Below, piece by piece: positions 1 through 64,000 of a stretch of DNA of 64,000 nt. Each line of letters opens with the position of its first letter. The stretch's first letter is position 1. A program made the translations under genes and the position numbers. The DNA comes from Prevotella sp. Its GTDB lineage: Bacteria; Bacteroidota; Bacteroidia; Bacteroidales; Bacteroidaceae. The notes under the pieces were generated by a model. It ran no database searches. It was not told the origin of the DNA and saw only the letters and a list, made by a program, of their open reading frames with translations. The stretch is from positions 62,001 through 126,000 of the forward strand of contig JAFSNR010000030.1 of NCBI GenBank assembly GCA_017443345.1, read 5' to 3'.

Positions 1-2961
1 CCGCTGATCGGCGTATCCGTCCTGGTGAAAGGTTCGACAACTGGTACTGTGACCGACTTTGACGGTAACTTTGCACTGGATGTTGCCCAAGGCAAGACGC
101 TGGAGGTATCCTACGTGGGATATGCCACCCAGCAGATTATCGTAAAAGGCTCTGAGATCAAGATCGTCTTGAAGGAAGACGCGATGAAACTGGATGAACT
201 GGTTGTCGTTGGATTCGGTACCCAGAAGAAAGCCAACCTGACGGGATCAGTGGCCAACGTGGACAACAAGCTGTTGGAGAACCGCCCGCTGACGAACCTG
301 TCATCAGGTCTGGCCGGTCTGCTGCCCGGCGTCTCAGTACTCCAGAACTCCGGTCAGCCCGGTATGGATATCGGTAACATCAACATCCGTGGTATCGGTA
401 CGTTCAACGAGTCAGGCCCACTGGTGATTATCGACGGCTTTGAAGGCTCGATGAACGATGTGAACCCGAACGATGTGGAGTCGATCTCCGTGCTGAAGGA
501 CGCTGCCTCGAGTGCCATCTACGGATCGAAGGCAGCCAACGGCGTTATCCTCATCACCACCAAGCGCGGTAAGAGCGGCAGGGCCACAGTGACCTATCAG
601 GGACTCGTGGGTGCCACCACTGCTACCGACTATCCTCGCTTCATGAGTTCAGACCGCATTGCTGAGGTTTGGAACAAGGTGAACCAGAGCGTAGGCGTGG
701 AAGACCGTTTCACCCAGGACGAGATCAACAAGTTCAAGAACGGTTCTGATCCTGACAACTACGCTAACACCGACTGGCAGGACCTGCTCTACAAGACCGG
801 CTTACAGACCCAGCACAACGTGACGCTTTCGGGCGGTAACGACCATGCGAAGTATCTGGCCTCGGTGGGCTATCTCTATCAGAACGGTATCGTAGCCAAC
901 TATAATAAGAATCAGGTGAGTGCACGCGTAAACGTCGACATCAACCCCTTTGACAAACTGGAAACGAGTTGGAGCATCAACTTCATGCGCCAGGACGTCA
1001 ACGAGCCTCTGCCATCATATAACCTCTCTACAAGTGGTGGCGAGGGTGCCGATGCCTTCGGTTCTTCAAACTCTGTATACCAGATCTTCCGTCAGATCAA
1101 CGTCATCAGCCCGATGGTGCCTTATAAGTATCAGGACGGCTCATACGGATCAATCTCCGACGGTAACCCCATCGCATGGGTGGAGAGCGGTGCCAAGGGT
1201 AACACCATCAAGAACAACCTGCAGGCCATCGGTAGTGCGAAGTACTATTTCTTCCCCTTCCTCTCTGTAAAGGCTGCTTTAGCTTATACACGCAACACCA
1301 ACGAGTATGCCGCCCACAACCTCCGCGTGAAGTATCACTCTGGTTCTCAGGGTACGACCGAGACGGCATTCACCAGCTCGAACTACGAGCGCACCGTGCT
1401 TGACGTGACACCTGAGTTTGTGAAAGCATTCGGTGGACACAACCTCAACGTGCTGGCAGGCTACCATGCAGAGCTCTACAAGTACCGCTACAACTACACT
1501 TATCGTACGGATATGGCCAATGACGTGCTGACCGACATCAACGCCGGTTCTTCATCGACCGCCAAGGCTGAGGGCTACACCCGCGAACTCTCCATGATCT
1601 CATGGTTCGGACGCATTGCCTACAACTACCTGGGCCGCTACCTCTTCGAGGCCAATGCCCGTTACGACGGTTCTTCACGTTTCACTGGTGACAACAAGTG
1701 GGGATTCTTCCCGTCGTTCTCCGCTGGATGGCGATTCAGCGACGAGCCTTTCTGGGGTTCTCTGCGCAACGTCATCTCCAACGCCAAGCTGCGCCTCTCC
1801 TGGGGTAAACTGGGTAACCAGGAGATAGGTTCCTACTATCCGACAGTGACGCAGATGTCGCTTGGATACGGAACGATTATCGATGGTAAATATGTGAACG
1901 GTACCGTGACCCGCAATGCTGTGAACAAGGACCTGAAGTGGGAGGCCACAAAGACCATGGGTATCGGTCTGGATGTGAACATCTGGAAACTGGCCTGTGT
2001 GTTCGACTGGTATGAGAAGACCACCACGGGTATCTTGATGACAGTGGACGTTCCTGCCGTATATGCCCTGAGCAACTACTACGACAATATCGGTAAGGTT
2101 CGCAACCGCGGTTTCGAGTTCGGCATCGAGTACAATGACCACAAGGGAGACTTCTCATGGGGTGCAGGCATCAACGGCTGCTTCAACGTGAACAAAGTGC
2201 TCAACCTGGGTGTCGACGTGAACGGCAACCCCGTGGAGTATCGCGGAGCCAGCGTAGACCAGTCGACCGTACGTAACGTAGTGGGCATGGCCATGAACCA
2301 GTACTACGGCTATGAAGTAGATGGATTCCTCAATGCCAGCGAGACCAAGTCGTATGCTGAAGGCGGCTGGGCTGACTACGAAGGCAGTGCCGTGCGCCGT
2401 GCAGGCGATCTGAAGTTCGTGGATCAGAACGGCGACGGTAAGATCAACGGCGACGACCGCGTATATCTCGGCTCGATGGATCCGAAGTTCACCTTCGGTT
2501 TCAACCTCAGCTTCCGCTGGAAGGGCCTTGATGCAGTGGCATTCTTCCAGGGCGCCCTCGGTGGCAAGCGCTACATGGGCGATGCCCTCGGCGGACTTGG
2601 CACCAGCGACACGAAGCTGAACACACTCTGGGAAGACAGCTATATCCTGAAGGGCGAGGGTGCCAAGTATCCTAACCTCGGCGTTCCCGGACAGAACTAC
2701 AGTGGCAACGGCGGTCAGAACTCCTTCTGGCTCCAGAACGCATCCTACTGCCGTCTGAAGGAGCTGCAGATCGGTTACACCATCCCGCAGAACATCACCG
2801 GCAAAATTGGTATTACCAACTGTCGTATATTCTACTCCGGACAGAACCTCCTCACCATTTCTGGCATGATCAAAGGCTTCGACCCAGAGGCCCCCTCAGG
2901 ACGTGGTAACGGATTCCCACCGACATGTGTGAACTCTATCGGTCTTAACGTTACATTCTAA
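1..2961 (+). CDS. SusC/RagA-family TonB-dependent outer-membrane receptor (5' partial)
   Basis: Outer-membrane beta-barrel that imports a glycan or peptide ligand with the SusD lipoprotein encoded next. The frame is open to base 1, so the N-terminus lies outside the window; a GTG at 25 is internal. The visible protein starts inside the carboxypeptidase-regulatory-like domain (TVTDFDGNFAL, then VSYVGYATQ), followed by the SusC signature LDELVVVGFGTQKK and a plug domain (VLKDAASSAIYGSKAANG). The rest is barrel, ending in aromatic LNVTF, the usual outer-membrane C-terminus. About 980 residues are present, close to a full SusC minus its signal peptide. The stop is 21 bp before susD. The substrate cannot be told: no glycoside hydrolase or regulator is in the visible part of the locus. 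Confidence 0.95.
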   Translation, partial: PLIGVSVLVKGSTTGTVTDFDGNFALDVAQGKTLEVSYVGYATQQIIVKGSEIKIVLKEDAMKLDELVVVGFGTQKKANLTGSVANVDNKLLENRPLTNLSSGLAGLLPGVSVLQNSGQPGMDIGNINIRGIGTFNESGPLVIIDGFEGSMNDVNPNDVESISVLKDAASSAIYGSKAANGVILITTKRGKSGRATVTYQGLVGATTATDYPRFMSSDRIAEVWNKVNQSVGVEDRFTQDEINKFKNGSDPDNYANTDWQDLLYKTGLQTQHNVTLSGGNDHAKYLASVGYLYQNGIVANYNKNQVSARVNVDINPFDKLETSWSINFMRQDVNEPLPSYNLSTSGGEGADAFGSSNSVYQIFRQINVISPMVPYKYQDGSYGSISDGNPIAWVESGAKGNTIKNNLQAIGSAKYYFFPFLSVKAALAYTRNTNEYAAHNLRVKYHSGSQGTTETAFTSSNYERTVLDVTPEFVKAFGGHNLNVLAGYHAELYKYRYNYTYRTDMANDVLTDINAGSSSTAKAEGYTRELSMISWFGRIAYNYLGRYLFEANARYDGSSRFTGDNKWGFFPSFSAGWRFSDEPFWGSLRNVISNAKLRLSWGKLGNQEIGSYYPTVTQMSLGYGTIIDGKYVNGTVTRNAVNKDLKWEATKTMGIGLDVNIWKLACVFDWYEKTTTGILMTVDVPAVYALSNYYDNIGKVRNRGFEFGIEYNDHKGDFSWGAGINGCFNVNKVLNLGVDVNGNPVEYRGASVDQSTVRNVVGMAMNQYYGYEVDGFLNASETKSYAEGGWADYEGSAVRRAGDLKFVDQNGDGKINGDDRVYLGSMDPKFTFGFNLSFRWKGLDAVAFFQGALGGKRYMGDALGGLGTSDTKLNTLWEDSYILKGEGAKYPNLGVPGQNYSGNGGQNSFWLQNASYCRLKELQIGYTIPQNITGKIGITNCRIFYSGQNLLTISGMIKGFDPEAPSGRGNGFPPTCVNSIGLNVTF

Positions 2962-2982
2962 AAACATCCTAATTGAATAGAT

Positions 2983-4704
2983 ATGAAAAAGATTATATTT
3001 GGCTTGATTGCAGCTTTGACTATCACAGTCACCAGTTGCTCGGATTTTTTGGAGCGCTCACCGCAGGATGCCCTCTCGCCTGCCACCTTCTGGCAGACTG
3101 AGAATGATGCCTACCTTGCACTCATAGGTACCTATAACGGACTGAACAACATCTATCACAACGGCCACTGGACTGGCTACAACTGCGTGATGATGGATGC
3201 TCTCTCCGACAACCTCTTCGACTACTTCTCTTGGGAAGGCTACAGCGTCATGACAACTGGCAACATCACTCCGACTAACAACGGCGTAGCCGGCAGTTGG
3301 TATCAGTTCTCAGACATTCGCGCCTGCAATGAATATCTTGAGATGGAAAACAATGTCAACTGGGCTACCTCTGGTCTGGAGGAACAGTACAAGGCTGAGG
3401 TGCGTACCATCCGCGCCCTGCTCTATCTGTACCGCTCAAACTGGTATGGTGACTTCCCACTCGTGACAAAGACACTTGACCTGGCGGAAGCTTATGCCCA
3501 GCCACGTACCTCACGTGCTGAAGTGCAGAGTTTCATCGAGAGCGAACTCAAGGCCTCGATCGACGCCTTGCCCACACGAGCCAGCGTTTTACAGGGACGT
3601 ATCTGTAAGGAGTTCGCACAGGGCCTGTTGATGCGCTACTACCTCTGGAACAGTGACTATGCCAACGCCAAGACATACGCACAGGCCATCGTGAGCGGAG
3701 GCAACCTCTCGCTGGCCGATGACTTCAAGACGATGTTCGAGGTGGGCAACCAGTATGACAAAGAGACCATCTTCGACTTCTCCTTCATCAGCAACACGGC
3801 GCGTGACCTCTACGGCAATCCGTTCGTGGCCAATGGTGCACTGGGAGGCTGGTCGTCAATCGTTCCTACCGTAGACCTGATGGACGAGTTTGAGTGTATC
3901 GACGGTAAGACCATCGAGGAGTCTGAGCTTTACGATCCTGAATACCCGTTCCTGAACCGCGACCCACGTCTGCGCGTCTCGATGGTTTATCCCGGACAGG
4001 TTTACACAGGCTATACAGATGCTCAGAGAGGCTGCTACAACTCACTGCCTGAGCAGATTGACGGCAACAACAATGCCGACTACTGGAACAATGCTGGTAA
4101 CGCCTCGAAATCAGGTCTGCAGCTGGGTAAGTACTTCCTTGCCAGCAACGTGACCTCCGACGGACTGAGCCACATGACGGTTCACTTCAAGGCCATGCGC
4201 TATGCCGAGGTGCTGCTGACGCTCGCTGAGTGTAATATCGAGTTGGGCGACCTCGCCGAGGGTGCTAAATATTTAAATATGGTACGCGCGAGAGCCGGCA
4301 TGCCTGATGTAGCTGTCAGCGACCAGGAGACCATGCGTGCACAGGTTCGCCGCGAGCGTCGTGTAGAGCTCGCCGGTGAGGGCCTGCGCCGTGAGGACAT
4401 GGTTCGCTGGCAGGTTGACAGCAACGGCAAGTGGGTAGCTTCCGGCGGTACGCCCTACATTGTTTGGAAATTCCAGAATGACTTCTGCATCGAGCACCTC
4501 GACGGTGACGTGGAGAACCGCAAGGATGCGAACGGTGACTGGGTGGCTCACGTGACAGGCCGCACCGGTGGCGAGTTCGGCGCTCCGAAGACCGCTTTCG
4601 CCCGCGAGAACTTCGCTACGTTCTCCAGCAAGAACATCTTCTGGCCTATCAGTCAGAGCACCATTGACGTTAACCCAGCTATCAAACAGACAACGGGGTA
4701 CTAA
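2983..4704 (+). CDS. SusD/RagB-family nutrient-binding outer-membrane lipoprotein
   Basis: Surface lipoprotein that forms the lid of the SusC channel and binds the ligand. 573 aa. The signal peptide ends in a lipobox at TVTSC (Cys19), followed by SDFLERSPQD, typical of SusD N-termini. Helical TPR-like segments include RYAEVLLTLAECNIELGD. The conserved C-terminal SusD signature is present as RRERRVELAGEGLRREDMVRW-like residues at about 450-470. It starts 21 bp after the SusC stop and is clearly co-transcribed. The start is the first ATG giving a signal peptide. Substrate unknown. Confidence 0.95.
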   Translation: MKKIIFGLIAALTITVTSCSDFLERSPQDALSPATFWQTENDAYLALIGTYNGLNNIYHNGHWTGYNCVMMDALSDNLFDYFSWEGYSVMTTGNITPTNNGVAGSWYQFSDIRACNEYLEMENNVNWATSGLEEQYKAEVRTIRALLYLYRSNWYGDFPLVTKTLDLAEAYAQPRTSRAEVQSFIESELKASIDALPTRASVLQGRICKEFAQGLLMRYYLWNSDYANAKTYAQAIVSGGNLSLADDFKTMFEVGNQYDKETIFDFSFISNTARDLYGNPFVANGALGGWSSIVPTVDLMDEFECIDGKTIEESELYDPEYPFLNRDPRLRVSMVYPGQVYTGYTDAQRGCYNSLPEQIDGNNNADYWNNAGNASKSGLQLGKYFLASNVTSDGLSHMTVHFKAMRYAEVLLTLAECNIELGDLAEGAKYLNMVRARAGMPDVAVSDQETMRAQVRRERRVELAGEGLRREDMVRWQVDSNGKWVASGGTPYIVWKFQNDFCIEHLDGDVENRKDANGDWVAHVTGRTGGEFGAPKTAFARENFATFSSKNIFWPISQSTIDVNPAIKQTTGY

Positions 4705-4707
4705 AAG

Positions 4708-6633
4708 GTGAAAAGTGAAAAAGTGAAAACTGAAAAAGTGAAAACTGAATCAACAAAGGTTCCGCCCAGCATGCCCGTTGGGCGGAACTTCCTTTTCACC
4801 ATCCTAGGACTCTCTGTGGCAATGCTGATTCTCTTAGGCATTCATCTACAGCAGACTCAAGAGTATCTCTTTTTCTTCCGTGAGACGTTGATGGTGTTCT
4901 ATTACGATGTTAGTACCATAACAGAACGTTATCTCGGAATTGGTGGTCCCTGCCTGTTGTTGACACACTGGTTGACCCAGTTCTTCATTCTGAAATACGC
5001 AGGTGCCATCATAACAGCAATTCTTGGCACATTCTCAGCATTGCTGCTCTGGGCAAGTATGCCATCCCACAGGAAGGCAATAGCACTCCTGCCTCTATGC
5101 ATCCTGCCTTTTATTTTCCAATGCCATGCCCTCTTTGACATCTACTACAACTATCAGGGCGTCGTGGCTTACTTCCTGTTCACACTCTTTGCCTACATCT
5201 ACAGGCTGACGGCTGACAGGACAGGAAAACCCAATCTGAAAATCACATGGGCAGTGCTGCTGGCCATACTGCTCTACTACGTAGCAGGAGCCGTAGCATT
5301 CCTATTCACTATATATATCTTCATCATCGAACTCATCAGCAAGCCACGACAAAGCTGGCGTTTCCTCGTGCCTGTGGGATTAATTCTCATGCTGAGTTTT
5401 TACCTCATCGCCTGGGGGATAGTGCCCCGATGGCGCGATGCCATATCAAATGCAGCCTACTACGAACCAATCCTCGAAGCCACAAACTTCTTCTACACCT
5501 CGTGGATCGTTGTGGGTATTCTACCCTTAATTGTACCCCTGGCAGCCAGTATGCAAGCGAAAATCAGACCTGTGGTAACTGCTCTTTGCGCCTTTGTGCT
5601 ACTCGCAGCTGTCAGCGTTTTCTCCAACTGGTCGGCAGAACGTAACCAGCAGAAGATGTATCCGATGATTGCGATGGATTATTACATCAACCAGCACGAC
5701 TGGGAAGGGCTACTCCGGCTTCCCTACACACAGTCGAGCAATTTCATCCTGATGAACCGCGTAAACCTCGCCCTATCCCACTCCGGGCACTTCCTCGACG
5801 ACTTCTTCCACTATCCACAAATAGCACCCTACAGTATCCTGACGGAGCTAAAAGAACTTGCCCTCGATGTAGAGATCAATACAACTTTGAGTGAACTCTT
5901 CTGGCAGATGGATAATATCGCATCAGCCGATGAGAAAGCATTCAACAGCTACGAGGGGCTGCGCTACGGTTCGCCCACAAACCTACAGATGCTCGTGAGA
6001 ACCAGTCTCGTCTTCGGACGCTATCAACAAGCAGAGAAATACATCAAACTATTGGAGAAAACCCTCTTCTACAAGGACTGGGCAAGCAAGCAACGCCGTT
6101 TCCTGTATAATGATCAGGCGGTAGAGGCTGACCCTGAATACGGCAGCAAACGACTTAGCCTGCCTGAAAGCACACGGGAATTTATACAGGCCCGAGGACC
6201 GTACTACGACCTCCTGCTTACCATCCGCACAAACCCAAAGGCCATAGCCGCCAGAGACTATGCCATCGGCTATCTGCTCCTGGCCAATGACATTCCGCAT
6301 ATCAACAGCTTCATCGAGGAGTTCTACGGCACTGAGATCATGCCTAAGATGCCCCTCCGACTACAAGAAGCAGCCGTAGCTGCGAATGAGAAAGATCTCG
6401 ACTGGTGCCGTCAGCATGGTGTTGACGAGAAAGTCATCGACGACTATATGTTGTTGCGTGCCACCCTTCTGCAACAGCCAGCACAGGCAGGCGGCAGTCC
6501 TGAAGCACTGATGAAGTGGAGATACACATATTGGTACTATCTGCTGGTGACATCACCGAACATGGCCAAGATGCGTGAAGCCTTGCAACGCCGACAGCAA
6601 CAGCAGAACGCCCAGCAGATGTCTGCACACTAA
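4708..6633 (+). CDS. DUF6057-type polytopic membrane protein
   Basis: 641 aa. The N-terminal half (about residues 25-320) has 8-9 hydrophobic segments; the C-terminal half is soluble, helix-rich and TPR-like (FNSYEGLRYG, VRTSLVFGRYQQAEKYIKLLE). This architecture matches the Bacteroidales DUF6057 family, whose function is not known to me. It begins 3 bp after the SusD stop and 14 bp before the next gene, so it is part of the SusCD operon. The first ~15 codons (KSEKVKTEKVKTES) are encoded by an AAAGTGAAAA-type tandem repeat of the kind that also sits in nearby intergenic spacers, so the true start could be further downstream, near MPVGRNFLF. The family call is from remembered pattern, not a search. 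Confidence 0.6.
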   Translation: MKSEKVKTEKVKTESTKVPPSMPVGRNFLFTILGLSVAMLILLGIHLQQTQEYLFFFRETLMVFYYDVSTITERYLGIGGPCLLLTHWLTQFFILKYAGAIITAILGTFSALLLWASMPSHRKAIALLPLCILPFIFQCHALFDIYYNYQGVVAYFLFTLFAYIYRLTADRTGKPNLKITWAVLLAILLYYVAGAVAFLFTIYIFIIELISKPRQSWRFLVPVGLILMLSFYLIAWGIVPRWRDAISNAAYYEPILEATNFFYTSWIVVGILPLIVPLAASMQAKIRPVVTALCAFVLLAAVSVFSNWSAERNQQKMYPMIAMDYYINQHDWEGLLRLPYTQSSNFILMNRVNLALSHSGHFLDDFFHYPQIAPYSILTELKELALDVEINTTLSELFWQMDNIASADEKAFNSYEGLRYGSPTNLQMLVRTSLVFGRYQQAEKYIKLLEKTLFYKDWASKQRRFLYNDQAVEADPEYGSKRLSLPESTREFIQARGPYYDLLLTIRTNPKAIAARDYAIGYLLLANDIPHINSFIEEFYGTEIMPKMPLRLQEAAVAANEKDLDWCRQHGVDEKVIDDYMLLRATLLQQPAQAGGSPEALMKWRYTYWYYLLVTSPNMAKMREALQRRQQQQNAQQMSAH

Positions 6634-6647
6634 ACCCCAGCAAGAGT

Positions 6648-8087
6648 ATGAAAAGAATAATATACACGACATGGATCATAGCCACCCTGCTGATTTCCTG
6701 CAGCCGTAACGTGGAACCCGACAGGCAGACAGACACACAGCCCGACATATTCCCCGACTATGTGGATGTCACCATCCCTTGCAATATCGCCCCAATGAAC
6801 TTTCAGCTGAACGGAGCCGACAGCATCGATACACAACTGATCATCGCCGGAGGGGGAACAACGATCCAGGTGGAGGGCGAGAAGGGTGACTTCGACATTC
6901 CCCTGAAGAAATGGAGAAAGCTGCTCGACGAGCAGAAAGGCAAGGATATAAGTTTCACTGTATGTCGGAAGGACAGGGATGAGTGGGTGGCCTACAAGCC
7001 ATTCACAATGCACGTCGCGGCTGACTCCATTGATCCGTGGATTGCCTACCGCCTCATTCCCCCTGGCTACGGCATATGGAATGCCATGGGTATTTACCAG
7101 CGATGTCTGGAGGACTTCACAGAAAAAGACATTATGGAAAACCGGCTGACAGAGTATAATTGCATGAACTGCCACTGTTTTCAGAACGGCAATCCTAAAA
7201 AGATGTCTCTCCATATCCGTGGCAGGCATGGTGGCTCTGTGCTCTGCGAGGGATCGTCTGTAAGCAAAATCACCCCAAAGATGCCTGAAGGCCTGAGAGG
7301 TATCGCTTACCCGAACTGGCATCCCACACACGACCTCATTGCCTTCGCCTCCGACCAGGTGGCACAGTCGTTTTACGCCAACCACCGAAACCGTATTGAG
7401 GTCTACGACACCCGCTCGGATGTTGTGGTATACGATACGAAGACGGGCGTCGCCCATACAGCGCCTTGCATGTCGGATGCGGGTGTATGGGAAACTTTCC
7501 CTGCCTTCTCTGCCGACGGCAGGTCGATCTACTGGATGGCAGCAGATACAGTAGCCACGCCCTATCCCATCCATTACAACGGGGCCCACTTCAGCATCGT
7601 GCGCACAGACTTCAATCCTGACGACTGTACCTTCGGCGAGGCTCCAGACACGTTGCTGAACGCAGGCAACGACGCCAGTTTTGCTTATCCCAGAGAATCG
7701 CCCGACGGCCGCTGGATGGTGTACAACAAATACGACTATGGTTACTTCCCCCTGAATCACAAAGAGGGCGACCTGTACATCAGGGATATGAATACGGGCG
7801 AAAGCCGTCCCTTGACGGCGGCTAACAGCGATGATGCGGAGGGATATCATACCTGGAGCCGCAACAGCCGATGGCTCGTCTACTCAAGCCGGAGGATGGA
7901 CGGGCTCTTCGTGCGTGCCTATTTCACATACATCGATACCGACGGCAACTGCACCAAGCCCTTTGTCATGCCCCAGCGACATCCAAGACACTTTTACGAC
8001 AACCAATTCAATTCGTACAATATCCCGGAGCTGATCACCGGCGAGGTCAAGGTAAATGCCCACGAGATAGCCAAAACCGTCTGGTGA
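6648..8087 (+). CDS. TolB-like beta-propeller lipoprotein with a CxxCH motif
   Basis: 479 aa. The lipoprotein signal has its lipobox at LLISC (Cys18). From about residue 215 there are at least four PD40/TolB-type repeats (PNWHPTHDLIAF, FPAFSADGRSIYW, YPRESPDGRWMVY, YHTWSRNSRWLVY), which suggests a beta-propeller. Between the N-terminal domain and the propeller lies C172-M-N-C175-H176, which fits a c-type haem attachment site, in a Cys-rich stretch ending CHCF. It follows the DUF6057 gene by 14 bp. The role is unknown: either an electron-transfer or sensor lipoprotein, or a surface protein accompanying the Sus pair. A long open frame antisense to this gene is taken as a shadow. Confidence 0.7.
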   Translation: MKRIIYTTWIIATLLISCSRNVEPDRQTDTQPDIFPDYVDVTIPCNIAPMNFQLNGADSIDTQLIIAGGGTTIQVEGEKGDFDIPLKKWRKLLDEQKGKDISFTVCRKDRDEWVAYKPFTMHVAADSIDPWIAYRLIPPGYGIWNAMGIYQRCLEDFTEKDIMENRLTEYNCMNCHCFQNGNPKKMSLHIRGRHGGSVLCEGSSVSKITPKMPEGLRGIAYPNWHPTHDLIAFASDQVAQSFYANHRNRIEVYDTRSDVVVYDTKTGVAHTAPCMSDAGVWETFPAFSADGRSIYWMAADTVATPYPIHYNGAHFSIVRTDFNPDDCTFGEAPDTLLNAGNDASFAYPRESPDGRWMVYNKYDYGYFPLNHKEGDLYIRDMNTGESRPLTAANSDDAEGYHTWSRNSRWLVYSSRRMDGLFVRAYFTYIDTDGNCTKPFVMPQRHPRHFYDNQFNSYNIPELITGEVKVNAHEIAKTVW

Positions 8088-8131
8088 GAAGTTTTTTTAT
8101 ACCAAGACGCAATTATTCGAGGAAAAATCCG

Positions 8132-8139
8132 TATCTTTG
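8132..8139 (+). promoter_or_regulatory. Bacteroidetes -7 box upstream of the DUF59 gene
   Basis: TATCTTTG matches the TAnnTTTG consensus and sits 8 bp before the ATG at 8148. The leader would be almost absent, so the ATG at 8148, or the in-frame ATG at 8169 (MIEERIVDVLK), is used. Confidence 0.7.
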
Positions 8140-8147
8140 CAGCGAAT

Positions 8148-8468
8148 ATGACACAAGAAGAGAAAACAATGATAGAAGAACGGATCGTGGATGTGCTGAA
8201 GACTGTCTACGACCCGGAGATTCCCGTCAACATCTACGACCTGGGAATGATCTATAAGATTGACGTGCAGGAAGACTATTCTGTGGAGTTAGAGATGACT
8301 TTTACAGCACCTAATTGTCCCGCTGCAGACTATATCATCGAAGACGTGAGGACCAAGGTCGAGAGCGTCGAAGGCGTAAAATCCTCAAACGTGAATTTAG
8401 TCTTCGAGCCAGCCTGGGATCAGAGCATGATGAGTGAAGAAGCGAGAGTCGAACTTGGGTTCGATTAG
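8148..8468 (+). CDS. MIP18/DUF59-family iron-sulfur cluster assembly factor (SufT-like)
   Basis: 106 aa, a single MIP18 (DUF59) domain. The motifs are DPEIPVNIYDLGMIYKI near the N-terminus, MTFTAPNCPAADYI with the conserved Cys, and VNLVFEPAWDQSMMSEEAR near the end. Proteins of this family help load Fe-S clusters onto apoproteins. It has its own TATCTTTG promoter immediately upstream. The spacer to lpxH (23 bp) carries another copy of the GTGAAAAGTGAAGAG repeat. An internal ATG at 8169 is an alternative start because the promoter is so close. Confidence 0.9.
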   Translation: MTQEEKTMIEERIVDVLKTVYDPEIPVNIYDLGMIYKIDVQEDYSVELEMTFTAPNCPAADYIIEDVRTKVESVEGVKSSNVNLVFEPAWDQSMMSEEARVELGFD

Positions 8469-8491
8469 TGAAAAGTGAAGAGTGAAGAATC

Positions 8492-9256
8492 ATGAAACCC
8501 GTCTACTTCCTCTCCGATGCCCATCTCGGCTCCTTGGCTATTCCGCATGGCAGAATGCAAGAGCGACGACTGGTCCGTTTCCTTGACAGCATCAAGGAGA
8601 AGGCCGGAGCTATCTACCTTTTAGGCGACATGTTCGATTTCTGGTACGAATACAAATACGTAGTTCCCAAAGGCTATACGCGTTTCCTTGGCAAACTCTC
8701 AGAGCTAACAGACATGGGTGTTGAGATACACTACTTTACAGGCAATCACGACATCTGGGCCTATGAATATTTGGAGAAAGAGTGTGGCGTCATTCTCCAT
8801 AAAAAGCCAGAGACTACAGAGATATACGGAAAGATGTTCTTTCTCGCCCATGGTGATGGCCTGGGTGATCCTGATAAGAGTTTCAAACTCATCAAGAGTA
8901 TTTTCCACAACAAGGTTTGCCAATGGGCGTTTTCAGGTCTGCACCCACGTTGGGGCATGTGGTTCGGACTCAATTGGGCCAAGCATAGTCGTATGAAACG
9001 TCCCAATGGAGAGGAACCAGCATATATGGGTGAGAACCGCGAGCATCTGGTACTCTTTACCAAGAAGTACATCCAGTATCATTCCAATGTCGACTATTTC
9101 ATCTATGGGCACCGCCACATTGAGGTCGACCTTCAGTTGACGAAAAAAGCACGTATGATCATCCTTGGCGACTGGATTACCCATTTTACATACGTTACCT
9201 GGGACGGCAATCGACTTCTCTTGTCACAATACATCGAAGGTGAAAGCCGACCATAA
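8492..9256 (+). CDS. lpxH: UDP-2,3-diacylglucosamine pyrophosphatase
   Basis: Cytoplasmic, membrane-associated enzyme of lipid A synthesis that hydrolyses UDP-2,3-diacylglucosamine to lipid X and UMP. 254 aa. It carries the calcineurin-like metallophosphoesterase set: SDAHLG, LGDMFDFW, TGNHD, LAHGDGLG and YGHRHIE, which supply the di-metal ligands. Its length and motif order match Bacteroidetes LpxH. It follows the DUF59 gene by 23 bp and precedes the sugar kinase by 16 bp. Confidence 0.9.
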   Translation: MKPVYFLSDAHLGSLAIPHGRMQERRLVRFLDSIKEKAGAIYLLGDMFDFWYEYKYVVPKGYTRFLGKLSELTDMGVEIHYFTGNHDIWAYEYLEKECGVILHKKPETTEIYGKMFFLAHGDGLGDPDKSFKLIKSIFHNKVCQWAFSGLHPRWGMWFGLNWAKHSRMKRPNGEEPAYMGENREHLVLFTKKYIQYHSNVDYFIYGHRHIEVDLQLTKKARMIILGDWITHFTYVTWDGNRLLLSQYIEGESRP

Positions 9257-9272
9257 TAAGAAACAAAAAAGT

Positions 9273-10334
9273 ATGAACAAACAAAAGATAGTAACTTTCG
9301 GAGAATTGCTACTCAGGTTCTCAAAGCCAGGGCAGCTCAGACTGACCCAAGGCGACATATTCACTAGTAAATATGGTGGAAGTGAGGCTAACGTAGCTGT
9401 ATCACTGGCCACACAAGGTGAGGACGTGACTTATATCACACGCTTGCCTGACACTCCTGTGGGGCATGCAGGGGCAATGAATTTGGCGCAACTAGGTGTC
9501 AACACGAATCAGGTTCTTTATGGTGGTCAACGTATCGGCACCTACTATTTCGAGCCACCCGCAGGCATGCGAGCTGCCAAGGTCATCTATGACCGTAGTG
9601 GCTCTGCCTATTACGACCTCAAGCCTGGTATGATCCCCTGGCGGGAGATACTGAAGGATTGTGCCTATTTCTGTGTATCAGGAATTACAGCAGCCATCTC
9701 ACAGCATGCGGCTGATGCCACCTTTGAGGCTCTGGACATTGCCGATGAGATGGGTGTTACCATTTGTTTCGATATCAACTACCGCAAGAACCTATGGAAA
9801 TACGAAGGGGCAGAACCTCGCAAGACGTTAAGCGAGATGCTCTCACGCTGCGACATGATGTTTGGTGATGCCATCGAGTTTGAGTGGCTCTCACAACACC
9901 CACAGCCTCCGTTTACGGCAACAGACTCCAACTTCCAAATGCAAATGAAAGAATACGGAGAGTGGTTTGACGAGCTCCATTCCAATTTCCCTCGTCTGAA
10001 AAACTGGATGATGGGTATGCGCAATATTGTCAGTTCTAATCACCACACACTGACAGGCCTGCTCTGGACAGAAGGAACACTGCTGCAAGCCCCGATTATT
10101 AATATACCTGACGTCGTTGATCCTGTAGGTGTAGGCGATGCCTTCATGGGTGGATGGCTACACGCCATCAGGCTTTTCCCTGACGACAAGCAGAAGCAGT
10201 TAAACTATTCCTTGGCTGCAGCATCACTGAAAAATACGATTCCCGGCGATTTCAATATCTCGACAGAGGAAGAAATCCTGGATGTGATGGAAGGGCGTTA
10301 CGACACCTCGACGCTCTATAAACATATCTCATAA
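9273..10334 (+). CDS. kdgK: PfkB-family sugar kinase, probably 2-dehydro-3-deoxygluconokinase
   Basis: Phosphorylates a sugar acid, probably 2-keto-3-deoxygluconate, at the end of uronate breakdown. 353 aa from ATG 9273 (MNKQKIVTFGELLLRF). An upstream in-frame start would run 90 bp into lpxH and is rejected. The PfkB fold is shown by KYGGSEANVAVSLA near the N-terminus and by the C-terminal DPVGVGDAFMGG, with the catalytic Asp. Substrate assignment rests on overall similarity to the KdgK subgroup; no uronate genes are adjacent. A 17-bp stem terminator follows directly. Confidence 0.8.
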   Translation: MNKQKIVTFGELLLRFSKPGQLRLTQGDIFTSKYGGSEANVAVSLATQGEDVTYITRLPDTPVGHAGAMNLAQLGVNTNQVLYGGQRIGTYYFEPPAGMRAAKVIYDRSGSAYYDLKPGMIPWREILKDCAYFCVSGITAAISQHAADATFEALDIADEMGVTICFDINYRKNLWKYEGAEPRKTLSEMLSRCDMMFGDAIEFEWLSQHPQPPFTATDSNFQMQMKEYGEWFDELHSNFPRLKNWMMGMRNIVSSNHHTLTGLLWTEGTLLQAPIINIPDVVDPVGVGDAFMGGWLHAIRLFPDDKQKQLNYSLAAASLKNTIPGDFNISTEEEILDVMEGRYDTSTLYKHIS

Positions 10335-10375
10335 AATGAAATGCCGGAAGTTTTTTATTTCCGGCATTTCATTTT
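10333..10375. terminator. Bidirectional terminator between kdgK and the CotH operon
   Basis: A perfect 17-bp inverted repeat (arms AAAATGAAATGCCGGAA and its complement) with a 9-nt loop joins two convergent genes. The A and T tracts at the stem ends give a U-run in both directions. It overlaps both stop codons. Confidence 0.9.
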
Positions 10376-12035
10376 ATATTCCATAAGCTTTTCGCATCCA
10401 TTCCATACGGTCGTTAAGCCACTCTTTCAACATCTGTACTTCATTCTGGTAACTACCCCAGATGTCGTACTGCTTATAAGTGTAATGGTAGAACGTACCC
10501 CAGCGTTTCTGATTTTCTTCAGCAGCATACTTCAAATAGTGCGCATCCTGATTAATATAGGCCAGGAAATCATCCTTATGATTATAGAAGTAGGTAAAAC
10601 GGTGACGTAATCTCGATAAGAAAGCGGGATCCTGCATTAGTCTCTGATACCACAAAGACCAATCAAGCATAAATCCTTCTGGCAACATGGCCGTCGACCC
10701 GTTCTCTTTCACATTGCCGAAAGCAATGTCAAAATCCCAAATGGGGCCCATTTTCAGTTTCCCACCTCTCTGGAGGTTCATATAGGTACTGAAGTGGAAC
10801 ATGGAATCCTCGTTTTTGGACATCTCATGAATCAAATACCAATCAACGAAAGAGTCAATATCCATATATTTTTGCCAACCTACTTGAGGATCAGTAAAGT
10901 CCGATGAGAACAAAGCATCATCGGCCATCTGTATAAAGTTGGCGATGTAATTATAGTTTTCGTCACCAAACGACACTCCTTCAGGTTCTTTGATCTCTAT
11001 TGAATAATTAATATGCGGAGCATAGAAATATACACAAGAAGAGTCTCCTGCAGCACGCTCATCAACCTCTATTATAAAGCCATCATCACCAACAGCCACT
11101 CTGTGATTCGAAACCTTGATCTTCTCACAGAGGTAATAGGTTCCATTATACTGACCATTAAGAATCAACTCAACGAAATGGCCGCTGGGTGTCCAATCCA
11201 GAACACTCCGCTTTCCCATAGTCAGAGCAAGATCATTACGGATCATGGACTTATCAGGATAATTGGCAATCAAGACCCAGGATTTATCCTTATGTTCACC
11301 TAACAAAGCGACCTTCTCGTTAAACTTCAAACGATATGGCTTCTTTGGCTGGCCCCATGTAGAGTTTCCACGGCCTTTGATTTGCAAATCGGCCTCAATC
11401 GTCTCTCCTGAACCACGCGTTATGAGGTCTTCCGTCAAACTCATGTGAGCATTCAGATACACAGTCTTGCTCTCTATTTCCTTTCCGCCCTCCGTATCAA
11501 TACGCATGATAGGCAAGCCGGTATAGTTATAGACATAAACCTGATACTCTATGGTCTTATCCCCACTCTTTACCTCAAGTTTGACAGGACTGGAGAAATC
11601 GTATTTTGAAGCGCCACTTGTCGCTTTAACTCCATTAATGGTTACTTCGCTTCCCAAGAAAGAGAATCGCGGAATCAGTTCCTTACTGCCAGAGTATTGT
11701 GGAAGCCAACATTCTATAGTCCCAGAACCGGATATCTCGCACATCAGGTCCTCTGTCAGCTGAGGATTCTCCGCTGCAGAGAAAGCCATAGCCACCAGCA
11801 CTGGCGGTACGGACTGGCTCTCTAAGGCTTTGGCAAGACTGTCAAGTGTAGTCTGCAGACGCAAAGCCTGCTGCTTCAACTTCTGATTGGCGGCCTCTAT
11901 CTCCTTATTGGCCTGAGTCTGTGACTGATTGGCGGCCTCTAGCTGATTGGCGCGATCGTAATATTCCGTCAGATCCTGCTTAGAACAAGAAAACAGACAG
12001 AAACCAGCAAAGATAATATATAAAAACTTCTTCAT
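10374..12035 (-). CDS. CotH-kinase-family lipoprotein
   Basis: 553 aa. The signal peptide has its lipobox at CLFSC (Cys17). A coiled-coil-like Gln/Asn/Glu-rich stretch (ANQSQTQANKEIEAANQKLK) spans about residues 30-75, then a beta-rich domain, then a CotH domain from about residue 175. CotH hallmarks present: IKGRGNSTWGQPKKPYRLKF, KSWVLIANYPDKSMIRN, and WDFDIAFGN for metal/ATP binding. CotH proteins are atypical secreted protein kinases in spores. Their targets in Bacteroidetes are unknown. It lies 3 bp downstream of a paralog and shares its promoter. Confidence 0.8.
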   Translation of the reverse strand: MKKFLYIIFAGFCLFSCSKQDLTEYYDRANQLEAANQSQTQANKEIEAANQKLKQQALRLQTTLDSLAKALESQSVPPVLVAMAFSAAENPQLTEDLMCEISGSGTIECWLPQYSGSKELIPRFSFLGSEVTINGVKATSGASKYDFSSPVKLEVKSGDKTIEYQVYVYNYTGLPIMRIDTEGGKEIESKTVYLNAHMSLTEDLITRGSGETIEADLQIKGRGNSTWGQPKKPYRLKFNEKVALLGEHKDKSWVLIANYPDKSMIRNDLALTMGKRSVLDWTPSGHFVELILNGQYNGTYYLCEKIKVSNHRVAVGDDGFIIEVDERAAGDSSCVYFYAPHINYSIEIKEPEGVSFGDENYNYIANFIQMADDALFSSDFTDPQVGWQKYMDIDSFVDWYLIHEMSKNEDSMFHFSTYMNLQRGGKLKMGPIWDFDIAFGNVKENGSTAMLPEGFMLDWSLWYQRLMQDPAFLSRLRHRFTYFYNHKDDFLAYINQDAHYLKYAAEENQKRWGTFYHYTYKQYDIWGSYQNEVQMLKEWLNDRMEWMRKAYGI

Positions 12036-12038
12036 AGC

Positions 12039-13697
12039 TTACATCTTACTAAATTCCTGATTCAACCAGTCCATACGGCCCTCCAACCAAGCCTTCATCT
12101 TGTCCACTTCCTTTTGGAAATACTGCATACCGTTCTCAGCAGGACCATAACTGTCGTAAATTCCCCACTTGTTATTATTCTCCTGGGCAGAATACTTCAA
12201 ATACTTGGCATTCTCATTGATCTCATTCAGAATATCGTTCTTGTGAGAATAGAAATAGGTGAAACGCTCCTTAACCTTTGCGACAAAGGCAGGATCCTGG
12301 AACAAGCGATCAAACCACTTGGCATTCTTGACCACAAAGCCACTGGTACTACTATCGTCGCCATTTCCAAAGCCTTTGCGGAAATCCCAAAGAGGTCCCA
12401 TCTTCAGTTTCTCGCCGTTCTTCTTATACATATAGCAGTTGTGCTGGAATACTGCATCATAGTTCTTGGCAATCTCATTAATGAGATACCAATCGACAAA
12501 GGAATCAATATCCATATACTTCTGCCAACCCATCGCCTCAGTTGTAAAAGCGACAGAGAACAATGCCTCCTCAGCTGCATTCATGAACTGACGGATATAA
12601 ACATATTGCGAATCACCAGTCATCAATGACGGTGCCATGATACTGACAGGTTGTTCCAATGTATTGTAACCCATATAGATACCTGTCGTGGTTTCATCAA
12701 TCTTCAACAAATAGCCATCAAAACCGATATTAATTCTTGAAGTGGAAACTTCGAGGCGTTCACCCAACCGATAGCAACCATAATAGCGTCCATTCAGCAT
12801 CAGATCAACAAAATGAAACTTTGGTGTGAAATTCAAATTACTAATGGATCCCATAAAAAGACCTGTCTGCGTGCGAATCAATGTATTGTCATCCCTATTA
12901 GCAGATAATTCCCAATCCGTATCGGCAGCCTCATCCAACAAGGACACTCTATCATTAAAATTCAGCACGTAATCATTCTTTGCCATCTGACCTGATGTAT
13001 GCACCTTCGAAATATAATACTCAAGAGGTGGGAGACCCTTAATCCTGATATCGGCCTCAACCACATCACCAGCTGCCCGTGTCCTCACGCCTTCAACCAG
13101 CTTGAGGTCAGCATTATAATACCAATTATTCTTGATAATATCTACACGACCCGCCGTCTCTATCCATAAAAGGGGGAGTCCTGTGTATGAATGTACATAA
13201 ACTGTATAGCTGACTGACTTCTGATTACCATTAATGGTCAATGTAACAGGTTTGCTGAAATCAATCGCTGTCTTGCCACTCTCGACAGCCTTACCATCCA
13301 TAGTCAGACTCTGTCCAGAAAACTGAAAGCGAGGAATCAAGGTCTTACTGCTCATAATATTCAGAACCCGGATCTCCACACTATTGTCATCAAGAATCTC
13401 TGCTCTCACATCCTCGACTACTTGCAGAGGATTATCAGAAGACAAGAATTCAAACGACAGAAGTTTCGTGGCATCCAACTGATCGGTTAATTGGTTGATC
13501 TGATCTTTTGCGCTATCTATATCACTTTGCAACTGATCACCTTCTTTAGCCAATTGGTCTTCCTGATTCTTCAAATCCTTCCCCTGACTTTCCAGTTGGG
13601 CAATGCGAGCTTCTATTTCTTCCAGTTCATTATTATTATTACTACAGGAAAGCAGAAGAGATACTATCATCAACGAGAATATTATCCTTTTTACCAT
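12039..13697 (-). CDS. CotH-like lipoprotein, probably a degenerate kinase paralog
   Basis: 552 aa, same layout as the downstream paralog: lipobox LLLSC (Cys18), a strong coiled coil (IEARIAQLESQGKDLKNQ onward, about residues 28-78), a beta domain, then a CotH-like domain. Conserved with the paralog: QKYMDIDSFVDWYLI and KLKMGPLWDF. The CotH-defining GRGNSTW is replaced by GLPPLEYYIS, and WDFDIAFG reads WDFRKGFG, so the Asp of that motif is Arg. Catalytic activity is therefore doubtful; it may be a binding partner. First gene of the pair, with a TAATTTTG promoter at 13751-13758. Confidence 0.75.
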   Translation of the reverse strand: MVKRIIFSLMIVSLLLSCSNNNNELEEIEARIAQLESQGKDLKNQEDQLAKEGDQLQSDIDSAKDQINQLTDQLDATKLLSFEFLSSDNPLQVVEDVRAEILDDNSVEIRVLNIMSSKTLIPRFQFSGQSLTMDGKAVESGKTAIDFSKPVTLTINGNQKSVSYTVYVHSYTGLPLLWIETAGRVDIIKNNWYYNADLKLVEGVRTRAAGDVVEADIRIKGLPPLEYYISKVHTSGQMAKNDYVLNFNDRVSLLDEAADTDWELSANRDDNTLIRTQTGLFMGSISNLNFTPKFHFVDLMLNGRYYGCYRLGERLEVSTSRINIGFDGYLLKIDETTTGIYMGYNTLEQPVSIMAPSLMTGDSQYVYIRQFMNAAEEALFSVAFTTEAMGWQKYMDIDSFVDWYLINEIAKNYDAVFQHNCYMYKKNGEKLKMGPLWDFRKGFGNGDDSSTSGFVVKNAKWFDRLFQDPAFVAKVKERFTYFYSHKNDILNEINENAKYLKYSAQENNNKWGIYDSYGPAENGMQYFQKEVDKMKAWLEGRMDWLNQEFSKM

Positions 13698-13750
13698 AAC
13701 TTAAATACCTATCCTAAAGACTTTATGTGTTGAGTTTACGATTTCCGGTG

Positions 13751-13758
13751 CAAAATTA
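13751..13758 (-). promoter_or_regulatory. -7 promoter box of the CotH pair
   Basis: TAATTTTG on the minus strand, 54 bp before the start of the upstream CotH gene, followed by GC as in other promoters of the window. Confidence 0.6.
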
Positions 13759-13850
13759 ATGCTTTTTTTTGTAATAAATACACTTTATATAAGATTTTTG
13801 CATAAACTTCTGATATTTAGTCATTCCAATTACTCATTATCGATAAAAAA

Positions 13851-13872
13851 GCCGAAAGCATATGCTTCCGGC
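13851..13872 (-). terminator. ackA terminator
   Basis: GCCGAAAGCATATGCTTCCGGC hairpin with one mismatch pair and a six-U run on the minus strand, about 33 bp after the ackA stop. Confidence 0.85.
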
Positions 13873-13904
13873 TTCGATGATATCTGAAAATAATCTGTCT
13901 ACTG

Positions 13905-15095
13905 CTACAACAGATTCATCGTGTCAGTAGCAATCATCAGCTCCTCGTCGGTAGGAATGACAACCACCTTCACCTTCGAGTCATCAGCAGAGATGATAGC
14001 CTCTTCGCCACGAATGTTGTTCTTCGACTCGTCGAACTTGATGCCCAGGAACTCCATGTTCTTGCAAACCTCTGAACGCATGCTGATCTGGTTCTCGCCG
14101 ACACCTGCGGTGAAGACGACTACATCAAGACCACCCATAGCGGCAGCATAGGCACCGATGTACTTCTTGATGCGATAGAAATACATGTCCTGAGCCAGTT
14201 TGGCACGCTCGTCACCACTCTTGGCAGCATTCTCTACATCACGCATATCTGAAGAACCGCCAGTGAGACCAGCCACACCGCTCTTCTTGTTGAGCAGGTT
14301 GCTCATACCATCAGCGTCGAGACCCAGCTTCTTCTCGATGAAGGTCACAGCACCACCATCGATATCGCCAGCACGGGTACCCATCACGAGGCCCTCCAGC
14401 GGAGTGAGACCCATCGAGGTGTCGATACACTTGCCGTCAACGACAGCAGCGATAGAACCGCCATTACCAACGTGGCAAGTTACCATCTTGGTGCCCTCAG
14501 CGGGAATGCCCAAGAACTCGCAGGCACGAGCAGAGACATAGCGGTGAGAGGTTCCGTGGAAACCATAACGACGAATGCCGTACTTCTCGTAGAGCTCGTA
14601 AGGAATGGCATACATATAAGCCTTAGGAGGCATGGTCTGGTGGAAAGCAGTATCGAAGACACCCACCTGAGGCAGTCCAGGCATCAGTTCCTTCACAGCA
14701 TTCACACCCTTCAGGTTAGCGGGGTTATGCAACGGAGCCAGGTCAGAGCACTCCTCGAAAGCCTTCAGCACCTCGTCAGTAAGCAGCACCGACTTATTGA
14801 ACTTCTCGCCACCATGCACCATACGATGACCTACAGCATCAATCTCATCAAGACTCTTGATGACACCAATCTCAGGGTCTGTCAGCAAAGAAAAGATAAA
14901 CTTCACGCCCTCTGTATGCTCAGGGATGTCGTGCATAATCTGCTTCTTCTCACCATTGGCCAGCTTTACCTTAACGAAAGCGCCATCCAAGCCTACACGC
15001 TCAGCACCACCACTGGTCATCACACTCTTGTCGTCCATATTGTACAGCGCGTACTTGATGGAAGACGAACCACAGTTTAATACAAGGATCTTCAT
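13905..15095 (-). CDS. ackA: Acetate kinase
   Basis: Converts acetyl phosphate and ADP to acetate and ATP, the energy-yielding end of acetate fermentation. 396 aa, full length. Motifs: LNCGSSSIKYALY at the N-terminus, GHRMVHGG, FDTAFHQTMPP, HGTSHRYVS, and HVGNGGSIAAV (phosphate-binding loop). It follows pta by 30 bp in the same direction, the classic pta-ackA order. The spacer has a TTTAAACTCTAAACCATTAAC-like tract resembling other spacers in this window. Confidence 0.97.
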   Translation of the reverse strand: MKILVLNCGSSSIKYALYNMDDKSVMTSGGAERVGLDGAFVKVKLANGEKKQIMHDIPEHTEGVKFIFSLLTDPEIGVIKSLDEIDAVGHRMVHGGEKFNKSVLLTDEVLKAFEECSDLAPLHNPANLKGVNAVKELMPGLPQVGVFDTAFHQTMPPKAYMYAIPYELYEKYGIRRYGFHGTSHRYVSARACEFLGIPAEGTKMVTCHVGNGGSIAAVVDGKCIDTSMGLTPLEGLVMGTRAGDIDGGAVTFIEKKLGLDADGMSNLLNKKSGVAGLTGGSSDMRDVENAAKSGDERAKLAQDMYFYRIKKYIGAYAAAMGGLDVVVFTAGVGENQISMRSEVCKNMEFLGIKFDESKNNIRGEEAIISADDSKVKVVVIPTDEELMIATDTMNLL

Positions 15096-15125
15096 ATCTT
15101 TAAACTCTAAACCATTAACTATAGA

Positions 15126-16136
15126 CTATTTCTTGGCGTCCATTGCCTGGCAAGAGGTAATGGCGATCATGTAATAAATGTCGTCAATAGAGCATCCACG
15201 AGAAAGATCGTTTACAGGACGAGCGATACCCTGCAGGATTGGACCAATAGCGATTGCATCACCTAGGCGCTGTACCATCTTATAACCAATATTACCTACT
15301 TCGAGATTGGGGAATACCAGAACGTTTGCCTTTCCTGCAATCTCTGAGCCAGGAGCCTTCTTAGCACCAACACTTGGAACCAGAGCAGCATCAGCCTGCA
15401 ACTCACCGTCAATTTTCAGAGTAGGATCAAGTTCCTTAGCCAGACGGGTGGCCTCGATTACCTTGTCGCAAACCTCATGCTTTGCAGAACCTTTCGTCGA
15501 GAAACTCAACATAGCAACACGTGGCTCTGCGAAACCTGCCACCGACTTTGCAGTCTGAGCTGTGCAGACAGCAATCTGAGAGAGCTGTGCAGCATCTGGC
15601 ATAGGTGTTACGGCTACATCGCCAACAACCAGAACGCCATCCTCACCATACTGCTTCTCCTTAGAGATGAGCAGCAGACCGCCACTAACACAAGTGATGC
15701 CTGGAGAGCACTTGATAATCTGCAGAGCTGGACGCAAGGTATCGCCAGTTGTTGAGAGTGCACCAGAGATCTGGCCATCAGCACCTTCGGTCTTGATAAT
15801 CATACAACCCAGATACAGAGGATTCTTCACCAGCTTGCGAGCCTCCTCGATGGTCATACCCTTCGACTTGCGGATCTCAGCCAACTTCTCGGCCAGTTCT
15901 TCGCTCTTCTCATAGTTCTCAGGATCAATGAGAGTTGCCTTACCAATGTTGGTCAGACCCTTCTCCTTAGCGAGAGCCTCAACCTTGGCGGGATTACCAA
16001 TCAGGATAATGTCTGCGAGGTTATCAGCCAATGCTTTATCGGCTGCACACAGTGTACGCTCCTCCTCAGCTTCCGGGAGCACGATGCGCTGCTTGTTACT
16101 CTTAGCGCGCGCTACAATTTGACTTAATAAATCCAT
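15126..16136 (-). CDS. pta: Phosphate acetyltransferase
   Basis: Makes acetyl phosphate from acetyl-CoA. 336 aa, the short form with only the PTA_PTB catalytic domain and no N-terminal DRTGG/BioD-like region. Motifs: RIVLPEAEEERTL, SGALSTTGDTLRPALQ, DGELQADAALVPSVG, and FPNLEVGNIGYKMVQRL near the end. First gene of the pta-ackA operon, with a TAATTTTG promoter 44 bp upstream. Confidence 0.96.
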   Translation of the reverse strand: MDLLSQIVARAKSNKQRIVLPEAEEERTLCAADKALADNLADIILIGNPAKVEALAKEKGLTNIGKATLIDPENYEKSEELAEKLAEIRKSKGMTIEEARKLVKNPLYLGCMIIKTEGADGQISGALSTTGDTLRPALQIIKCSPGITCVSGGLLLISKEKQYGEDGVLVVGDVAVTPMPDAAQLSQIAVCTAQTAKSVAGFAEPRVAMLSFSTKGSAKHEVCDKVIEATRLAKELDPTLKIDGELQADAALVPSVGAKKAPGSEIAGKANVLVFPNLEVGNIGYKMVQRLGDAIAIGPILQGIARPVNDLSRGCSIDDIYYMIAITSCQAMDAKK

Positions 16137-16179
16137 AGTTTGTTTTATTTAAAATGTTAGAATTGTCAAAGTGAGATTG

Positions 16180-16187
16180 CAAAATTA
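16180..16187 (-). promoter_or_regulatory. -7 promoter box of pta-ackA
   Basis: TAATTTTG followed by CAATC on the minus strand, 44 bp before the pta start codon. Confidence 0.65.
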
Positions 16188-16250
16188 CAAAAAAATATCC
16201 GAAATCCATGCAGGAATCGGATTATTTTTCAGAATTTTAAGTGAAAACCT

Positions 16251-17042
16251 TTACGTTTGCTCCATCAATTCATCCGTCAGGAAGATTTCCAGGTCCTCTG
16301 CAGTCATATGGAGCTTGAATTTTCCCTTTACGGCAACCGATATACCACCAGTCTCCTCAGAGACCACTATTGCAATTGCGTCAGTCTCCTGAGAGATACC
16401 CATAGCAGCCCGATGACGCAAGCCCAACTCCTTTGGGATACTCAGGTCGTGACTGACAGGAAGAATACATCCTGCAGCCCTTATACGCTTACCTTTAACG
16501 ATCATAGCTCCATCATGCAAAGGGGCGTTCTTAAAGAAAATATTCTCAATGAGTTGCTGGTTGATATTGGCATCAATATTATCACCCGTTGCCACTATAT
16601 CGTCCAAGGACATCTCGCGTTCAACAATAATCAAAGCACCAACCTTACCCTTACTCATATTGATTGCAGCCATGACAATAGGAATCACCGTTACCATCGT
16701 ATCGCGACGCCCAGCCTCCTTGTCAACCTCCTTCTTAAAGAAGAACCTCTTGATAGCTTTAACACGCTGATGAGCACCCAGATTATAAAGGAACTTACGG
16801 ATTTCATCCTGAAACAGTACAATCAGGACGATCACACCAACACTGACCAGTTTGTCGAGAATAGAACCAAGCAGACGCATCTGCATGATGCGCGACACAA
16901 ACAACCATGTAATGATGAACACCAGAATACCTATAAACACATTCAGCGAACGCGATTCACGCATCAGCCTATAGATATAATAGAGCATCGTAGCTACCAA
17001 GATGATGTCTATCAGGTCTTTGATTCCAAATTCGAAGAACAT
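16251..17042 (-). CDS. cdaA: Diadenylate cyclase (c-di-AMP synthase)
   Basis: Joins two ATP into cyclic di-AMP. Three hydrophobic segments lie in the first ~90 residues, then a DisA_N catalytic domain with DGAMIV and RHRAAMGIS, the family signatures. The start chosen is ATG 17042 (MFFEFGIKDLIDII), which matches the usual CdaA N-terminus; an ATG at 17066 would add 8 residues and deepen the overlap. The gene overlaps the folP 3' end by ~30 bp, so the two are translationally coupled. Pairing of folP with cdaA is, as I recall, common in Bacteroidetes. Confidence 0.93.
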   Translation of the reverse strand: MFFEFGIKDLIDIILVATMLYYIYRLMRESRSLNVFIGILVFIITWLFVSRIMQMRLLGSILDKLVSVGVIVLIVLFQDEIRKFLYNLGAHQRVKAIKRFFFKKEVDKEAGRRDTMVTVIPIVMAAINMSKGKVGALIIVEREMSLDDIVATGDNIDANINQQLIENIFFKNAPLHDGAMIVKGKRIRAAGCILPVSHDLSIPKELGLRHRAAMGISQETDAIAIVVSEETGGISVAVKGKFKLHMTAEDLEIFLTDELMEQT

Positions 17043-17812
17043 ATGCTTTGATATAATTTGATACACTCTATAGCTTCCCTGACATCATGGACACGCAAGA
17101 TGGAGGCACCTTTCATCAGAGCAGCCATATTCAAGGCAGTCGTTCCGTTCAGCGACTCTTTTGGCGTACAACCGAGCACCTTGAATATCATGGACTTACG
17201 GGATACACCAACCAACACGGGAAGTTCCATGACACTCAGCTTCTCCATATCATTCATGACCTGATAATTCTGTTCCACCGTCTTTCCGAAACCAAAACCA
17301 GGATCGAGAACAATGTCCTTGACACCCAAATCGCGAAGTTGTTGGACACTCTCTGCAAATGTGAGCAACATCTCACGGATAGAGGGTTGCTGTGATGTTA
17401 ATATATAAGGTACGCGCAGGCGTGATACCATCCTGAACATGTCCGCATCGCCACCACTGACATCATTGATGATGCCAACACCAAACTCTTCGACAACCAT
17501 ACGAGCCACATCTGGGCGGAACGTATCAACTGATACCACAGAATACGGCAGCTCACGACGAACGACATCAAGACCGAAACGAAGACGTTCCATCTCTTCA
17601 GCTTGAGAGACCTCTGAGGCGCCAGGACGGGTGGAATAGGCTCCTACGTCAATCATTGTGGCACCTTCAGAGATTATCTGATTGGCACGTTCGGCTATCT
17701 CTCGCTCCGTCTGCATCCTACTTCCTTCATAGAAAGAATCGGGCGTGACGTTCAGGATACCCATTACCTGAGGTTGGGAGAGATCCATCAATCGACCATT
17801 AACATTAATCAT
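17012..17812 (-). CDS. folP: Dihydropteroate synthase
   Basis: Condenses p-aminobenzoate with 6-hydroxymethyl-dihydropterin pyrophosphate in folate synthesis; target of sulfonamides. Motifs: MGILNVTPDSF, MIDVGAYSTRPG, INDVSGG, LDPGFGFGK, VGVSRKSM. The start chosen is ATG 17812 (MINVNGRLMDL). A GTG at 17830 lies inside the TATCTTTG promoter and cannot be used if that promoter is real; ATG 17821 would leave a leader of only a few bases. Upstream partner of cdaA. Confidence 0.93.
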   Translation of the reverse strand: MINVNGRLMDLSQPQVMGILNVTPDSFYEGSRMQTEREIAERANQIISEGATMIDVGAYSTRPGASEVSQAEEMERLRFGLDVVRRELPYSVVSVDTFRPDVARMVVEEFGVGIINDVSGGDADMFRMVSRLRVPYILTSQQPSIREMLLTFAESVQQLRDLGVKDIVLDPGFGFGKTVEQNYQVMNDMEKLSVMELPVLVGVSRKSMIFKVLGCTPKESLNGTTALNMAALMKGASILRVHDVREAIECIKLYQSICSSNLESKT

Positions 17813-17829
17813 ATAATCCATTTCGCCCA

Positions 17830-17837
17830 CAAAGATA
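17830..17837 (-). promoter_or_regulatory. -7 box of folP-cdaA, divergent to murF
   Basis: TATCTTTG on the minus strand. With the murF box at 17881 it forms a back-to-back promoter region with a 43-bp gap. It sets the folP start at 17812 or 17821. Confidence 0.75.
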
Positions 17838-17880
17838 CAACAAATTTACGATTAACTATTTACGATTTACGTTTTTTTTG

Positions 17881-17888
17881 TATCTTTG
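17881..17888 (+). promoter_or_regulatory. -7 box of murF
   Basis: TATCTTTG followed by CAGC, 20 bp before the murF ATG at 17909, preceded by an AT-rich TTTACGATTTACG tract. Confidence 0.8.
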
Positions 17889-17908
17889 CAGCAAAAATTA
17901 CGAAGTTT

Positions 17909-19243
17909 ATGAATATTAAGGAACTATACAAGCTTTATCAGCAGCATCCGTGCATTACCACCGACAGCCGTGATTGTCCTGCGGGAAGTATCTTTCTGGC
18001 ATTGAAGGGAGAATCGTTTGACGGCAACCAATTTGCCCAGTCAGCCCTTGACAAAGGCTGTGCATATGCGATTATTGACGAGCCGGAGTTCTCAAAAGGC
18101 GAGCGTTTCATTCTCGTCGACGACTGTCTGCAGACGTTCAAGGACCTCGCCCGTGAGCACCGCCGCCAGTTCGACATTCCTGTCATCGGCATCACAGGCA
18201 CTAACGGCAAGACGACCACCAAGGAACTCATTGCCGCTGTACTGCAAGAGAAATTCAACGTCCTTTATACCCAAGGCAACTTCAATAACGATGTCGGTGT
18301 GCCCAAGACATTGTTTCGTCTGAACAAAGAACATGAGATTGCCGTCATCGAAATGGGAGCCAGCCATCCCGGAGACATCAAGACACTGGCAGAGACAGCA
18401 GAGCCCACCTGTGGTCTGATTACCAATGTTGGGAAAGCCCATTTACAAGGATTCGGTTCTTTTGAGGGTGTCATCAAGACCAAATGCGAGCTCTATGATT
18501 TCCTGCGTAGTCGTAAGGACAGTCTGATTTTCCTTAATGCTGACAATGAACATCTTGTCGACCAGATTGCTGACGAGGATACGCTATGGATATCACCCTA
18601 CTCTACTGACCCAGAGAAACAATACACTTGTATCAGTGGTGAGGTCCTCGCTTGTGATCCCTTCCTGAAATTCCGTTGGCGGGAACCTCTGATGACCCTC
18701 GAGGAAGAGGGGCGCTCAACCAAATGGCACAAAGTACAGACACAACTTATCGGTTCCTATAACATCGATAACCTTTTGGCTGCCATCGCCGTTGGTATCA
18801 ATTTTGGTGTTGACCGCAAGAAGATATGTGCCGCACTTGAAAACTATGTGCCATCGAACAACCGTTCTCAGATGACCGTTACGGAGAGAAATCATCTCAT
18901 TGTAGATGCCTATAATGCCAATCCCACCTCCATGCAAGCAGCCCTCGACAATTTCAGTCTGATTCAGGCAGACAAGAAAATGGCCATTCTTGGACAGATG
19001 GGCGAACTTGGCACTGAAAGTGATAAGGAACATCGGAAAGTCGTCAGTTATCTGGAGGCTGCCGATTACGACGAGGTATGGCTCGTGGGTGACAACTTCA
19101 AGGACATCGATTGTCCCTTCCGCAAGTTCCACGATGTCGAAGAGGTAAAAGCCACCATTAAGGACCAATGTCCTGAAGGCTACTATATACTCATCAAGGG
19201 CAGCAACAGCAACAAGCTCTTCCAACTGCCAGAACTGCTGTAA
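17909..19243 (+). CDS. murF: UDP-N-acetylmuramoyl-tripeptide--D-alanyl-D-alanine ligase
   Basis: Adds D-Ala-D-Ala to the UDP-MurNAc tripeptide, the last cytoplasmic step of the peptidoglycan precursor. 444 aa from ATG 17909 (MNIKELYKLY), 20 bp after the promoter; longer in-frame versions reach into folP and are rejected. Motifs: GITGTNGKTTTKEL (ATP-binding P-loop), NFNNDVGVPKT, EMGASHPGDI, VDAYNANPTSM, LGQMGELG. It runs 6 bp before the next gene. Confidence 0.96.
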   Translation: MNIKELYKLYQQHPCITTDSRDCPAGSIFLALKGESFDGNQFAQSALDKGCAYAIIDEPEFSKGERFILVDDCLQTFKDLAREHRRQFDIPVIGITGTNGKTTTKELIAAVLQEKFNVLYTQGNFNNDVGVPKTLFRLNKEHEIAVIEMGASHPGDIKTLAETAEPTCGLITNVGKAHLQGFGSFEGVIKTKCELYDFLRSRKDSLIFLNADNEHLVDQIADEDTLWISPYSTDPEKQYTCISGEVLACDPFLKFRWREPLMTLEEEGRSTKWHKVQTQLIGSYNIDNLLAAIAVGINFGVDRKKICAALENYVPSNNRSQMTVTERNHLIVDAYNANPTSMQAALDNFSLIQADKKMAILGQMGELGTESDKEHRKVVSYLEAADYDEVWLVGDNFKDIDCPFRKFHDVEEVKATIKDQCPEGYYILIKGSNSNKLFQLPELL

Positions 19244-19249
19244 GACACA

Positions 19250-20113
19250 ATGCGCACGATTCCCGCTTACATAGGACTACTACTGTTGCTGATGGTCACA
19301 AGTTGTCAGCAACGGGAACGTTTAGCGAAAGGCAATGCCGTCTACTATTGGCGTACTGACTTCAGGCTCGACTCTACAGAACGGGCATTTCTTAGCCAAT
19401 ACCATATTAATAAGGTGTATTGCCGATATTTCGATGTTGTGATTAACGATGAGGAAGCAGGTCCTGTGCCCAATGCAACCATCACCTTCAGCGACACACA
19501 GCCAGAGGACATTGAGATAATCCCTACGGTCTACATCACTGAGAACTGCATGCACAAGCATTATCCAGGACTGGCAGAGAAGCTTGTGAAGCGTATCATC
19601 CAGATGAACGAAACCAATGACATTAAAAATGTACGCGAGATACAGATAGACTGCGACTATACCTCAAAAAGCCGCAAAGTGTATTACGACTTCCTGAACG
19701 AAGTAGCACAGGTTTGGAGAAACACGCTCTCCACGACTATCCGATTGCACCAACTCTCGATAAAGGCCCCCCCCGTAGACTACGGCGTGCTGATGATTTA
19801 CAATACTGGCGATCCCCGCAAGTTCATGGAACGGAATCCTATACTCGATATACGTGATGTGAGACCCTATCTGAGCCGTCTCGACAGCTATCCCCTGCCC
19901 TTGGCGGCAGCCTATCCAGTTTACCAGTGGGTACGGAACATCCACAATGTCCGTGTGGAGCATACAGTAGAGGCAGAAGAGATACTCCGTGTAAAACAAG
20001 CAGTAGAGAAGTATCGTCCCTCGCTGAGCCGCAGCATTCTCACCTATCATCTTGACAAAGACAATATAAACCGTTATAAACCAGAATCCTATGAAGAGAT
20101 TTATCATCATTAG
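19250..20113 (+). CDS. Exported lipoprotein of unknown function (TIM-barrel-like)
   Basis: 287 aa. Lipoprotein signal with lipobox MVTSC (Cys19). The body has alternating strands and helices with IIPTVYITENCM, VREIQIDCDYTSKSRKVYYDFL and TTIRLHQLSIKAP, a pattern like DUF3142-type or glycosidase-like barrels; this is a weak resemblance, not a firm assignment. It starts 6 bp after murF and overlaps the next gene by 23 bp, suggesting translational coupling. An 8-base C run (19767-19774) lies in frame. Confidence 0.6.
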   Translation: MRTIPAYIGLLLLLMVTSCQQRERLAKGNAVYYWRTDFRLDSTERAFLSQYHINKVYCRYFDVVINDEEAGPVPNATITFSDTQPEDIEIIPTVYITENCMHKHYPGLAEKLVKRIIQMNETNDIKNVREIQIDCDYTSKSRKVYYDFLNEVAQVWRNTLSTTIRLHQLSIKAPPVDYGVLMIYNTGDPRKFMERNPILDIRDVRPYLSRLDSYPLPLAAAYPVYQWVRNIHNVRVEHTVEAEEILRVKQAVEKYRPSLSRSILTYHLDKDNINRYKPESYEEIYHH

Positions 20114-22130
20114 TCTGCTTTCGGCAATGACAATGCCGATATTGGCCTGCGCTTGGTCAGACAGCCACAACTATTATCTCTACTGTATCTGCGGTAACGA
20201 AAAGTTCAATGAGCGCGTAGAGAAAATCTGTAACGACAACTGGAAAGCCTATCTCGGCTCTACAGAAGAGTATTTTTGGTTCAGGGCCGACGATGTCATC
20301 GAGGCAGCCAAGCAAAAGGGCGATGCCCTGATGGTCAGCTATGTTGAGAACCTGAATAAGTACCTCGAGTGCGTAAGCACTGAGAGACAGAAGTTGTATG
20401 AGTGGAACTATCCCACGAAAGAGGAACTGGCACAGCAGCAGAAAGACTTGCAGGTTATACGCACCTATGCTCTTGGCAAGACCAAAAGCAAACTCCGTTC
20501 ACAGCATGCCCTGCTCTACATGCGCTGTAACATGATGTTAGGCAAACATCAAGAGAACATCACCTTCTGGCAACAGACTGCCAGCCAGTTCATCGAGACT
20601 GTCTATAAAGACATGATGAAGAACATCTATGCCGGAGCCCTCTACAAGACTGGTAAGGAAGATGAGGCAGGAGAACTCTTCGCAGAGATGGGCGACTATG
20701 AGAGTCTGATGACACAGTACTACAAGAAACGCTCTTATCTCGCTATCAGTCAGCACTATCGACTCCATCCGAATTCGAAAGTGCTACCATTTATGCTTGA
20801 GGACTTTGTATGCAATACGCAGGAAGCCATTGATGCACTGAACGGTAATTACGGTGGCAAGCTCTTCATTCGAGACATCAACAAGCAGGAGGCCTGGCAG
20901 ATGCTTCAGTTCTGCGAGTTGGTAGTGCGCGAGGGCAAAACAGAGACACCCATCATGTGGAAGGCAGCCAAGGCCTGGATAGAATACCTCTATGGTGAAG
21001 AGAAAGACGCCTTAAAGGATATCAATGCCGCCATGAAGCTTGAAGGTACACAACGCATGAAGGATAATGCCAGAGAACTTCAGATCTTCATCACTGCCGC
21101 CCAGGCTAAGCCTGGTGAGAAATTCGATAACCAACTGGTAGAAGACCTGGAGTGGCTGGAGAGCAACAAGGAGAACACCAATGGTCAGACCTACCGATTC
21201 CTGAACCGCTTCACCCACCAGATACTGACCAAGCACTACGCAGACAATCCTGTCAGAAAAGCAGCCATACTCTCAGCCATGAATGAGAATTGGGAGGCAC
21301 AGGAATGTCTGGACACCATGCGAGTCGATTTTGCAGAGAAATACCTCTTTTTCATCAACACCCCTGCCAAGAATACGCTCGACAAATGGCTGAAGGCACA
21401 TCAGAGCCTGGATAATGTTCAACAACAACTTGAAGATTTGATTGGCACGAAATACATGCGTCTCTGCCAATGGGACAAAGCTATTAAATGGCTGGAGCAT
21501 GTCCCCGCCAAGTATTATGACGAGAAGAATTATCGTCTCTACGTCATATTGCGCAAAACAGAAGTTGAGCCCTGGATAACGCGCCAGTGGATCAAAGACA
21601 GCGAGGTGGAGAAAGCCAACCAGTATAACTGGACCATTCGCGAGAATCCGAAACTTGCCTTCGCTAAAGACATGCAGATGTTGGAATCTACACTGTATAT
21701 CCTCAAGGGGAAAGCCCTCGAACAGCGCTGCTATAACCTCGCCATACGCTATGCTCAGGCCCATTTCAGAGGTGACTGCTGGTGGCTGATGCGTGATGGC
21801 AAGAGCGTGAGTGATACCTTGCGCGTCAACGAAACCGATTTGGCCAAGAAAGCTATAGAAATGTTGCAGAAGACAGCCCTTTCATCTGACCCGAAATTGA
21901 AGGAGAAAGCCCTCTTCGCCTTAGGTTACAACTATTTCTACAACGAAGGCAGCCTCTGGCGTGAGCTCGTATGGAACGACAAGACCTACGAATCGGAGTG
22001 GCGCGTCAACAAGCAATCACCGCAGTATCGGGCCTTCGGAGCATTAGCCGACTTTGAAAAGAAGAACAAAGTCAGCCTGTATGTCTCGAAGTGTGACGAA
22101 TACATTCAGTTCCGTAAGCAATATCATTAA
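20091..22130 (+). CDS. Large exported protein of unknown function, helical-repeat type
   Basis: 679 aa. N-terminal signal sequence ending in ILACAWSDS, with Cys20 in a possible lipobox. The remainder is helix-rich, with TPR-like stretches (LYMRCNMMLGKHQENITFW, AGALYKTGKEDEAGELF, KEKALFALGYNYFYNEG). No enzymatic motif recognised. It overlaps the preceding lipoprotein gene by 23 bp, so the two proteins probably work together at the envelope. A terminator follows at 22148. Confidence 0.6.
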   Translation: MKRFIIISLLSAMTMPILACAWSDSHNYYLYCICGNEKFNERVEKICNDNWKAYLGSTEEYFWFRADDVIEAAKQKGDALMVSYVENLNKYLECVSTERQKLYEWNYPTKEELAQQQKDLQVIRTYALGKTKSKLRSQHALLYMRCNMMLGKHQENITFWQQTASQFIETVYKDMMKNIYAGALYKTGKEDEAGELFAEMGDYESLMTQYYKKRSYLAISQHYRLHPNSKVLPFMLEDFVCNTQEAIDALNGNYGGKLFIRDINKQEAWQMLQFCELVVREGKTETPIMWKAAKAWIEYLYGEEKDALKDINAAMKLEGTQRMKDNARELQIFITAAQAKPGEKFDNQLVEDLEWLESNKENTNGQTYRFLNRFTHQILTKHYADNPVRKAAILSAMNENWEAQECLDTMRVDFAEKYLFFINTPAKNTLDKWLKAHQSLDNVQQQLEDLIGTKYMRLCQWDKAIKWLEHVPAKYYDEKNYRLYVILRKTEVEPWITRQWIKDSEVEKANQYNWTIRENPKLAFAKDMQMLESTLYILKGKALEQRCYNLAIRYAQAHFRGDCWWLMRDGKSVSDTLRVNETDLAKKAIEMLQKTALSSDPKLKEKALFALGYNYFYNEGSLWRELVWNDKTYESEWRVNKQSPQYRAFGALADFEKKNKVSLYVSKCDEYIQFRKQYH

Positions 22131-22147
22131 AAGATATGGAGCAGACG

Positions 22148-22176
22148 ATCTTCCCCAGCGTCGTGCTGGGGAAGAT
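22148..22176 (+). terminator. Terminator of the 19.2-22.1 kb operon
   Basis: Stem ATCTTCCCCAGC / GCTGGGGAAGAT with a short loop, followed by TTTTTA. Confidence 0.9.
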
Positions 22177-22234
22177 TTTTATGACATTTCTGAAATTTTA
22201 AGCGTTTTCTTGCACGTATTTCAAAAATTCTCCG

Positions 22235-22242
22235 TACCTTTG
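22235..22242 (+). promoter_or_regulatory. -7 box of tRNA-Pro
   Basis: TACCTTTG 12 bp before the tRNA 5' end, with TTG at 22210-22212 as the -33 element. Confidence 0.8.
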
Positions 22243-22254
22243 CACCCGCAAAAT

Positions 22255-22327
22255 CGGGATGTAGCGCAGTTGGTAGCGCACTACGTTCGGGACGTAGGGG
22301 TCGGGCGTTCGAGTCGCCTCATCCCGA
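22255..22327 (+). tRNA. tRNA-Pro (anticodon CGG)
   Basis: 73 nt forming a full cloverleaf: acceptor CGGGATG/CATCCCG, D stem GCGC/GCGC, anticodon stem CTACG/CGTAG with loop TTCGGGA giving anticodon CGG, T loop TTCGAGT, discriminator A, no encoded CCA. The integrase starts 160 bp downstream, so its 3' end is the likely attachment site of the adjoining element. Confidence 0.95.
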
Positions 22328-22349
22328 CTTTGGGCACTCAGTCGCAAGC

Positions 22350-22376
22350 ATAAGCGGTTGGTTTCCAGCCGCTTAT
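22350..22376 (+). terminator. tRNA-Pro terminator hairpin
   Basis: ATAAGCGGTTGG / CCAGCCGCTTAT stem (one G-T pair) with a 3-nt loop, followed by TTAACTTT. Confidence 0.7.
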
Positions 22377-22408
22377 TTAACTTTAAAGACGTGTCGCCCG
22401 AAAATAAG

Positions 22409-22430
22409 TGGGACAGAACTGGGACAGTAC
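22409..22430 (+). repeat. Two 11-bp direct repeats before the integrase gene
   Basis: TGGGACAGAAC and TGGGACAGTAC in tandem, between the tRNA terminator and the integrase. Their position fits arm-type integrase binding sites, but that is inference. Confidence 0.45.
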
Positions 22431-22487
22431 TGTTTCAATGCAATTTAAGAAAAATGTTTAATCCGCTCATTTCAAACAAAATAAGAA

Positions 22488-23672
22488 ATGAGTAAAAAAA
22501 ATAATTTTGCCGATTTCGACCCTACTCATAATGAAATAAAGGGTTATACCATCCCCCAGCTGGTGCAGGGTAAACGAAACTACGTATTCTTCTATGCCTT
22601 CGACCCTGTTTCAGGCCTCAGGAAGAGGAAGAAATATTTCCTTGGGCGTTGCAAGACCAAGAAGGATATGCTCCGGACAGCCAAGACCATGATCTATAAC
22701 ATCACCCGCAAGCTCGAGGGCGGCTGGAATCCCTGGATCGAAAATAGCGACTCGCTGACCTATGCACTTTTCTCGACTGTTACCGACCAGTACCACGACT
22801 ACCTCTATAAGCGGTTGAACGACAGGAGCCTGCGCGAGGACACTGTAGCAAGTTACGTCAGCTATCTGAACGTATTCACGACATGGATCGAGGAGAAGGG
22901 GGACGTGGTATACATGTTCCAGATGGACCACCACGTGGTATCGCGCTTCCTGGACTACGTCTATATCGAGCGGAACAACTCGTTCATAACGAGAAACAAC
23001 TACCTCGCCTGGCTGCGGAGCTTCTGCACCTATCTGACAGAGCGGGGATACATCAATCAGGATCCATGCGCCAGGTTCTCGAACATCAAGATCAAGGGAC
23101 ACACGAAGGAACGCACTGTCATCCCCGACGAAGTGATGCTGCAGATACGTCACTACCTGGAGTCGAAGAACCGACATTATCTGTTGGCCTGCTACCTTAC
23201 GCACTACCTGTGCATACGTCCGAAGGAGCTCTCGCGCATGCGCGTGGGCGATATAAATATAGGTAAGTGCACCATCACGCTGATGGGAGAACAGACGAAG
23301 AACCATAATAGCGTGACCATCACCATGCCCCAGAAGGTGGCCAGGCTGATGATCGACCTCGACATCTTCAGCGCCCATGGGGGCTGCTACCTCTTCAGTG
23401 TCGGCTTCAAGCCAGGCGAGAAGAAAAGAAGTGAGAAGCAGTTCAGGGACTACTGGCACCACCACGTCCGGAAGGATCTGAAGTTCTCCAGCAAGTATGC
23501 CTATTACTCGCTGAAGGACACCGGCATCACCAACATGCTCAGAAGCGGCGTAGACCCGATATCGGTCCGCGACCAGGCACGCCACAGTTCGCTGGCCATC
23601 ACCAACACCTATACCCCACTCGACCTGAAGGCGGCCAATCCGCTGATGCTGAAGTACGAAGGTATACTTTAA
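22488..23672 (+). CDS. Tyrosine recombinase (element integrase)
   Basis: 394 aa. Catalyses site-specific integration and excision of the adjoining element. N-terminal SAM-like core-binding region (TVASYVSYLNVFTTWIEE onward), then the catalytic domain with the first Arg in CIRPKELSRM, a Lys-bearing beta-hairpin region, then YYSLKDTGITNML at box II, RDQARHSSL with the second His, and the nucleophile in TNTYTP. Box II lacks the usual HxLRHT and reads YSLKDT; this form is seen in some Bacteroidetes integrases. It starts 161 bp after tRNA-Pro and its 3' end overlaps the convergent hub gene by 4 bp. Confidence 0.9.
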   Translation: MSKKNNFADFDPTHNEIKGYTIPQLVQGKRNYVFFYAFDPVSGLRKRKKYFLGRCKTKKDMLRTAKTMIYNITRKLEGGWNPWIENSDSLTYALFSTVTDQYHDYLYKRLNDRSLREDTVASYVSYLNVFTTWIEEKGDVVYMFQMDHHVVSRFLDYVYIERNNSFITRNNYLAWLRSFCTYLTERGYINQDPCARFSNIKIKGHTKERTVIPDEVMLQIRHYLESKNRHYLLACYLTHYLCIRPKELSRMRVGDINIGKCTITLMGEQTKNHNSVTITMPQKVARLMIDLDIFSAHGGCYLFSVGFKPGEKKRSEKQFRDYWHHHVRKDLKFSSKYAYYSLKDTGITNMLRSGVDPISVRDQARHSSLAITNTYTPLDLKAANPLMLKYEGIL

Positions 23673-25561
23673 TTAGTCACCACCTCGTAGAAATATCCCG
23701 TTTTCATCGGAGAAATACCCTCTCCGGTGATGGCCAGTTCGATGCGGTTGCAGATGAACTTCCGACAGTTGATGACATAGATCTTCTTAGGATCCGGCTT
23801 TCCATCGAAGAGGAAATCCACCTTGATCTCATTGTTGCCGTTGATGTTCCTGCGGATCTTAATTCCCTTGTTATGGAAGTTCCCGATGTGGCTGTAGTCA
23901 GCCGACGGGAAAAGCGACATCGAGCAGCGAGGGAGCTGCACCTTATCCGTATGACGGCACTCCGTGAACGGTACTGGATGCCAGACCGCCGACGGGTCAT
24001 CGACACCCCAGTTGCTCTCACTGTACTGTTTATGCAATTCCCAGGTGACCGTCTTATACCTGACACCTGAGGCGAACAGCAGCTGCATGGGTGTGTCATC
24101 GCTGCCAGTCTCCGGAACGGATTCACCGCCCTCGAGCACATCCTCGACAGTGACATAGTCAGCCGTACTGTCAGAATTGCCGGAGTACCAGGCACCCATC
24201 TCGGTCTGGTTCTCACATTCGATGTTTGGTACCAGGCAGTCGAAGGCATATTCCTTGTGCGGGATGATATATGCGCCGTTCTTACCATTGCCAGCCAGAG
24301 CTGTACAGAAATGACTTTCGCCCCATATCATGGCCACCGGCACAATCGACAGGCCGACAGTAGACGCCCCTTCCTTACGGATCAGCGGTGAGAACCAGCC
24401 GCACTCAACCAGGCTGTAGCCCGTAGTGTTCCCGTCATCATCGATGATGGAATGGCCGTAATACCACCCCACAGGGATCCTGAAGAGCGTGGTCATCTTC
24501 TCTTTGACCGACATCTGGGTAAAGGCGTTAAACGCCTCATTGTAAGCAGCGTATTCCCTGATCGTGAAACCCTTTTTCACGTCTTCAGAAACGACATCGA
24601 TGGTACGCTCCGAGTCTGAAAGCTCGAACTCGAGATTAGACGAGCCGAGATACTCGAGACCTTCCTCGTCGTAACCAGCTGAGAAATCCCCTGCAGGGGT
24701 GATGTATTCGGTACCGGAACCGCCGGACTCGCCGAAAGGAACCACAGACACCTGACTGTGTACCTCGTCGAAGAGGAACACCGCATTGAAGAGCTTGCGG
24801 AACTCATCCAGGAACTTGTAGCACGACCAGTGCGGCAGCGCGCGGGCCATGTTCAGCGACTTGCGGGCGCTGCACACATAAAGCTGGTTCCATGGGGATA
24901 CATTGAAGTCATTCCGGATGACTTTATAACCCAACCTTTGGAAAACCTTATCTAATACCATCATCAGATTAGGCTGCACGGCAGCGTTCATCAGTGTGAC
25001 GCCATTATCCGTGTCACCCTCTCTCATATAGCACAGCTGGTTTGCCCACCAGTCGTTAGTCTCGTCATGCGCCTGGTAGAAGACATACTTGCCCGGTTCC
25101 CCGATGAAACCGTTGGTATTGAGGTCGCTGACGAAGTTCAACTGGCTGATGCTGGTGGCACGGCCTATCTCCAGATTGCGGTATTTCTCTGCGACGGTAC
25201 CATAATCTATCTGATCGATATAGACGTTCTCGAACGACGCCTTATAGCGGAGGTAGGACTTTCCTGCGAGTATCTGGATCTTAACCTCGCTGGGCGTGAT
25301 GGACGTGATGGTACCCTTGCCTTGAATCACCTCGATGTTGTCAGCCATGAGTCGGCAATCCTCGAAGTCCTCAGACTCAAACGACGTATCGAGGCGGTTG
25401 AGGACACCGAACGCGGCAGCGTTCTGCGGTATGTCCATGGGGAAGATGACCTCCATGGTCTTTTCGTCACCATCCTTGATGAACGGGTTCTGGAGTGTTA
25501 CCTTGATATCACTCTGCGCTGCAGGGATGGCCTTCTGGCCGTTGATATAGCATACGATCAT
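23669..25561 (-). CDS. Phage tail hub/baseplate-like protein
   Basis: 630 aa. No strong family motif is recognised, but position directly after a tape-measure gene, size and beta-rich character (VTLQNPFIKDGDEKTMEVIF, KNGAYIIPHKEYAF) fit a distal-tail or hub protein. It overlaps the tape-measure stop by 4 bp (ATGA-type coupling). Last gene of the minus-strand array. It is present once although the tape measure is present twice. Confidence 0.55.
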   Translation of the reverse strand: MIVCYINGQKAIPAAQSDIKVTLQNPFIKDGDEKTMEVIFPMDIPQNAAAFGVLNRLDTSFESEDFEDCRLMADNIEVIQGKGTITSITPSEVKIQILAGKSYLRYKASFENVYIDQIDYGTVAEKYRNLEIGRATSISQLNFVSDLNTNGFIGEPGKYVFYQAHDETNDWWANQLCYMREGDTDNGVTLMNAAVQPNLMMVLDKVFQRLGYKVIRNDFNVSPWNQLYVCSARKSLNMARALPHWSCYKFLDEFRKLFNAVFLFDEVHSQVSVVPFGESGGSGTEYITPAGDFSAGYDEEGLEYLGSSNLEFELSDSERTIDVVSEDVKKGFTIREYAAYNEAFNAFTQMSVKEKMTTLFRIPVGWYYGHSIIDDDGNTTGYSLVECGWFSPLIRKEGASTVGLSIVPVAMIWGESHFCTALAGNGKNGAYIIPHKEYAFDCLVPNIECENQTEMGAWYSGNSDSTADYVTVEDVLEGGESVPETGSDDTPMQLLFASGVRYKTVTWELHKQYSESNWGVDDPSAVWHPVPFTECRHTDKVQLPRCSMSLFPSADYSHIGNFHNKGIKIRRNINGNNEIKVDFLFDGKPDPKKIYVINCRKFICNRIELAITGEGISPMKTGYFYEVVTN

Positions 25562-28500
25562 CTGTCATTCAGTTTTGTAAAGTGTTTATACTCTCGGTCG
25601 AAGGAGTCCATGGGGAACAGGATCTTGATACCGTTCTCCGTGACTACAGTATACAAAGCCTCTGTAGCCTCTGAATTGCGATCCAGAGACTGTCGCATCT
25701 CCTCATTATCGTTCTGGATATTCACGATGGGCGTGACTACTGCACTGCCACCCTGACCCAGCTGGCGTGAGATATCCTCGGCCGTGAGCGAACCCACGGT
25801 GTTGTTACGCTGTGCCTTATCGATGAAATCGAGCATAGGCCGGACGTTCGGGTTCTCAACGGCCTGATGGTTGGCCACGAACTCGCCCTGATGGACCACG
25901 CCTGCCTCTTTCCGGTACTGGCGGCCACCAGTGTAACCACCTGAGTAATAGCCTTCCTTCTGTGCCTCTTGCTGTTTCTGAATGGCAGCAATCTGGATCA
26001 TACCAGCAGCAAGGGCCATAGCAGCGAAAGCTGCAGCCACGATGGGAGCGGCAGGGCCTCCGACCTGAAGACCTGCACCATAGGCAGTAAGCGCGTTGAC
26101 AGCCATCTGGGAGAATGCCTGTGCCATCTGTACCTTCATCTGCTTGGCATTGTACTTATTCTTGATGGCCGCTTCCTCCTTGGCCTGTTTCTCCTGGAGT
26201 TTCTTCACCCTCTTCTGGTTATTCCCTGCAGCAGCTATCTGCTTCTCGTATTTCTTCTTGACCTGTGCAGTCTCATACTCCTGAGCAGCAGAGAAATACG
26301 AAGAGGCAGCAGACATAACCTGGTTGATAGAATTATAGGCAGCCTGGAACTGCGAGGCCAGATCAGCACAGAACTCAGCCGTAGCCTGCTGCTTGGCATA
26401 CTGGTAAGCTGCATAGTTCTCTTTGTCAGTGGCATAGAGCTCCTTCAGCTGCTCCATGGTAGCCTGGTATTGTTGTATTGCACCGACAAACGGAGTGCTG
26501 TAGTTGGTGTTGTCCTCCTGAGCCTTCTTATTGACGTTGTTACGTGCGTTTGCGAGCATCTGAGCACCCGTCTGCTTATTCTGCTCAGTAGGTGATACAC
26601 TGTTAGCGTACTGAGCCTGAATGGCTATTCTGGCACGCTGGAACTCCTCTTCCTCAAGTAGTCCTTCTTTGCGCAATTCCTGTAGTCCGTTGAGAGCGAT
26701 GGCCAACTGTCGCTCATTTCCCTGATTCAGATAGTTCTCGCGAAGTTCCTCAACCATCTCCTCATAACGTTTCTGACGATCAAGCTTATGCTGGAACTCG
26801 CGTTCCAGGATCTCTTCCTCGATTTCAACCCGTTCCTCGGAGCCCTTACGATACAGTTTAGCCTTATCTGTGAGGTATTCGATGTCCTCCTTATGCATAG
26901 CTTCCAGATATTCGCTTTCATCATCCCACTGCATAGATTCCAGCATGGCCACCCGGCTCTGATGCGCCATCTCGACCTTCCTTTGATCCATACGTTCCTG
27001 TCTTTCAACGGATTTCAGGTTGTACTGTTCCCTATCATTCAGTATCTTCTTGTATTCATCGGACTCTTCGTCCCAAATCTTTAGACGATTATCAAACCCC
27101 TCGAGAGTGATACGGTCCATTTCTGCAATGAAAGTCCTGTAGTCCCTTTCCCCTGCAGCATACAGTCGCAAGTTCTCCCCCAGATACCTTTCCGTTTCAG
27201 CTTTGGCCGCCTTGTCCTTGTCCTTCAGTTCTGCCAGTTCCTTAGCAGCCTGCTTCTTAGCTGCAGCTTCTGCAGCCTTGCGTGCTTTTTCCTCAGCCTT
27301 TGGATCCCTTAACGATTCCGGAGTATTCTGTTCCGACTTCTCCGTTGAAGGTTTGTTCTCAGCAGCTTTTGTGGCAAGTTTCTTCAATGTATTATCATTC
27401 TCCTTGATCTGCTTCTGTTTATCCAGAACGGCCTGCGCCCTCCGGTCATACTCTTCAATGAACCTGCGCCTGTTCAGTGAGACGTCACCATATACGCCCT
27501 GATCTTTCTTTTTTGCATCATCATATTTATTCCAGTTTGCATTGAGCCATTTCCTCTCCTTTTCAATTTCATCTTCAATATCAGAATTTCTTTTGGCTAC
27601 CTCCGTCATCTTATCTTCATAAGCCCTGGCTTTAGCAGCAGCAACAATCTCTTCAGACAGTTTCCTATAGGCATTTGCAGCTTTACCAGCAAGAATCTCC
27701 TCATCAGTCAAATCCTTGAAATAGGAAGGATATTGCTCACGGAGGTCAGCAATCAGCCCCTTACGTGTCTCCAGCTTCACATTGACATCCGTGATAGCCC
27801 TGTAAAGTGCATTCAGCTTGTTTGTCTCTTCATTCGCATTTTTTGCCGCAACCTTTTCTGCATCACCGATATCATTGATGGTCTTTGCAGCCTCCTCGCT
27901 TTTCTTGGTGAATTGTATCAGCCATGTCACTGCGGTAGCGATACCCGCTGCAACCAGCATGTAAGGGTGTTTTGACAATACTTTCCAGAGGCTACTACTA
28001 GCCTTCTTCAGTTTATCAGTCCAGAGAACCTGAATTTTCTTTTTTGCTATGTCGAGTTCTTCAGCAACCACCAAAGCAGAAATAGCTACAGTCAATGTAA
28101 TTACCGTTGCCTTGTATTTGCCGCATATCTCCATCAGGCCGCTCAGCAGTCTTATGATCATGGAAGTTCCGGAGATACCATACCTTGCTATCGGCATGAG
28201 CTTCTCGCCCAGTTCGATGGCGATATCATGAAACTCCTTCCTGGCCTTCTCCAATTGTGCCTGGACTGTCTCGTTCTGGATATTGAATTCACTGACAACA
28301 GACTTTCCCTTATCGAAGGCCTCTGTGGCAATGCGCTGGCGCTCGGCCACGTCATCGACTTTATCCCCAAGGGTGGAGAGTACGCCGATGGCACGCTGCC
28401 CGTCGAGGTTCATGGCATCGAACACCTTGCCCAGATCCTGCATGTCACGTCCACGCAGGCTCTTGGCGACTGCGAGGATGGCTCCGTTGATATCCTCCGT

Positions 28501-30069
28501 TACCAGTTTCTTGTATTCCTCGACCTTCATGCCCGTGAGACGTGCGAAGGTGTCGAGGTCGGTAGTCATCTTCACCAGCAGCTGACCAAAGGCGGTGGCA
28601 GCCATCTCGTCACGAAGCATGTTCTCGTCCATCACGGCACCGAATCCCATGATCTGAGTCTGGGTTAATCCAACCTGACGACCGAAGCCTGCCACACGGG
28701 CGGTGAAGTCCACCAGGTAGCCTGCAGAGGCAGAAGAGTGCTGTGCCAGTTCGTTGACGGCAGAGCCGGTTGCCAGCATAGCATCCTTCAGTCTTTTCTC
28801 TTTATCAGTACCGAAAGCCATGGTAAGCTTACCGATATTCTTAACCGCGTTCTCGCCCAAGTCGTCACCCAATGCGACATTTATCGTATCTGCTGCCTCT
28901 ACAAATTCCATGATAGCCTCCTTGCCCTGGATGCCCAGACGACCGGCATCCCCGGCCAACTGATTCAGTTTCTCGCGGGAGGTGCGGGTGTCCATGGCCT
29001 TGAACTCCTCGTTCATCTTGTGCACCTCTTCAGAGGTCTGTCCTGTGTATTTGCGGACATTCTCCATCTCCTGGTCCATCTTGGCAAAGGCGTCCGTACT
29101 CTTCAGTACGGACTCCCTGAGTTTATTGAATCCTGCAATGCCGACGATCCAGGTTCCCTGAAGTTTGTTGAAGAAATCAGCTGTTCGGCTCAGCATTCCC
29201 TGGCTGGCCTTACCCTCATAGCGGGTCTTCTCTAATTCAGTACGTAGTTTCTTGACCTTCTTCTGTGCCTCTTCATAAGCTTTTCCACGATCCATATTCC
29301 GCATCTGCTCATTGAGCATTTTGATGGAGTATTCCAAGTCTCTAACTTTGGCAGTAGAAAGATTATTAAGAGTATTATCTATTATTTTGTTCTGCTCAGC
29401 AACATTTGCGAGTTCCTTCTCGCTTTTGCTGATTTCCATTTTGTATTGTTCCACCAAAGTGTTTACATGCTGCTGTTCAAGTTTTATCTCCTGGATCCTT
29501 GACTTTATTTCCCTTAACTGGTTTAAACGATCGTTGTCTATAGCTGGTCCCGCGCTACCATTTGCCATTTCCTGTTCGAGAAATTTCTGGGCCGAAAATA
29601 ACTGGTTAAGAGAAGCACCCTTTACATCTTTCATGACTGTAGAGAGGTTCTCCATACTGGCGCTCAATTCTTCAGACTCGTTCCTTGCCTCTCTGGTGGT
29701 ATTCCTCAGTTCCTTAATTCGCCTGTCAACCTCTTCAATCTGTTTCTGCTTCTCCTGCCATTCCGGGGTGTCAGGGAGCATGTGGGAGGCATCTTCCTTC
29801 AGTTTCCTCAACGACTTTCTCAGGTTGGCAGACGAGACCTCGGCAACGTTGGCCATTACCTTACCTGTCCCCTCAATCTGGTACTTGAACTCATCATATT
29901 TCTTAATGGCATTAATAAGTTCTTTCTCATCAAAGAACCCTCCCGTCTTTAAAGCCTCTTCTTTTTTTCTCCTAAGGCTTTCAAGTTTTTTCTCTAGTTG
30001 CTTCAGGTGATCCTGTGCCTGCTCAGAGTTGAGTTCAATCGTCGTTACGTATCTTTCGTTATGTGCCAT
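25558..30069 (-). CDS. Phage tail tape measure protein, copy 2 (full length)
   Basis: 1503 aa. Sets tail length and carries the membrane-penetrating segments. N-terminal ~290 residues are coiled coil (NSEQAQDHLKQLEKKLESLR), then a TP901-type tape-measure core (about 330-640; NIGKLTMAFGTD, DFTARVAGFGRQVGLT, GFGAVMDENMLRDEM, AMNLDGQRAIGVLSTLG), hydrophobic segments near 660-740, a long charged coiled coil (about 850-1250), an Ala/Gly-rich hydrophobic stretch (MAVNALTAYGAGLQVGGPAA), and the C-terminal GGYTGG...AGVVHQGEFVANHQA motif common in tape measures. At roughly 1.5 angstrom per residue it would fit a tail above 200 nm. Its promoter lies inside a hairpin just upstream. Confidence 0.93.
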   Translation of the reverse strand: MAHNERYVTTIELNSEQAQDHLKQLEKKLESLRRKKEEALKTGGFFDEKELINAIKKYDEFKYQIEGTGKVMANVAEVSSANLRKSLRKLKEDASHMLPDTPEWQEKQKQIEEVDRRIKELRNTTREARNESEELSASMENLSTVMKDVKGASLNQLFSAQKFLEQEMANGSAGPAIDNDRLNQLREIKSRIQEIKLEQQHVNTLVEQYKMEISKSEKELANVAEQNKIIDNTLNNLSTAKVRDLEYSIKMLNEQMRNMDRGKAYEEAQKKVKKLRTELEKTRYEGKASQGMLSRTADFFNKLQGTWIVGIAGFNKLRESVLKSTDAFAKMDQEMENVRKYTGQTSEEVHKMNEEFKAMDTRTSREKLNQLAGDAGRLGIQGKEAIMEFVEAADTINVALGDDLGENAVKNIGKLTMAFGTDKEKRLKDAMLATGSAVNELAQHSSASAGYLVDFTARVAGFGRQVGLTQTQIMGFGAVMDENMLRDEMAATAFGQLLVKMTTDLDTFARLTGMKVEEYKKLVTEDINGAILAVAKSLRGRDMQDLGKVFDAMNLDGQRAIGVLSTLGDKVDDVAERQRIATEAFDKGKSVVSEFNIQNETVQAQLEKARKEFHDIAIELGEKLMPIARYGISGTSMIIRLLSGLMEICGKYKATVITLTVAISALVVAEELDIAKKKIQVLWTDKLKKASSSLWKVLSKHPYMLVAAGIATAVTWLIQFTKKSEEAAKTINDIGDAEKVAAKNANEETNKLNALYRAITDVNVKLETRKGLIADLREQYPSYFKDLTDEEILAGKAANAYRKLSEEIVAAAKARAYEDKMTEVAKRNSDIEDEIEKERKWLNANWNKYDDAKKKDQGVYGDVSLNRRRFIEEYDRRAQAVLDKQKQIKENDNTLKKLATKAAENKPSTEKSEQNTPESLRDPKAEEKARKAAEAAAKKQAAKELAELKDKDKAAKAETERYLGENLRLYAAGERDYRTFIAEMDRITLEGFDNRLKIWDEESDEYKKILNDREQYNLKSVERQERMDQRKVEMAHQSRVAMLESMQWDDESEYLEAMHKEDIEYLTDKAKLYRKGSEERVEIEEEILEREFQHKLDRQKRYEEMVEELRENYLNQGNERQLAIALNGLQELRKEGLLEEEEFQRARIAIQAQYANSVSPTEQNKQTGAQMLANARNNVNKKAQEDNTNYSTPFVGAIQQYQATMEQLKELYATDKENYAAYQYAKQQATAEFCADLASQFQAAYNSINQVMSAASSYFSAAQEYETAQVKKKYEKQIAAAGNNQKRVKKLQEKQAKEEAAIKNKYNAKQMKVQMAQAFSQMAVNALTAYGAGLQVGGPAAPIVAAAFAAMALAAGMIQIAAIQKQQEAQKEGYYSGGYTGGRQYRKEAGVVHQGEFVANHQAVENPNVRPMLDFIDKAQRNNTVGSLTAEDISRQLGQGGSAVVTPIVNIQNDNEEMRQSLDRNSEATEALYTVVTENGIKILFPMDSFDREYKHFTKLNDR

Positions 30070-30076
30070 AAAAATA

Positions 30077-30107
30077 CCCCTTATCTTTTGGATGCAAAGA
30101 TAAGGGG
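30077..30107 (-). promoter_or_regulatory. Hairpin with embedded promoter before tape-measure copy 2
   Basis: Perfect 12-bp inverted repeat CCCCTTATCTTT / AAAGATAAGGGG with a 7-nt loop. On the minus strand it ends in ATTTTT directly against the ATG at 30069, like an intrinsic terminator. The 5' arm contains the -7 box TATCTTTG (minus, 30095-30102), so initiation would start within the hairpin. Confidence 0.75.
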
Positions 30108-30129
30108 CAAAGATGCTTGATAAAAATAC

Positions 30130-30330
30130 CTAATGCTTGGACATTTTATTCAGTTCCTCTATGAATTCCCGATCTCTCTCAAGGCATTTTCTCTGGAATT
30201 CAATAATCTCTTCTTCAGTCATTTTCTCGCTGCCGAGAGAGTTAATTCCTTTACCCAGCTTCTCCAAGCCCTTCCAGATCAGGATGACCAGAAGAAGCAC
30301 AGCACCGAATAAAGAATCACAACCAAACAT
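30130..30330 (-). CDS. Small single-span membrane protein before tape-measure copy 2
   Basis: 66 aa from ATG 30330 (MFGCDSLFGAVLLLVILIWK); an upstream in-frame start would add 8 charged residues. One N-terminal membrane segment, then a charged helical tail (EEEIIEFQRKCLERDREFIEEL). A purine-rich GAAAGGAAAGAG lies upstream. It has the same position and topology as the 64-aa protein before tape-measure copy 1. A tail chaperone is unlikely because of the membrane span; function unknown. Confidence 0.65.
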   Translation of the reverse strand: MFGCDSLFGAVLLLVILIWKGLEKLGKGINSLGSEKMTEEEIIEFQRKCLERDREFIEELNKMSKH

Positions 30331-30480
30331 ATCTCTTTCCTTTCTTTTTGGCAAATATACGAAGAAATTTCATTCTATGCAAGGGAAAATCCCTATTTCT
30401 TATGGAGAAACCCCCATTTCTTTTAAAGATTGACCCTTTTTTCGTTATACAACCTGCATTTTTAACTTTTCAGGCACAAA

Positions 30481-30513
30481 AAAGCCCTCGATTCTCACGA
30501 ACCAAGAGGCTTT
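30481..30513 (-). terminator. Terminator after tape-measure copy 1
   Basis: Stem AAAGCCTC / GAGGGCTTT (minus strand, one bulged base) followed by TTTTTTT. It stands 28 bp after the chimeric gene, matching the terminator behind the intact spanin-like gene. Confidence 0.75.
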
Positions 30514-30540
30514 CAAGTTATGAAAAATTCAATGGTATCA

Positions 30541-33500
30541 TTATCTGTTTTTCCGAATAGCCGGGTAAAGGCCTATCGCGAATACGGCCAATGCCCAGGA
30601 AGCAACACCTGACCACATCTGGAACTGCTGCCACCATGCCAAAGGCTTTTCCACCGTCACCCTTACCTCTTTCTTGCTGTCACGTTCCTTCACAAGCTCG
30701 TGGATGGCATCGTTGAAGAGATTCTTGTAATAAGCGGTAGAATCAGTCTCAGTATGATGTTCCTTAACGCTGTGGTATTCCTTGATTTGTTTGACATATG
30801 CAGCCTGGAACTGCGATACCAGATCAGCACAGAACTCAGCCGTAGCCTGCTGCTTTGCATACTGGTAAGCTGCGTAGTTCTCCTTGTCATTGGCATAGAG
30901 AATCCTCAGCTGCTCCATGGTAGCCTGGTATTCCTGGACGGCCCCGACAAACGGCGTACTGTAGTTGGTTTTGTTCTCCTGAGCGTTCTTATTGACATTG
31001 TTACGGGCATTGGCCAGCATCTGTGATCCTGTCTGCCTGATCTGCTCTGTAGGAGAGACGGCACTGGCATACTGCGCCTGAATGGCGATGCGGGCACGCT
31101 GGTACTCCTCTTCCTTGATCCGACCCTGACGATGCAGCTCTTCGAGGCCGTTCAGGGCAATCTCCATCTGTCGCTGGTTGCCCATATTCAGGTAACGCTC
31201 GCGCAGTTCCTCGACCATCTCGGCATAACGCTGTTGACGCTCCAGCTGATGCTGATATTCCCTTTCTGTAATCTCATCTTCAATCTCTACACGCTCTTCA
31301 GATCCTTTCCGGTAAAGGGCAGCCTTGTTCTGGAGGTAGTTGATATCCTCCTGATACATAGCCTCCAGATATGCCCCTTCATCATCCCATTGTTTTGACT
31401 GGAGCTCAGCAACGACGCTCTGATGAACCAGCTCGACTTCCCGCTGATTCATGCGTTCCTGGCGTTCTACGCTCTTCAGGAAATAAGTTTCCCTGTCATT
31501 CAGGATCTTTTTATATTCATCGGATTCTTCATTGTAGATGGCCAGACGCTTGTTGAATCCATCCAACTGAATACGATCAATCTCACTTATATATTTGCGG
31601 TAGTCTATTTCACCCTTGGCATAGCGGTTCATGACGATAGCCAGTTCCTGCTCTGTCTGAGCTTTGATGGCATCGTTACGTTCCTTCAGCTCTTTCTTCT
31701 GCTGAGCCTCCAGCTTCTTTGCTGCAGTTTCTGCAGCCTTACGAGCCTTATCTTCAGCTTCGGGGTTTATAATGGGATCGGGCTTATTTTCTTTCTCTTT
31801 GTGACGATTCAGAATTTCCTGAAGATGACGGTTAGCCCGGTCTTCCATGTCCTCCACCACTATCCCTGTTAGCTCCGGATATTTCTTATATATAGCCTGA
31901 CGCTGCTTTCCGGCATCCTCGATGATACGATTCTGTTCGTCGAACTGTTTGAGAAGCTGCTTGGTCTCGTTATCGCCTACAATCGTTTTGTTGATACCCC
32001 TTAGCATGTTGATGTTCTTGTCATCACCAAGCTTCTCTCGCAGTTTTTCAATTTCCACGCTTGCTTTTGCGATATCGCCACCGATATCCTTTAGCATTTC
32101 TCCGGCACCTTCAAGCTCAAATTTCTTAGCAAGAGACTGGAGGTATTTGTCAAGAGCCTCTTTGTTCTCGACATACTTCTTTGTAGTTTCATTCAGTTGG
32201 CCATTATAATTCGGGATGATCCGGTTCAGCTCATCGATGGCCTTCTTGCGATTCACAAGAGATGCGTTTTCATTACGGGCAGTGACAAGCAGCAAATCCA
32301 GCTTGGATTTTTCTTCACCGTATTTTTTAGCAGCCTCTGTCCTTACCCGATTCAGTTTATCTGTAGCTTCAGCAGCTTCCTTCGACTTTGTCACCAAGTC
32401 GGCTATTGCACCTACAGCCAAAAGAGCACCGGTAGCCAACGCTGTCCAAGGGTTCTTTTTCATGACAACGAGAAGCTTTTCCACTGCGACGGCCAGTTTA
32501 GTGTTCCAGAACACACCCAGTTTGGTTACAGCCACATCAGCCTCTTTCTTCAGCACAAGGTAGGCAATGGTGGTTGACAAAATAGCAATCGTATATTTGA
32601 ATTTACCAATGAAGTTCGCAAGTTCCGACAAGATCTTTATAACTGCCGAAGCCGTTGTCATTCCGTATCTGGCAATAGGCAAAAGTTTCTCTCCCAGTTC
32701 TACCCTCAGGTCGTTGAATTGTTTCTTGGCTTTCTCAAGACCAGCCTGTACCGTTGTGTTCTGTATGTTGAACTCCTCGGTGATGGAAGTACCCTTTCTG
32801 AAGGCTTCATTAGCTATGCGCTGGCGTTCGGCTACGTCATCGACCTTATCCCCAAGGGTAGCAAGCACACCGATTGCGCGCTGACCGTCGAGGTTCATGG
32901 CGTCGAACACCTTGCCGAGATCCTGCATGTCACGACCCTTCAGACTACGTGCGACAGTAAGGATGGCCCCGTTAATATCCTCAGTCACCATCTTCTTGAA
33001 CTCCTCAGAAGTCTTACCCGTTATCCTGGCAAACGTATCAATGTCCGTTGTCATCTTCACCAGCAGCTGGCCAAAGGCGGTGGCAGCCATCTCGTCACGC
33101 AGCATATTTTCGTCCATGACGGCACCAAAACCCATGAGCTGAGTCTGAGTCAGTCCTACCTGTTTGCCGAATCCTGCTACTCTGGCAGTGAAGTCCACCA
33201 GGTAGTTTGCAGCAGCTGAAGAATTCTGGGAAAGTTCATTCACAGCAGAACCAGTTGCAAGCATGGCTCCACGCAGCCCCATCTTCTTATCAGTGCCAAA
33301 TGACATGGCCAGCTTACCGATATTCTTAACGGCACCATCGCCAAGGTCATCCCCAAGGGCGACATTGATTTTGTCGGCAGCATCCACGAAGTCCATGATG
33401 GCCTCCTTGCCCTGAATTCCCAAACGTCCGGCATCTCCTGCCAGTTGGTTCAGTCTTTCTCTCGATGTCCTAGTATCCAGCCGTTTGAACTCCTCGTTCA

Positions 33501-34554
33501 TCTCATGCACCTGTTCAGTAGTCTGGCCAGTGTACTTGCGCACATTCTCCATCTCCTGATCCATATCCGCAAAGGCTTGAATAGCCCTCCGGACAGTCAA
33601 TGTCAGACCTGTAATTGAAGAAAGTCCAACAATCACAGTGCCCTGCACCTTATTGAAGAAATCAGCCATCCGGCTCAACGTGCCCTGTTGTGCCGCACTT
33701 TCATATCTGACTCTCTCCAGCTCTGTACGCAGTTTCTTGGCCTGCTCCTGCATCCTCTCGAACTCCTGAGTACCACGAGGCAGTTCCCTAAGTCTCTCGT
33801 TCACAATCTTGATGGAATACTCAAGGTCACGAACATTAGCCTTCGAGAGATTGTGCATGGTTTTATCAACCAAATCAGTCTCCCTGGCAGTCACGTTTAT
33901 ATCTTTGTTTACTTTCTTGATTTCTGCATCGTACTTGTCCATCAAGGTAACAGTAACTTGTTGCTCAGCCTTTATCTCCTGTATACGTGCTTTTATTTCC
34001 TTAAGCTGGTCTGTACGGATGTTCTTCAAAACAGGTTCTTGGCCTTTTGCCAGTTCCTCTTCAATATACTTCTGAGCAGACATCAATTCATTCAATGATG
34101 CACTCTTTATGTTATTGACAACCTTAGACAGATTCTGGGTATTCTCAGAAAGAGCTTTTGCCTGTTCGCTGCTCTCTCGGAATGAGTTTTTAAGCTGCTT
34201 AATGCGGTCTTCCAGAACCAACACTTGCTGCTGGTTGTTCCTCCACTCTTCACTATCAGGAAGCATGTTAGCTGCCTGACGTTTCAACTCACGAACTGCT
34301 TTCTGCAATCCACTCAATGACATATCATCGATATTCTCGAGAATACCATGAATACCTTTGATCTGTCCATTCAGTTGATTGAACTCACGTACAGCTTTCT
34401 TCAGTTCCTTTTCATCGAAGAAGCCGCCAGACTTGGCAGCATCTTCCTTAGCCTTTTTGAGATCCTTTACTTTCTGCTCTAGCTCCTTCAGGCGGTTCGT
34501 AGCCTGCTGGGAGTTGAGCTCAATGGTTGTTACATATCTTTCGTTCTTGGCCAT
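30541..34554 (-). CDS. Phage tail tape measure protein, copy 1 (chimeric C-terminus)
   Basis: 1337 aa, a close paralog of copy 2 through residue ~1250: coiled-coil N-terminus (NSQQATNRLKELEQKVKDLK), TP901 core (AMNLDGQRAIGVLATLG, GFGAVMDENMLRDEM), hydrophobic segments and charged coiled coil; the region about 720-960 diverges. After SQFQAAY the similarity to copy 2 stops. The last ~85 residues (VKQIKEYHSVKEHH..., ending WWQQFQMWSGVASWALAVF...RKNR) resemble the C-terminus of the spanin-like protein (WWKTFLMWSGAIWYVIFG...VRR). The Ala-rich region and GGYTGG motif are missing. It is therefore likely a recombination product and may not work as a tape measure. Confidence 0.9.
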   Translation of the reverse strand: MAKNERYVTTIELNSQQATNRLKELEQKVKDLKKAKEDAAKSGGFFDEKELKKAVREFNQLNGQIKGIHGILENIDDMSLSGLQKAVRELKRQAANMLPDSEEWRNNQQQVLVLEDRIKQLKNSFRESSEQAKALSENTQNLSKVVNNIKSASLNELMSAQKYIEEELAKGQEPVLKNIRTDQLKEIKARIQEIKAEQQVTVTLMDKYDAEIKKVNKDINVTARETDLVDKTMHNLSKANVRDLEYSIKIVNERLRELPRGTQEFERMQEQAKKLRTELERVRYESAAQQGTLSRMADFFNKVQGTVIVGLSSITGLTLTVRRAIQAFADMDQEMENVRKYTGQTTEQVHEMNEEFKRLDTRTSRERLNQLAGDAGRLGIQGKEAIMDFVDAADKINVALGDDLGDGAVKNIGKLAMSFGTDKKMGLRGAMLATGSAVNELSQNSSAAANYLVDFTARVAGFGKQVGLTQTQLMGFGAVMDENMLRDEMAATAFGQLLVKMTTDIDTFARITGKTSEEFKKMVTEDINGAILTVARSLKGRDMQDLGKVFDAMNLDGQRAIGVLATLGDKVDDVAERQRIANEAFRKGTSITEEFNIQNTTVQAGLEKAKKQFNDLRVELGEKLLPIARYGMTTASAVIKILSELANFIGKFKYTIAILSTTIAYLVLKKEADVAVTKLGVFWNTKLAVAVEKLLVVMKKNPWTALATGALLAVGAIADLVTKSKEAAEATDKLNRVRTEAAKKYGEEKSKLDLLLVTARNENASLVNRKKAIDELNRIIPNYNGQLNETTKKYVENKEALDKYLQSLAKKFELEGAGEMLKDIGGDIAKASVEIEKLREKLGDDKNINMLRGINKTIVGDNETKQLLKQFDEQNRIIEDAGKQRQAIYKKYPELTGIVVEDMEDRANRHLQEILNRHKEKENKPDPIINPEAEDKARKAAETAAKKLEAQQKKELKERNDAIKAQTEQELAIVMNRYAKGEIDYRKYISEIDRIQLDGFNKRLAIYNEESDEYKKILNDRETYFLKSVERQERMNQREVELVHQSVVAELQSKQWDDEGAYLEAMYQEDINYLQNKAALYRKGSEERVEIEDEITEREYQHQLERQQRYAEMVEELRERYLNMGNQRQMEIALNGLEELHRQGRIKEEEYQRARIAIQAQYASAVSPTEQIRQTGSQMLANARNNVNKNAQENKTNYSTPFVGAVQEYQATMEQLRILYANDKENYAAYQYAKQQATAEFCADLVSQFQAAYVKQIKEYHSVKEHHTETDSTAYYKNLFNDAIHELVKERDSKKEVRVTVEKPLAWWQQFQMWSGVASWALAVFAIGLYPAIRKNR

Positions 34555-34560
34555 AAAAAA

Positions 34561-34595
34561 CGTGCTATCTTTGATTTTTCGACAAAGATAGCACG
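34561..34595 (-). promoter_or_regulatory. Hairpin with embedded promoter before tape-measure copy 1
   Basis: Perfect 13-bp inverted repeat CGTGCTATCTTTG / CAAAGATAGCACG with a 9-nt loop, followed on the minus strand by TTTTTT and then the ATG at 34554. The 5' arm carries TATCTTTG (minus, 34583-34590). Same design as at 30077 with a different stem sequence. Confidence 0.8.
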
Positions 34596-34618
34596 CAAGG
34601 CCTCATTATAAAAATACA

Positions 34619-34813
34619 CTACCAGCGCTTCGCCTTCCGGATCTCTTCCAGCTGTTTCCGTGCCCTTTCGCTGTTCTCGCGGGCCACCCTGTTGAGGAAA
34701 TCGCGGTCAGACTCCTTATAGCCCTTGCCGCTGCCACCGAGCCAGTCTGCACCCTTCAGCAGCGCGATGACCGCCCAGGCTCCGAATACTCCTATGATAA
34801 ATGCAAGTTCCAT
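34619..34813 (-). CDS. Small single-span membrane protein before tape-measure copy 1
   Basis: 64 aa from ATG 34813 (MELAFIIGVFGAWAVIALLK). One membrane segment, then GADWLGGSGKGYKESDRDF and a charged helix. An unusually strong AAAGGAGGA ribosome-binding site stands 5 bp upstream and fixes this start over a longer frame that would cross the hicB terminator. Positional equivalent of the 66-aa protein at 30130. Confidence 0.75.
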   Translation of the reverse strand: MELAFIIGVFGAWAVIALLKGADWLGGSGKGYKESDRDFLNRVARENSERARKQLEEIRKAKRW

Positions 34814-34835
34814 AACATCCTCCTTTTTTAAAAGT

Positions 34836-34861
34836 GCCCCGACACGGCTCAGTGCCGGGGC
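34836..34861 (-). terminator. Terminator of hicAB
   Basis: GCCCCG-CAC / GTG-CGGGGC stem with a short loop; on the minus strand it is followed by ACTTTTAA. It lies 33 bp after the hicB stop and separates hicAB from the tail genes. Confidence 0.8.
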
Positions 34862-34894
34862 GTCACTCAAATAGTGTACTGTCAAATAACAAAA

Positions 34895-35293
34895 TCAGAG
34901 TGTTATGCTGAGTATCTCACGAGCGAACTTATGCAGTCCGCTGATGATGCGGTCGGCCTGTTTCTGACGTGGTACGGCACGGTGATGAAGGTAGTTGGAG
35001 AGCTGCTTCTGATTGATGCCCGTCATACGCTCCAGCCCAGCCAGAGAGAGGAACCCACCATAGTACTCCAGGAAACTTGGTACATCGAACTTCCACTCTA
35101 TTTCAAAATCACCCTTTATCTGCTCAGGCCAACGGTCTTTAGGAAGATTGCGCTTGATACCATCGATGGCTTTTAAGGTGTCAGCTTTGACGGCCTCTAT
35201 GTCGGGGCCTGCAGCATAGATGCCTTCACAATTCTCTGACATAGCCCCGTAATAGTCACTTGACTTTCCAATTAACATAACGATCTTTTCCAT
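34895..35293 (-). CDS. hicB: HicB-family antitoxin
   Basis: 132 aa. N-terminal HicB fold (SDYYGAMSENCEGIYAAGPDIEAVKADTLKAI), which neutralises HicA, and a C-terminal Cro/CI-type helix-turn-helix (LERMTGINQKQLSNYLHHRA) for autorepression. It follows hicA by 30 bp in the same direction. Confidence 0.88.
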   Translation of the reverse strand: MEKIVMLIGKSSDYYGAMSENCEGIYAAGPDIEAVKADTLKAIDGIKRNLPKDRWPEQIKGDFEIEWKFDVPSFLEYYGGFLSLAGLERMTGINQKQLSNYLHHRAVPRQKQADRIISGLHKFAREILSITL

Positions 35294-35323
35294 ATACTTA
35301 TTCTTTTTAGAAGTACGGGAGGA

Positions 35324-35503
35324 TTAAATCCCGTACTTTTTGATTAACTTACTCGATAAGAACTTAGGCATCTCATGTGCTCCGTGATAGGGAATGGGCT
35401 CTGTCATCTCACCATCTTTCACATAGTAGTAATGACTGCCCTCTGCATGGTCGAATTTCCATCCGGCTTTCTTGAATCTGTTGTGAATCTCTGAGAACTT
35501 CAT
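35324..35503 (-). CDS. hicA: HicA-family mRNA-interferase toxin
   Basis: 59 aa from ATG 35503 (MKFSEIHNRFKKAGW); a longer in-frame version would begin upstream of the promoter. dsRBD-like HicA fold with the catalytic His in GSHYYYVKDG and the closing PKFLSSKLIKKYG. Translation-dependent mRNA cleavage is the known family activity. First gene of hicAB. Confidence 0.88.
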   Translation of the reverse strand: MKFSEIHNRFKKAGWKFDHAEGSHYYYVKDGEMTEPIPYHGAHEMPKFLSSKLIKKYGI

Positions 35504-35530
35504 TTTACTGATATTTGTTATTTGACACTG

Positions 35531-35538
35531 CAAAGATA
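35531..35538 (-). promoter_or_regulatory. -7 box of hicAB
   Basis: TATCTTTG followed by CAGTG, 27 bp before hicA. It gives the module its own transcription inside the phage-like array. Confidence 0.8.
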
Positions 35539-35612
35539 GTAAAAATTCTATTATTCTCCAAATTTTAAGCAAATAAAAATAGAAATATTTCTATTATTTA
35601 ACACTTAGGGAA

Positions 35613-35656
35613 CACGAAAAGCCCTTTTCTATCCATCTCGGACGGGAAAGGGCTCA
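35613..35656 (-). terminator. Terminator after the lysis cassette (copy A of a 44-bp repeat)
   Basis: AGCCCTTT / AAAGGGCT stem with U-run TTTTCG on the minus strand. The 44-bp segment recurs at 39103-39146 with five differences. Confidence 0.8.
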
Positions 35657-35694
35657 GAACAATGAAAGACAATTATTAATGATATAGGGAACAG

Positions 35695-36243
35695 TTATCG
35701 TCTAACTACTTTTACTACCATTATGATTCCGAATATCACATACCATATTGCGCCAGACCACATCAGGAACGTCTTCCACCAGGGGATCTGCTTCTCACGG
35801 ATCTCCGTCTTGGTATAGGTGACGCGTCTGGTTTTCCACAGTGTCTTCTCTTTTTCCACGACGGGCACCGTATCCTCCTTCTCGATCTTCTGCGGGATGT
35901 TCTCGAGTGAATGGAAAAGGAGAGGCATTTCACCCTGCCATCTGAGCGAAGCTGTACTCCTTGCAAATTGCGTCTCCAGATAGGAAGTCGTATCCGGCGT
36001 CTCACGTTCCTTGCTCTCTGCAGGGACTTCCACAATCACTTTTACTGGCTTCTCGACAATCTTTTCAATATATTCGATCCTGACAGAATCGGACTTTTCT
36101 TCCGACTCGCTCACGCTGCTTTTGACAGCCTTACAGCTGCTGAAGAACAAGATCACCAGCAGTATGACGATACAAATGAGGCTGAAGCAACAGGACTTCA
36201 TGCTTTCGCCACTCCGTCTTGATTTCTCTTCGTAGTAGTCCAT
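35695..36243 (-). CDS. Spanin-like two-ended membrane protein of the lysis cassette
   Basis: 182 aa from ATG 36243 (MDYYEEKSRRSG). An earlier in-frame ATG would run ~90 bp into the amidase gene. N-terminal hydrophobic segment with a lipobox-like FFSSC, a charged, Glu/Lys/Val-rich linker (IEYIEKIVEKPVKVIVEVP), and a C-terminal membrane segment (FLMWSGAIWYVIFGIIMVV). Topology and place after holin and amidase suggest a spanin-type or envelope-bridging role; no sequence family is recognised. Its C-terminus is the part found fused to tape-measure copy 1. Confidence 0.6.
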   Translation of the reverse strand: MDYYEEKSRRSGESMKSCCFSLICIVILLVILFFSSCKAVKSSVSESEEKSDSVRIEYIEKIVEKPVKVIVEVPAESKERETPDTTSYLETQFARSTASLRWQGEMPLLFHSLENIPQKIEKEDTVPVVEKEKTLWKTRRVTYTKTEIREKQIPWWKTFLMWSGAIWYVIFGIIMVVKVVRR

Positions 36244-36253
36244 AATATGATGA

Positions 36254-36913
36254 TTAAATGTCCCTGTATTCATTCCTGGCATCGAACGACGGGCAGGTCT
36301 TGCCTTTCTTGTCGTAGTTCCGATGGCCTGATATCTCAGCATGAGGATAGAGCCTGCGGAGCTTTACCAACAGATCCACAAGGGCCAGTTTCTGGGCCTC
36401 TGTGCGGGTATCCTTGGACGGGAGCTCGCTGACGGGCTTGCCCGGGATGTTCTCGAGGCCACCGACGTAGACGATGCCGATACTGTAAGAGTTGTACCCC
36501 TCGCAATGGGCACCTGCTATATCGACGTCACGGCCAAGGTGGACGCTGCCATCGCGGTAGATGATATAGTGATAACCGATATCGCTCCAACCGTTACCCT
36601 TGGGCTTGGGTGCCGTGTGCCACTCACGTATCTGATCGACCGTGTAGTCCTTTCCCTCAGGCGTGGCGGTGCAATGTACCAGGATAAGGTCAATGCGACG
36701 CCTGGAGCGTTTAAGGATGATGCCGTCATCAGGAATGAGCGCGGCCCATGTCTTCGGACCTGCCACTCCATCAGGAAACAGCCCGGCATCATTCTGGAAG
36801 GCTTTCAGGGCCTCGAGTGTGATGTTACCAAATATACCATCAGGGTAGACGTTCAGCAGCTTCTGCAGCTTCACTACATCAGGCCCTTTAGAGCCAAGTT
36901 TCAGTACTGTCAT
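36254..36913 (-). CDS. N-acetylmuramoyl-L-alanine amidase (endolysin)
   Basis: 219 aa. Residues ~5-58 form a PG_binding_1 domain (GSKGPDVVKLQKLLNVYPDG, PDGVAGPKTWAAL). Residues ~70-215 are an Amidase_2/PGRP domain like T7 lysozyme, with zinc ligands in VHCTATPEG and GAHCEGYNS and the Cys in GKTCPSFD, plus GYHYIIYRDGSVHLGRD. It cuts the amide between MurNAc and L-Ala. It has no signal peptide, so it depends on the holin 2 bp upstream. Confidence 0.93.
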   Translation of the reverse strand: MTVLKLGSKGPDVVKLQKLLNVYPDGIFGNITLEALKAFQNDAGLFPDGVAGPKTWAALIPDDGIILKRSRRRIDLILVHCTATPEGKDYTVDQIREWHTAPKPKGNGWSDIGYHYIIYRDGSVHLGRDVDIAGAHCEGYNSYSIGIVYVGGLENIPGKPVSELPSKDTRTEAQKLALVDLLVKLRRLYPHAEISGHRNYDKKGKTCPSFDARNEYRDI

Positions 36914-36915
36914 AG

Positions 36916-37374
36916 CTATTCGTATTTTTCGTTCTTTTTATTGACGTATTCACCGTTGTCGTTGAAGTCCTTCATGCGTTTCAGGATCCACGGGGGAAGG
37001 ACAGGATAGATTGCGTTGATATTTTCGAGGACGGAGATAGCCTCACGCAGCAGCATCGCCACGCACAGGTATTCGCCGAACCATTGTGTGGTACCGACGA
37101 CATGGCCGTTCACCGTGTAGTTGATCAGAACATTTGAAAGGATGAGCAGGATGATGTAGATAAAGATCTTCTTTGCGAACTTGTTCCAAAAATCCTCACT
37201 GGAGAGATCCTTGCAGATCCAGTGCTTTACCAGTCCCAGGACCGTATCGATTGCGACGGCAATCCCTATCCACTTTGCAAACTCCCAGTCCCTGTAGAAA
37301 TAATCCAGAATGTTCACCCCGATGGTCAGGGGGAGTGAACCTGTTATTGCTATGACAGTCTTGAAATGCAGCAT
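36916..37374 (-). CDS. Holin-like membrane protein
   Basis: 152 aa from ATG 37374 (MLHFKTVIAITGSLPLT), just after a TATCTTTG promoter; a longer frame would begin in the preceding terminator. Three to four hydrophobic segments with DTVLGLVKHWICKDLSSEDF between them, which fits the phage_holin_4 (Cph1/toxin-secretion) family. It would form lesions for the amidase encoded 2 bp downstream. Confidence 0.75.
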   Translation of the reverse strand: MLHFKTVIAITGSLPLTIGVNILDYFYRDWEFAKWIGIAVAIDTVLGLVKHWICKDLSSEDFWNKFAKKIFIYIILLILSNVLINYTVNGHVVGTTQWFGEYLCVAMLLREAISVLENINAIYPVLPPWILKRMKDFNDNGEYVNKKNEKYE

Positions 37375-37390
37375 ACTCTTTTTTTTGTTG

Positions 37391-37398
37391 CAAAGATA
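37391..37398 (-). promoter_or_regulatory. -7 box of the lysis cassette
   Basis: TATCTTTG followed by CAAC, 16 bp before the holin start. Confidence 0.8.
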
Positions 37399-37420
37399 GG
37401 AAGCTACGGGCAAAAATAAA

Positions 37421-37452
37421 ACTACACCGGTGCATCCCTGCAGCGGCGTAGT
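37421..37452 (-). terminator. Terminator after the 126-aa gene
   Basis: ACTACGCCG-TGCA / TGCA-CCGGTGTAGT imperfect stem (minus strand) with TTTTATTTTTG after it. It insulates the lysis promoter from upstream transcription. Confidence 0.75.
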
Positions 37453-37497
37453 CGGACCATAACAATTTGAACTATGAAAATCTAACAAAGCAATCTT

Positions 37498-37878
37498 TTA
37501 TACAATACCTAGCCACTTTTTGGCCAGAGTCTTAGCGTACTCGCAGAACTGGTTATAGTCCTCCCACTCATCCTGATACTGTTCGAAGGAGTTCTGGTAG
37601 TGACGGTGGATGGCCATCTCCTCGCTCAGTGAGAAGCGTGAGCGGATGATGGCGTTGACCATGCAGCCGTAGTCCTGCGGATCCTCACAGGGCAGTAAGG
37701 TACCTCCGTCCTGACGAGGGCCGGTGTAGCTGTAGCCCGTGATGGCAGGCGCATCATCAGGGGCATTGTCCTGTTTCCAATTCTCTACGATGGTCTCTCC
37801 GAGGAAACCGATGATTTGTGCGTCACCGAAGGTGAAAAACGTTTTCGGCTCAGCGTAAGTTACAGTGTTCATATTCAT
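37498..37878 (-). CDS. Hypothetical protein coupled to the reverse transcriptase
   Basis: 126 aa, soluble, acidic. Features: TFFTFGDAQIIGFLGETIV, YSYTGPRQDGGTLLPCEDP, and an aromatic helical C-terminus (HYQNSFEQYQDEWEDYNQFC). No family recognised. It starts 1 bp after the reverse-transcriptase stop, so the two are co-translated and may act together. Confidence 0.6.
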   Translation of the reverse strand: MNMNTVTYAEPKTFFTFGDAQIIGFLGETIVENWKQDNAPDDAPAITGYSYTGPRQDGGTLLPCEDPQDYGCMVNAIIRSRFSLSEEMAIHRHYQNSFEQYQDEWEDYNQFCEYAKTLAKKWLGIV

Positions 37879-37879
37879 A

Positions 37880-38812
37880 CTATGTAAACTTTGTGTAATA
37901 CTTGCCGTCCTTGCCCTTGACCTGCATGATAACCGTGGGAGCAGGCAGATCCTGAGGCGAGAAATCGTTCAGTGCCTGGTCAATCATGATCCTGCTGCCT
38001 GAGAAAGCGTAGTACTCTGCATCGATGTCCGTGGGCTGTCCCAACTCGTCAAGCATCTTCTCGAAGATGTAAGTCTCACTGTCTTCACCGTTCATACCAG
38101 TGGTCGTGAACGTCTGGAGTATCTTCTTGAACCTGATGGCCAGCACCTTCGCCGGTATCTGTCGCGTGATGTCCTGCTGACGTCCCTCGGAGTCAGCCTC
38201 CCTGACAGTCACCGTATCCTTATCAATCTTGGAATCCTGTACCAGGTAGTCCAGCAAATAGATCTTGGGACCTCCAATTTTACCCCCCCCCCCGTCGTTG
38301 TCAAGATTCTTTACCACCAACGATGAGAAAGGCACTTTCTGGTTGGGGGTCATACCCTTGAATGGTGGTCTCACACGACGGTTCTTAATGATCTTTCCTA
38401 ATGATTTTTCCATACCGAATTTCTTGAATAGGTTTATTGAGTTTGCATGTTTGATATATCCGAAGTTGGAAGCCAGCGTGACGCGGATCTGCTCCTCGTC
38501 GAGTCCCCGTTTCCTGAGCTCGTGCACCTTCCGTGCGGTGTCCTGCTTGTTGCGCTTAGACACCAGCACGTTCTCATGGAAGAAGGTGTATCCGCAGAGG
38601 CGAATGCCCATCCAGACAGGGCGTACCTGGTAGTCACCGTTGATCGTGGCCCTGTAGTCACGCACGAGCACCATGATGGTGAGGTCGCGCATGCAGCGGA
38701 GAAACACCTTATCCTCATGGATGATCAGGATGTTATCCACGAAACGGTAGTAGTGCAGGATTCCCTCTTCGAAGATGGAAGTGATGCTTCGTCGTGCAAA
38801 GTTCAGAGATTT
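37880..38812 (-). pseudogene. Reverse transcriptase, 5'-truncated (C-terminal part)
   Basis: The open frame runs from a stop near 38815 to 37880; a GTG at 38738-38740 is internal and not a credible start. The retained part begins with HYYRFVDNILIIHEDK, where FVDN stands at the YxDD catalytic motif (RT motif 5). It continues with NGDYQVRPVWMGIRLCGYTF, VLVSKRNKQDTARK and ASNFGYIKHANSINLFKK, the order GxxFxGY / RKR / GWxKH seen in phage-borne Bacteroidetes RTs, including those of diversity-generating retroelements. A ~170-residue extension ends FSGSRIMIDQ...KYYTKFT, reminiscent of an OB-like domain. RT motifs 1-4 are lost at the 38.79-kb junction. An 11-G run lies in frame at 38283-38293. Confidence 0.8.
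38283..38293 (-). repeat. 11-base homopolymer (G on the coding strand) in the RT gene
   Basis: Eleven C on the plus strand encode the GGGG of DNDGGGGKIGG. It is the longest G/C run in the window and could slip. Confidence 0.9.
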
Positions 38813-39053
38813 TTATGACTTGTATTCAATCCTTAAAAGTGGCATTGACATTCAGGAGTTGATACCACTTGCATTAGAGCATTCTGATCATAAGCTAAAG
38901 CTGAAGAATCTGTTAGCCATGATCACAAATGGAGATTTCTTCAGCAGGGACAGCCAATTTGAAAAGCTATATCCAATTTATGATGTGACTCCTACTGATA
39001 TTCAAGAATACATCAAGGCACAGTTACAAAGCGGAGTGTCAGTCTCTGGGTAG
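38790..39053 (+). pseudogene. AbiEii/AbiGii toxin-family C-terminal fragment
   Basis: About 87 residues: RRAKFRDFYDLYSILKSG, then HSDHKLKLKNLLAMITNGDF and VTPTDIQEYIKAQL. The RAKFRDFYDLY motif marks the C-terminal helix region of AbiEii nucleotidyltransferase toxins, which are ~250-300 aa. The nucleotidyltransferase core and any AbiEi antitoxin gene are missing. It joins the truncated reverse transcriptase head to head at about 38.79 kb. An ATG at 38775 is an accident of the junction. Confidence 0.7.
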
Positions 39054-39102
39054 GATTAAGTTTAATGCTCACAGCATGCATGCCTGTGTAACTCCATTCT
39101 CC

Positions 39103-39146
39103 CACGAAAAGGCCTTTTCTATCCATCGCGGACGGAAAAGGATTCA
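39103..39146. repeat. Copy B of the 44-bp lysis-terminator repeat
   Basis: Matches 35613-35656 at 39 of 44 bases. The stem is weaker (CCTTTT / GAAAAGG). No lysis gene stands beside it. Confidence 0.8.
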
Positions 39147-39266
39147 AAAATTGAGCACTATGGTTCATTGTACAATAATATTTTTCTATTCTACCTCTAC
39201 TTATCATTCGTGAATTTTCCGCTAAAGTGCTGATTTTATTGGTTTTTTTTAAGCTTTAGGATAAAC

Positions 39267-39299
39267 TTTTACTTCTATTTTACTTCTATTTTACTTCTA
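39267..39299. repeat. Three exact 11-bp tandem units
   Basis: TTTTACTTCTA three times without interruption, followed by CCTTACCCCTACC. Confidence 0.95.
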
Positions 39300-39458
39300 C
39301 CTTACCCCTACCTATCCTCTATATTTGAAGCAGTTGCCGAGACAGATCTGAGTGATACCCAAGCAGAATCTGTCCCAACGACTACGGCCTGGATGTACTG
39401 CGACTTCGGAATGATGACGTGCCGAGGCGAAGGTATCGCATAAAAAAGTTTTTGGAGA

Positions 39459-39548
39459 TTTTACTACCATACTACCAAAACTCATAATAACACATTTATT
39501 ATAAGGCAATTACAAATTGTGGTAGTATTCGCTTTAATGGTAGTAAAA
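39459..39548. repeat. Inverted-repeat unit 1 (90 bp)
   Basis: Outer arms TTTTACTACCAT and ATGGTAGTAAAA, with a second inner pair ACTACCA / TGGTAGTA. The outer span is 90 bp, identical to unit 2. Confidence 0.85.
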
Positions 39549-39656
39549 GGAGATTTTGGGGATTTTTCGAACCAAACAGAACGTGTTGGTGCTGGTTACG
39601 CTTTTGCATACAGGGAATAAGTGCCGCTTATTTGCAAATTAGTGCCGCTTATTTCA

Positions 39657-39740
39657 GAATAAGGTAGGGTTATTTTTGAATAAGGCTGGGTTATTTGCGA
39701 ATAAGGCAGGGTTATTTCGGAATAAGGCTGGGTTATTCCT
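39657..39740. repeat. Four 21-bp tandem repeats (iteron-like)
   Basis: Units starting at 39657, 39678, 39699 and 39720, consensus GAATAAGGCTGGGTTATTTnC. Two related AGTGCCGCTTATTT boxes precede them. The length and direct order resemble plasmid iterons, but no Rep gene is nearby. Confidence 0.9.
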
Positions 39741-39886
39741 TTAATTCTTTTCGCACTTGGATAATGGTGTAATCGCTGGCAGATACCAATGGCACCTCAA
39801 GCGGGATACGATGTTATCTGCCTGTGAAAACATCGTTTTCTACCGTAGGAAACAACGTTTTCGAAGGCGTTTTTCAATATTTTGCA

Positions 39887-39976
39887 TTTTACTACCATAC
39901 TCAGACTACCTACCACCACGACTAAATACCTGATAATCAGATTATACACAAAGAAAATGGCAGTATGGTAGTAAAA
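39887..39976. repeat. Inverted-repeat unit 2 (90 bp)
   Basis: Perfect 15-bp arms TTTTACTACCATACT (39887-39901) and AGTATGGTAGTAAAA (39962-39976). Confidence 0.9.
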
Positions 39977-40119
39977 ATTAATAAAAATAAAATTATAGCG
40001 TACTGATAATGGGGCTGATCTTGCTGCTGGCTTTTCGCCCCTGACCCTGTTATTTCTATTATTTGGGTCGTTCTTTTATTTTTTTCATGCAAAAAAAACG
40101 AAAGCCCAATTTTTATTAT

Positions 40120-40127
40120 TACCTTTG
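40120..40127 (+). promoter_or_regulatory. -7 box of the AEC transporter gene
   Basis: TACCTTTG followed by CATC, 60 bp before the start codon. Confidence 0.65.
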
Positions 40128-40187
40128 CATCTGTTAATGCAGATGGCGTATGAATTCAAAGAATAACGAGAAAATGTATTTGCATCT

Positions 40188-41102
40188 ATGGTTGAAGTAA
40201 TGTTGACACTCTTTGCCATCCTGGTTGTTGGCTATATAGCAGCCAGACTGGGTTATATGGGTGGCGAATTCGACAAGAAACTGTCGAGTCTCGTCATTAA
40301 CTTTACGTGTCCCTCACTTATTCTGTCATCAGCGATGACTGGTGAACTGCCTGACAGGCGACTGATCCTGCCCCTGCTTGGCATCAGTACCCTTACCTAT
40401 ATTATATTGGCAGGTATGGCACTGTTTCTGCCCCGCTACCTTACACATAAGAAGGACGATGAAGGCATTGTCGGTTTCGCACTGATGTTTGGCAATGTCG
40501 GCTTTATGGGTTATCCTGTCGTGGCCTCTATCTTTGGCCATCAGGCAGTGTTCTATGCTGCTGTACTCAATGTCATCAACACATTCGCCGTTTTCACCAT
40601 TGGCACCATCCTGATTGAGGGCGATCTGGGCGACAAGAAGCACTTCCAGAAAAAGGTACTCTACAGTACCCCCATGCTCTCTGCCTATCTTGCTATGCTC
40701 ATAGTGGCATTTGGCATCGACAATATCCCGGGACTGATCAGCCAACCACTCACGATGATCGGTAATATCACCGTGCCTGCTGCCCTGCTCATCATCGGCT
40801 CATCGATGTCTCAACTCTCACTGCGCACGATGCTGGGCAACCCCACGGTGTATGTCACTACCCTGTTCCGTCTGTTCCTGATTCCTCTGGGATTCTACTA
40901 TCTGTGTATGGCCCTTGGCTTCGATCAGTATGTTGTCAGCATCAACACCATTGTCATCGCTATGCCCGTAGCTACTTACGGAACAATCCTTTGCTTGAAG
41001 TATAACCGCGACACCACGCTGATAACTGAAATCACACTTATTACGACCCTTTTGTCAATGCTCACTATTCCCCTCTTGACGCTTTTTCTTTCCATCAGAT
41101 AG
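40188..41102 (+). CDS. AEC-family (auxin efflux carrier type) transporter
   Basis: 304 aa with about ten membrane segments in two inverted halves. Family features: RLGYMGGEFDKKLSSLVINF near the N-terminus with the N/P-containing segment FTCPSLILSSA, and the second-half equivalent VPAALLIIGSSMSQL. AEC proteins export or import organic acids such as malate. The substrate is not predictable here. It stands alone with its own promoter. Confidence 0.88.
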   Translation: MVEVMLTLFAILVVGYIAARLGYMGGEFDKKLSSLVINFTCPSLILSSAMTGELPDRRLILPLLGISTLTYIILAGMALFLPRYLTHKKDDEGIVGFALMFGNVGFMGYPVVASIFGHQAVFYAAVLNVINTFAVFTIGTILIEGDLGDKKHFQKKVLYSTPMLSAYLAMLIVAFGIDNIPGLISQPLTMIGNITVPAALLIIGSSMSQLSLRTMLGNPTVYVTTLFRLFLIPLGFYYLCMALGFDQYVVSINTIVIAMPVATYGTILCLKYNRDTTLITEITLITTLLSMLTIPLLTLFLSIR

Positions 41103-41203
41103 TAAATATTCCTTACATGGTCTGATTTTTGATTTGCATCAATAAAGCGGCTGTTATCGCACACAATTTTTCATAAACGCTTGCGTATGTCAAAATTTCG
41201 CCG

Positions 41204-41211
41204 TACCTTTG
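41204..41211 (+). promoter_or_regulatory. -7 box of the small exported-protein gene
   Basis: TACCTTTG with TTG at 41181 (-33). The ATG is 94 bp downstream, leaving a long untranslated leader. Confidence 0.75.
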
Positions 41212-41304
41212 CACCGTCAAAAGATAAAAAAGGATAACATTATTATTAAAGTAGGGGCATCAGGATAACAACAGCCCCGAGTAAAGAAAAGAAAGGGTAA
41301 AAAG

Positions 41305-41667
41305 ATGAAAAAGATGATTTTGACATTAGTTGCAATGCTGAGTATGACAACTGCATTTGCCGAGGGCGAGAGCGCAAACAGCGTGAACAATATGGCAGCC
41401 TACGAGCTGAATATCAATATGGACAAGCTCTCAGCAGCACTGGATCTGAAAGACGACCAGAAGGAGGCTGTTGCAAACTTCAACCAGACATTTGCTTCAG
41501 AGTTGATGTTCGCCGCTCAGTATAGCAACAACGACCGCAAGGCTCTCGTAGCCCGTGCTATCGAGAACAATGTGAAGTGGATGCGTTACGTACTCGACGA
41601 CAAGCAGATGCGTACTTATCTGAAGGTGCTGAACTCGACCATGAACAATCGCGGTCTGAACAAGTAA
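41305..41667 (+). CDS. Small exported protein, Prevotella-type paralog family
   Basis: 120 aa. Clear Sec signal peptide cut after AFA (residue ~19). The mature part is helical, with LDLKDDQKEAVANFNQTF, VKWMRYVLDDKQMRTYL and ending TMNNRGLNK. I recall similar short periplasmic proteins in Prevotella genomes, loosely like Spy/CpxP helical chaperones, but the function is unknown. It has its own promoter, a ~90-nt leader and its own terminator. Confidence 0.75.
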   Translation: MKKMILTLVAMLSMTTAFAEGESANSVNNMAAYELNINMDKLSAALDLKDDQKEAVANFNQTFASELMFAAQYSNNDRKALVARAIENNVKWMRYVLDDKQMRTYLKVLNSTMNNRGLNK

Positions 41668-41691
41668 GGAAACAAGTAATTACGTTAAGGA

Positions 41692-41718
41692 AATCCCCAG
41701 TCGAATCGGCTGGGGATT
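41692..41718 (+). terminator. Terminator of the small exported-protein gene
   Basis: AATCCCCAG / CTGGGGATT stem with a 9-nt loop, followed by ATTGTTAT. It overlaps the end of the convergent reductase region. Confidence 0.85.
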
Positions 41719-41722
41719 ATTG

Positions 41723-43141
41723 TTATACAAAGGGCTTACGCTTCAACTCCTCAATCATCTCGTCAATCTTGCGCAACTCTCGTGGAATGCGGATATTCTG
41801 CGGACAATGGGGTTCGCACTGTCCACACTGGATACAGTGGTCAGGCTGACGGTCACGCGGTACGGCACGATCCAGCGAGATCAGATACTGACGCCGATGC
41901 TCACGATATTTCGCGTCCCCCACACCATATGGCAATGAACCCTCGTTCTTACATTTATTATAGTGTATAAAGATGGCTGGGATGTCGATACCATAGGGAC
42001 AAGGCATGCAGTACTTACAATCGTTGCAGGGAATATTCTCCAGTCCCACAATACGCTGGGCGATCTCGACATCGAGCGAACGCATACCAGTCTCCTTCAG
42101 CGGCACGAGCGGACAATACGAAAGCAGATTGTCCTTCAGATGCTCCATATAGGTCATTCCGCTAAGTACGGTGAGTACGCCTTCGTAGGTGCCAGCATAG
42201 CGGAAAGCCCATGAGGCGACGCTCTTGGTGGGGTCGAACTTCTTCAGCTCATTGACGATATATTGTGGCAGTCGGGCCAATCGCCCTCCTAATAAGGGCT
42301 CCATAATGACGGCAGGAATACCCTTCTTCTTCAGTTCCCCATAAAGGTAAGAGGCGTCCACGTTGCGGTTGTTGATCTCGTCAGCATAGTTCCAGTCGAG
42401 ATAGTTTAGCTCTATCTGAACGAAATCCCAATGGTACTGGCTATGGCGCTTCATCATCTCGTCGAACACAGTTTTATATCCATGAAACGAGAAGCCCAGG
42501 TTGCGGATACGTCCTGCCTTGCGCTCCTCCATCAGGAAGTCCATTATACCGTTATCGATATAACGTCCATTGAACTCCTCCATTCCACCACCCACGGCGT
42601 GAAGCAGATAATAGTCGATGTAATCCACCTGCAGTTCCTTCATGGAGTTCAGGTACATCCCCTTGGCCTTCTCAAAACTCCAGTAGTCGCGGTTGAAGTT
42701 CGACAATTTGGTAGCTACGAAGTATTTGTCGCGTGGATGACGGCTGAGGGCGATGCCAGTACTGTGTTCCGACAGTCCCTGACAATACACAGGCGATGTA
42801 TCGAAATAGTTCACACCATGCTCAATGGCGTAATCCACCAGACGATTCACCGTCTCCTGATCAATCTCCGCCTGACTCTCACGGGCAGAATCGGAATCCT
42901 TGGTAGGCAGACGCATCATACCATAACCCAGAATCGACACCTTGTCCTTCGTGGTGGGATTCTCGCGATAGGTCATCTGCCCTACTGGCGGCTCCACCTG
43001 ATTCTTATATTCGTCAGCAGCCTGTTCTTCTGCCTTGTTAGCATTCTTACAACCTGCCAGTGTGGCTGCAGTGGCTACGGTCCCTGCTCCAAAGAGCTTC
43101 AAGAACGAACGACGTGATATATTTTTATCCTTTTTGGTCAT
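41723..43141 (-). CDS. Tat-exported aldo/keto reductase with C-terminal 4Fe-4S domain
   Basis: 472 aa. Twin-arginine signal SRRSFLKLFGAG (RR at 10-11) ending in a lipobox TLAGC (Cys31). AKR barrel with the catalytic set in NYFDTSPVYCQG (Asp, Tyr), FVATKLS (Lys) and YYLLHAVG (His). The C-terminus has two ferredoxin-type clusters, CNDCKYCMPCP and CIQCGQCEPHCP. Probably a periplasmic oxidoreductase fed by the membrane polyferredoxin encoded upstream; substrate unknown. Last gene of the tatA-tatC cluster. Confidence 0.88.
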   Translation of the reverse strand: MTKKDKNISRRSFLKLFGAGTVATAATLAGCKNANKAEEQAADEYKNQVEPPVGQMTYRENPTTKDKVSILGYGMMRLPTKDSDSARESQAEIDQETVNRLVDYAIEHGVNYFDTSPVYCQGLSEHSTGIALSRHPRDKYFVATKLSNFNRDYWSFEKAKGMYLNSMKELQVDYIDYYLLHAVGGGMEEFNGRYIDNGIMDFLMEERKAGRIRNLGFSFHGYKTVFDEMMKRHSQYHWDFVQIELNYLDWNYADEINNRNVDASYLYGELKKKGIPAVIMEPLLGGRLARLPQYIVNELKKFDPTKSVASWAFRYAGTYEGVLTVLSGMTYMEHLKDNLLSYCPLVPLKETGMRSLDVEIAQRIVGLENIPCNDCKYCMPCPYGIDIPAIFIHYNKCKNEGSLPYGVGDAKYREHRRQYLISLDRAVPRDRQPDHCIQCGQCEPHCPQNIRIPRELRKIDEMIEELKRKPFV

Positions 43142-43193
43142 TATCTCTAAACTTTAAACTATAAACTCAAAACCGTAAACTGTAAACCGTAAA
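43142..43193. repeat. Spacer with imperfect TAAACTGTAAACCG tandem repeats
   Basis: AACTTTAAACTATAAACTC...AACCGTAAACTGTAAACCGTAAAC separates two co-directional genes. Similar tracts lie at 15099-15123, 44672-44700 and 57136-57166. Confidence 0.8.
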
Positions 43194-44669
43194 CTAAATC
43201 TTGCGGTGCACTTCATGCCCCTCAACATAGATAGCAGAGAATGGGCGAGACGGACAGACATACTCACAGGCACCACAGCCGATGCACGCAGTCTCATTAA
43301 CTGCAGGAACCATAGGCGAATCTTCATCATTTGGATCCAAATGCACCATCTCAATCGCACCAGCAGGACAATGACGGGCACAGTTGCCACACTCCACCTC
43401 GTCAGTCAATACCACACAATTCTTCTTGATCCAGACAGCATGTCCAATCTGAATCGACGATTTATCAGGTTTATCCACCGGTTTGATGGCTCCAGCAGGA
43501 CAAACCTCAGAACAGCGTGTACATTCCGGCCGACAATATCCGTGCTCATACGACATCGTGGGCTGCATCAGATGCATCAGATCGCTTGAAGGCCGCAACA
43601 CTTGATTCGGACACTCTGAGATACAGAGTTGACAACCAGTACAACGTGTCGACAGATTCTGGAACGACAGCGAGCCCGGAGGTGTGAGCGGTGTCTGACG
43701 TTTCGGAGCCACCTTATCCTCCAACTCAGCCAATCCGCCGTCCATCAGTTTCTCTTTCTTCTGAGCGAGAGCTGCTGTAGAGACCAGAGCCGATGCCAGA
43801 AGGAAGGAACGCTTCGAAGCGTCGACAGTCCTACCCTCAGCCTGAGCCTTCTGATGGATGCGCTGATTGTCGTAACGCAACGCCCCAAACTTACAGCTCT
43901 CGATACAGTTACCACAGACGATGCAGCGACTGTAATCGACCGTGTGCGTCTTGAAATCGATACAAGCTGCCTTACAGTTCTTCGAACACAGTGAACAGTT
44001 CTTGCATTTATCCTCGTCGAAGTGGATCTTCAGGAAAGAGAAGCGTGCAAAGAACGAAAGAATCGTACCCACAGGACAAATCGTGTTACAATAAGTACGA
44101 CCTCCACGCCAAGCCAGAACAATCAGCACCACCAGCGTCACCAAAGCGATGACCAGCACAGGCAATGACTTCATCCACACATCTGTAGTGTAGAAGGCGT
44201 AGCTGTCAACTCGTTCCGCGACAGTAGCCAGCAGATTATTGCCCAGTTTCCATATCGGTTGGAAGATCATCGTGGCGATACGTCCATACGAGCTATATGG
44301 TGCCAGCAACTGGAAGATCGAGCCAATCCCAGCAACAACAGCAATCACAAAGACCACCAGCACCGGATAGCGCAGCCAGCGCACTTCCTTGGAATAGCTG
44401 TACTTGTTCTTCTTCCTGCGCAGACGAGCGAGGATATCCTGAAAGACACCCAACGGACAGATGACGGAACAATAGATGCGTCCGAAGACGAGTGTCAGGG
44501 CGATAAGCGCCACCACAACCACCACGTTAAGCGCCATCACCGCAGGCAGGAACTGAATTTTCGCCATCCAGCCAAACCAATGATGCAGCGTCCCCGTGAA
44601 GTCTAGGAACAGCAGGGTTATCAGTACGAAGAACACCGCTGCAAGGATTGTTCTGATTTTCTTTAGCAT
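43194..44669 (-). CDS. NapH-like membrane polyferredoxin fused to a NapG-like ferredoxin domain
   Basis: 491 aa. Five hydrophobic segments in residues 1-190 with the NapH/NosR signatures FGRIYCSVICPLGVFQD and RTYCNTICPVGTILSF. Then ferredoxin clusters CKNCSLCSKNCKAAC and CIVCGNCIESC (about 222-260). Residues ~285-303 read SKRSFLLASALVSTAALAQ, like a Tat signal in mid-protein, and are followed by four more 4Fe-4S motifs (CTGCQLCISEC, CTRCSEVC, CGNCARHC, CIGCGACEYVC). It looks like a NapH-NapG fusion that moves electrons from the quinone pool outward, probably to the reductase downstream. Confidence 0.85.
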   Translation of the reverse strand: MLKKIRTILAAVFFVLITLLFLDFTGTLHHWFGWMAKIQFLPAVMALNVVVVVALIALTLVFGRIYCSVICPLGVFQDILARLRRKKNKYSYSKEVRWLRYPVLVVFVIAVVAGIGSIFQLLAPYSSYGRIATMIFQPIWKLGNNLLATVAERVDSYAFYTTDVWMKSLPVLVIALVTLVVLIVLAWRGGRTYCNTICPVGTILSFFARFSFLKIHFDEDKCKNCSLCSKNCKAACIDFKTHTVDYSRCIVCGNCIESCKFGALRYDNQRIHQKAQAEGRTVDASKRSFLLASALVSTAALAQKKEKLMDGGLAELEDKVAPKRQTPLTPPGSLSFQNLSTRCTGCQLCISECPNQVLRPSSDLMHLMQPTMSYEHGYCRPECTRCSEVCPAGAIKPVDKPDKSSIQIGHAVWIKKNCVVLTDEVECGNCARHCPAGAIEMVHLDPNDEDSPMVPAVNETACIGCGACEYVCPSRPFSAIYVEGHEVHRKI

Positions 44670-44693
44670 ATCATATCTTGTTTAGTTTACTGT

Positions 44694-45452
44694 TTACTTT
44701 AAAATCACTATACTCACCTCGTAGAGCAGCCATATCGGCAGAGCCACCAGAAAGAGCGTAAAGGCATCCGTTGTCGGCGTGATAATCGCTGCCACAATCA
44801 GGATCGCTACGATTGCATGCCGCCTGACTGACCGCATCATCTTGGCGTTGATCAGTCCCATACGACCTAAAAGCCAGCTGACGACGGGCAGTTCGAAGAC
44901 GATCCCCATCACGAGGTTCATCATCAGCAACGTGTCCACATACGACTGCAGCGTCAGCATGTTCGCCACGTCAGGACTCACCTGATACGTTCCCAGGAAC
45001 TTCAATGTCAGCGGGAAGATCAGCAGATAGTTAAGCGCCGTCCCCAACATGAACATCAGATAAGCACTCACGCAGAGCAGCGTAGCGTATTTCCTTTCAT
45101 TGTCATAGAGCGCTGGTGCGACGAAGCTGAAGAGCATATATATAATATAAGGTGAAGCCACGAGCACGCCCGCATAGAAGGCAGTCCTCAGGTGGATCAT
45201 AAACTGCTCCGTCAGTCCCGTATTCATCAGATGGATCGAGAACGGCTCCACGCCCATCAGCCTGTAAGTGATGAATTCACTCGTGCGAGGCGCCAGTACG
45301 ATGGCGAAGAGATCGTCCTTCAGGCAAAAGGCCACTGCCGCAGCCACTGCCGTGATAACGAGGATGCGGATAATGACAGCCCGGAGTTCGTCGAGATGAT
45401 CCCAGAAGGTCATCGTTTCATCCGTCTTGACGCCCTTCGCCTCCTCACTCAT
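44694..45452 (-). CDS. tatC: Sec-independent protein translocase TatC
   Basis: 252 aa, six membrane segments. The hallmark [16 protein letters not shown] is near the N-terminus (HLxELR binds the twin-arginine motif), followed by [17 protein letters not shown] and [14 protein letters not shown]. It overlaps tatA by 8 bp. The operon also encodes a Tat substrate. Confidence 0.95.
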
Positions 45453-45633
45453 TCTCCTTCTTAGGCTGATCCTTCTTCTCTTCCGGGAGATCCGTCACCT
45501 CGTTCATACCATCCTTAAAGCTCTTCACGCCCTTGCCCAGGCCTTTCATCAGCTCAGGAATCTTTTTCCCGCCGAAGAGCAGCAGGATGATAAGTGCTAT
45601 GACGAGAATCTCTTGCATTCCAAGTCCAAACAT
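45445..45633 (-). CDS. tatA: Tat translocase pore protein TatA/E
   Basis: 62 aa. Single membrane helix ([16 protein letters not shown]), the [20 protein letters not shown] amphipathic helix and an acidic/lysine tail. First gene of the operon with a TATCTTTG promoter at 45662. No TatB is seen, as expected for Bacteroidetes minimal TatAC. Confidence 0.95.
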
Positions 45634-45661
45634 ATCTATTCTAGTTTCTTAGTTACGGTTG

Positions 45662-45669
45662 CAAAGATA
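45662..45669 (-). promoter_or_regulatory. -7 box of the tat operon
   Basis: TATCTTTG followed by CAACC on the minus strand, 28 bp before tatA. Confidence 0.75.
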
Positions 45670-45711
45670 AGAAAAAAAATCGGAACCATCAAAAAAAATA
45701 AGGACAAAAGT

Positions 45712-46398
45712 CTAATTTCCCTTCTCCTTGAACATCCGACTCATGCTGTTCAGATAGTCCGTAGGCGTGATGCCGAAGGCGAATTTGAAAGCGCCATTGT
45801 ATGCCGCAATACTCCTGAAGCCACACATGCGTGCAACGTCTTCTGGTGAGTAGTCTGAGTGGTCCATGAGAATCTTTGCTGCGTATTCAGCCCGTAGCGA
45901 GTTGATATAGGCAAGCGTTCTATCGGCTTCCTTGTAGCGCGGCACCAGTTGGCAAAACATCTCATCACTGACTCCCATAAACTTAACCAAAGCATCGTGG
46001 TCGAAGTCGGGATCCGTGAAAGGCTTCTCCTTATTGACACGGGCATCCATCATCACAGAGAAGCTATGATTCTCGTCCTCGTGAACCACTTTGGCTTTCT
46101 TCGGCTTCTGTAGCTTTTGTTTCAAGGCCTCTTCCTGCTTGTCGAGCGACAAGACCTCGTCGCCCACCAGCTCCCTGTATTCATTCAGTACCGTCAGGAT
46201 GCGTTGCATTTGCTCGTTTCGTCGACTGATAATCCTATTATAATATAGACCATAGCCCCCAAACCCGATAAGTACTATCACGATGATAAGGAGTATCATA
46301 ATGATGTCGTCGGCCTCAGCCAATGTGTGTTCGTAGGCGTAGCAGAACGGAGTTGCCAATAACAGCAACGAGACGGTTGAAACAAATCTTTCTCTCAT
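45712..46398 (-). CDS. Membrane-tethered AraC-type transcription regulator
   Basis: 228 aa. Hydrophobic segments at about 5-22 and 33-53, a coiled linker (NEQMQRILTVLNEYRELVG), then a C-terminal AraC HTH (LRAEYAAKILMDHSDYSPEDVARMCGF, FKFAFGITPTDYL). There is almost no periplasmic domain, so it probably senses through a partner or the membrane. It is transcribed toward the tat operon from its own promoter at 46472. Confidence 0.85.
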   Translation of the reverse strand: MRERFVSTVSLLLLATPFCYAYEHTLAEADDIIMILLIIVIVLIGFGGYGLYYNRIISRRNEQMQRILTVLNEYRELVGDEVLSLDKQEEALKQKLQKPKKAKVVHEDENHSFSVMMDARVNKEKPFTDPDFDHDALVKFMGVSDEMFCQLVPRYKEADRTLAYINSLRAEYAAKILMDHSDYSPEDVARMCGFRSIAAYNGAFKFAFGITPTDYLNSMSRMFKEKGN

Positions 46399-46471
46399 AC
46401 AAATACCACTGCTTTAGTTATACTCTTATGGTTGTTTGTCTTCTCCGAATCTTTTGCGAAGCAGAACACTG

Positions 46472-46479
46472 CAAAGATA
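46472..46479 (-). promoter_or_regulatory. -7 box of the AraC-type regulator gene
   Basis: TATCTTTG followed by CAGTG on the minus strand, about 74 bp before the start codon. Confidence 0.7.
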
Positions 46480-46573
46480 CAAAAAAAAGATGAAACTTGC
46501 AAGCCTGAGACGTCCAAAAGAGCAGAAATTGCAGATTTTGCAACAAAAATTGTAAATTTTGAAAGTCGGTATA

Positions 46574-47995
46574 CTATCTGACTACCTTTTTACCGTTTCT
46601 GATGTATAAGCCCTTTTGGGGCGACTTGACACGAATTCCCTCTAGCGTGTAATACTCTTCATCCGCATTCTCTATCCTTATCGGTTTGATCGTCGACGCC
46701 GCAGAGATATCAGGCATCTCAATGGCCAGCTGCAAGTCGTCAGTCCAATCCTCTCTTGCGGCATTTCCATATTGGCTGGTGTCAGTCAACATACCCCTGA
46801 CGGAGTTATTGACGTCCGTCCAAGTCAGTCCATAGGAATCCAGTTTATCATTAAACGCACCACTCAGTCTCAAGATCAGATGAGTCAATTCGTATAGTGC
46901 CTGAAAGGATTTCGCATCGTCCGAATCGTTCTCATTTCCCTCAGCATGAATCACAAACCCCTTAGCCACCAGTTCTGTGCCCGTCTCCATATTGAACTCA
47001 TTGGCATAGACAGTCGATATACCACTCGTCAGACGGTCCTTAGCCATCCCTCGGAAATCCTCAAAGCCAGCAAGTGTCCTCACGTAATCGGTGGAGATCG
47101 ACAACTTCGACAAGTCGTCGTTCAACGTCAGCTGACGATAGGCACATGGATAGGCCGCCAGAGCAGGAGTGATGACCTCATAGATAGGAACCGAGAGGTC
47201 GGCGTTATAGTCCTTGGCCATTTCCAACACATGCATATGGCCTGTCAGCACCACGCGGATACCTGCATCAGCCAGACGATTGCGAACGGTCTCGTAGTCC
47301 TTCACCACATAGTCCTTTCTCAGTCTGTCTATGTTCACCACATGCGGAAAAGGCAGAGGATGCATCATCGCCAGCACCTGCTTACCCTCCTTTCGTGCCT
47401 TCTCGGCCTGTTGGCAAACCCACTCCAACGTCGATTCTGCCATCATCGCCCGTCTGTCCGTCTCAATGCCGATCAGTACCAGTCCCTTGAAGGGCTCACA
47501 GGTATAGCTCAGCGACTGGGAATCTCTGGTGGAGCCAGAGCCGTAGCCGTACATCTGGTACATCGAGGCGAACTGCTTGGCGTCGACCGTCTCAGCCATC
47601 GACGTCTTGTCACCATCGAAGATAAATGCCTTCTCTGTTCCGAGATCGTGGTCGCCAGGAATCACATACACCTTGATACCTGCCTCCCTGAGCCTATCCA
47701 GTTGGTTTACCACGCATTCGTGACTCTTCGTTTCACCGTCTTTCGTCAGGTCGCCCGTTATCAGCACCATGTCGGGTTTCTCCTTGAGCAGTCGTTCCAC
47801 CTCCTCTTCAAACAGCTGTTTGCTCAAATCGAGCATCACCCGTTTCTGAGCCAGGAAATCCTGCCAGGCCTTACCATCCTTTACAATGAGTTCCGGACTC
47901 ATCACATGAATGTCCGACAATACTGTAATCTTGATCTCAGCCCTCACCATCGAAAGCTGCATCATCATCGCCAATATCAACCAAAACCTCTTCAT
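46574..47995 (-). CDS. Secreted calcineurin-like metallophosphoesterase
   Basis: 473 aa from ATG 47995 (MKRFWLILAMMMQ), giving a signal peptide cut near VRA; a longer frame would run 260 bp into the next gene. Metal-binding motifs: LSDIHVM, ITGDLTKDGE, PGDHDLG, MHPLPFPH and TGHMHVLE. The end reads YYTLEGIRVKSPQKGLYIRNGKKVV, a short C-terminal module common on secreted Prevotella proteins and similar in shape to type IX sorting tails. It starts 1 bp after the DUF3667 stop. Substrate unknown. Confidence 0.85.
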   Translation of the reverse strand: MKRFWLILAMMMQLSMVRAEIKITVLSDIHVMSPELIVKDGKAWQDFLAQKRVMLDLSKQLFEEEVERLLKEKPDMVLITGDLTKDGETKSHECVVNQLDRLREAGIKVYVIPGDHDLGTEKAFIFDGDKTSMAETVDAKQFASMYQMYGYGSGSTRDSQSLSYTCEPFKGLVLIGIETDRRAMMAESTLEWVCQQAEKARKEGKQVLAMMHPLPFPHVVNIDRLRKDYVVKDYETVRNRLADAGIRVVLTGHMHVLEMAKDYNADLSVPIYEVITPALAAYPCAYRQLTLNDDLSKLSISTDYVRTLAGFEDFRGMAKDRLTSGISTVYANEFNMETGTELVAKGFVIHAEGNENDSDDAKSFQALYELTHLILRLSGAFNDKLDSYGLTWTDVNNSVRGMLTDTSQYGNAAREDWTDDLQLAIEMPDISAASTIKPIRIENADEEYYTLEGIRVKSPQKGLYIRNGKKVVR

Positions 47996-47996
47996 A

Positions 47997-48926
47997 CTAA
48001 TAGCGGATATAGATGAGGGCGTAAATGAATAAAATGGCGATAAATAGCAGGATAAGCATGGCAGCGAAGGGAATGAAGGCCACGATGGTTCGCCAGATAG
48101 TGCCCCAGTAGCTATAGCCCGAAAACTGCTTGACAGGAATGATGACAAGTGGTATGACCAGTAAATCGAAGACAGTATCTGCCGTGTCGTTGGGCCATAG
48201 CAATGAGAAGAATATGCCATAGATGATGAGCATATTAGTGATGTAAACCATCGCCACAAAGCACTCAGAAAAGCGTAAGTCTGGTATAGCAGGATTGTGG
48301 CGGAACATCATATAGAGTGGCACGGAGAAGAGCAGCAGACATGCGAGATACATCAGAGAAAGATTCTTATTGAACCACTGATAGCCTTTTATAAATAATT
48401 CTCCTGAGTCCAATTTATTCATAAACTCCTTTTTCTTTTGCTGCTTTTCCACCTCCGCTTTAGTGAGCGTCTTGTCTGTTTCTTCTTTAGGATCATCCAG
48501 ATGTACTGTTACCGAAAAGTTCTCCTCCTGCTGTTTGAAACGGTTTACGCCTTGAATATTCATGCCGGAATTTACTAGAATTGACAGGGTACAGAGCAGG
48601 AAAAGCATCTTGAAAGGTGGAAAGTAGGCCATCTGCATGCCTCTAAGATAGTCGCGGATCATGTAGCCAGGACGCAGCAGAAGGTCGCGAATGCTGCGGA
48701 ACATACCACGATTGCCTACGCCCCAGACATCGAGAAACAGTAGGAATGCCTTCTTGAAGGAATAGCGGCCTATTTGGGCCGACTGTCCACAACGGGGACA
48801 GTAATTTCCCTGATACTCCTCCCCGCAAGTGGTACAGCAATGACGTTCTTCCGATTTCTTGGCTACCTGAAAAGGTCGCTGCTGCCACTCATTAAACTCC
48901 TTCCGCTTTTCAACAATATGACTCAT
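47997..48926 (-). CDS. DUF3667-type membrane protein with zinc ribbon
   Basis: 309 aa from ATG 48926 (MSHIVEKRKEFNEW), 26 bp after a TATTTTTG promoter; a longer frame would begin upstream of the promoter. Zinc ribbon CTTCGEEYQGNYCPRCGQ at about 32-49, then four to five membrane segments. The GNRGMFRSIRDLLLRPGYMI stretch is typical of DUF3667. Function unknown. Coupled to the phosphoesterase. Confidence 0.75.
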   Translation of the reverse strand: MSHIVEKRKEFNEWQQRPFQVAKKSEERHCCTTCGEEYQGNYCPRCGQSAQIGRYSFKKAFLLFLDVWGVGNRGMFRSIRDLLLRPGYMIRDYLRGMQMAYFPPFKMLFLLCTLSILVNSGMNIQGVNRFKQQEENFSVTVHLDDPKEETDKTLTKAEVEKQQKKKEFMNKLDSGELFIKGYQWFNKNLSLMYLACLLLFSVPLYMMFRHNPAIPDLRFSECFVAMVYITNMLIIYGIFFSLLWPNDTADTVFDLLVIPLVIIPVKQFSGYSYWGTIWRTIVAFIPFAAMLILLFIAILFIYALIYIRY

Positions 48927-48952
48927 AAACCAAATAATAGTTCTATCGACTG

Positions 48953-48960
48953 CAAAAATA
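48953..48960 (-). promoter_or_regulatory. -7 box of the DUF3667-phosphoesterase operon
   Basis: TATTTTTG followed by CAGTC, 26 bp before the chosen start. Confidence 0.65.
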
Positions 48961-49043
48961 CGAAAAAATCCGTAAAACCACAACAAGTCCTGCGTAATTT
49001 GGGAGAAAAGTGGAGATTTTTTGGGTAAGTTGAAAACTTTTAG

Positions 49044-49051
49044 TACCTTTG
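49044..49051 (+). promoter_or_regulatory. Orphan promoter pointing into the non-coding patch
   Basis: TACCTTTG with TTG boxes ~20-25 bp upstream. Downstream is only a 27-codon frame (49138-49221), then the inverted-repeat element. Confidence 0.6.
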
Positions 49052-49240
49052 CAGTTGCATTAGCTTCATCCAATCATGTACGATCAGATACGGGAATGCA
49101 CAACAAATAAGTATTAACCCAAAACTATTTTTAATATGAGGCAATTGAAAATGATGATGCAGGCCGGCATCAGACCATCCGTTTCAAGGATCTCCGAGAC
49201 GATGCCGTCAGACAGATGATAGAGTGATCTCTCGACTCCA

Positions 49241-49650
49241 TCCCTCACATTTTTGTCGGAAACACCTTTGTGCAAAGGGGTTCCGGAATGTGAGGGATGT
49301 TTTTGATCCCTCACAAAACCCTCACCTATCCCTCACATCGTCAGGCAACTCTCAGTGCGGAAACTAACACTTTTCGCGTCAAATTTTGTAATTGCTTTTC
49401 CGAATTTGAATTACTACCTAGTTTTTACTGTTATACTGAAAAAAACTATCTGCCTAACTAAGCCGCAATTTTTCCCTAATATGGGAACAAATTGGCCCTT
49501 TATAGACGATCTTTTATGTTGTACGAATATTTCAAAAACAGCCAGAGTGTTGATGTGAGGGATGTGTGAGGGATATGTGAGGGGTATTTCAAATCCCTCA
49601 CATTCCGAAACCCCTTTGCACAAAGGCTTTTCCGACAAAAATGTGAGGGA
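49241..49650. mobile_element. 410-bp MITE-like element with 58-bp terminal inverted repeats
   Basis: Left arm 49241-49298 and right arm 49593-49650 are inverted copies with 55 of 58 matches; each starts TCCCTCACATTTTTGTCGG and contains TTTGTGCAAAGGGGTT. Further CCCTCACAT copies lie inside. No transposase is encoded. An invertible segment is an alternative reading. Confidence 0.7.
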
Positions 49651-49767
49651 TAATCACATATAACACATTCTTATTAAGAAATAAGCATCACTTACTGGTC
49701 ATTACTCGTCGCTTATTGCCAAACCTATGCCCTAGCCTAAGAGTTGTTGCGCCCTAGTTAGAAAAAA

Positions 49768-49826
49768 TTCCCAGCCTGGGAACAAAACATTCCCACCTTG
49801 GGACTGAAATATTCCCACCTTGGGAA
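49768..49826. repeat. Three palindromes at exact 22-bp spacing
   Basis: TTCCCAGCCTGGGAA at 49768, TTCCCACCTTGGGAC at 49790 and TTCCCACCTTGGGAA at 49812. The two-turn period suggests a protein-binding array. Confidence 0.85.
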
Positions 49827-49911
49827 TAATCAACGAGCCGTAAGCTCGTCACCCATCGTAGCCGACCTCGTCGACTTACCCTAAGACTTCAAATGCTCTA
49901 CCTTTTTCTAT

Positions 49912-50056
49912 TGCTTTTGCGACATAAATTGAGGCTGTAAGTTCATCTTGTCGCAGTTCAGTCATCTGGTCGCAACAAGTTGAGAAAGAATGTCGCTATT
50001 TATTTGGAATCAGCTCAAAATCTCCATATCTTTGCATCAGTTTTTTGATTCATATG
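49912..50056 (+). repeat. 145-bp direct repeat, copy 1, with promoter
   Basis: About 92% identical to 51002-51146; the last ~80 bp are identical. It holds several GTCGCA/TGCGAC boxes, TTTG at 50003 (-33) and TATCTTTG at 50027-50034 (-7), all plus strand. Confidence 0.9.
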
Positions 50057-50111
50057 TTTGGTTTTAGTTAGTGATTTTCTTTTTTCCATTTGATTAATAA
50101 ATAGAGTATAT

Positions 50112-50142
50112 GAATGGGGCTCGCAGTGATTGCAAGCCCCAT
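50112..50142. terminator. Hairpin after repeat copy 1
   Basis: GAATGGGGCT-GCA / TGC-AGCCCCATTC stem, followed by AAATTATTCTTTATT on the plus strand. It would end a ~100-nt transcript from 50027 and also the convergent gene. Confidence 0.8.
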
Positions 50143-50157
50143 TCAAATTATTCTTTA

Positions 50158-50889
50158 TTATTTCACAAGAAATTTGTTTCTGACTTTTTTATTTAGCTTA
50201 CCATTCGAAATCTTTTTCTGAAAAGGCACAATTACTTCATAATACAGTTTATTACTTAACAACTCATTACTTCTCTTTGAGTCAGGATTGTCTATTTCCA
50301 TTTGTTTTAGGAATTCAGAGCCATTACTACGCCAAGAACTTACTGAAAGTAATACCACATCAGGTTCCTTTTTATGGTAAGATGTATTATATACATGATA
50401 TGAAGCCCAACTCCCATCATTTTTCTTAATACAATAATTAATTGTAAAATGAGCTTCATTCATATTATCTACAACATTCCAAAAACCATCCATAATCAGA
50501 AGTTTCCTTAACTCATCTACTCCAATTTTCTCAAACTCAGAATCATCACCATAAACATAAACATTATTACCTTTATCCAAAAGGAAACCTTTATACCCAA
50601 CTAACGGATCATCTGGCATAACGATTATACGTTCTTTACCAAGATTATCTCTATTGTCTAGTTGGCTAGATTCATTTGGTAATGAAGATTCTACTTGCGC
50701 TACCTCACTCATCTTTACAACGGCCTCTTTGCCCGATATTATTATTACTAAAGTATCAGAAGGGTCAATGCTTTTAATATAACCCTTTAAGACTGTTCCA
50801 TTCTTTAATATAACAGTAGACTGTCCATTTTGTCCATGAACATTTGACACAAAAGAGAGCGCTAGACAAAGAATAAGTAATAATCTCAT
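50158..50889 (-). CDS. AT-rich exported protein of unknown function
   Basis: 243 aa. Sec signal peptide cut near NVHGQ. The mature protein starts with STVILKNGTVLKGYIKSIDP and KEAVVKMSEVAQVES, a small beta-domain pattern often seen in Bacteroidetes exported proteins. The C-terminal half is basic (KKISNGKLNKKVRNK). It is visibly richer in A/T than its neighbours and is bracketed by the two 145-bp repeats, which suggests acquisition as a cassette. Own promoter at 50932. Confidence 0.6.
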   Translation of the reverse strand: MRLLLILCLALSFVSNVHGQNGQSTVILKNGTVLKGYIKSIDPSDTLVIIISGKEAVVKMSEVAQVESSLPNESSQLDNRDNLGKERIIVMPDDPLVGYKGFLLDKGNNVYVYGDDSEFEKIGVDELRKLLIMDGFWNVVDNMNEAHFTINYCIKKNDGSWASYHVYNTSYHKKEPDVVLLSVSSWRSNGSEFLKQMEIDNPDSKRSNELLSNKLYYEVIVPFQKKISNGKLNKKVRNKFLVK

Positions 50890-51001
50890 ATTTACCTAAT
50901 TATAGATTTCGTTTTTATTAGCTATCGTTTGCAAATTTAGGAAGTTTTTCTGAAAAAACCAAATGATTGGAGTAAAATGTAGTTGTGACAATCATTTTTG
51001 A

Positions 51002-51146
51002 TGCCCTTGCGACACAAATTGAGGCTGTAAGTTCATATTGTCGTAGTTCCGCCATTGGGTCGCAACAAGTAGAGAAAGAATGTCGCTATTTATTTGGAAT
51101 CAGCTCAAAATCTCCATATCTTTGCATCAGTTTTTTGATTCATATG
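51002..51146 (+). repeat. 145-bp direct repeat, copy 2, with promoter
   Basis: Offset exactly 1090 bp from copy 1. The -7 box TATCTTTG is at 51117-51124. Confidence 0.9.
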
Positions 51147-51223
51147 CATTAGTTTGATAGTTATAAAATGTTTGATTTGTTATTCTGAATTCGTTTTTTC
51201 TAATTGTTTTGTTTTAGGTTTGA

Positions 51224-51256
51224 ACACATAAGGCTCGCAGGGATGCGGGCCTTATG
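51224..51256. terminator. Hairpin after repeat copy 2
   Basis: CACATAAGGC-CGCA / TGCG-GCCTTATGTG stem. It shares the GGCTCGCAG loop-side sequence with the hairpin at 50112. It stands ~100 nt after the -7 box and ~40 bp before the convergent gene end. Confidence 0.8.
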
Positions 51257-51297
51257 TGCGTTTGGGGGTATACCTTAATTATACATAGAAGGGGGAG

Positions 51298-52188
51298 TTA
51301 ATACTCCACGTAGGGCTCCAGGCGGGTGATGGCTTCTGGGGGGAAGTCCTTGGAGAGGCGCAGGTCTTGAAGGGAATGGATGGAACCATGTAGGCGACGA
51401 TAGTCGGTGATGGCGCGCGCCTGATAGAAATTGATGTAGGGATGGCGCTTGAGTTCGTTCAGGGAGAGTTTGTTGACGTTCAGCTTTCTGGGAGCAGGAT
51501 CTGCAACCACGAGAAAATTCTTGGCATCGAGGGGAAAATCCTCGATTTCATCGAGCTGATCGACACTGACATAGCCACCCAAGCGCTCTCCGTACTGCAC
51601 AATCTTACGGGCGAAATAGGGGCCGATGCCTGGCACCGTCTTCAGCAAAGTGGTATCAGCCATATTCAGCACCACCGTTTCGCCAGCACTGATCTTCGGC
51701 TGGTAACGATGCTCCGACGGGATAGATGCATGGCGCTTACGAACGGTATCTGCCCCATCACGATAACCCCTCCGTTCGTGCTTCAACAGCGAAGAAGCAG
51801 GCAGGTAATCGTCGGAGATGTGGATATAGGGTTCGAGTTCGCGATACTGCTTCACCGTCAGTCCATAGAGACGGGCGAAATCTTCCTTCTTGCGATAGAC
51901 ACCGCCAGCTGCACGGTATTTATAGATATTCCTCACCTGCCAGGACTGCAAGCCGAGGCGCAAGAGTTGGGTACTGTCGGCTGTATTGGGATCGAAAGCG
52001 AAACGCTCCACCTGCCTAGGAGCAACGTCATAGTAGGCTGTTCGGGCCAGGCTGTCCTGCTGAGACACTTCTTCTTCATTCTCGCCGCCCATGATAAAAA
52101 ACACGCCCAGGGCAATGACGATGACAAGGAGTAAGGTCAGGATTACCTTGCGATCGGACTTCTGAAGATAGAAAAACTCACGGATCAT
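51298..52188 (-). CDS. ComEA-like helix-hairpin-helix protein
   Basis: 296 aa. N-terminal membrane anchor (VILTLLLVIVIALGVFFIMG), then several HhH units: PNTADSTQLLRLGL, LKTVPGIGPYFARKIVQYG and VNKLSLNELKRHPYINFYQA. ComEA binds DNA in the periplasm during uptake; whether this protein does so is inference. It overlaps the downstream end of the NSS transporter gene by 4 bp. Confidence 0.85.
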   Translation of the reverse strand: MIREFFYLQKSDRKVILTLLLVIVIALGVFFIMGGENEEEVSQQDSLARTAYYDVAPRQVERFAFDPNTADSTQLLRLGLQSWQVRNIYKYRAAGGVYRKKEDFARLYGLTVKQYRELEPYIHISDDYLPASSLLKHERRGYRDGADTVRKRHASIPSEHRYQPKISAGETVVLNMADTTLLKTVPGIGPYFARKIVQYGERLGGYVSVDQLDEIEDFPLDAKNFLVVADPAPRKLNVNKLSLNELKRHPYINFYQARAITDYRRLHGSIHSLQDLRLSKDFPPEAITRLEPYVEY

Positions 52189-53537
52189 AGAATGCCTAAC
52201 TGATGGAGGAAGATCATGACGATGCAGAGCGGCACAATGTATCGGATAGCAAACATATAGGCATGGAAGAATGCCACACGGATGGTGCCTTGGTTGGTAA
52301 ACTCATCCTGAAGTAACTGACGACTGACGAACCAGCCCATCATAATACTCGTGAGGAAGGCGCCAGCAGGCAACATCAGCTGAGCAGTCAGCATGTCGCA
52401 GAAGTCCATCAGTGACATACCGAAAAGCTGAAGTTCTTTATAGGCGCCAAATGACAAAGAACAGAATACAGCTATCAGCGAACAGACCACCGTGAGTATC
52501 CAGGCAGCACGTTGACGAGGCATCTTCAGTTCTTCATGGAAGAAAGCCGTACCTATTTCGTGCATGGAGATTGTAGAGGTCAGTGCAGCGAACACCAGTA
52601 AGGCATTGAAGAGCACAGCAATCACATAGCCAGCAATCGGCATGCCACTAAAGGCCTGCTGGAACACATTGGGCAATGTGATGAAGATGAGCGACGGACC
52701 ACTATCAGGCTGCACTCCCACAGAGAAGGCTGCTGGAAATATCATCAGACCCGCCAATATCGCAATGAAAGAATCGAGCAAGGCAATCTGGGTGGCCGAA
52801 CGCAACAGGTTCGTATCGCGCTTGAAATAGGAAGCGTATGTGCAAAGGCAGGAAGTACCCAGACTCAGGGAGAAGAACGCCTGTCCCAAAGCTTCGAGGA
52901 GCACGCTACTGCTCACTTTCGAGAAGTCGGGCTTCAGCAGGAACTCAATACCACCCACAGCTCCTGGCAAGACGCACGAGGCTGCCACCAGAATCAGCAG
53001 GATGACCAGCAGCAACGGCATCAGGAGTTTCGAGGCCCGTTCGATACCATCGTTCACACCCTTAGACACCACAAAGTGGGTAATCAGCACAAAACCCACA
53101 GCCCACAGACAGGGTCGCAGGGGATCACTGGAAAAATCCTGGAAATAGGCTAGCACATGGGCAGGATCGCCCAGAAGTCTGCCAGACAACGACGCATAGA
53201 GATACTGCAGGCACCAGCCAGCCACTACTGCATAGAATCCAAGGATAATGGTAGAGGTGAGGATGCCCAGATAACCCACACATCGCCAGGACTTGCCACC
53301 CATGACACTATAGGCACGGGCCGCATTCGTCTGGGCATGACGACCCACAATAAACTCACTGATCATGCCAGGAATACCGAGCAGCAGCACACAGGCGAAA
53401 TAGACGAGGATGAAGGCAGCACCACCGTTATGACCCGTCATGAACGGGAAGCGCCAGATATTGCCCAGGCCCACTGCCGAGCCTGCCGTAGCCAATATGA
53501 TGGCAAGTCTGCTGCCAAAAGTTCCACGTTTCTCCAT
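52185..53537 (-). CDS. Sodium-dependent NSS-family transporter (SNF), copy 2
   Basis: 450 aa, eleven to twelve membrane segments. LeuT-like first segment GSAVGLGNIWRFPFMTG, which forms the sodium and substrate site. It imports an amino acid or similar solute. It starts immediately after the stop of the upstream paralog, a tandem duplication. Confidence 0.92.
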   Translation of the reverse strand: MEKRGTFGSRLAIILATAGSAVGLGNIWRFPFMTGHNGGAAFILVYFACVLLLGIPGMISEFIVGRHAQTNAARAYSVMGGKSWRCVGYLGILTSTIILGFYAVVAGWCLQYLYASLSGRLLGDPAHVLAYFQDFSSDPLRPCLWAVGFVLITHFVVSKGVNDGIERASKLLMPLLLVILLILVAASCVLPGAVGGIEFLLKPDFSKVSSSVLLEALGQAFFSLSLGTSCLCTYASYFKRDTNLLRSATQIALLDSFIAILAGLMIFPAAFSVGVQPDSGPSLIFITLPNVFQQAFSGMPIAGYVIAVLFNALLVFAALTSTISMHEIGTAFFHEELKMPRQRAAWILTVVCSLIAVFCSLSFGAYKELQLFGMSLMDFCDMLTAQLMLPAGAFLTSIMMGWFVSRQLLQDEFTNQGTIRVAFFHAYMFAIRYIVPLCIVMIFLHQLGIL

Positions 53538-54902
53538 TTACAATAAGCCGAACTGATGGAGGAAGATAAATAGGATACAAATCGGGCAGACGTACTTCAC
53601 CAGGAAAATATAGAAATGGAACAGCGTGACATTTCGCAAGGTACCATTATTAGTAAACTCGTCGCGGACTAACTTATGAGGTACGAACCAGCCAATGAAG
53701 ATACAAGTGAGGAAACCTACAATCGGCAGGAACAGCTGGCCTGTGACGAAGTCAAACAGATCGAAGATGGTCATGCCGAACAACTGATGCTTGTTCCAAG
53801 CTCCCAAGGACAAAGAACAAACCGCCCCAAGCACCATGCACGCAATCGTCACCATAGTTGCGGCCTGTTTACGAGTGGTACGCACCTCCTCTTCCAAGAA
53901 GGCAGTGCTCACCTCATGCAAGGATATCAGAGAGGTCAGTGCTGCCATCGACAGGAGCGCATAGAACAGGAGCGAGATGGCATAACCCAGACCTGAGAAG
54001 CCTCCAAAGGCTTGCTGGAACACGTTCGGAAGGGTGATGAATATCAGCGAAGGACCGCTATCGGGATTCACACCGACAGAGAAGGCGGCGGGGAAGATCA
54101 CCAGTCCTGCCAATATCGCCACCAGGAAGTCGATGACACCAATCTGAGTAGCAGACTTGAACAGGTTCGTCTCTCTGGAGAAATAGCTGGCATAGGTACA
54201 GATACAGCCCATAGCAATGCTCATCGAATAGAACGACTGACCCAGAGCACCTAAGAACACATCGCCAGTCAACTTGGTCCGGTCAGGCTTAAACAGGAAC
54301 TCAATACCCTTGTCGGCATTCGGCAACATGCAAGAAGCCACCACAATGACCAATAATAATATGAACAAGACAGGCATCATCAGCTTGGAAGCCCGCTCAA
54401 TACCGTCGCGCACACCATTCTCAACAATCAGAAACGTAGCGAGAAGGATAATCAACGTCCAGAAGACAGGCTTTACAGGATCCTGAGAGAAGGTGGCAAA
54501 ATAGGTATTGATATAGTCAGGATCTCCCTGCAGCTTACCCAATAACGAAGCCCACATGTACTCCAAGCACCAGCCCGAGACAACGGCATAATAGCTGGAT
54601 ATCAGGAAGCCCGTCAATACGCCCATATAGCCGATCAGCATCCAAGGCGAACCACCAGACAACTTTCGGAACGAACGTGCTGTGTTTGCCTGTCCGTGAC
54701 GCCCGATGATAAACTCACTGACCATACAAGGTATACCCAAAAGGAGCACACACAGTATATAGATCAAGATAAACACTGCTCCACCATTCTGTCCCGTCAT
54801 ATAGGGGAAGCGCCAAATGTTTCCCAACCCCACAGCTGAACCTGCGGTTGCCAGGATGACGCCTAGTTTACTGCTAAAACTAGCTCTTTCCAGTTTCGAC
54901 AT
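53538..54902 (-). CDS. Sodium-dependent NSS-family transporter (SNF), copy 1
   Basis: 454 aa from ATG 54902 (MSKLERASFSSKLG); ATG 54917 is possible but leaves a leader of only a few bases after the promoter at 54928. LeuT signature GSAVGLGNIWRFPYMTG. It is a paralog of the next gene, with the same length and C-terminus (FLHQFGLL vs FLHQLGIL). Confidence 0.92.
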   Translation of the reverse strand: MSKLERASFSSKLGVILATAGSAVGLGNIWRFPYMTGQNGGAVFILIYILCVLLLGIPCMVSEFIIGRHGQANTARSFRKLSGGSPWMLIGYMGVLTGFLISSYYAVVSGWCLEYMWASLLGKLQGDPDYINTYFATFSQDPVKPVFWTLIILLATFLIVENGVRDGIERASKLMMPVLFILLLVIVVASCMLPNADKGIEFLFKPDRTKLTGDVFLGALGQSFYSMSIAMGCICTYASYFSRETNLFKSATQIGVIDFLVAILAGLVIFPAAFSVGVNPDSGPSLIFITLPNVFQQAFGGFSGLGYAISLLFYALLSMAALTSLISLHEVSTAFLEEEVRTTRKQAATMVTIACMVLGAVCSLSLGAWNKHQLFGMTIFDLFDFVTGQLFLPIVGFLTCIFIGWFVPHKLVRDEFTNNGTLRNVTLFHFYIFLVKYVCPICILFIFLHQFGLL

Positions 54903-54927
54903 ATGCACTTTTCTCATAATTTCGTTG

Positions 54928-54935
54928 CAAATGTA
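54928..54935 (-). promoter_or_regulatory. -7 box of the NSS transporter operon
   Basis: TACATTTG followed by CAACG on the minus strand, 26 bp before ATG 54902. Confidence 0.6.
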
Positions 54936-54947
54936 TAAAATAATTCT

Positions 54948-54955
54948 TAATTTTG
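54948..54955 (+). promoter_or_regulatory. -7 box of the VanZ-like gene
   Basis: TAATTTTG followed by CACA, 21 bp before the ATG at 54976, with TTG at 54925. Confidence 0.65.
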
Positions 54956-54975
54956 CACAAAAATTGATAGCAAAT

Positions 54976-55383
54976 ATGTCGTTTCTCTTACATTTTATCA
55001 AAAATTACCCGTTTTCGTGCCTCTTATTTGCACTGATTTGGTACTTATCGTTCTTCACACCTCCAAAGACAGAACTCGACGAAGTGGAATTCATCGATAA
55101 GTGGGTACATATCATCATGTATGGGGGAACCTGTCTGGTACTATGGATAGAATATGCCCGTCGGCATAGGAATCCAGATCACGAGAAACTGTTCTTCTGG
55201 GCCTGGCTATCACCCATCGTCATGAGTGGGATCATCGAATTGTTACAGGAATATGCGACAGGTGGCAGAAGAAGTGGAGAATGGCTCGACCTGGCAGCCA
55301 ATTCCACAGGCATTACCCTTGCAGCCATTATCGGGATTCTGATTTTTCTTGTTCGCTCCAAGCGCTATAAGGGCGCTTCGTGA
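54976..55383 (+). CDS. VanZ-like membrane protein
   Basis: 135 aa from ATG 54976 (MSFLLHFIKNYPFS); an upstream frame would cross the divergent transporter gene. Four membrane segments with the VanZ-type WLSPIVMSGIIELLQEY and RRSGEWLDLAANSTG motifs. Function outside glycopeptide-resistance clusters is unclear. Its 3' end overlaps the convergent CYTH gene by 56 bp. Confidence 0.8.
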   Translation: MSFLLHFIKNYPFSCLLFALIWYLSFFTPPKTELDEVEFIDKWVHIIMYGGTCLVLWIEYARRHRNPDHEKLFFWAWLSPIVMSGIIELLQEYATGGRRSGEWLDLAANSTGITLAAIIGILIFLVRSKRYKGAS

Positions 55384-55828
55384 GATGGGCATTGTAAAAA
55401 CGACGGTCACCAGTAACCTCCCGCCCGATAAAATCTGGCTTTTCGAAAGGCTCATCCTCTGATTGCAGTTCCACCTCGGCAATCACCAGTCCAGCGTTAT
55501 CACCATAGAACTCATCGACCTCGAAGGTGTGAGCACCACTCCTAACCAGATAACGCGTCTTGTCGATGGCACCAGGCTCACAGAGCTGCATCAGCTGCCG
55601 GGCCTCATCCAAGGTAATCTCCTTCTCGAACTCATAGCGACTGAGGCCTGCTGCATCAGAAGGGCCTTTAATAGTCAGATATCCGCGGTCATCACGGATA
55701 CGTACCCTGACGGTACGTCCGTGACCACTGCAGATATAACCTTGACAGATGCGGCTGCTGTTATAAGCCTGCCGCTTGTAATCATCATTACGGACCAGGA
55801 ACTTACGTTCTATCTCCAGTCCGCTCAT
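55328..55828 (-). CDS. CYTH-domain protein (triphosphate tunnel metalloenzyme)
   Basis: 166 aa. Starts with the family mark GLEIERKFLV. Further charged strand motifs: TVRVRIRDDRGYLTIKG, KTRYLV, FEVDEFYGDNAGLVIAEVEL. Members hydrolyse triphosphates or inorganic polyphosphate. It begins directly after a 52-aa gene. Confidence 0.9.
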   Translation of the reverse strand: MSGLEIERKFLVRNDDYKRQAYNSSRICQGYICSGHGRTVRVRIRDDRGYLTIKGPSDAAGLSRYEFEKEITLDEARQLMQLCEPGAIDKTRYLVRSGAHTFEVDEFYGDNAGLVIAEVELQSEDEPFEKPDFIGREVTGDRRFYNAHLTKRPYSAWSEQEKSESR

Positions 55829-55987
55829 TTATGCAACGATGAAAATGGAATAGATGACAAACAACACTGCGAGTACAACGAGGACTCCGAAGATCCACTC
55901 GAGTACTTTCTTACCACCTTCCTCCTGTTTCTTCTGATAAGCCACCTTCTTTTCGGTAGACTTAGATGCTTTTGCTATTTGAGCCAT
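55829..55987 (-). CDS. 52-aa membrane microprotein
   Basis: MAQIAKASKSTEKK, a basic helix (VAYQKKQEEGGKKVLEW), then one membrane segment (IFGVLVVLAVLFVIYSIFI). The stop codon abuts the CYTH start and the gene lies 23 bp after prfB, so it is part of that operon. No family recognised; it could anchor or modulate a neighbour. Confidence 0.7.
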   Translation of the reverse strand: MAQIAKASKSTEKKVAYQKKQEEGGKKVLEWIFGVLVVLAVLFVIYSIFIVA

Positions 55988-56010
55988 AGTTCTAATTATT
56001 TAATTGATTG

Positions 56011-57135
56011 TTACTGTTCTTCGTCATTAACTGGGAATTCCATCAGGTATGCCTTGATGAATTCATCGATCTTGCCGTTCATGACAGCATCGACATCAGT
56101 CGTCTGATAATTGGTGCGATGATCTTTCACACGACGGTCATCGAAGACATACGAACGGATCTGACTTCCCCACTCAATCTTCTTCTTGCCCGCCTCGATC
56201 TTAGCCTGGGCCTCCAGACGTTTCTTCATCGCACGGTCATAAAGCTGGGATTTCAGCAGGGTCATCGCGCGTTCCTTATTCTTAGGCTGGTCGCGCGTCT
56301 CCGTATTCTCAATGAGGATCTCCTCCTCTTCGCCTGTATCAGGGTCGGTATACCAATAGCGCAAACGAACACCAGACTCCACCTTGTTGACATTCTGACC
56401 ACCTGCTCCCGAACTGCGGAAAGTATCCCAAGAGAGTTTGGCGGGATCGACATAGACCTCGATGGTATCATCCACCAGCGGTGAGACAAACACTGAGGCA
56501 AAGGAGGTCATACGTTTGCCTTGTGCATTAAAGGGGGACACGCGCACCAGACGGTGCACGCCGTTCTCGGACTTCAGATAGCCATAGGCATAGTCACCGC
56601 CTTCAATCTGCATCGTGACACTCTTGATGCCAGCCTCATCGCCATCGAGCAGGTTGGAGATGGTTACCTTATAGCCATGAGCCTCAGCCCAGCGCATATA
56701 CATACGCATCAGCATCGAAGCCCAATCCTGAGCCTCCGTACCACCTGCGCCAGAGTTAATCTTCAGAACAGCCTCCATCGGATCTTCCTTCTGACGGAGC
56801 ATATTCTTCAGTTCTAAGTCCTCGATGGCCTGAATGGCTTTGGCATAGTCTTCATCGACCTCTTCCTCCGTGACCATTTCATCCTTGAAGAAATCGAAGG
56901 CAAGCTGAAGTTCATCAGCCAGTGTGCGCACCTCCTTGTAGCCGTCAAGCCACTTCTTGATGCTCTTCACCTTTTTCATCTGCTCCTCAGCACGCTTGCG
57001 ATCCTCCCAAAAATCAGGAGCTTGCGTACGAAGATCCTCTTCCTCGTACTCGATTTTCTTTTTATCTATTTCGAGATAGCGGTTCAGCGCATCTGCCCGC
57101 TCCAAAACATCCTTTAACTGATCTTGAGTAATCAT
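56011..57135 (-). CDS. prfB: Peptide chain release factor 2
   Basis: Releases peptides at UGA and UAA. 374 aa. Codon-recognition tripeptide SPF in RVSPFNAQGKR and the catalytic GAGGQNVNKVESGVRLRYW. The N-terminus reads continuously (DALNRYLEIDKKK) across the position where many bacteria have a programmed +1 frameshift, so no frameshift is used here. It follows the acyl-CoA ligase by 33 bp. Confidence 0.96.
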   Translation of the reverse strand: MITQDQLKDVLERADALNRYLEIDKKKIEYEEEDLRTQAPDFWEDRKRAEEQMKKVKSIKKWLDGYKEVRTLADELQLAFDFFKDEMVTEEEVDEDYAKAIQAIEDLELKNMLRQKEDPMEAVLKINSGAGGTEAQDWASMLMRMYMRWAEAHGYKVTISNLLDGDEAGIKSVTMQIEGGDYAYGYLKSENGVHRLVRVSPFNAQGKRMTSFASVFVSPLVDDTIEVYVDPAKLSWDTFRSSGAGGQNVNKVESGVRLRYWYTDPDTGEEEEILIENTETRDQPKNKERAMTLLKSQLYDRAMKKRLEAQAKIEAGKKKIEWGSQIRSYVFDDRRVKDHRTNYQTTDVDAVMNGKIDEFIKAYLMEFPVNDEEQ

Positions 57136-57168
57136 CTGTAAACCGTAAACTGTAAACCGTAAACCAAA
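57136..57168. repeat. Spacer of GTAAACTGTAAACC repeats
   Basis: CTGTAAACCGTAAACTGTAAACCGTAAACC fills most of the gap between the acyl-CoA ligase gene and prfB. Nearly the same text stands at 43170-43195. Confidence 0.85.
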
Positions 57169-58977
57169 CTACTCAGCGTACATCGCGTCGATTTCTTTCT
57201 TGTAGTTCTCGTTAAGCACGCGGCGCTTGATCTTCAGCGTATTCGTCAACTCGCCTTTCTCCATCGAGAAGTGATGAGGCAGCAGCGTGAATCGTTTGAT
57301 CTGCTCATAATGAGCCAACTGCTGTTGAAGGGTATCGATGCGCTCCTTCATCATCTCGTTGATTTGAGGGTTAGCACACAATTCCTCACGTGTCTCGAAC
57401 GGAATGTGATGCTCGCGAGCATATTCCTCCAACAAAGAATAGACGGGAATTATCAGCGCCGAAACGAACTTACGCTGATCGGCAACGATACAGATCTGAT
57501 CGATGAATTTGTCCACTAACAGTTTCGACTCTATCATCTGAGGCGCAATATACTTACCGTTCGAGGTCTTATAAAGATCCTTGATACGCTCCTTCAGGAA
57601 CAGCTCACCATCTTTCAAATAGCCAGAGTCACCTGTACGGAAGAAACCGTCTTCAGTAAAGGCTGCCTTGGTAAGATCCTCACGGTTATAGTATCCACGA
57701 GTGATGGTCGGACCCTTCAGCAAGACTTCGCCCTCATCGCTGATTCTGATTTCAATGCCCTCGATGGGAATACCTACACCACCAACGGTATAGGGCTCAC
57801 CAAGATGGTTACAGCTGACGGTAGCAAGACTCTCTGTCAGACCATAGCCCACAATCATGTTGATACCTATTGCATGAACAAACTCCTCTACCTTCGGATT
57901 CACCGTTGCACCTGCAGTGGGGAAGAAGTGCGCATTTTCCAGTCCGAGTTCCTTGCGAACCAACGAGAACACCGTCTTGTTCAGCATCTCATACTCCAGA
58001 TGCAGTCCCAGCGGCGGACGCTTGCCCTTCGAGAGATAGTCGATATTATGGCGCTTTCCGACGCTCAGAGCATGCTGGAAAAGTTTACGCTTGGCTGCAT
58101 TGGCCTTCTCGATCTGCTCCTCAACACCCATGAACACTTTCTCCCAGAAACGAGGTACACTCGACATACAAGTGGGATGAGTCTCACGCATCGACTGCTG
58201 CACCTCCAAAGGATAGGTATTGACTATCAGTCGCGCTCCTTCTGTCAGACAAAGAATCTTCCAACCTTTCTCAAAGATATGGGTAAAAGGCAGGAAATTC
58301 AGCACGCGGTCGTTCTCTCCGACAGGCACACACTTATTATTGGCCTCCATAGCAGCATGATACTGTCCGCAGGTCAGTATAACTCCCTTCGAGTCACCTG
58401 TTGTACCACTGGTATAGAGGATATTGGCGATATCATCCATTGACGCCTCAGCCTGCAGCTTCTCCACCTCCGATTGTCTGGGCAGATTATCACCCAGTTT
58501 CAGGAAGTCCTCGAAATACATGGCATTGGGATCATGGGTAGAGATGCGAACATTCTTATCGAAAATGATAATGCGCTCCAGCGTGCGACAGGTCGAAAAG
58601 ACGCGGCGCGCCTTGTCGTACTGTTCTTGCTCACCCACGAACAGGAACCGGATCTGCGCATCGTTCACCATGAACTGTATTTGCTGCTCCGAACTGGTAG
58701 CATAGAACGGAATGGTCACTGCACGGATACCCCAGGCACCGAAGTCGCAGAACAGATACTGCACAGAATTCTGTGAGAACACACCCACGTTCTCCTGCAC
58801 CTGAACGCCCAGATTAAGCAAGGCATTCGATACCTTCTTGACAATATCCGAGAACTGATTCCACGACATTGACAGCCATTCTGAGCCGCCAAAATCCTTA
58901 TAAATCAACTCCTCACGGTCACCGTATTTCTTGGCCTGATCGTGAATCAAACGCGATAAATGACTGTTTGTCTGCAT
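57169..58977 (-). CDS. fadD: Long-chain fatty-acid--CoA ligase
   Basis: 602 aa. AMP-forming enzyme: P-loop motif YTSGTTGDSKGVIL, MIVGYGLTES, GDSGYLKDGELFLKERIKDLYKTSNG, with the C-terminal Lys in TLKIKRR. It matches the long-chain acyl-CoA synthetase subgroup common in Bacteroidetes. First gene of an operon with prfB, the 52-aa protein and CYTH; promoter TAATTTTG at 59000. Confidence 0.9.
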   Translation of the reverse strand: MQTNSHLSRLIHDQAKKYGDREELIYKDFGGSEWLSMSWNQFSDIVKKVSNALLNLGVQVQENVGVFSQNSVQYLFCDFGAWGIRAVTIPFYATSSEQQIQFMVNDAQIRFLFVGEQEQYDKARRVFSTCRTLERIIIFDKNVRISTHDPNAMYFEDFLKLGDNLPRQSEVEKLQAEASMDDIANILYTSGTTGDSKGVILTCGQYHAAMEANNKCVPVGENDRVLNFLPFTHIFEKGWKILCLTEGARLIVNTYPLEVQQSMRETHPTCMSSVPRFWEKVFMGVEEQIEKANAAKRKLFQHALSVGKRHNIDYLSKGKRPPLGLHLEYEMLNKTVFSLVRKELGLENAHFFPTAGATVNPKVEEFVHAIGINMIVGYGLTESLATVSCNHLGEPYTVGGVGIPIEGIEIRISDEGEVLLKGPTITRGYYNREDLTKAAFTEDGFFRTGDSGYLKDGELFLKERIKDLYKTSNGKYIAPQMIESKLLVDKFIDQICIVADQRKFVSALIIPVYSLLEEYAREHHIPFETREELCANPQINEMMKERIDTLQQQLAHYEQIKRFTLLPHHFSMEKGELTNTLKIKRRVLNENYKKEIDAMYAE

Positions 58978-58999
58978 ACTCTCTTACAATAATCCGCTG

Positions 59000-59007
59000 C
59001 AAAATTA
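59000..59007 (-). promoter_or_regulatory. -7 box of the fadD operon
   Basis: TAATTTTG followed by CAGCG on the minus strand, 22 bp before the start codon. Confidence 0.7.
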
Positions 59008-59036
59008 CGTAAAATGCAGCAGATAGCCAAATTATA

Positions 59037-59645
59037 TCACGAAAAAGTGCGATAAACGAGGTAACAGCCGTCAGCATGAAGGCTGAAATCAGTGCTTAAA
59101 GCCTCATTAAGGGTACCTTGCCAGAACTGACGAAAAGGATAAGCCTGCCACTTCAGACCCTCAGAGACCAGATGACGGCAATTGGCGTTAAAGATACTGA
59201 CTTGTTGCCCAGGGAATGATTCAAAAGCCGTATCTCCTTGGGCAACAACGAACCACCCATAATCAGTAACCAGCACTGGCTCTACTCCCATTTCAAGGAA
59301 ATAGCGAACAATCAACGAGATGTTCCCCAGCGTATGATCCTCACGCTTGCCCGTTGCTCCAACATAAGCAATCTTGTGCCACCCTTGCTCCAGACAATAG
59401 CGCGTAGCCTTCGTCAGATCATTATCTTCCTGTTCGTCAATCTGAATCAAACGGTCACGCAAGGCGTCTGGAACAGAATCGCCATCACCAATGGCGACGA
59501 CATCCGCCTGATACTCATGGGCTGTAAGGTGAGCGATGGCTCCGTCGCAAGCCACAATATGAACAGCGTTCTCCAACAAAGAGAGCGGTACGGCGTGAAC
59601 AGGGAAATCGCCATTTGCCAAGACTACCGCGTCACACTTTATCAT
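59037..59645 (-). CDS. thiN: Thiamine pyrophosphokinase
   Basis: 202 aa. Transfers pyrophosphate from ATP to thiamine. Motifs: ACDGAIAHL, VAIGDGDSVP, QEDNDLTKA and VGATGKREDHTLGNI. Last gene of the TPP-riboswitch operon; overlaps the transporter gene by 14 bp. Confidence 0.93.
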   Translation of the reverse strand: MIKCDAVVLANGDFPVHAVPLSLLENAVHIVACDGAIAHLTAHEYQADVVAIGDGDSVPDALRDRLIQIDEQEDNDLTKATRYCLEQGWHKIAYVGATGKREDHTLGNISLIVRYFLEMGVEPVLVTDYGWFVVAQGDTAFESFPGQQVSIFNANCRHLVSEGLKWQAYPFRQFWQGTLNEALSTDFSLHADGCYLVYRTFS

Positions 59646-60228
59646 ACTTGGTGATTTTTAACATCTGCTTCCACTTATAGTAGCCAGCAATAGCGATAAC
59701 AACATATAGACCATAAAGACCTGCCTTGAAGGGAATGCCTTTTTGAATATAGAGAAAACAGCAAACGGCATCGACCACAATCCAGAAGAACCACTGTTCC
59801 AGATACTTGCGCGCCAATGCCCACATGCCGACAAACGACAGGGCATTGGTAAACGAATCGAGCAGGGGCACTGTGGAGTTAGTCCAGGTCACTAATATAT
59901 AATAGGTGGCGCCCCATGCAAAGAGGAAAAACAGCGTGGCAGGCAGATATTGCCGCCTGGGCAGATGGATGATGGGCAGCGACTGCTTCAGCTTACGAGT
60001 CTTCTTGAACTTCCAGACATAGAATCCATAGACAGCAGCGAGCGTATAATATACTGCCATACCCGCATCGCCATAAAGGCCATGACTCCAGTAGAGCCAG
60101 ACATCGAGTGCTGGCATGATGACTCCGACAAACCACAGGGCTATCGACACACGGTACTCGAGCCAGATATAGATCAGGCCGAGAACCGTTGTCAATATGT
60201 CGAGCCAATACTCGCTGAGGAAATCCAT
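59632..60228 (-). CDS. pnuT: PnuC-family transporter, probably the thiamine type (PnuT)
   Basis: 198 aa, about seven membrane segments. PnuC-family features: WLEYRVSIALWFVGV and QWFFWIVVDAVCCFLYIQKG. PnuC carries nicotinamide riboside, but the operon (TPP riboswitch, TonB receptor, thiamine pyrophosphokinase) points to thiamine, as described for Bacteroidetes PnuT. It starts 3 bp after the receptor gene. Confidence 0.88.
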   Translation of the reverse strand: MDFLSEYWLDILTTVLGLIYIWLEYRVSIALWFVGVIMPALDVWLYWSHGLYGDAGMAVYYTLAAVYGFYVWKFKKTRKLKQSLPIIHLPRRQYLPATLFFLFAWGATYYILVTWTNSTVPLLDSFTNALSFVGMWALARKYLEQWFFWIVVDAVCCFLYIQKGIPFKAGLYGLYVVIAIAGYYKWKQMLKITKYDKV

Positions 60229-60231
60229 TGT

Positions 60232-62502
60232 CTAGAAATTAATCGAGAGATGAGCCATCACGTTAAACGGAGCCGAGGGAGCAAAACCTGCCTCATACTG
60301 ATCGGAGGTATCCCAGCCTGTAGCCACCACTTTTCCATTCTCCTTCGTAAAGGCAGGAGCAGCCCAGCCGTTGTTGTCGAACTTGGCAGAGAAGATGTTA
60401 TAGAGGGTCACACCAAGCGTCAGATCCTTCAAGCCCAACTGCTTCAGGGCAAACGAATAGCTGAGATCGACATTCGTGGTGAAATGGCCATCGAGCATCA
60501 TGCTCACATCAATAGGCTTGCCGTTATCGTCGAGGGTCTGATAGCTCTTGAAACCTGTATTCGTCAGATACTGTTCACCCACATACTGGCTCTGGACAGA
60601 AGCCTTCATGCCCTTATAATTGAAGGTGAAGATATTATTGAAGATGAAGTCGGGTGAGAACGATAGCGGTGTGTCGCCGAGGCTCTCTACGGAGCCGTCC
60701 ATCAGCGTTACCTCCCACTCCTTGGCACGATTCTTCGACAGTGTGGCGTTAGCATCCCAGCGGAACCAGTCGACAGGCTTCCATGCAGCCTCCAGCTCCA
60801 CACCGAGACGATAGCTCTCACCCACATTCTTGGCGATGGCCTCACCGATATTGTTCAATTCGCCCGTCAGCACGAACTGATCCTTGTAACTCATCCAATA
60901 GATATTGGCACCAGCCGAGAACTTCGCGCTATGGAACTTATAGCCGACTTCAAGATCGTTCAGACGTTCTGCCTTCAGCTCTGTGCCGAGATTGTCCTCG
61001 TAGTCGTTGCGGGTAGGCTCTTTATGAGCGATGGCATACGAAGCATAGACCTTATGATGACGCGTGATATCGTAGTTCAGACCAAACTTCGGGTTGAAGA
61101 AGTTGAACTTCTCGTCGATGACGATCTTGCCGTCGGGATTAGCTCCCATCCAGTCGCCTGGATTCTGCATCTTAATGCCGATGTGACGATACTGCAGATC
61201 GAGGAAGCCGTTCAGTCCTGGCAGGAAGTCATAGTTGATCTTGCCATAGATGTTCCAATCTGTCTTCTTCGCATTATTGCGATAGTATTCAAAGTCGGGC
61301 AGCAGTTCCATTCCCTCTGGTACGTTCTTCACCCACTTCACCAGTCCGAAGTGGTCGCCGCTGTACTTGTTCCAGCCTCCACCTAAGATGGCTTCTACAT
61401 TCTCACGATTGTTATACACCAGCGAGGCCACAACGGCAAAGAAGTCATTGTCCATCTTCTTCTGGCGAATCAGGTCGCTCTTCAGCTTCGGATTCTCATC
61501 AAACCAGACGCCGTAAGGCAGATACTCCACCAGTTTGCGACCCGTCTTATACTCCTCGTAATAGCCCTGACCTTTGGTGTAATGGCCTGTCACGTTCAGG
61601 TTCAAAGTGCTCGCGAGGCGCTGGTTCCACAACAGCTGATAGTTCTGCTGGTGATAATTATCCGTCTGTCCGTCATAATAATGCACGTTGCCATTATCAT
61701 CGTAGTACTCTCCACAAGAGTTGTAGGTGCGCCCATAGAGGCTCTGCTCATACTTCGAGGTGTAGTTCCAGGCGTGATAGGTCTCCTCTACGCCATTCCA
61801 AGTCAGCAGTTTCACCACCGTATTGTCAGAGAAGTAGCCCCCTTGGATGAAATAGCTGTTCAAATTCGTCGAGGCACGATCCAGATAGCCTTTTGAGCCG
61901 ATGTTCGAAAGTCGGCCCTGAATGCCCCAGTGGCCCTTGATGAGCCCTGTGCCGAAACGCAGTGTCTCCTTATGCGAATAGTAAGACCCGCCAGAGAGAT
62001 CAAGTCCGATGTAAGGCTCCACACCGATATTCTCCGTCTGCATATTCACCGTTGCGCCAAAGGCTCCAGCACCATTCGTCGAAGTACCCACACCACGCTG
62101 GATCTGCATGGTCTGTACACTACTGGCGAAGTCGCCCATGTTCACCCAATAGAGCTGGGCACTCTCTGCATCGTTCATCGGAATACCGTTAGCAGTGATA
62201 TTGATACGGCTCGGATCAGTACCACGTACACGCAGCGAGGTATAACCGATGCCGTTACCAGCATCTGAGGTCATCGTGATACTGGGTGTCAGAGAGAGCA
62301 GATAAGGGATATCCTGTCCGAAGTTCACAGCTTTCAGTGCTTCCTTCGACATGTTGGTATAGGCTACAGGCGTCTTCTTCGACGCACGAGTAGATATCAC
62401 CTGAACGCCCTGCAGCTCTACCGACTTGAGCGTATCCAGATCACTCGCTTCCATACTCGCTACACACACTAATACAGCCATTCCTAAAACAAATCTTTTC
62501 AT
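60232..62502 (-). CDS. TonB-dependent receptor, thiamine uptake (OMR type)
   Basis: 756 aa. Signal peptide (LGMAVLVCVASMEA), TonB-box-like VELQGVQVISTRA, a plug domain (LRVRGTDPSRINITANGIPM, VQTMQIQRGVGTSTNGAGAFG), then a barrel ending in LSINF. There is no SusC-type N-terminal extension and no SusD partner. The TPP riboswitch 60 bp upstream and the two genes downstream assign it to thiamine uptake across the outer membrane. Confidence 0.9.
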   Translation of the reverse strand: MKRFVLGMAVLVCVASMEASDLDTLKSVELQGVQVISTRASKKTPVAYTNMSKEALKAVNFGQDIPYLLSLTPSITMTSDAGNGIGYTSLRVRGTDPSRINITANGIPMNDAESAQLYWVNMGDFASSVQTMQIQRGVGTSTNGAGAFGATVNMQTENIGVEPYIGLDLSGGSYYSHKETLRFGTGLIKGHWGIQGRLSNIGSKGYLDRASTNLNSYFIQGGYFSDNTVVKLLTWNGVEETYHAWNYTSKYEQSLYGRTYNSCGEYYDDNGNVHYYDGQTDNYHQQNYQLLWNQRLASTLNLNVTGHYTKGQGYYEEYKTGRKLVEYLPYGVWFDENPKLKSDLIRQKKMDNDFFAVVASLVYNNRENVEAILGGGWNKYSGDHFGLVKWVKNVPEGMELLPDFEYYRNNAKKTDWNIYGKINYDFLPGLNGFLDLQYRHIGIKMQNPGDWMGANPDGKIVIDEKFNFFNPKFGLNYDITRHHKVYASYAIAHKEPTRNDYEDNLGTELKAERLNDLEVGYKFHSAKFSAGANIYWMSYKDQFVLTGELNNIGEAIAKNVGESYRLGVELEAAWKPVDWFRWDANATLSKNRAKEWEVTLMDGSVESLGDTPLSFSPDFIFNNIFTFNYKGMKASVQSQYVGEQYLTNTGFKSYQTLDDNGKPIDVSMMLDGHFTTNVDLSYSFALKQLGLKDLTLGVTLYNIFSAKFDNNGWAAPAFTKENGKVVATGWDTSDQYEAGFAPSAPFNVMAHLSINF

Positions 62503-62565
62503 ACCTTTTCTTGTACCTTTAATTAATAATAATGTAAAGGGGGTAAGTTGTATCGATAAATCCTT

Positions 62566-62643
62566 TATTCCATCCCTACGCCGGTATGATCCGGATCAGG
62601 TTAGAGGGTATCATCTCAGCCTGCAAACGCAGACACCCCTTGA
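62566..62643 (-). promoter_or_regulatory. TPP riboswitch (THI element)
   Basis: On the minus strand the conserved core CTGAGATGATACCC, then CTAACCTGATCCGGAT and ACCGGCGTAGGGA is complete. It sits directly after the promoter at 62653. No U-tailed terminator hairpin is seen between it and the ATG at 62502, so control is probably at translation initiation. Confidence 0.96.
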
Positions 62644-62652
62644 AATCGGCTG

Positions 62653-62660
62653 CAAAATTA
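62653..62660 (-). promoter_or_regulatory. -7 box of the thiamine operon
   Basis: TAATTTTG followed by CAGCC; the riboswitch begins within ~10 nt of the expected start of transcription. Confidence 0.8.
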
Positions 62661-62669
62661 TACAAAAAA

Positions 62670-62694
62670 CCCCGAATCGCCAAATGATTCGGGG
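62670..62694 (-). terminator. Terminator of the Na/Pi cotransporter gene
   Basis: CCCCGAATCG / TGATTCGGGG stem, with TTTTTT on the minus strand. It stands 58 bp after the stop and just upstream of the thiamine promoter. Confidence 0.9.
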
Positions 62695-62752
62695 AATATT
62701 TACTATTTACCTCTTTCTTTTTATACCTTTTTACTTTTTTACCCTTTTACTT

Positions 62753-64000
62753 TTACCTGATACCCATACGGGCCTCGATGACATTCACAACGTAGTCTGC
62801 CAGTTTCTCACATTCATTGATGAGATCCATGTAGATGGTACCCACAGCGTAAGTATACTCATGGTTGTTCACATCCGTGATGTTCTGCGACTTCAGCTGG
62901 TTGCGGTAGTTGTTGATCTCGTGCTCGATATTAAATGAGCGGTTGACATCGAACGACTCCTTACGACCTTTCATCAAGCGGTTCATCTGCGTGAGCGACT
63001 GATCAGTGAGTTCCATCATCTGGTGAATATGATCATACTGCTTCTCAACGAAGTGGTCCTCCTTGGCATTATACTTGCGAGAGATAGTACGGGCCATATT
63101 GAAACAGGCATCACCAATCGACTCCAACTCGGAAATCTCACGAAGCATAGCACGGATCTTGGCCTTCGTATCGTCAGAGAGGTGAGCATCGCTCACAGAG
63201 TCGAGATACTTGGCAATCTCAAGTTCCATATTATCGCTGATACCCTCATATTTCTCAATGCGCGTATAGAGTTTGTTGAAGTCGCCAGCCTTGCTATCCT
63301 TCTTGTTCGAGGCACTACTTGAGAGCGTCAGCAACTCACGCACCATTCCGAACATACGCTGCATACGCTCTGAGAAGGACTGGATCTCTTTCTGAGCCTC
63401 CAGCACAGAGAGTTCTGGGGTCTTCATGAAGCCAGCCGTAATGAAATGCAGGCGGAACTCATCTTCCTCATCGACCTTCTTCGGCTTGATAGCCCAGCAT
63501 ACGAGTCGCTCAATCTGTGGAATAAACCAGATGAGGATGAACGTATTGACCACATTAAAGCAGGTATGGAAAGCAGCCAGAACGAAACTCAGTTTGGCAG
63601 CATTAGCCAGGAACACGCTCGTATCCACTGAATCCTTCGTCATCGTCACGTCGTAACCAACGAGACCGCAGACAGCATCCACGAAGGGACGGAAGATGAA
63701 CAGAATCCAGAATACGCCGAAGAAATTGAAGAACATGTGCGACAAGGCAGCCCTGCGGGCCTGTGTGTTTGCTGAGAGTGCCGCCAGGTTTGATGTTACC
63801 GTCGTACCGATATTCTCACCCATCACCAAGGCGATACCCTGATAGATAGGCAGCGCACCACTCGAACAGAGGATCATCGTGATGGCCATGACGGCAGCTG
63901 AAGACTGGACACAGAAAGTCATGATACCACCCAAAAGGAGGAAGATCAACGTGGTGGTGAACGAGGTGGGGTCAAACGAAGCAAAGAAATTAAGCAATGC
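62753..64000 (-). CDS. Na/Pi cotransporter family protein with PhoU-like domain (5' partial)
   Basis: Sodium-coupled phosphate uptake. The frame is open to the window end, so the N-terminus is missing. The visible part has the Na_Pi_cotrans motifs GIMTFCVQSSAAVMAI (QSS signature) and GENIGTTVTSNLAAL, several membrane segments, and a cytoplasmic C-terminal PhoU-like four-helix region (from about 200 residues onward; DNMELEIAKYLDSVSDAHL, ISELESIGDACFNMART). It ends 58 bp before a strong terminator. Confidence 0.93.
   Translation of the reverse strand, partial: ALLNFFASFDPTSFTTTLIFLLLGGIMTFCVQSSAAVMAITMILCSSGALPIYQGIALVMGENIGTTVTSNLAALSANTQARRAALSHMFFNFFGVFWILFIFRPFVDAVCGLVGYDVTMTKDSVDTSVFLANAAKLSFVLAAFHTCFNVVNTFILIWFIPQIERLVCWAIKPKKVDEEDEFRLHFITAGFMKTPELSVLEAQKEIQSFSERMQRMFGMVRELLTLSSSASNKKDSKAGDFNKLYTRIEKYEGISDNMELEIAKYLDSVSDAHLSDDTKAKIRAMLREISELESIGDACFNMARTISRKYNAKEDHFVEKQYDHIHQMMELTDQSLTQMNRLMKGRKESFDVNRSFNIEHEINNYRNQLKSQNITDVNNHEYTYAVGTIYMDLINECEKLADYVVNVIEARMGIR

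Follow-up and report, generated by a model that had tools for sequence, protein, structure and literature searches.

Tape measures of the TP901 type carry the domains TIGR01760 and PF10145, and the two tape-measure genes of the locus described here, A and B, share PF10145, with TIGR01760 also found in B (the NCBIfam scan covered B). Compared with such proteins, A is without the normal last ~250 residues and has a spanin-like tail instead. Unimolecular spanins (u-spanins), of the phage T1 gp11 type, need their lipoprotein end; the tail of A shares their C-terminal membrane segment and part of their periplasmic region, but lacks the lipoprotein N-terminus and is fused to a tape measure. Defective prophages can arise by deletion or by recombination between prophages. 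The window, by which we mean the whole stretch of 64,000 nucleotides analyzed, shares mosaic modules, deletions and a lost attachment site with such prophages and does not differ from them in principle (for a Campylobacter example, see PMC10782988). The statement, in an excerpt of PMC12596118, that Bacteroidetes phages use only unimolecular spanins fits the u-spanin reading of the tail. Nine related loci, comprising the IMG/VR records L085–L092 and the Prevotella MAG locus L004, were compared with the window proteins by tblastn; their tape measure and 'hub' genes stand in the same order as in the window, with one tape measure each and no fusion.

The window is part of a contig of 139 kb in a draft genome that totals 4.16 Mb (204 contigs, 92% complete), and it contains a prophage remnant at 22.3–38.8 kb. 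The left end of the remnant is closed by a tRNA-Pro gene (cgg; 22255..22328, plus strand, called with ARAGORN), the probable attachment site, and the adjacent tyrosine integrase (22488..23672, plus strand; PF00589, 1.5e-10; phrog_1, 2e-31). All other remnant genes lie on the minus strand, and their order begins with a cut reverse-transcriptase gene (37880..38770; phrog_1423 'Reverse transcriptase', 1.1e-11) that retains the 3' part and a C-terminal extension and has lost the 5' part. There follow a 126-aa gene (37498..37878; 79% identical to L088, without a family match in the Pfam or PHROG scans, and suggested to be a tail chaperone from position alone), a holin (36916..37371; PF05105, 7.4e-13), an amidase endolysin with a peptidoglycan-binding domain (36254..36913; PF01510, 4.1e-16; PF01471, 4.5e-13), a u-spanin-like gene (35695..36243), a HicA-type toxin (35324..35503; PF07927, 1.6e-9) and a HicB-like gene (34895..35293), named from its position after HicA, which gave no match in the Pfam scan and has homologues in L091, L101 and L102. 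Next are the small membrane-protein gene of module A (34619..34813; 77% identical to the gene in the same place in L088 and 57% in L089), tape-measure A with its tail, a terminator-like hairpin (30485..30508, from the terminator scan) and the small membrane-protein gene of module B (30130..30330). The latter was recognized by eye, gave no match in the Pfam scan and matches in position the small TM genes of L105, L088 and L007. The series ends with the full-length, 1503-aa tape-measure B (25558..30069; PF10145, 9.1e-16; TIGR01760, 1.1e-24) and the tail protein 3' of it (23669..25561), named 'hub' in the initial annotation and given a role from position alone, for which Pfam and NCBIfam scans returned no match. 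A hub homologue stands 3' of the tape measure in all nine related loci.

Tape-measure A is an intact frame of 1337 aa (34554..30541, minus strand), and B is likewise intact. The first 1253 codons of A (30796..34554) match tape-measure families (PF10145, 1e-14; phrog_25337, 1.8e-52), and the alignment with B holds up to the motif SQFQAAY, which ends at residue 1253. The switch claimed there by the initial annotation, at about base 30798, is confirmed and can be placed three bases further on: divergence begins with a GTC codon that starts at base 30795. Beyond this base the A frame stays open for 84 residues that are unrelated to B and end in a C-terminal hydrophobic segment; the normal C-terminal region of a tape measure, kept in B, is absent from A, which departs from both B and the relatives after residue 1253. 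The last 55 bases before the switch are 94.5% identical between A and B (blastn). In successive 60-base windows approaching the switch the identity is 70, 70, 70, 85, 83 and 93%; it is 78% in the window straddling it and 38–42% past it. The exact 34-base junction is absent from the viral contigs searched. Comparison with the nearest tape measures gave no obvious microhomology at 30.80 kb, and a close copy of the spanin parent was not found.

The tail (30541..30795; 84 codons plus stop) resembles the 3' portion of a u-spanin gene, encoding the C-terminal membrane segment and some of the periplasmic region. In the chimera tape-measure A stands where a spanin would have its lipoprotein N-terminus, and the tail is accordingly a spanin fragment and not a spanin. 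The parallel first drawn between a tail of about 85 residues and the end of the spanin-like gene in the window holds up: the observed Smith–Waterman score was reached in 0 of 5000 shuffles, in which the soluble and membrane parts were shuffled separately. An HMM of 12 spanins scored the tail at 27.7 bits (E = 5.2e-7), and none of 4000 shuffles exceeded 15.1 bits; the C-terminal 84-residue segments from five other spanins received 27.6 (L038) to 70.2 bits (L040) from this HMM, that of L096 receiving 31.0. Pairwise comparison with the same 12 spanins gave a best-of-12 score and a sum over the 12 that were each reached in 0 of 1000 shuffles. The HMM members, chosen among 32 matches of an earlier ten-spanin HMM, comprised the window spanin, nine spanins of amidase loci and two (L011 and L090) from loci fetched with tape-measure A; L118 and L130 (both from amidase loci), L019, L068, L069, the tail-fetched spanins and copies of the window were left out. 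As L011 and L090 were fetched with the whole of A, tail included, a slight selection leak attaches to the HMM result, of which the pairwise test with the window spanin is free.

Two other profiles were constructed. The earlier HMM of ten spanins (41.6 bits for the tail; best of 4000 shuffles 16.0) was biased, because seven of its ten members had been fetched using the tail, and it was replaced. A broader HMM was made from the window spanin and 11 lipobox-plus-TM genes next to amidases: 14 of 80 amidase loci had no ORF just downstream, and of the remaining 66 ORFs 11 were kept for a lipobox-like motif with a C-terminal TM segment, three with the TM segment only and 52 with neither being dropped. 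This HMM failed to recognize the tail (7.3 bits; best shuffle 14.6), and is itself weak, as the last 84 residues of two of the five other spanins score only 12–13 bits with it.

The nearest relative found for the tail is the spanin of viral locus L096, with 37% identity over 73 residues from tail residue 6; identity to the window's own spanin is lower, at 33% over 60 residues. The L096 spanin (163 aa) combines a lipobox with a hydrophobic segment at the C-terminus, and by eye its gene is preceded by one for a membrane protein and by an amidase-like one. L096 was the one viral locus found with the tail as query, and nothing was returned at E 1 from 50,697 phage records. Across 299 genomes of the genus (own genome included), the tail gave a strong match only in its own, the best match elsewhere being E = 5.8e-4; 38 genomes, again including its own, had a match at E ≤ 0.1, mostly very weak.

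The u-spanin-like gene of the window runs from 36243 to 35695; an alternative listed start, at 36342, falls inside the amidase gene. Its N-terminal hydrophobic segment carries a cysteine in a loose lipobox (FFSSC), clearer in the spanins of L038 (LLAGC) and L096 (MLTGC), and that of L105 reads LLCGC, outside the lipobox pattern used for the broader HMM set. The C-terminal membrane segment is present, as read from the sequence aligned with its relatives. With this spanin as query, 41 of the 299 genomes gave a match at E ≤ 0.01 and, besides its own, five places (G229, G133, G225 and two in G114) matched at 1e-9 or better; the viral contigs yielded no confirmed relative. The initial annotation had described both the chimera and the spanin-like gene as followed by a terminator, a small membrane-protein gene and, next, a tape measure. 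This arrangement stands in full for the chimera, with its hairpin at 30508–30485. After the spanin-like gene a terminator at about 35655–35615 can be read by eye and is missing from the list of the terminator scan, and the HicA and HicB-like genes intervene before the small membrane gene and tape-measure A.

The nine related records are not all independent, since L086 and L087 are near-identical. Tape measure and hub are followed next by an integrase in eight of the nine, the exception being L085, which ends inside the hub. Each has one tape-measure frame (pieces in one frame being taken as one) that matches B to residue 1473–1503. Matches to A end at residue 1253 in eight of the nine; that of L004 (25.7% identity) extends to 1332, and the L004 tape measure has no spanin-like tail at its end. 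A weak 27% alignment in genome G011 also passes the switch, to 1327 of the query. In 150 genomes, 24 (own included) matched tape-measure A. The search for intact relatives that naturally end in such a membrane-anchored tail found none in one relative among genome contigs, eight viral loci from the A query and three from the B query (the same contigs as L086–L088), the C-terminus being ordinary in all nine records. Among those of the stronger genome matches to the tail itself whose frames were inspected, no natural spanin-tailed tape measure was seen either.

These comparisons bear on the idea that the fusion of tape measure and spanin tail is under selection and functional, as a membrane-anchored tape measure. 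The 1337-codon frame is intact and the join in frame, as such a gene would have it, but an in-frame join is expected by chance one time in three, the fusion occurs in none of the nine related records, no strong tail match lies outside its own genome among the 299, and the prophage is defective; we consider a functional chimera extremely improbable. The same small credence goes to a specific form of it, in which the chimera would act, for example, at the inner membrane as an inhibitor tying up tail assembly in superinfecting relatives, the HicA/HicB-like pair and the lysis genes being maintained alongside. Most likely the chimera is without function, as a tape measure that has lost its C-terminus and ends in the inner-membrane anchor of a spanin lacking its lipoprotein end.

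Unfused modules, sought as counterparts of the two modules in the window, do exist. Locus L105 shows the module B order, in which genes for a holin-like protein, an amidase, a u-spanin and a 110-aa membrane protein precede a tape measure and the beginning of the hub. Locus L007 shows, from the contig edge, a spanin-like end and HicA-like, HicB-like and small membrane genes, all identified by eye, ahead of a tape measure, which is the module A order; its tape-measure match contains one in-frame stop. Lysis-type genes, with roles assigned partly by eye, stand directly before the tape measure in L085, L087, L090, L092 and L011, the last of them resembling a u-spanin in L090 and L011, while L085, L087 and L092 have a different type there, anchored at its N-terminus. 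L088 and L089 have a small membrane gene before the tape measure and an amidase about 20 kb upstream. The reverse transcriptase and the 126-aa gene are found upstream in five records (L085, L087, L088, L089 and L090). No genome with modules A and B side by side was found.

The two tape measures resemble different phages. A is 72% identical to L088 and L089 and 61–64% to L085–L087; B is 68–69% identical to L086 and L087 over its whole length and 55–61% to L085, L088 and L089. A and B are 58% identical to each other over 1278 residues, falling to 17–28% at residues 701–900. In that interval A is 47–67% identical to L085, L088 and L089 and 12–33% to L086 and L087, and B is 65–71% identical to L086 and L087 and 16–26% to L085, L088 and L089. 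Mosaicism is visible as well: A is nearest L086/L087 in residues 1–200, and B is nearest L088 in several windows. Modules A and B thus appear, from these comparisons, to derive from different phage lineages. A tandem duplication in one phage, doubling in place the segment from the spanin interior to the tape-measure interior with later divergence of the copies, would give exactly the observed gene order in a single event, and the close likeness of A and B just before the junction (93% in a 60-base window) also speaks for it. Against it, each copy has a phage relative nearer than the other copy, at 72% for A with L088/L089 and 68% for B with L086/L087, and the tail is nearer the L096 spanin than that of the window. 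Duplication in place is unlikely because the two copies resemble different phages over most of their length, and we rate it as very improbable.

The reading we favor, with a probability of about 0.88, is that of a decayed prophage in which a deletion or a non-homologous recombination event fused A, after codon 1253 and in frame, to the interior of a related phage's u-spanin gene. Past the join, module B would then continue in its normal order, with the spanin end, terminator, small membrane gene, complete tape measure, hub and integrase. The likeliest route would be two related prophages at the same tRNA-Pro, collapsed by deletion; the window integrase is 81–84% identical to the integrases of A-like and B-like phages alike (L086–L089). 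A second non-homologous event would account for the loss of the opposite end, beginning within the reverse transcriptase. Of the two-module fusion proposed by the initial annotation, the non-homologous join of a tape measure to a spanin tail is borne out; tandem ancestry of the modules is plausible, and we infer it, as we do the order of events, from the arrangement of what is left.

A variant with no tandem stage would have a resident prophage recombine with an incoming related phage through a non-homologous crossover at 30795, the other side being resolved by homology in the 3' end of the tape measure or in the hub; the arrangement left behind would be identical to that of a tandem collapse. 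The hub is 75% identical to L088 vs 52% to L087 and is nearer to L088/L089 in nine of ten 200-base windows, as if the downstream genes of A had been kept, and A–B identity peaks near the junction. Against this variant, the 3' end of copy B shows no one position at which its affinity clearly switches, and mosaicism among the relatives gives the same pattern. A hub nearer the A-like phages indicates either that module B is mosaic or that A retained its own downstream genes. We regard this variant as a close alternative to the tandem route, though the less likely of the two.

The joining of A to the spanin tail is accompanied by a second non-homologous junction, at about 38770, where the cut phage reverse transcriptase meets a C-terminal fragment of an AbiEii-family gene (38767..39053, plus strand; PF08843, 6.2e-5). 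Before 38770 the sequence is 75–77% identical to the reverse transcriptase of L087–L089; from 38767 on it is 85–90% identical to AbiEii-family genes of three congeneric genomes (G213, G131 and G257), and the two matches overlap by at most 4 bases. No head gene was recognized among the larger proteins scanned (Pfam, PHROG). The integrase is in place beside the tRNA-Pro, and no same-strand repeat of at least 13 bases of 22255–22520, as expected for a right attachment repeat, occurs elsewhere in the window. Among eight related loci scanned for a tRNA on the integrase side, L091 has a tRNA-Pro, L004 a tRNA-Met and six have none, which counts against the favored reading. The region from 22.3 to 38.8 kb is a case of ordinary prophage decay.

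The same data speak to an assembly artefact, in which two prophages were misjoined in the genome sequence. The draft state of the assembly (204 contigs, 92% complete) and a further tape measure on contig C132 lend this some substance. Against a misjoin, the tail occurs once in the assembly with the frame open through the join, and genuine decay is indicated by the other non-homologous junction. The remaining contigs moreover lack both another hub and L088-like upstream genes: of the genome that holds the window, only the remnant is matched by the 9.7 kb 5' of the tape measure in L088, and no second close hub is present in the assembly, the sole other hub relative being a 28% match on C132. We regard misassembly as improbable. 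The C132 match belongs to a separate phage-type locus (G000:C132:3333-8002), with a tape measure (37%) and the hub relative.

On the favored reading, a decayed prophage with a non-homologous join, the chimera would be a relic of an accidental join between two related viruses, a commonplace type of event that leaves the general view of phage biology unchanged. It would provide a clean record of recombination and decay among related Prevotella-type prophages, and it carries a warning for annotation: where an annotated tape measure ends in a spanin-like membrane segment, that end may be the scar of a deletion. The comparison also brings out a phage group with tape measure, 'hub' and integrase in that order, often with lysis genes just upstream. 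No paper on a tape-measure/spanin fusion appeared among the titles and abstract openings of the matches listed.

The relatives also show features of the retroelement. L088 carries a diversity-generating retroelement with a variable repeat at 6876–6989 and a template repeat at 7220–7333, 344 bases downstream; the repeats lie just before the reverse transcriptase, and all 14 core differences, counted by eye, fall at A's of the template. The window retains only the 3' part of such an L088-type reverse transcriptase (37880–38770). Reverse transcriptase and an extra C-terminal stretch share one frame in L087 (5941–7593; 550 aa) and L085 (6095–7741), and lie in different frames in L088 (7491–9144) and L089, which may reflect fusion, frameshift or sequencing error.

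Several repeats were observed at and to the right of the remnant. A 47-base stretch at the spanin-gene terminator (35613–35659) recurs with 87% identity at 39103–39149, beside the AbiEii fragment. Direct-repeat arrays lie at 39267–39321 (11-base TTTTACTTCTA unit) and 39616–39976 (21-base units), together with paired TTTTACTACCATACT motifs. The stretch around 39267–39326 recurs in many congeneric genomes, and 39381–39600 recurs at 82% identity on contig C77 of the same genome.
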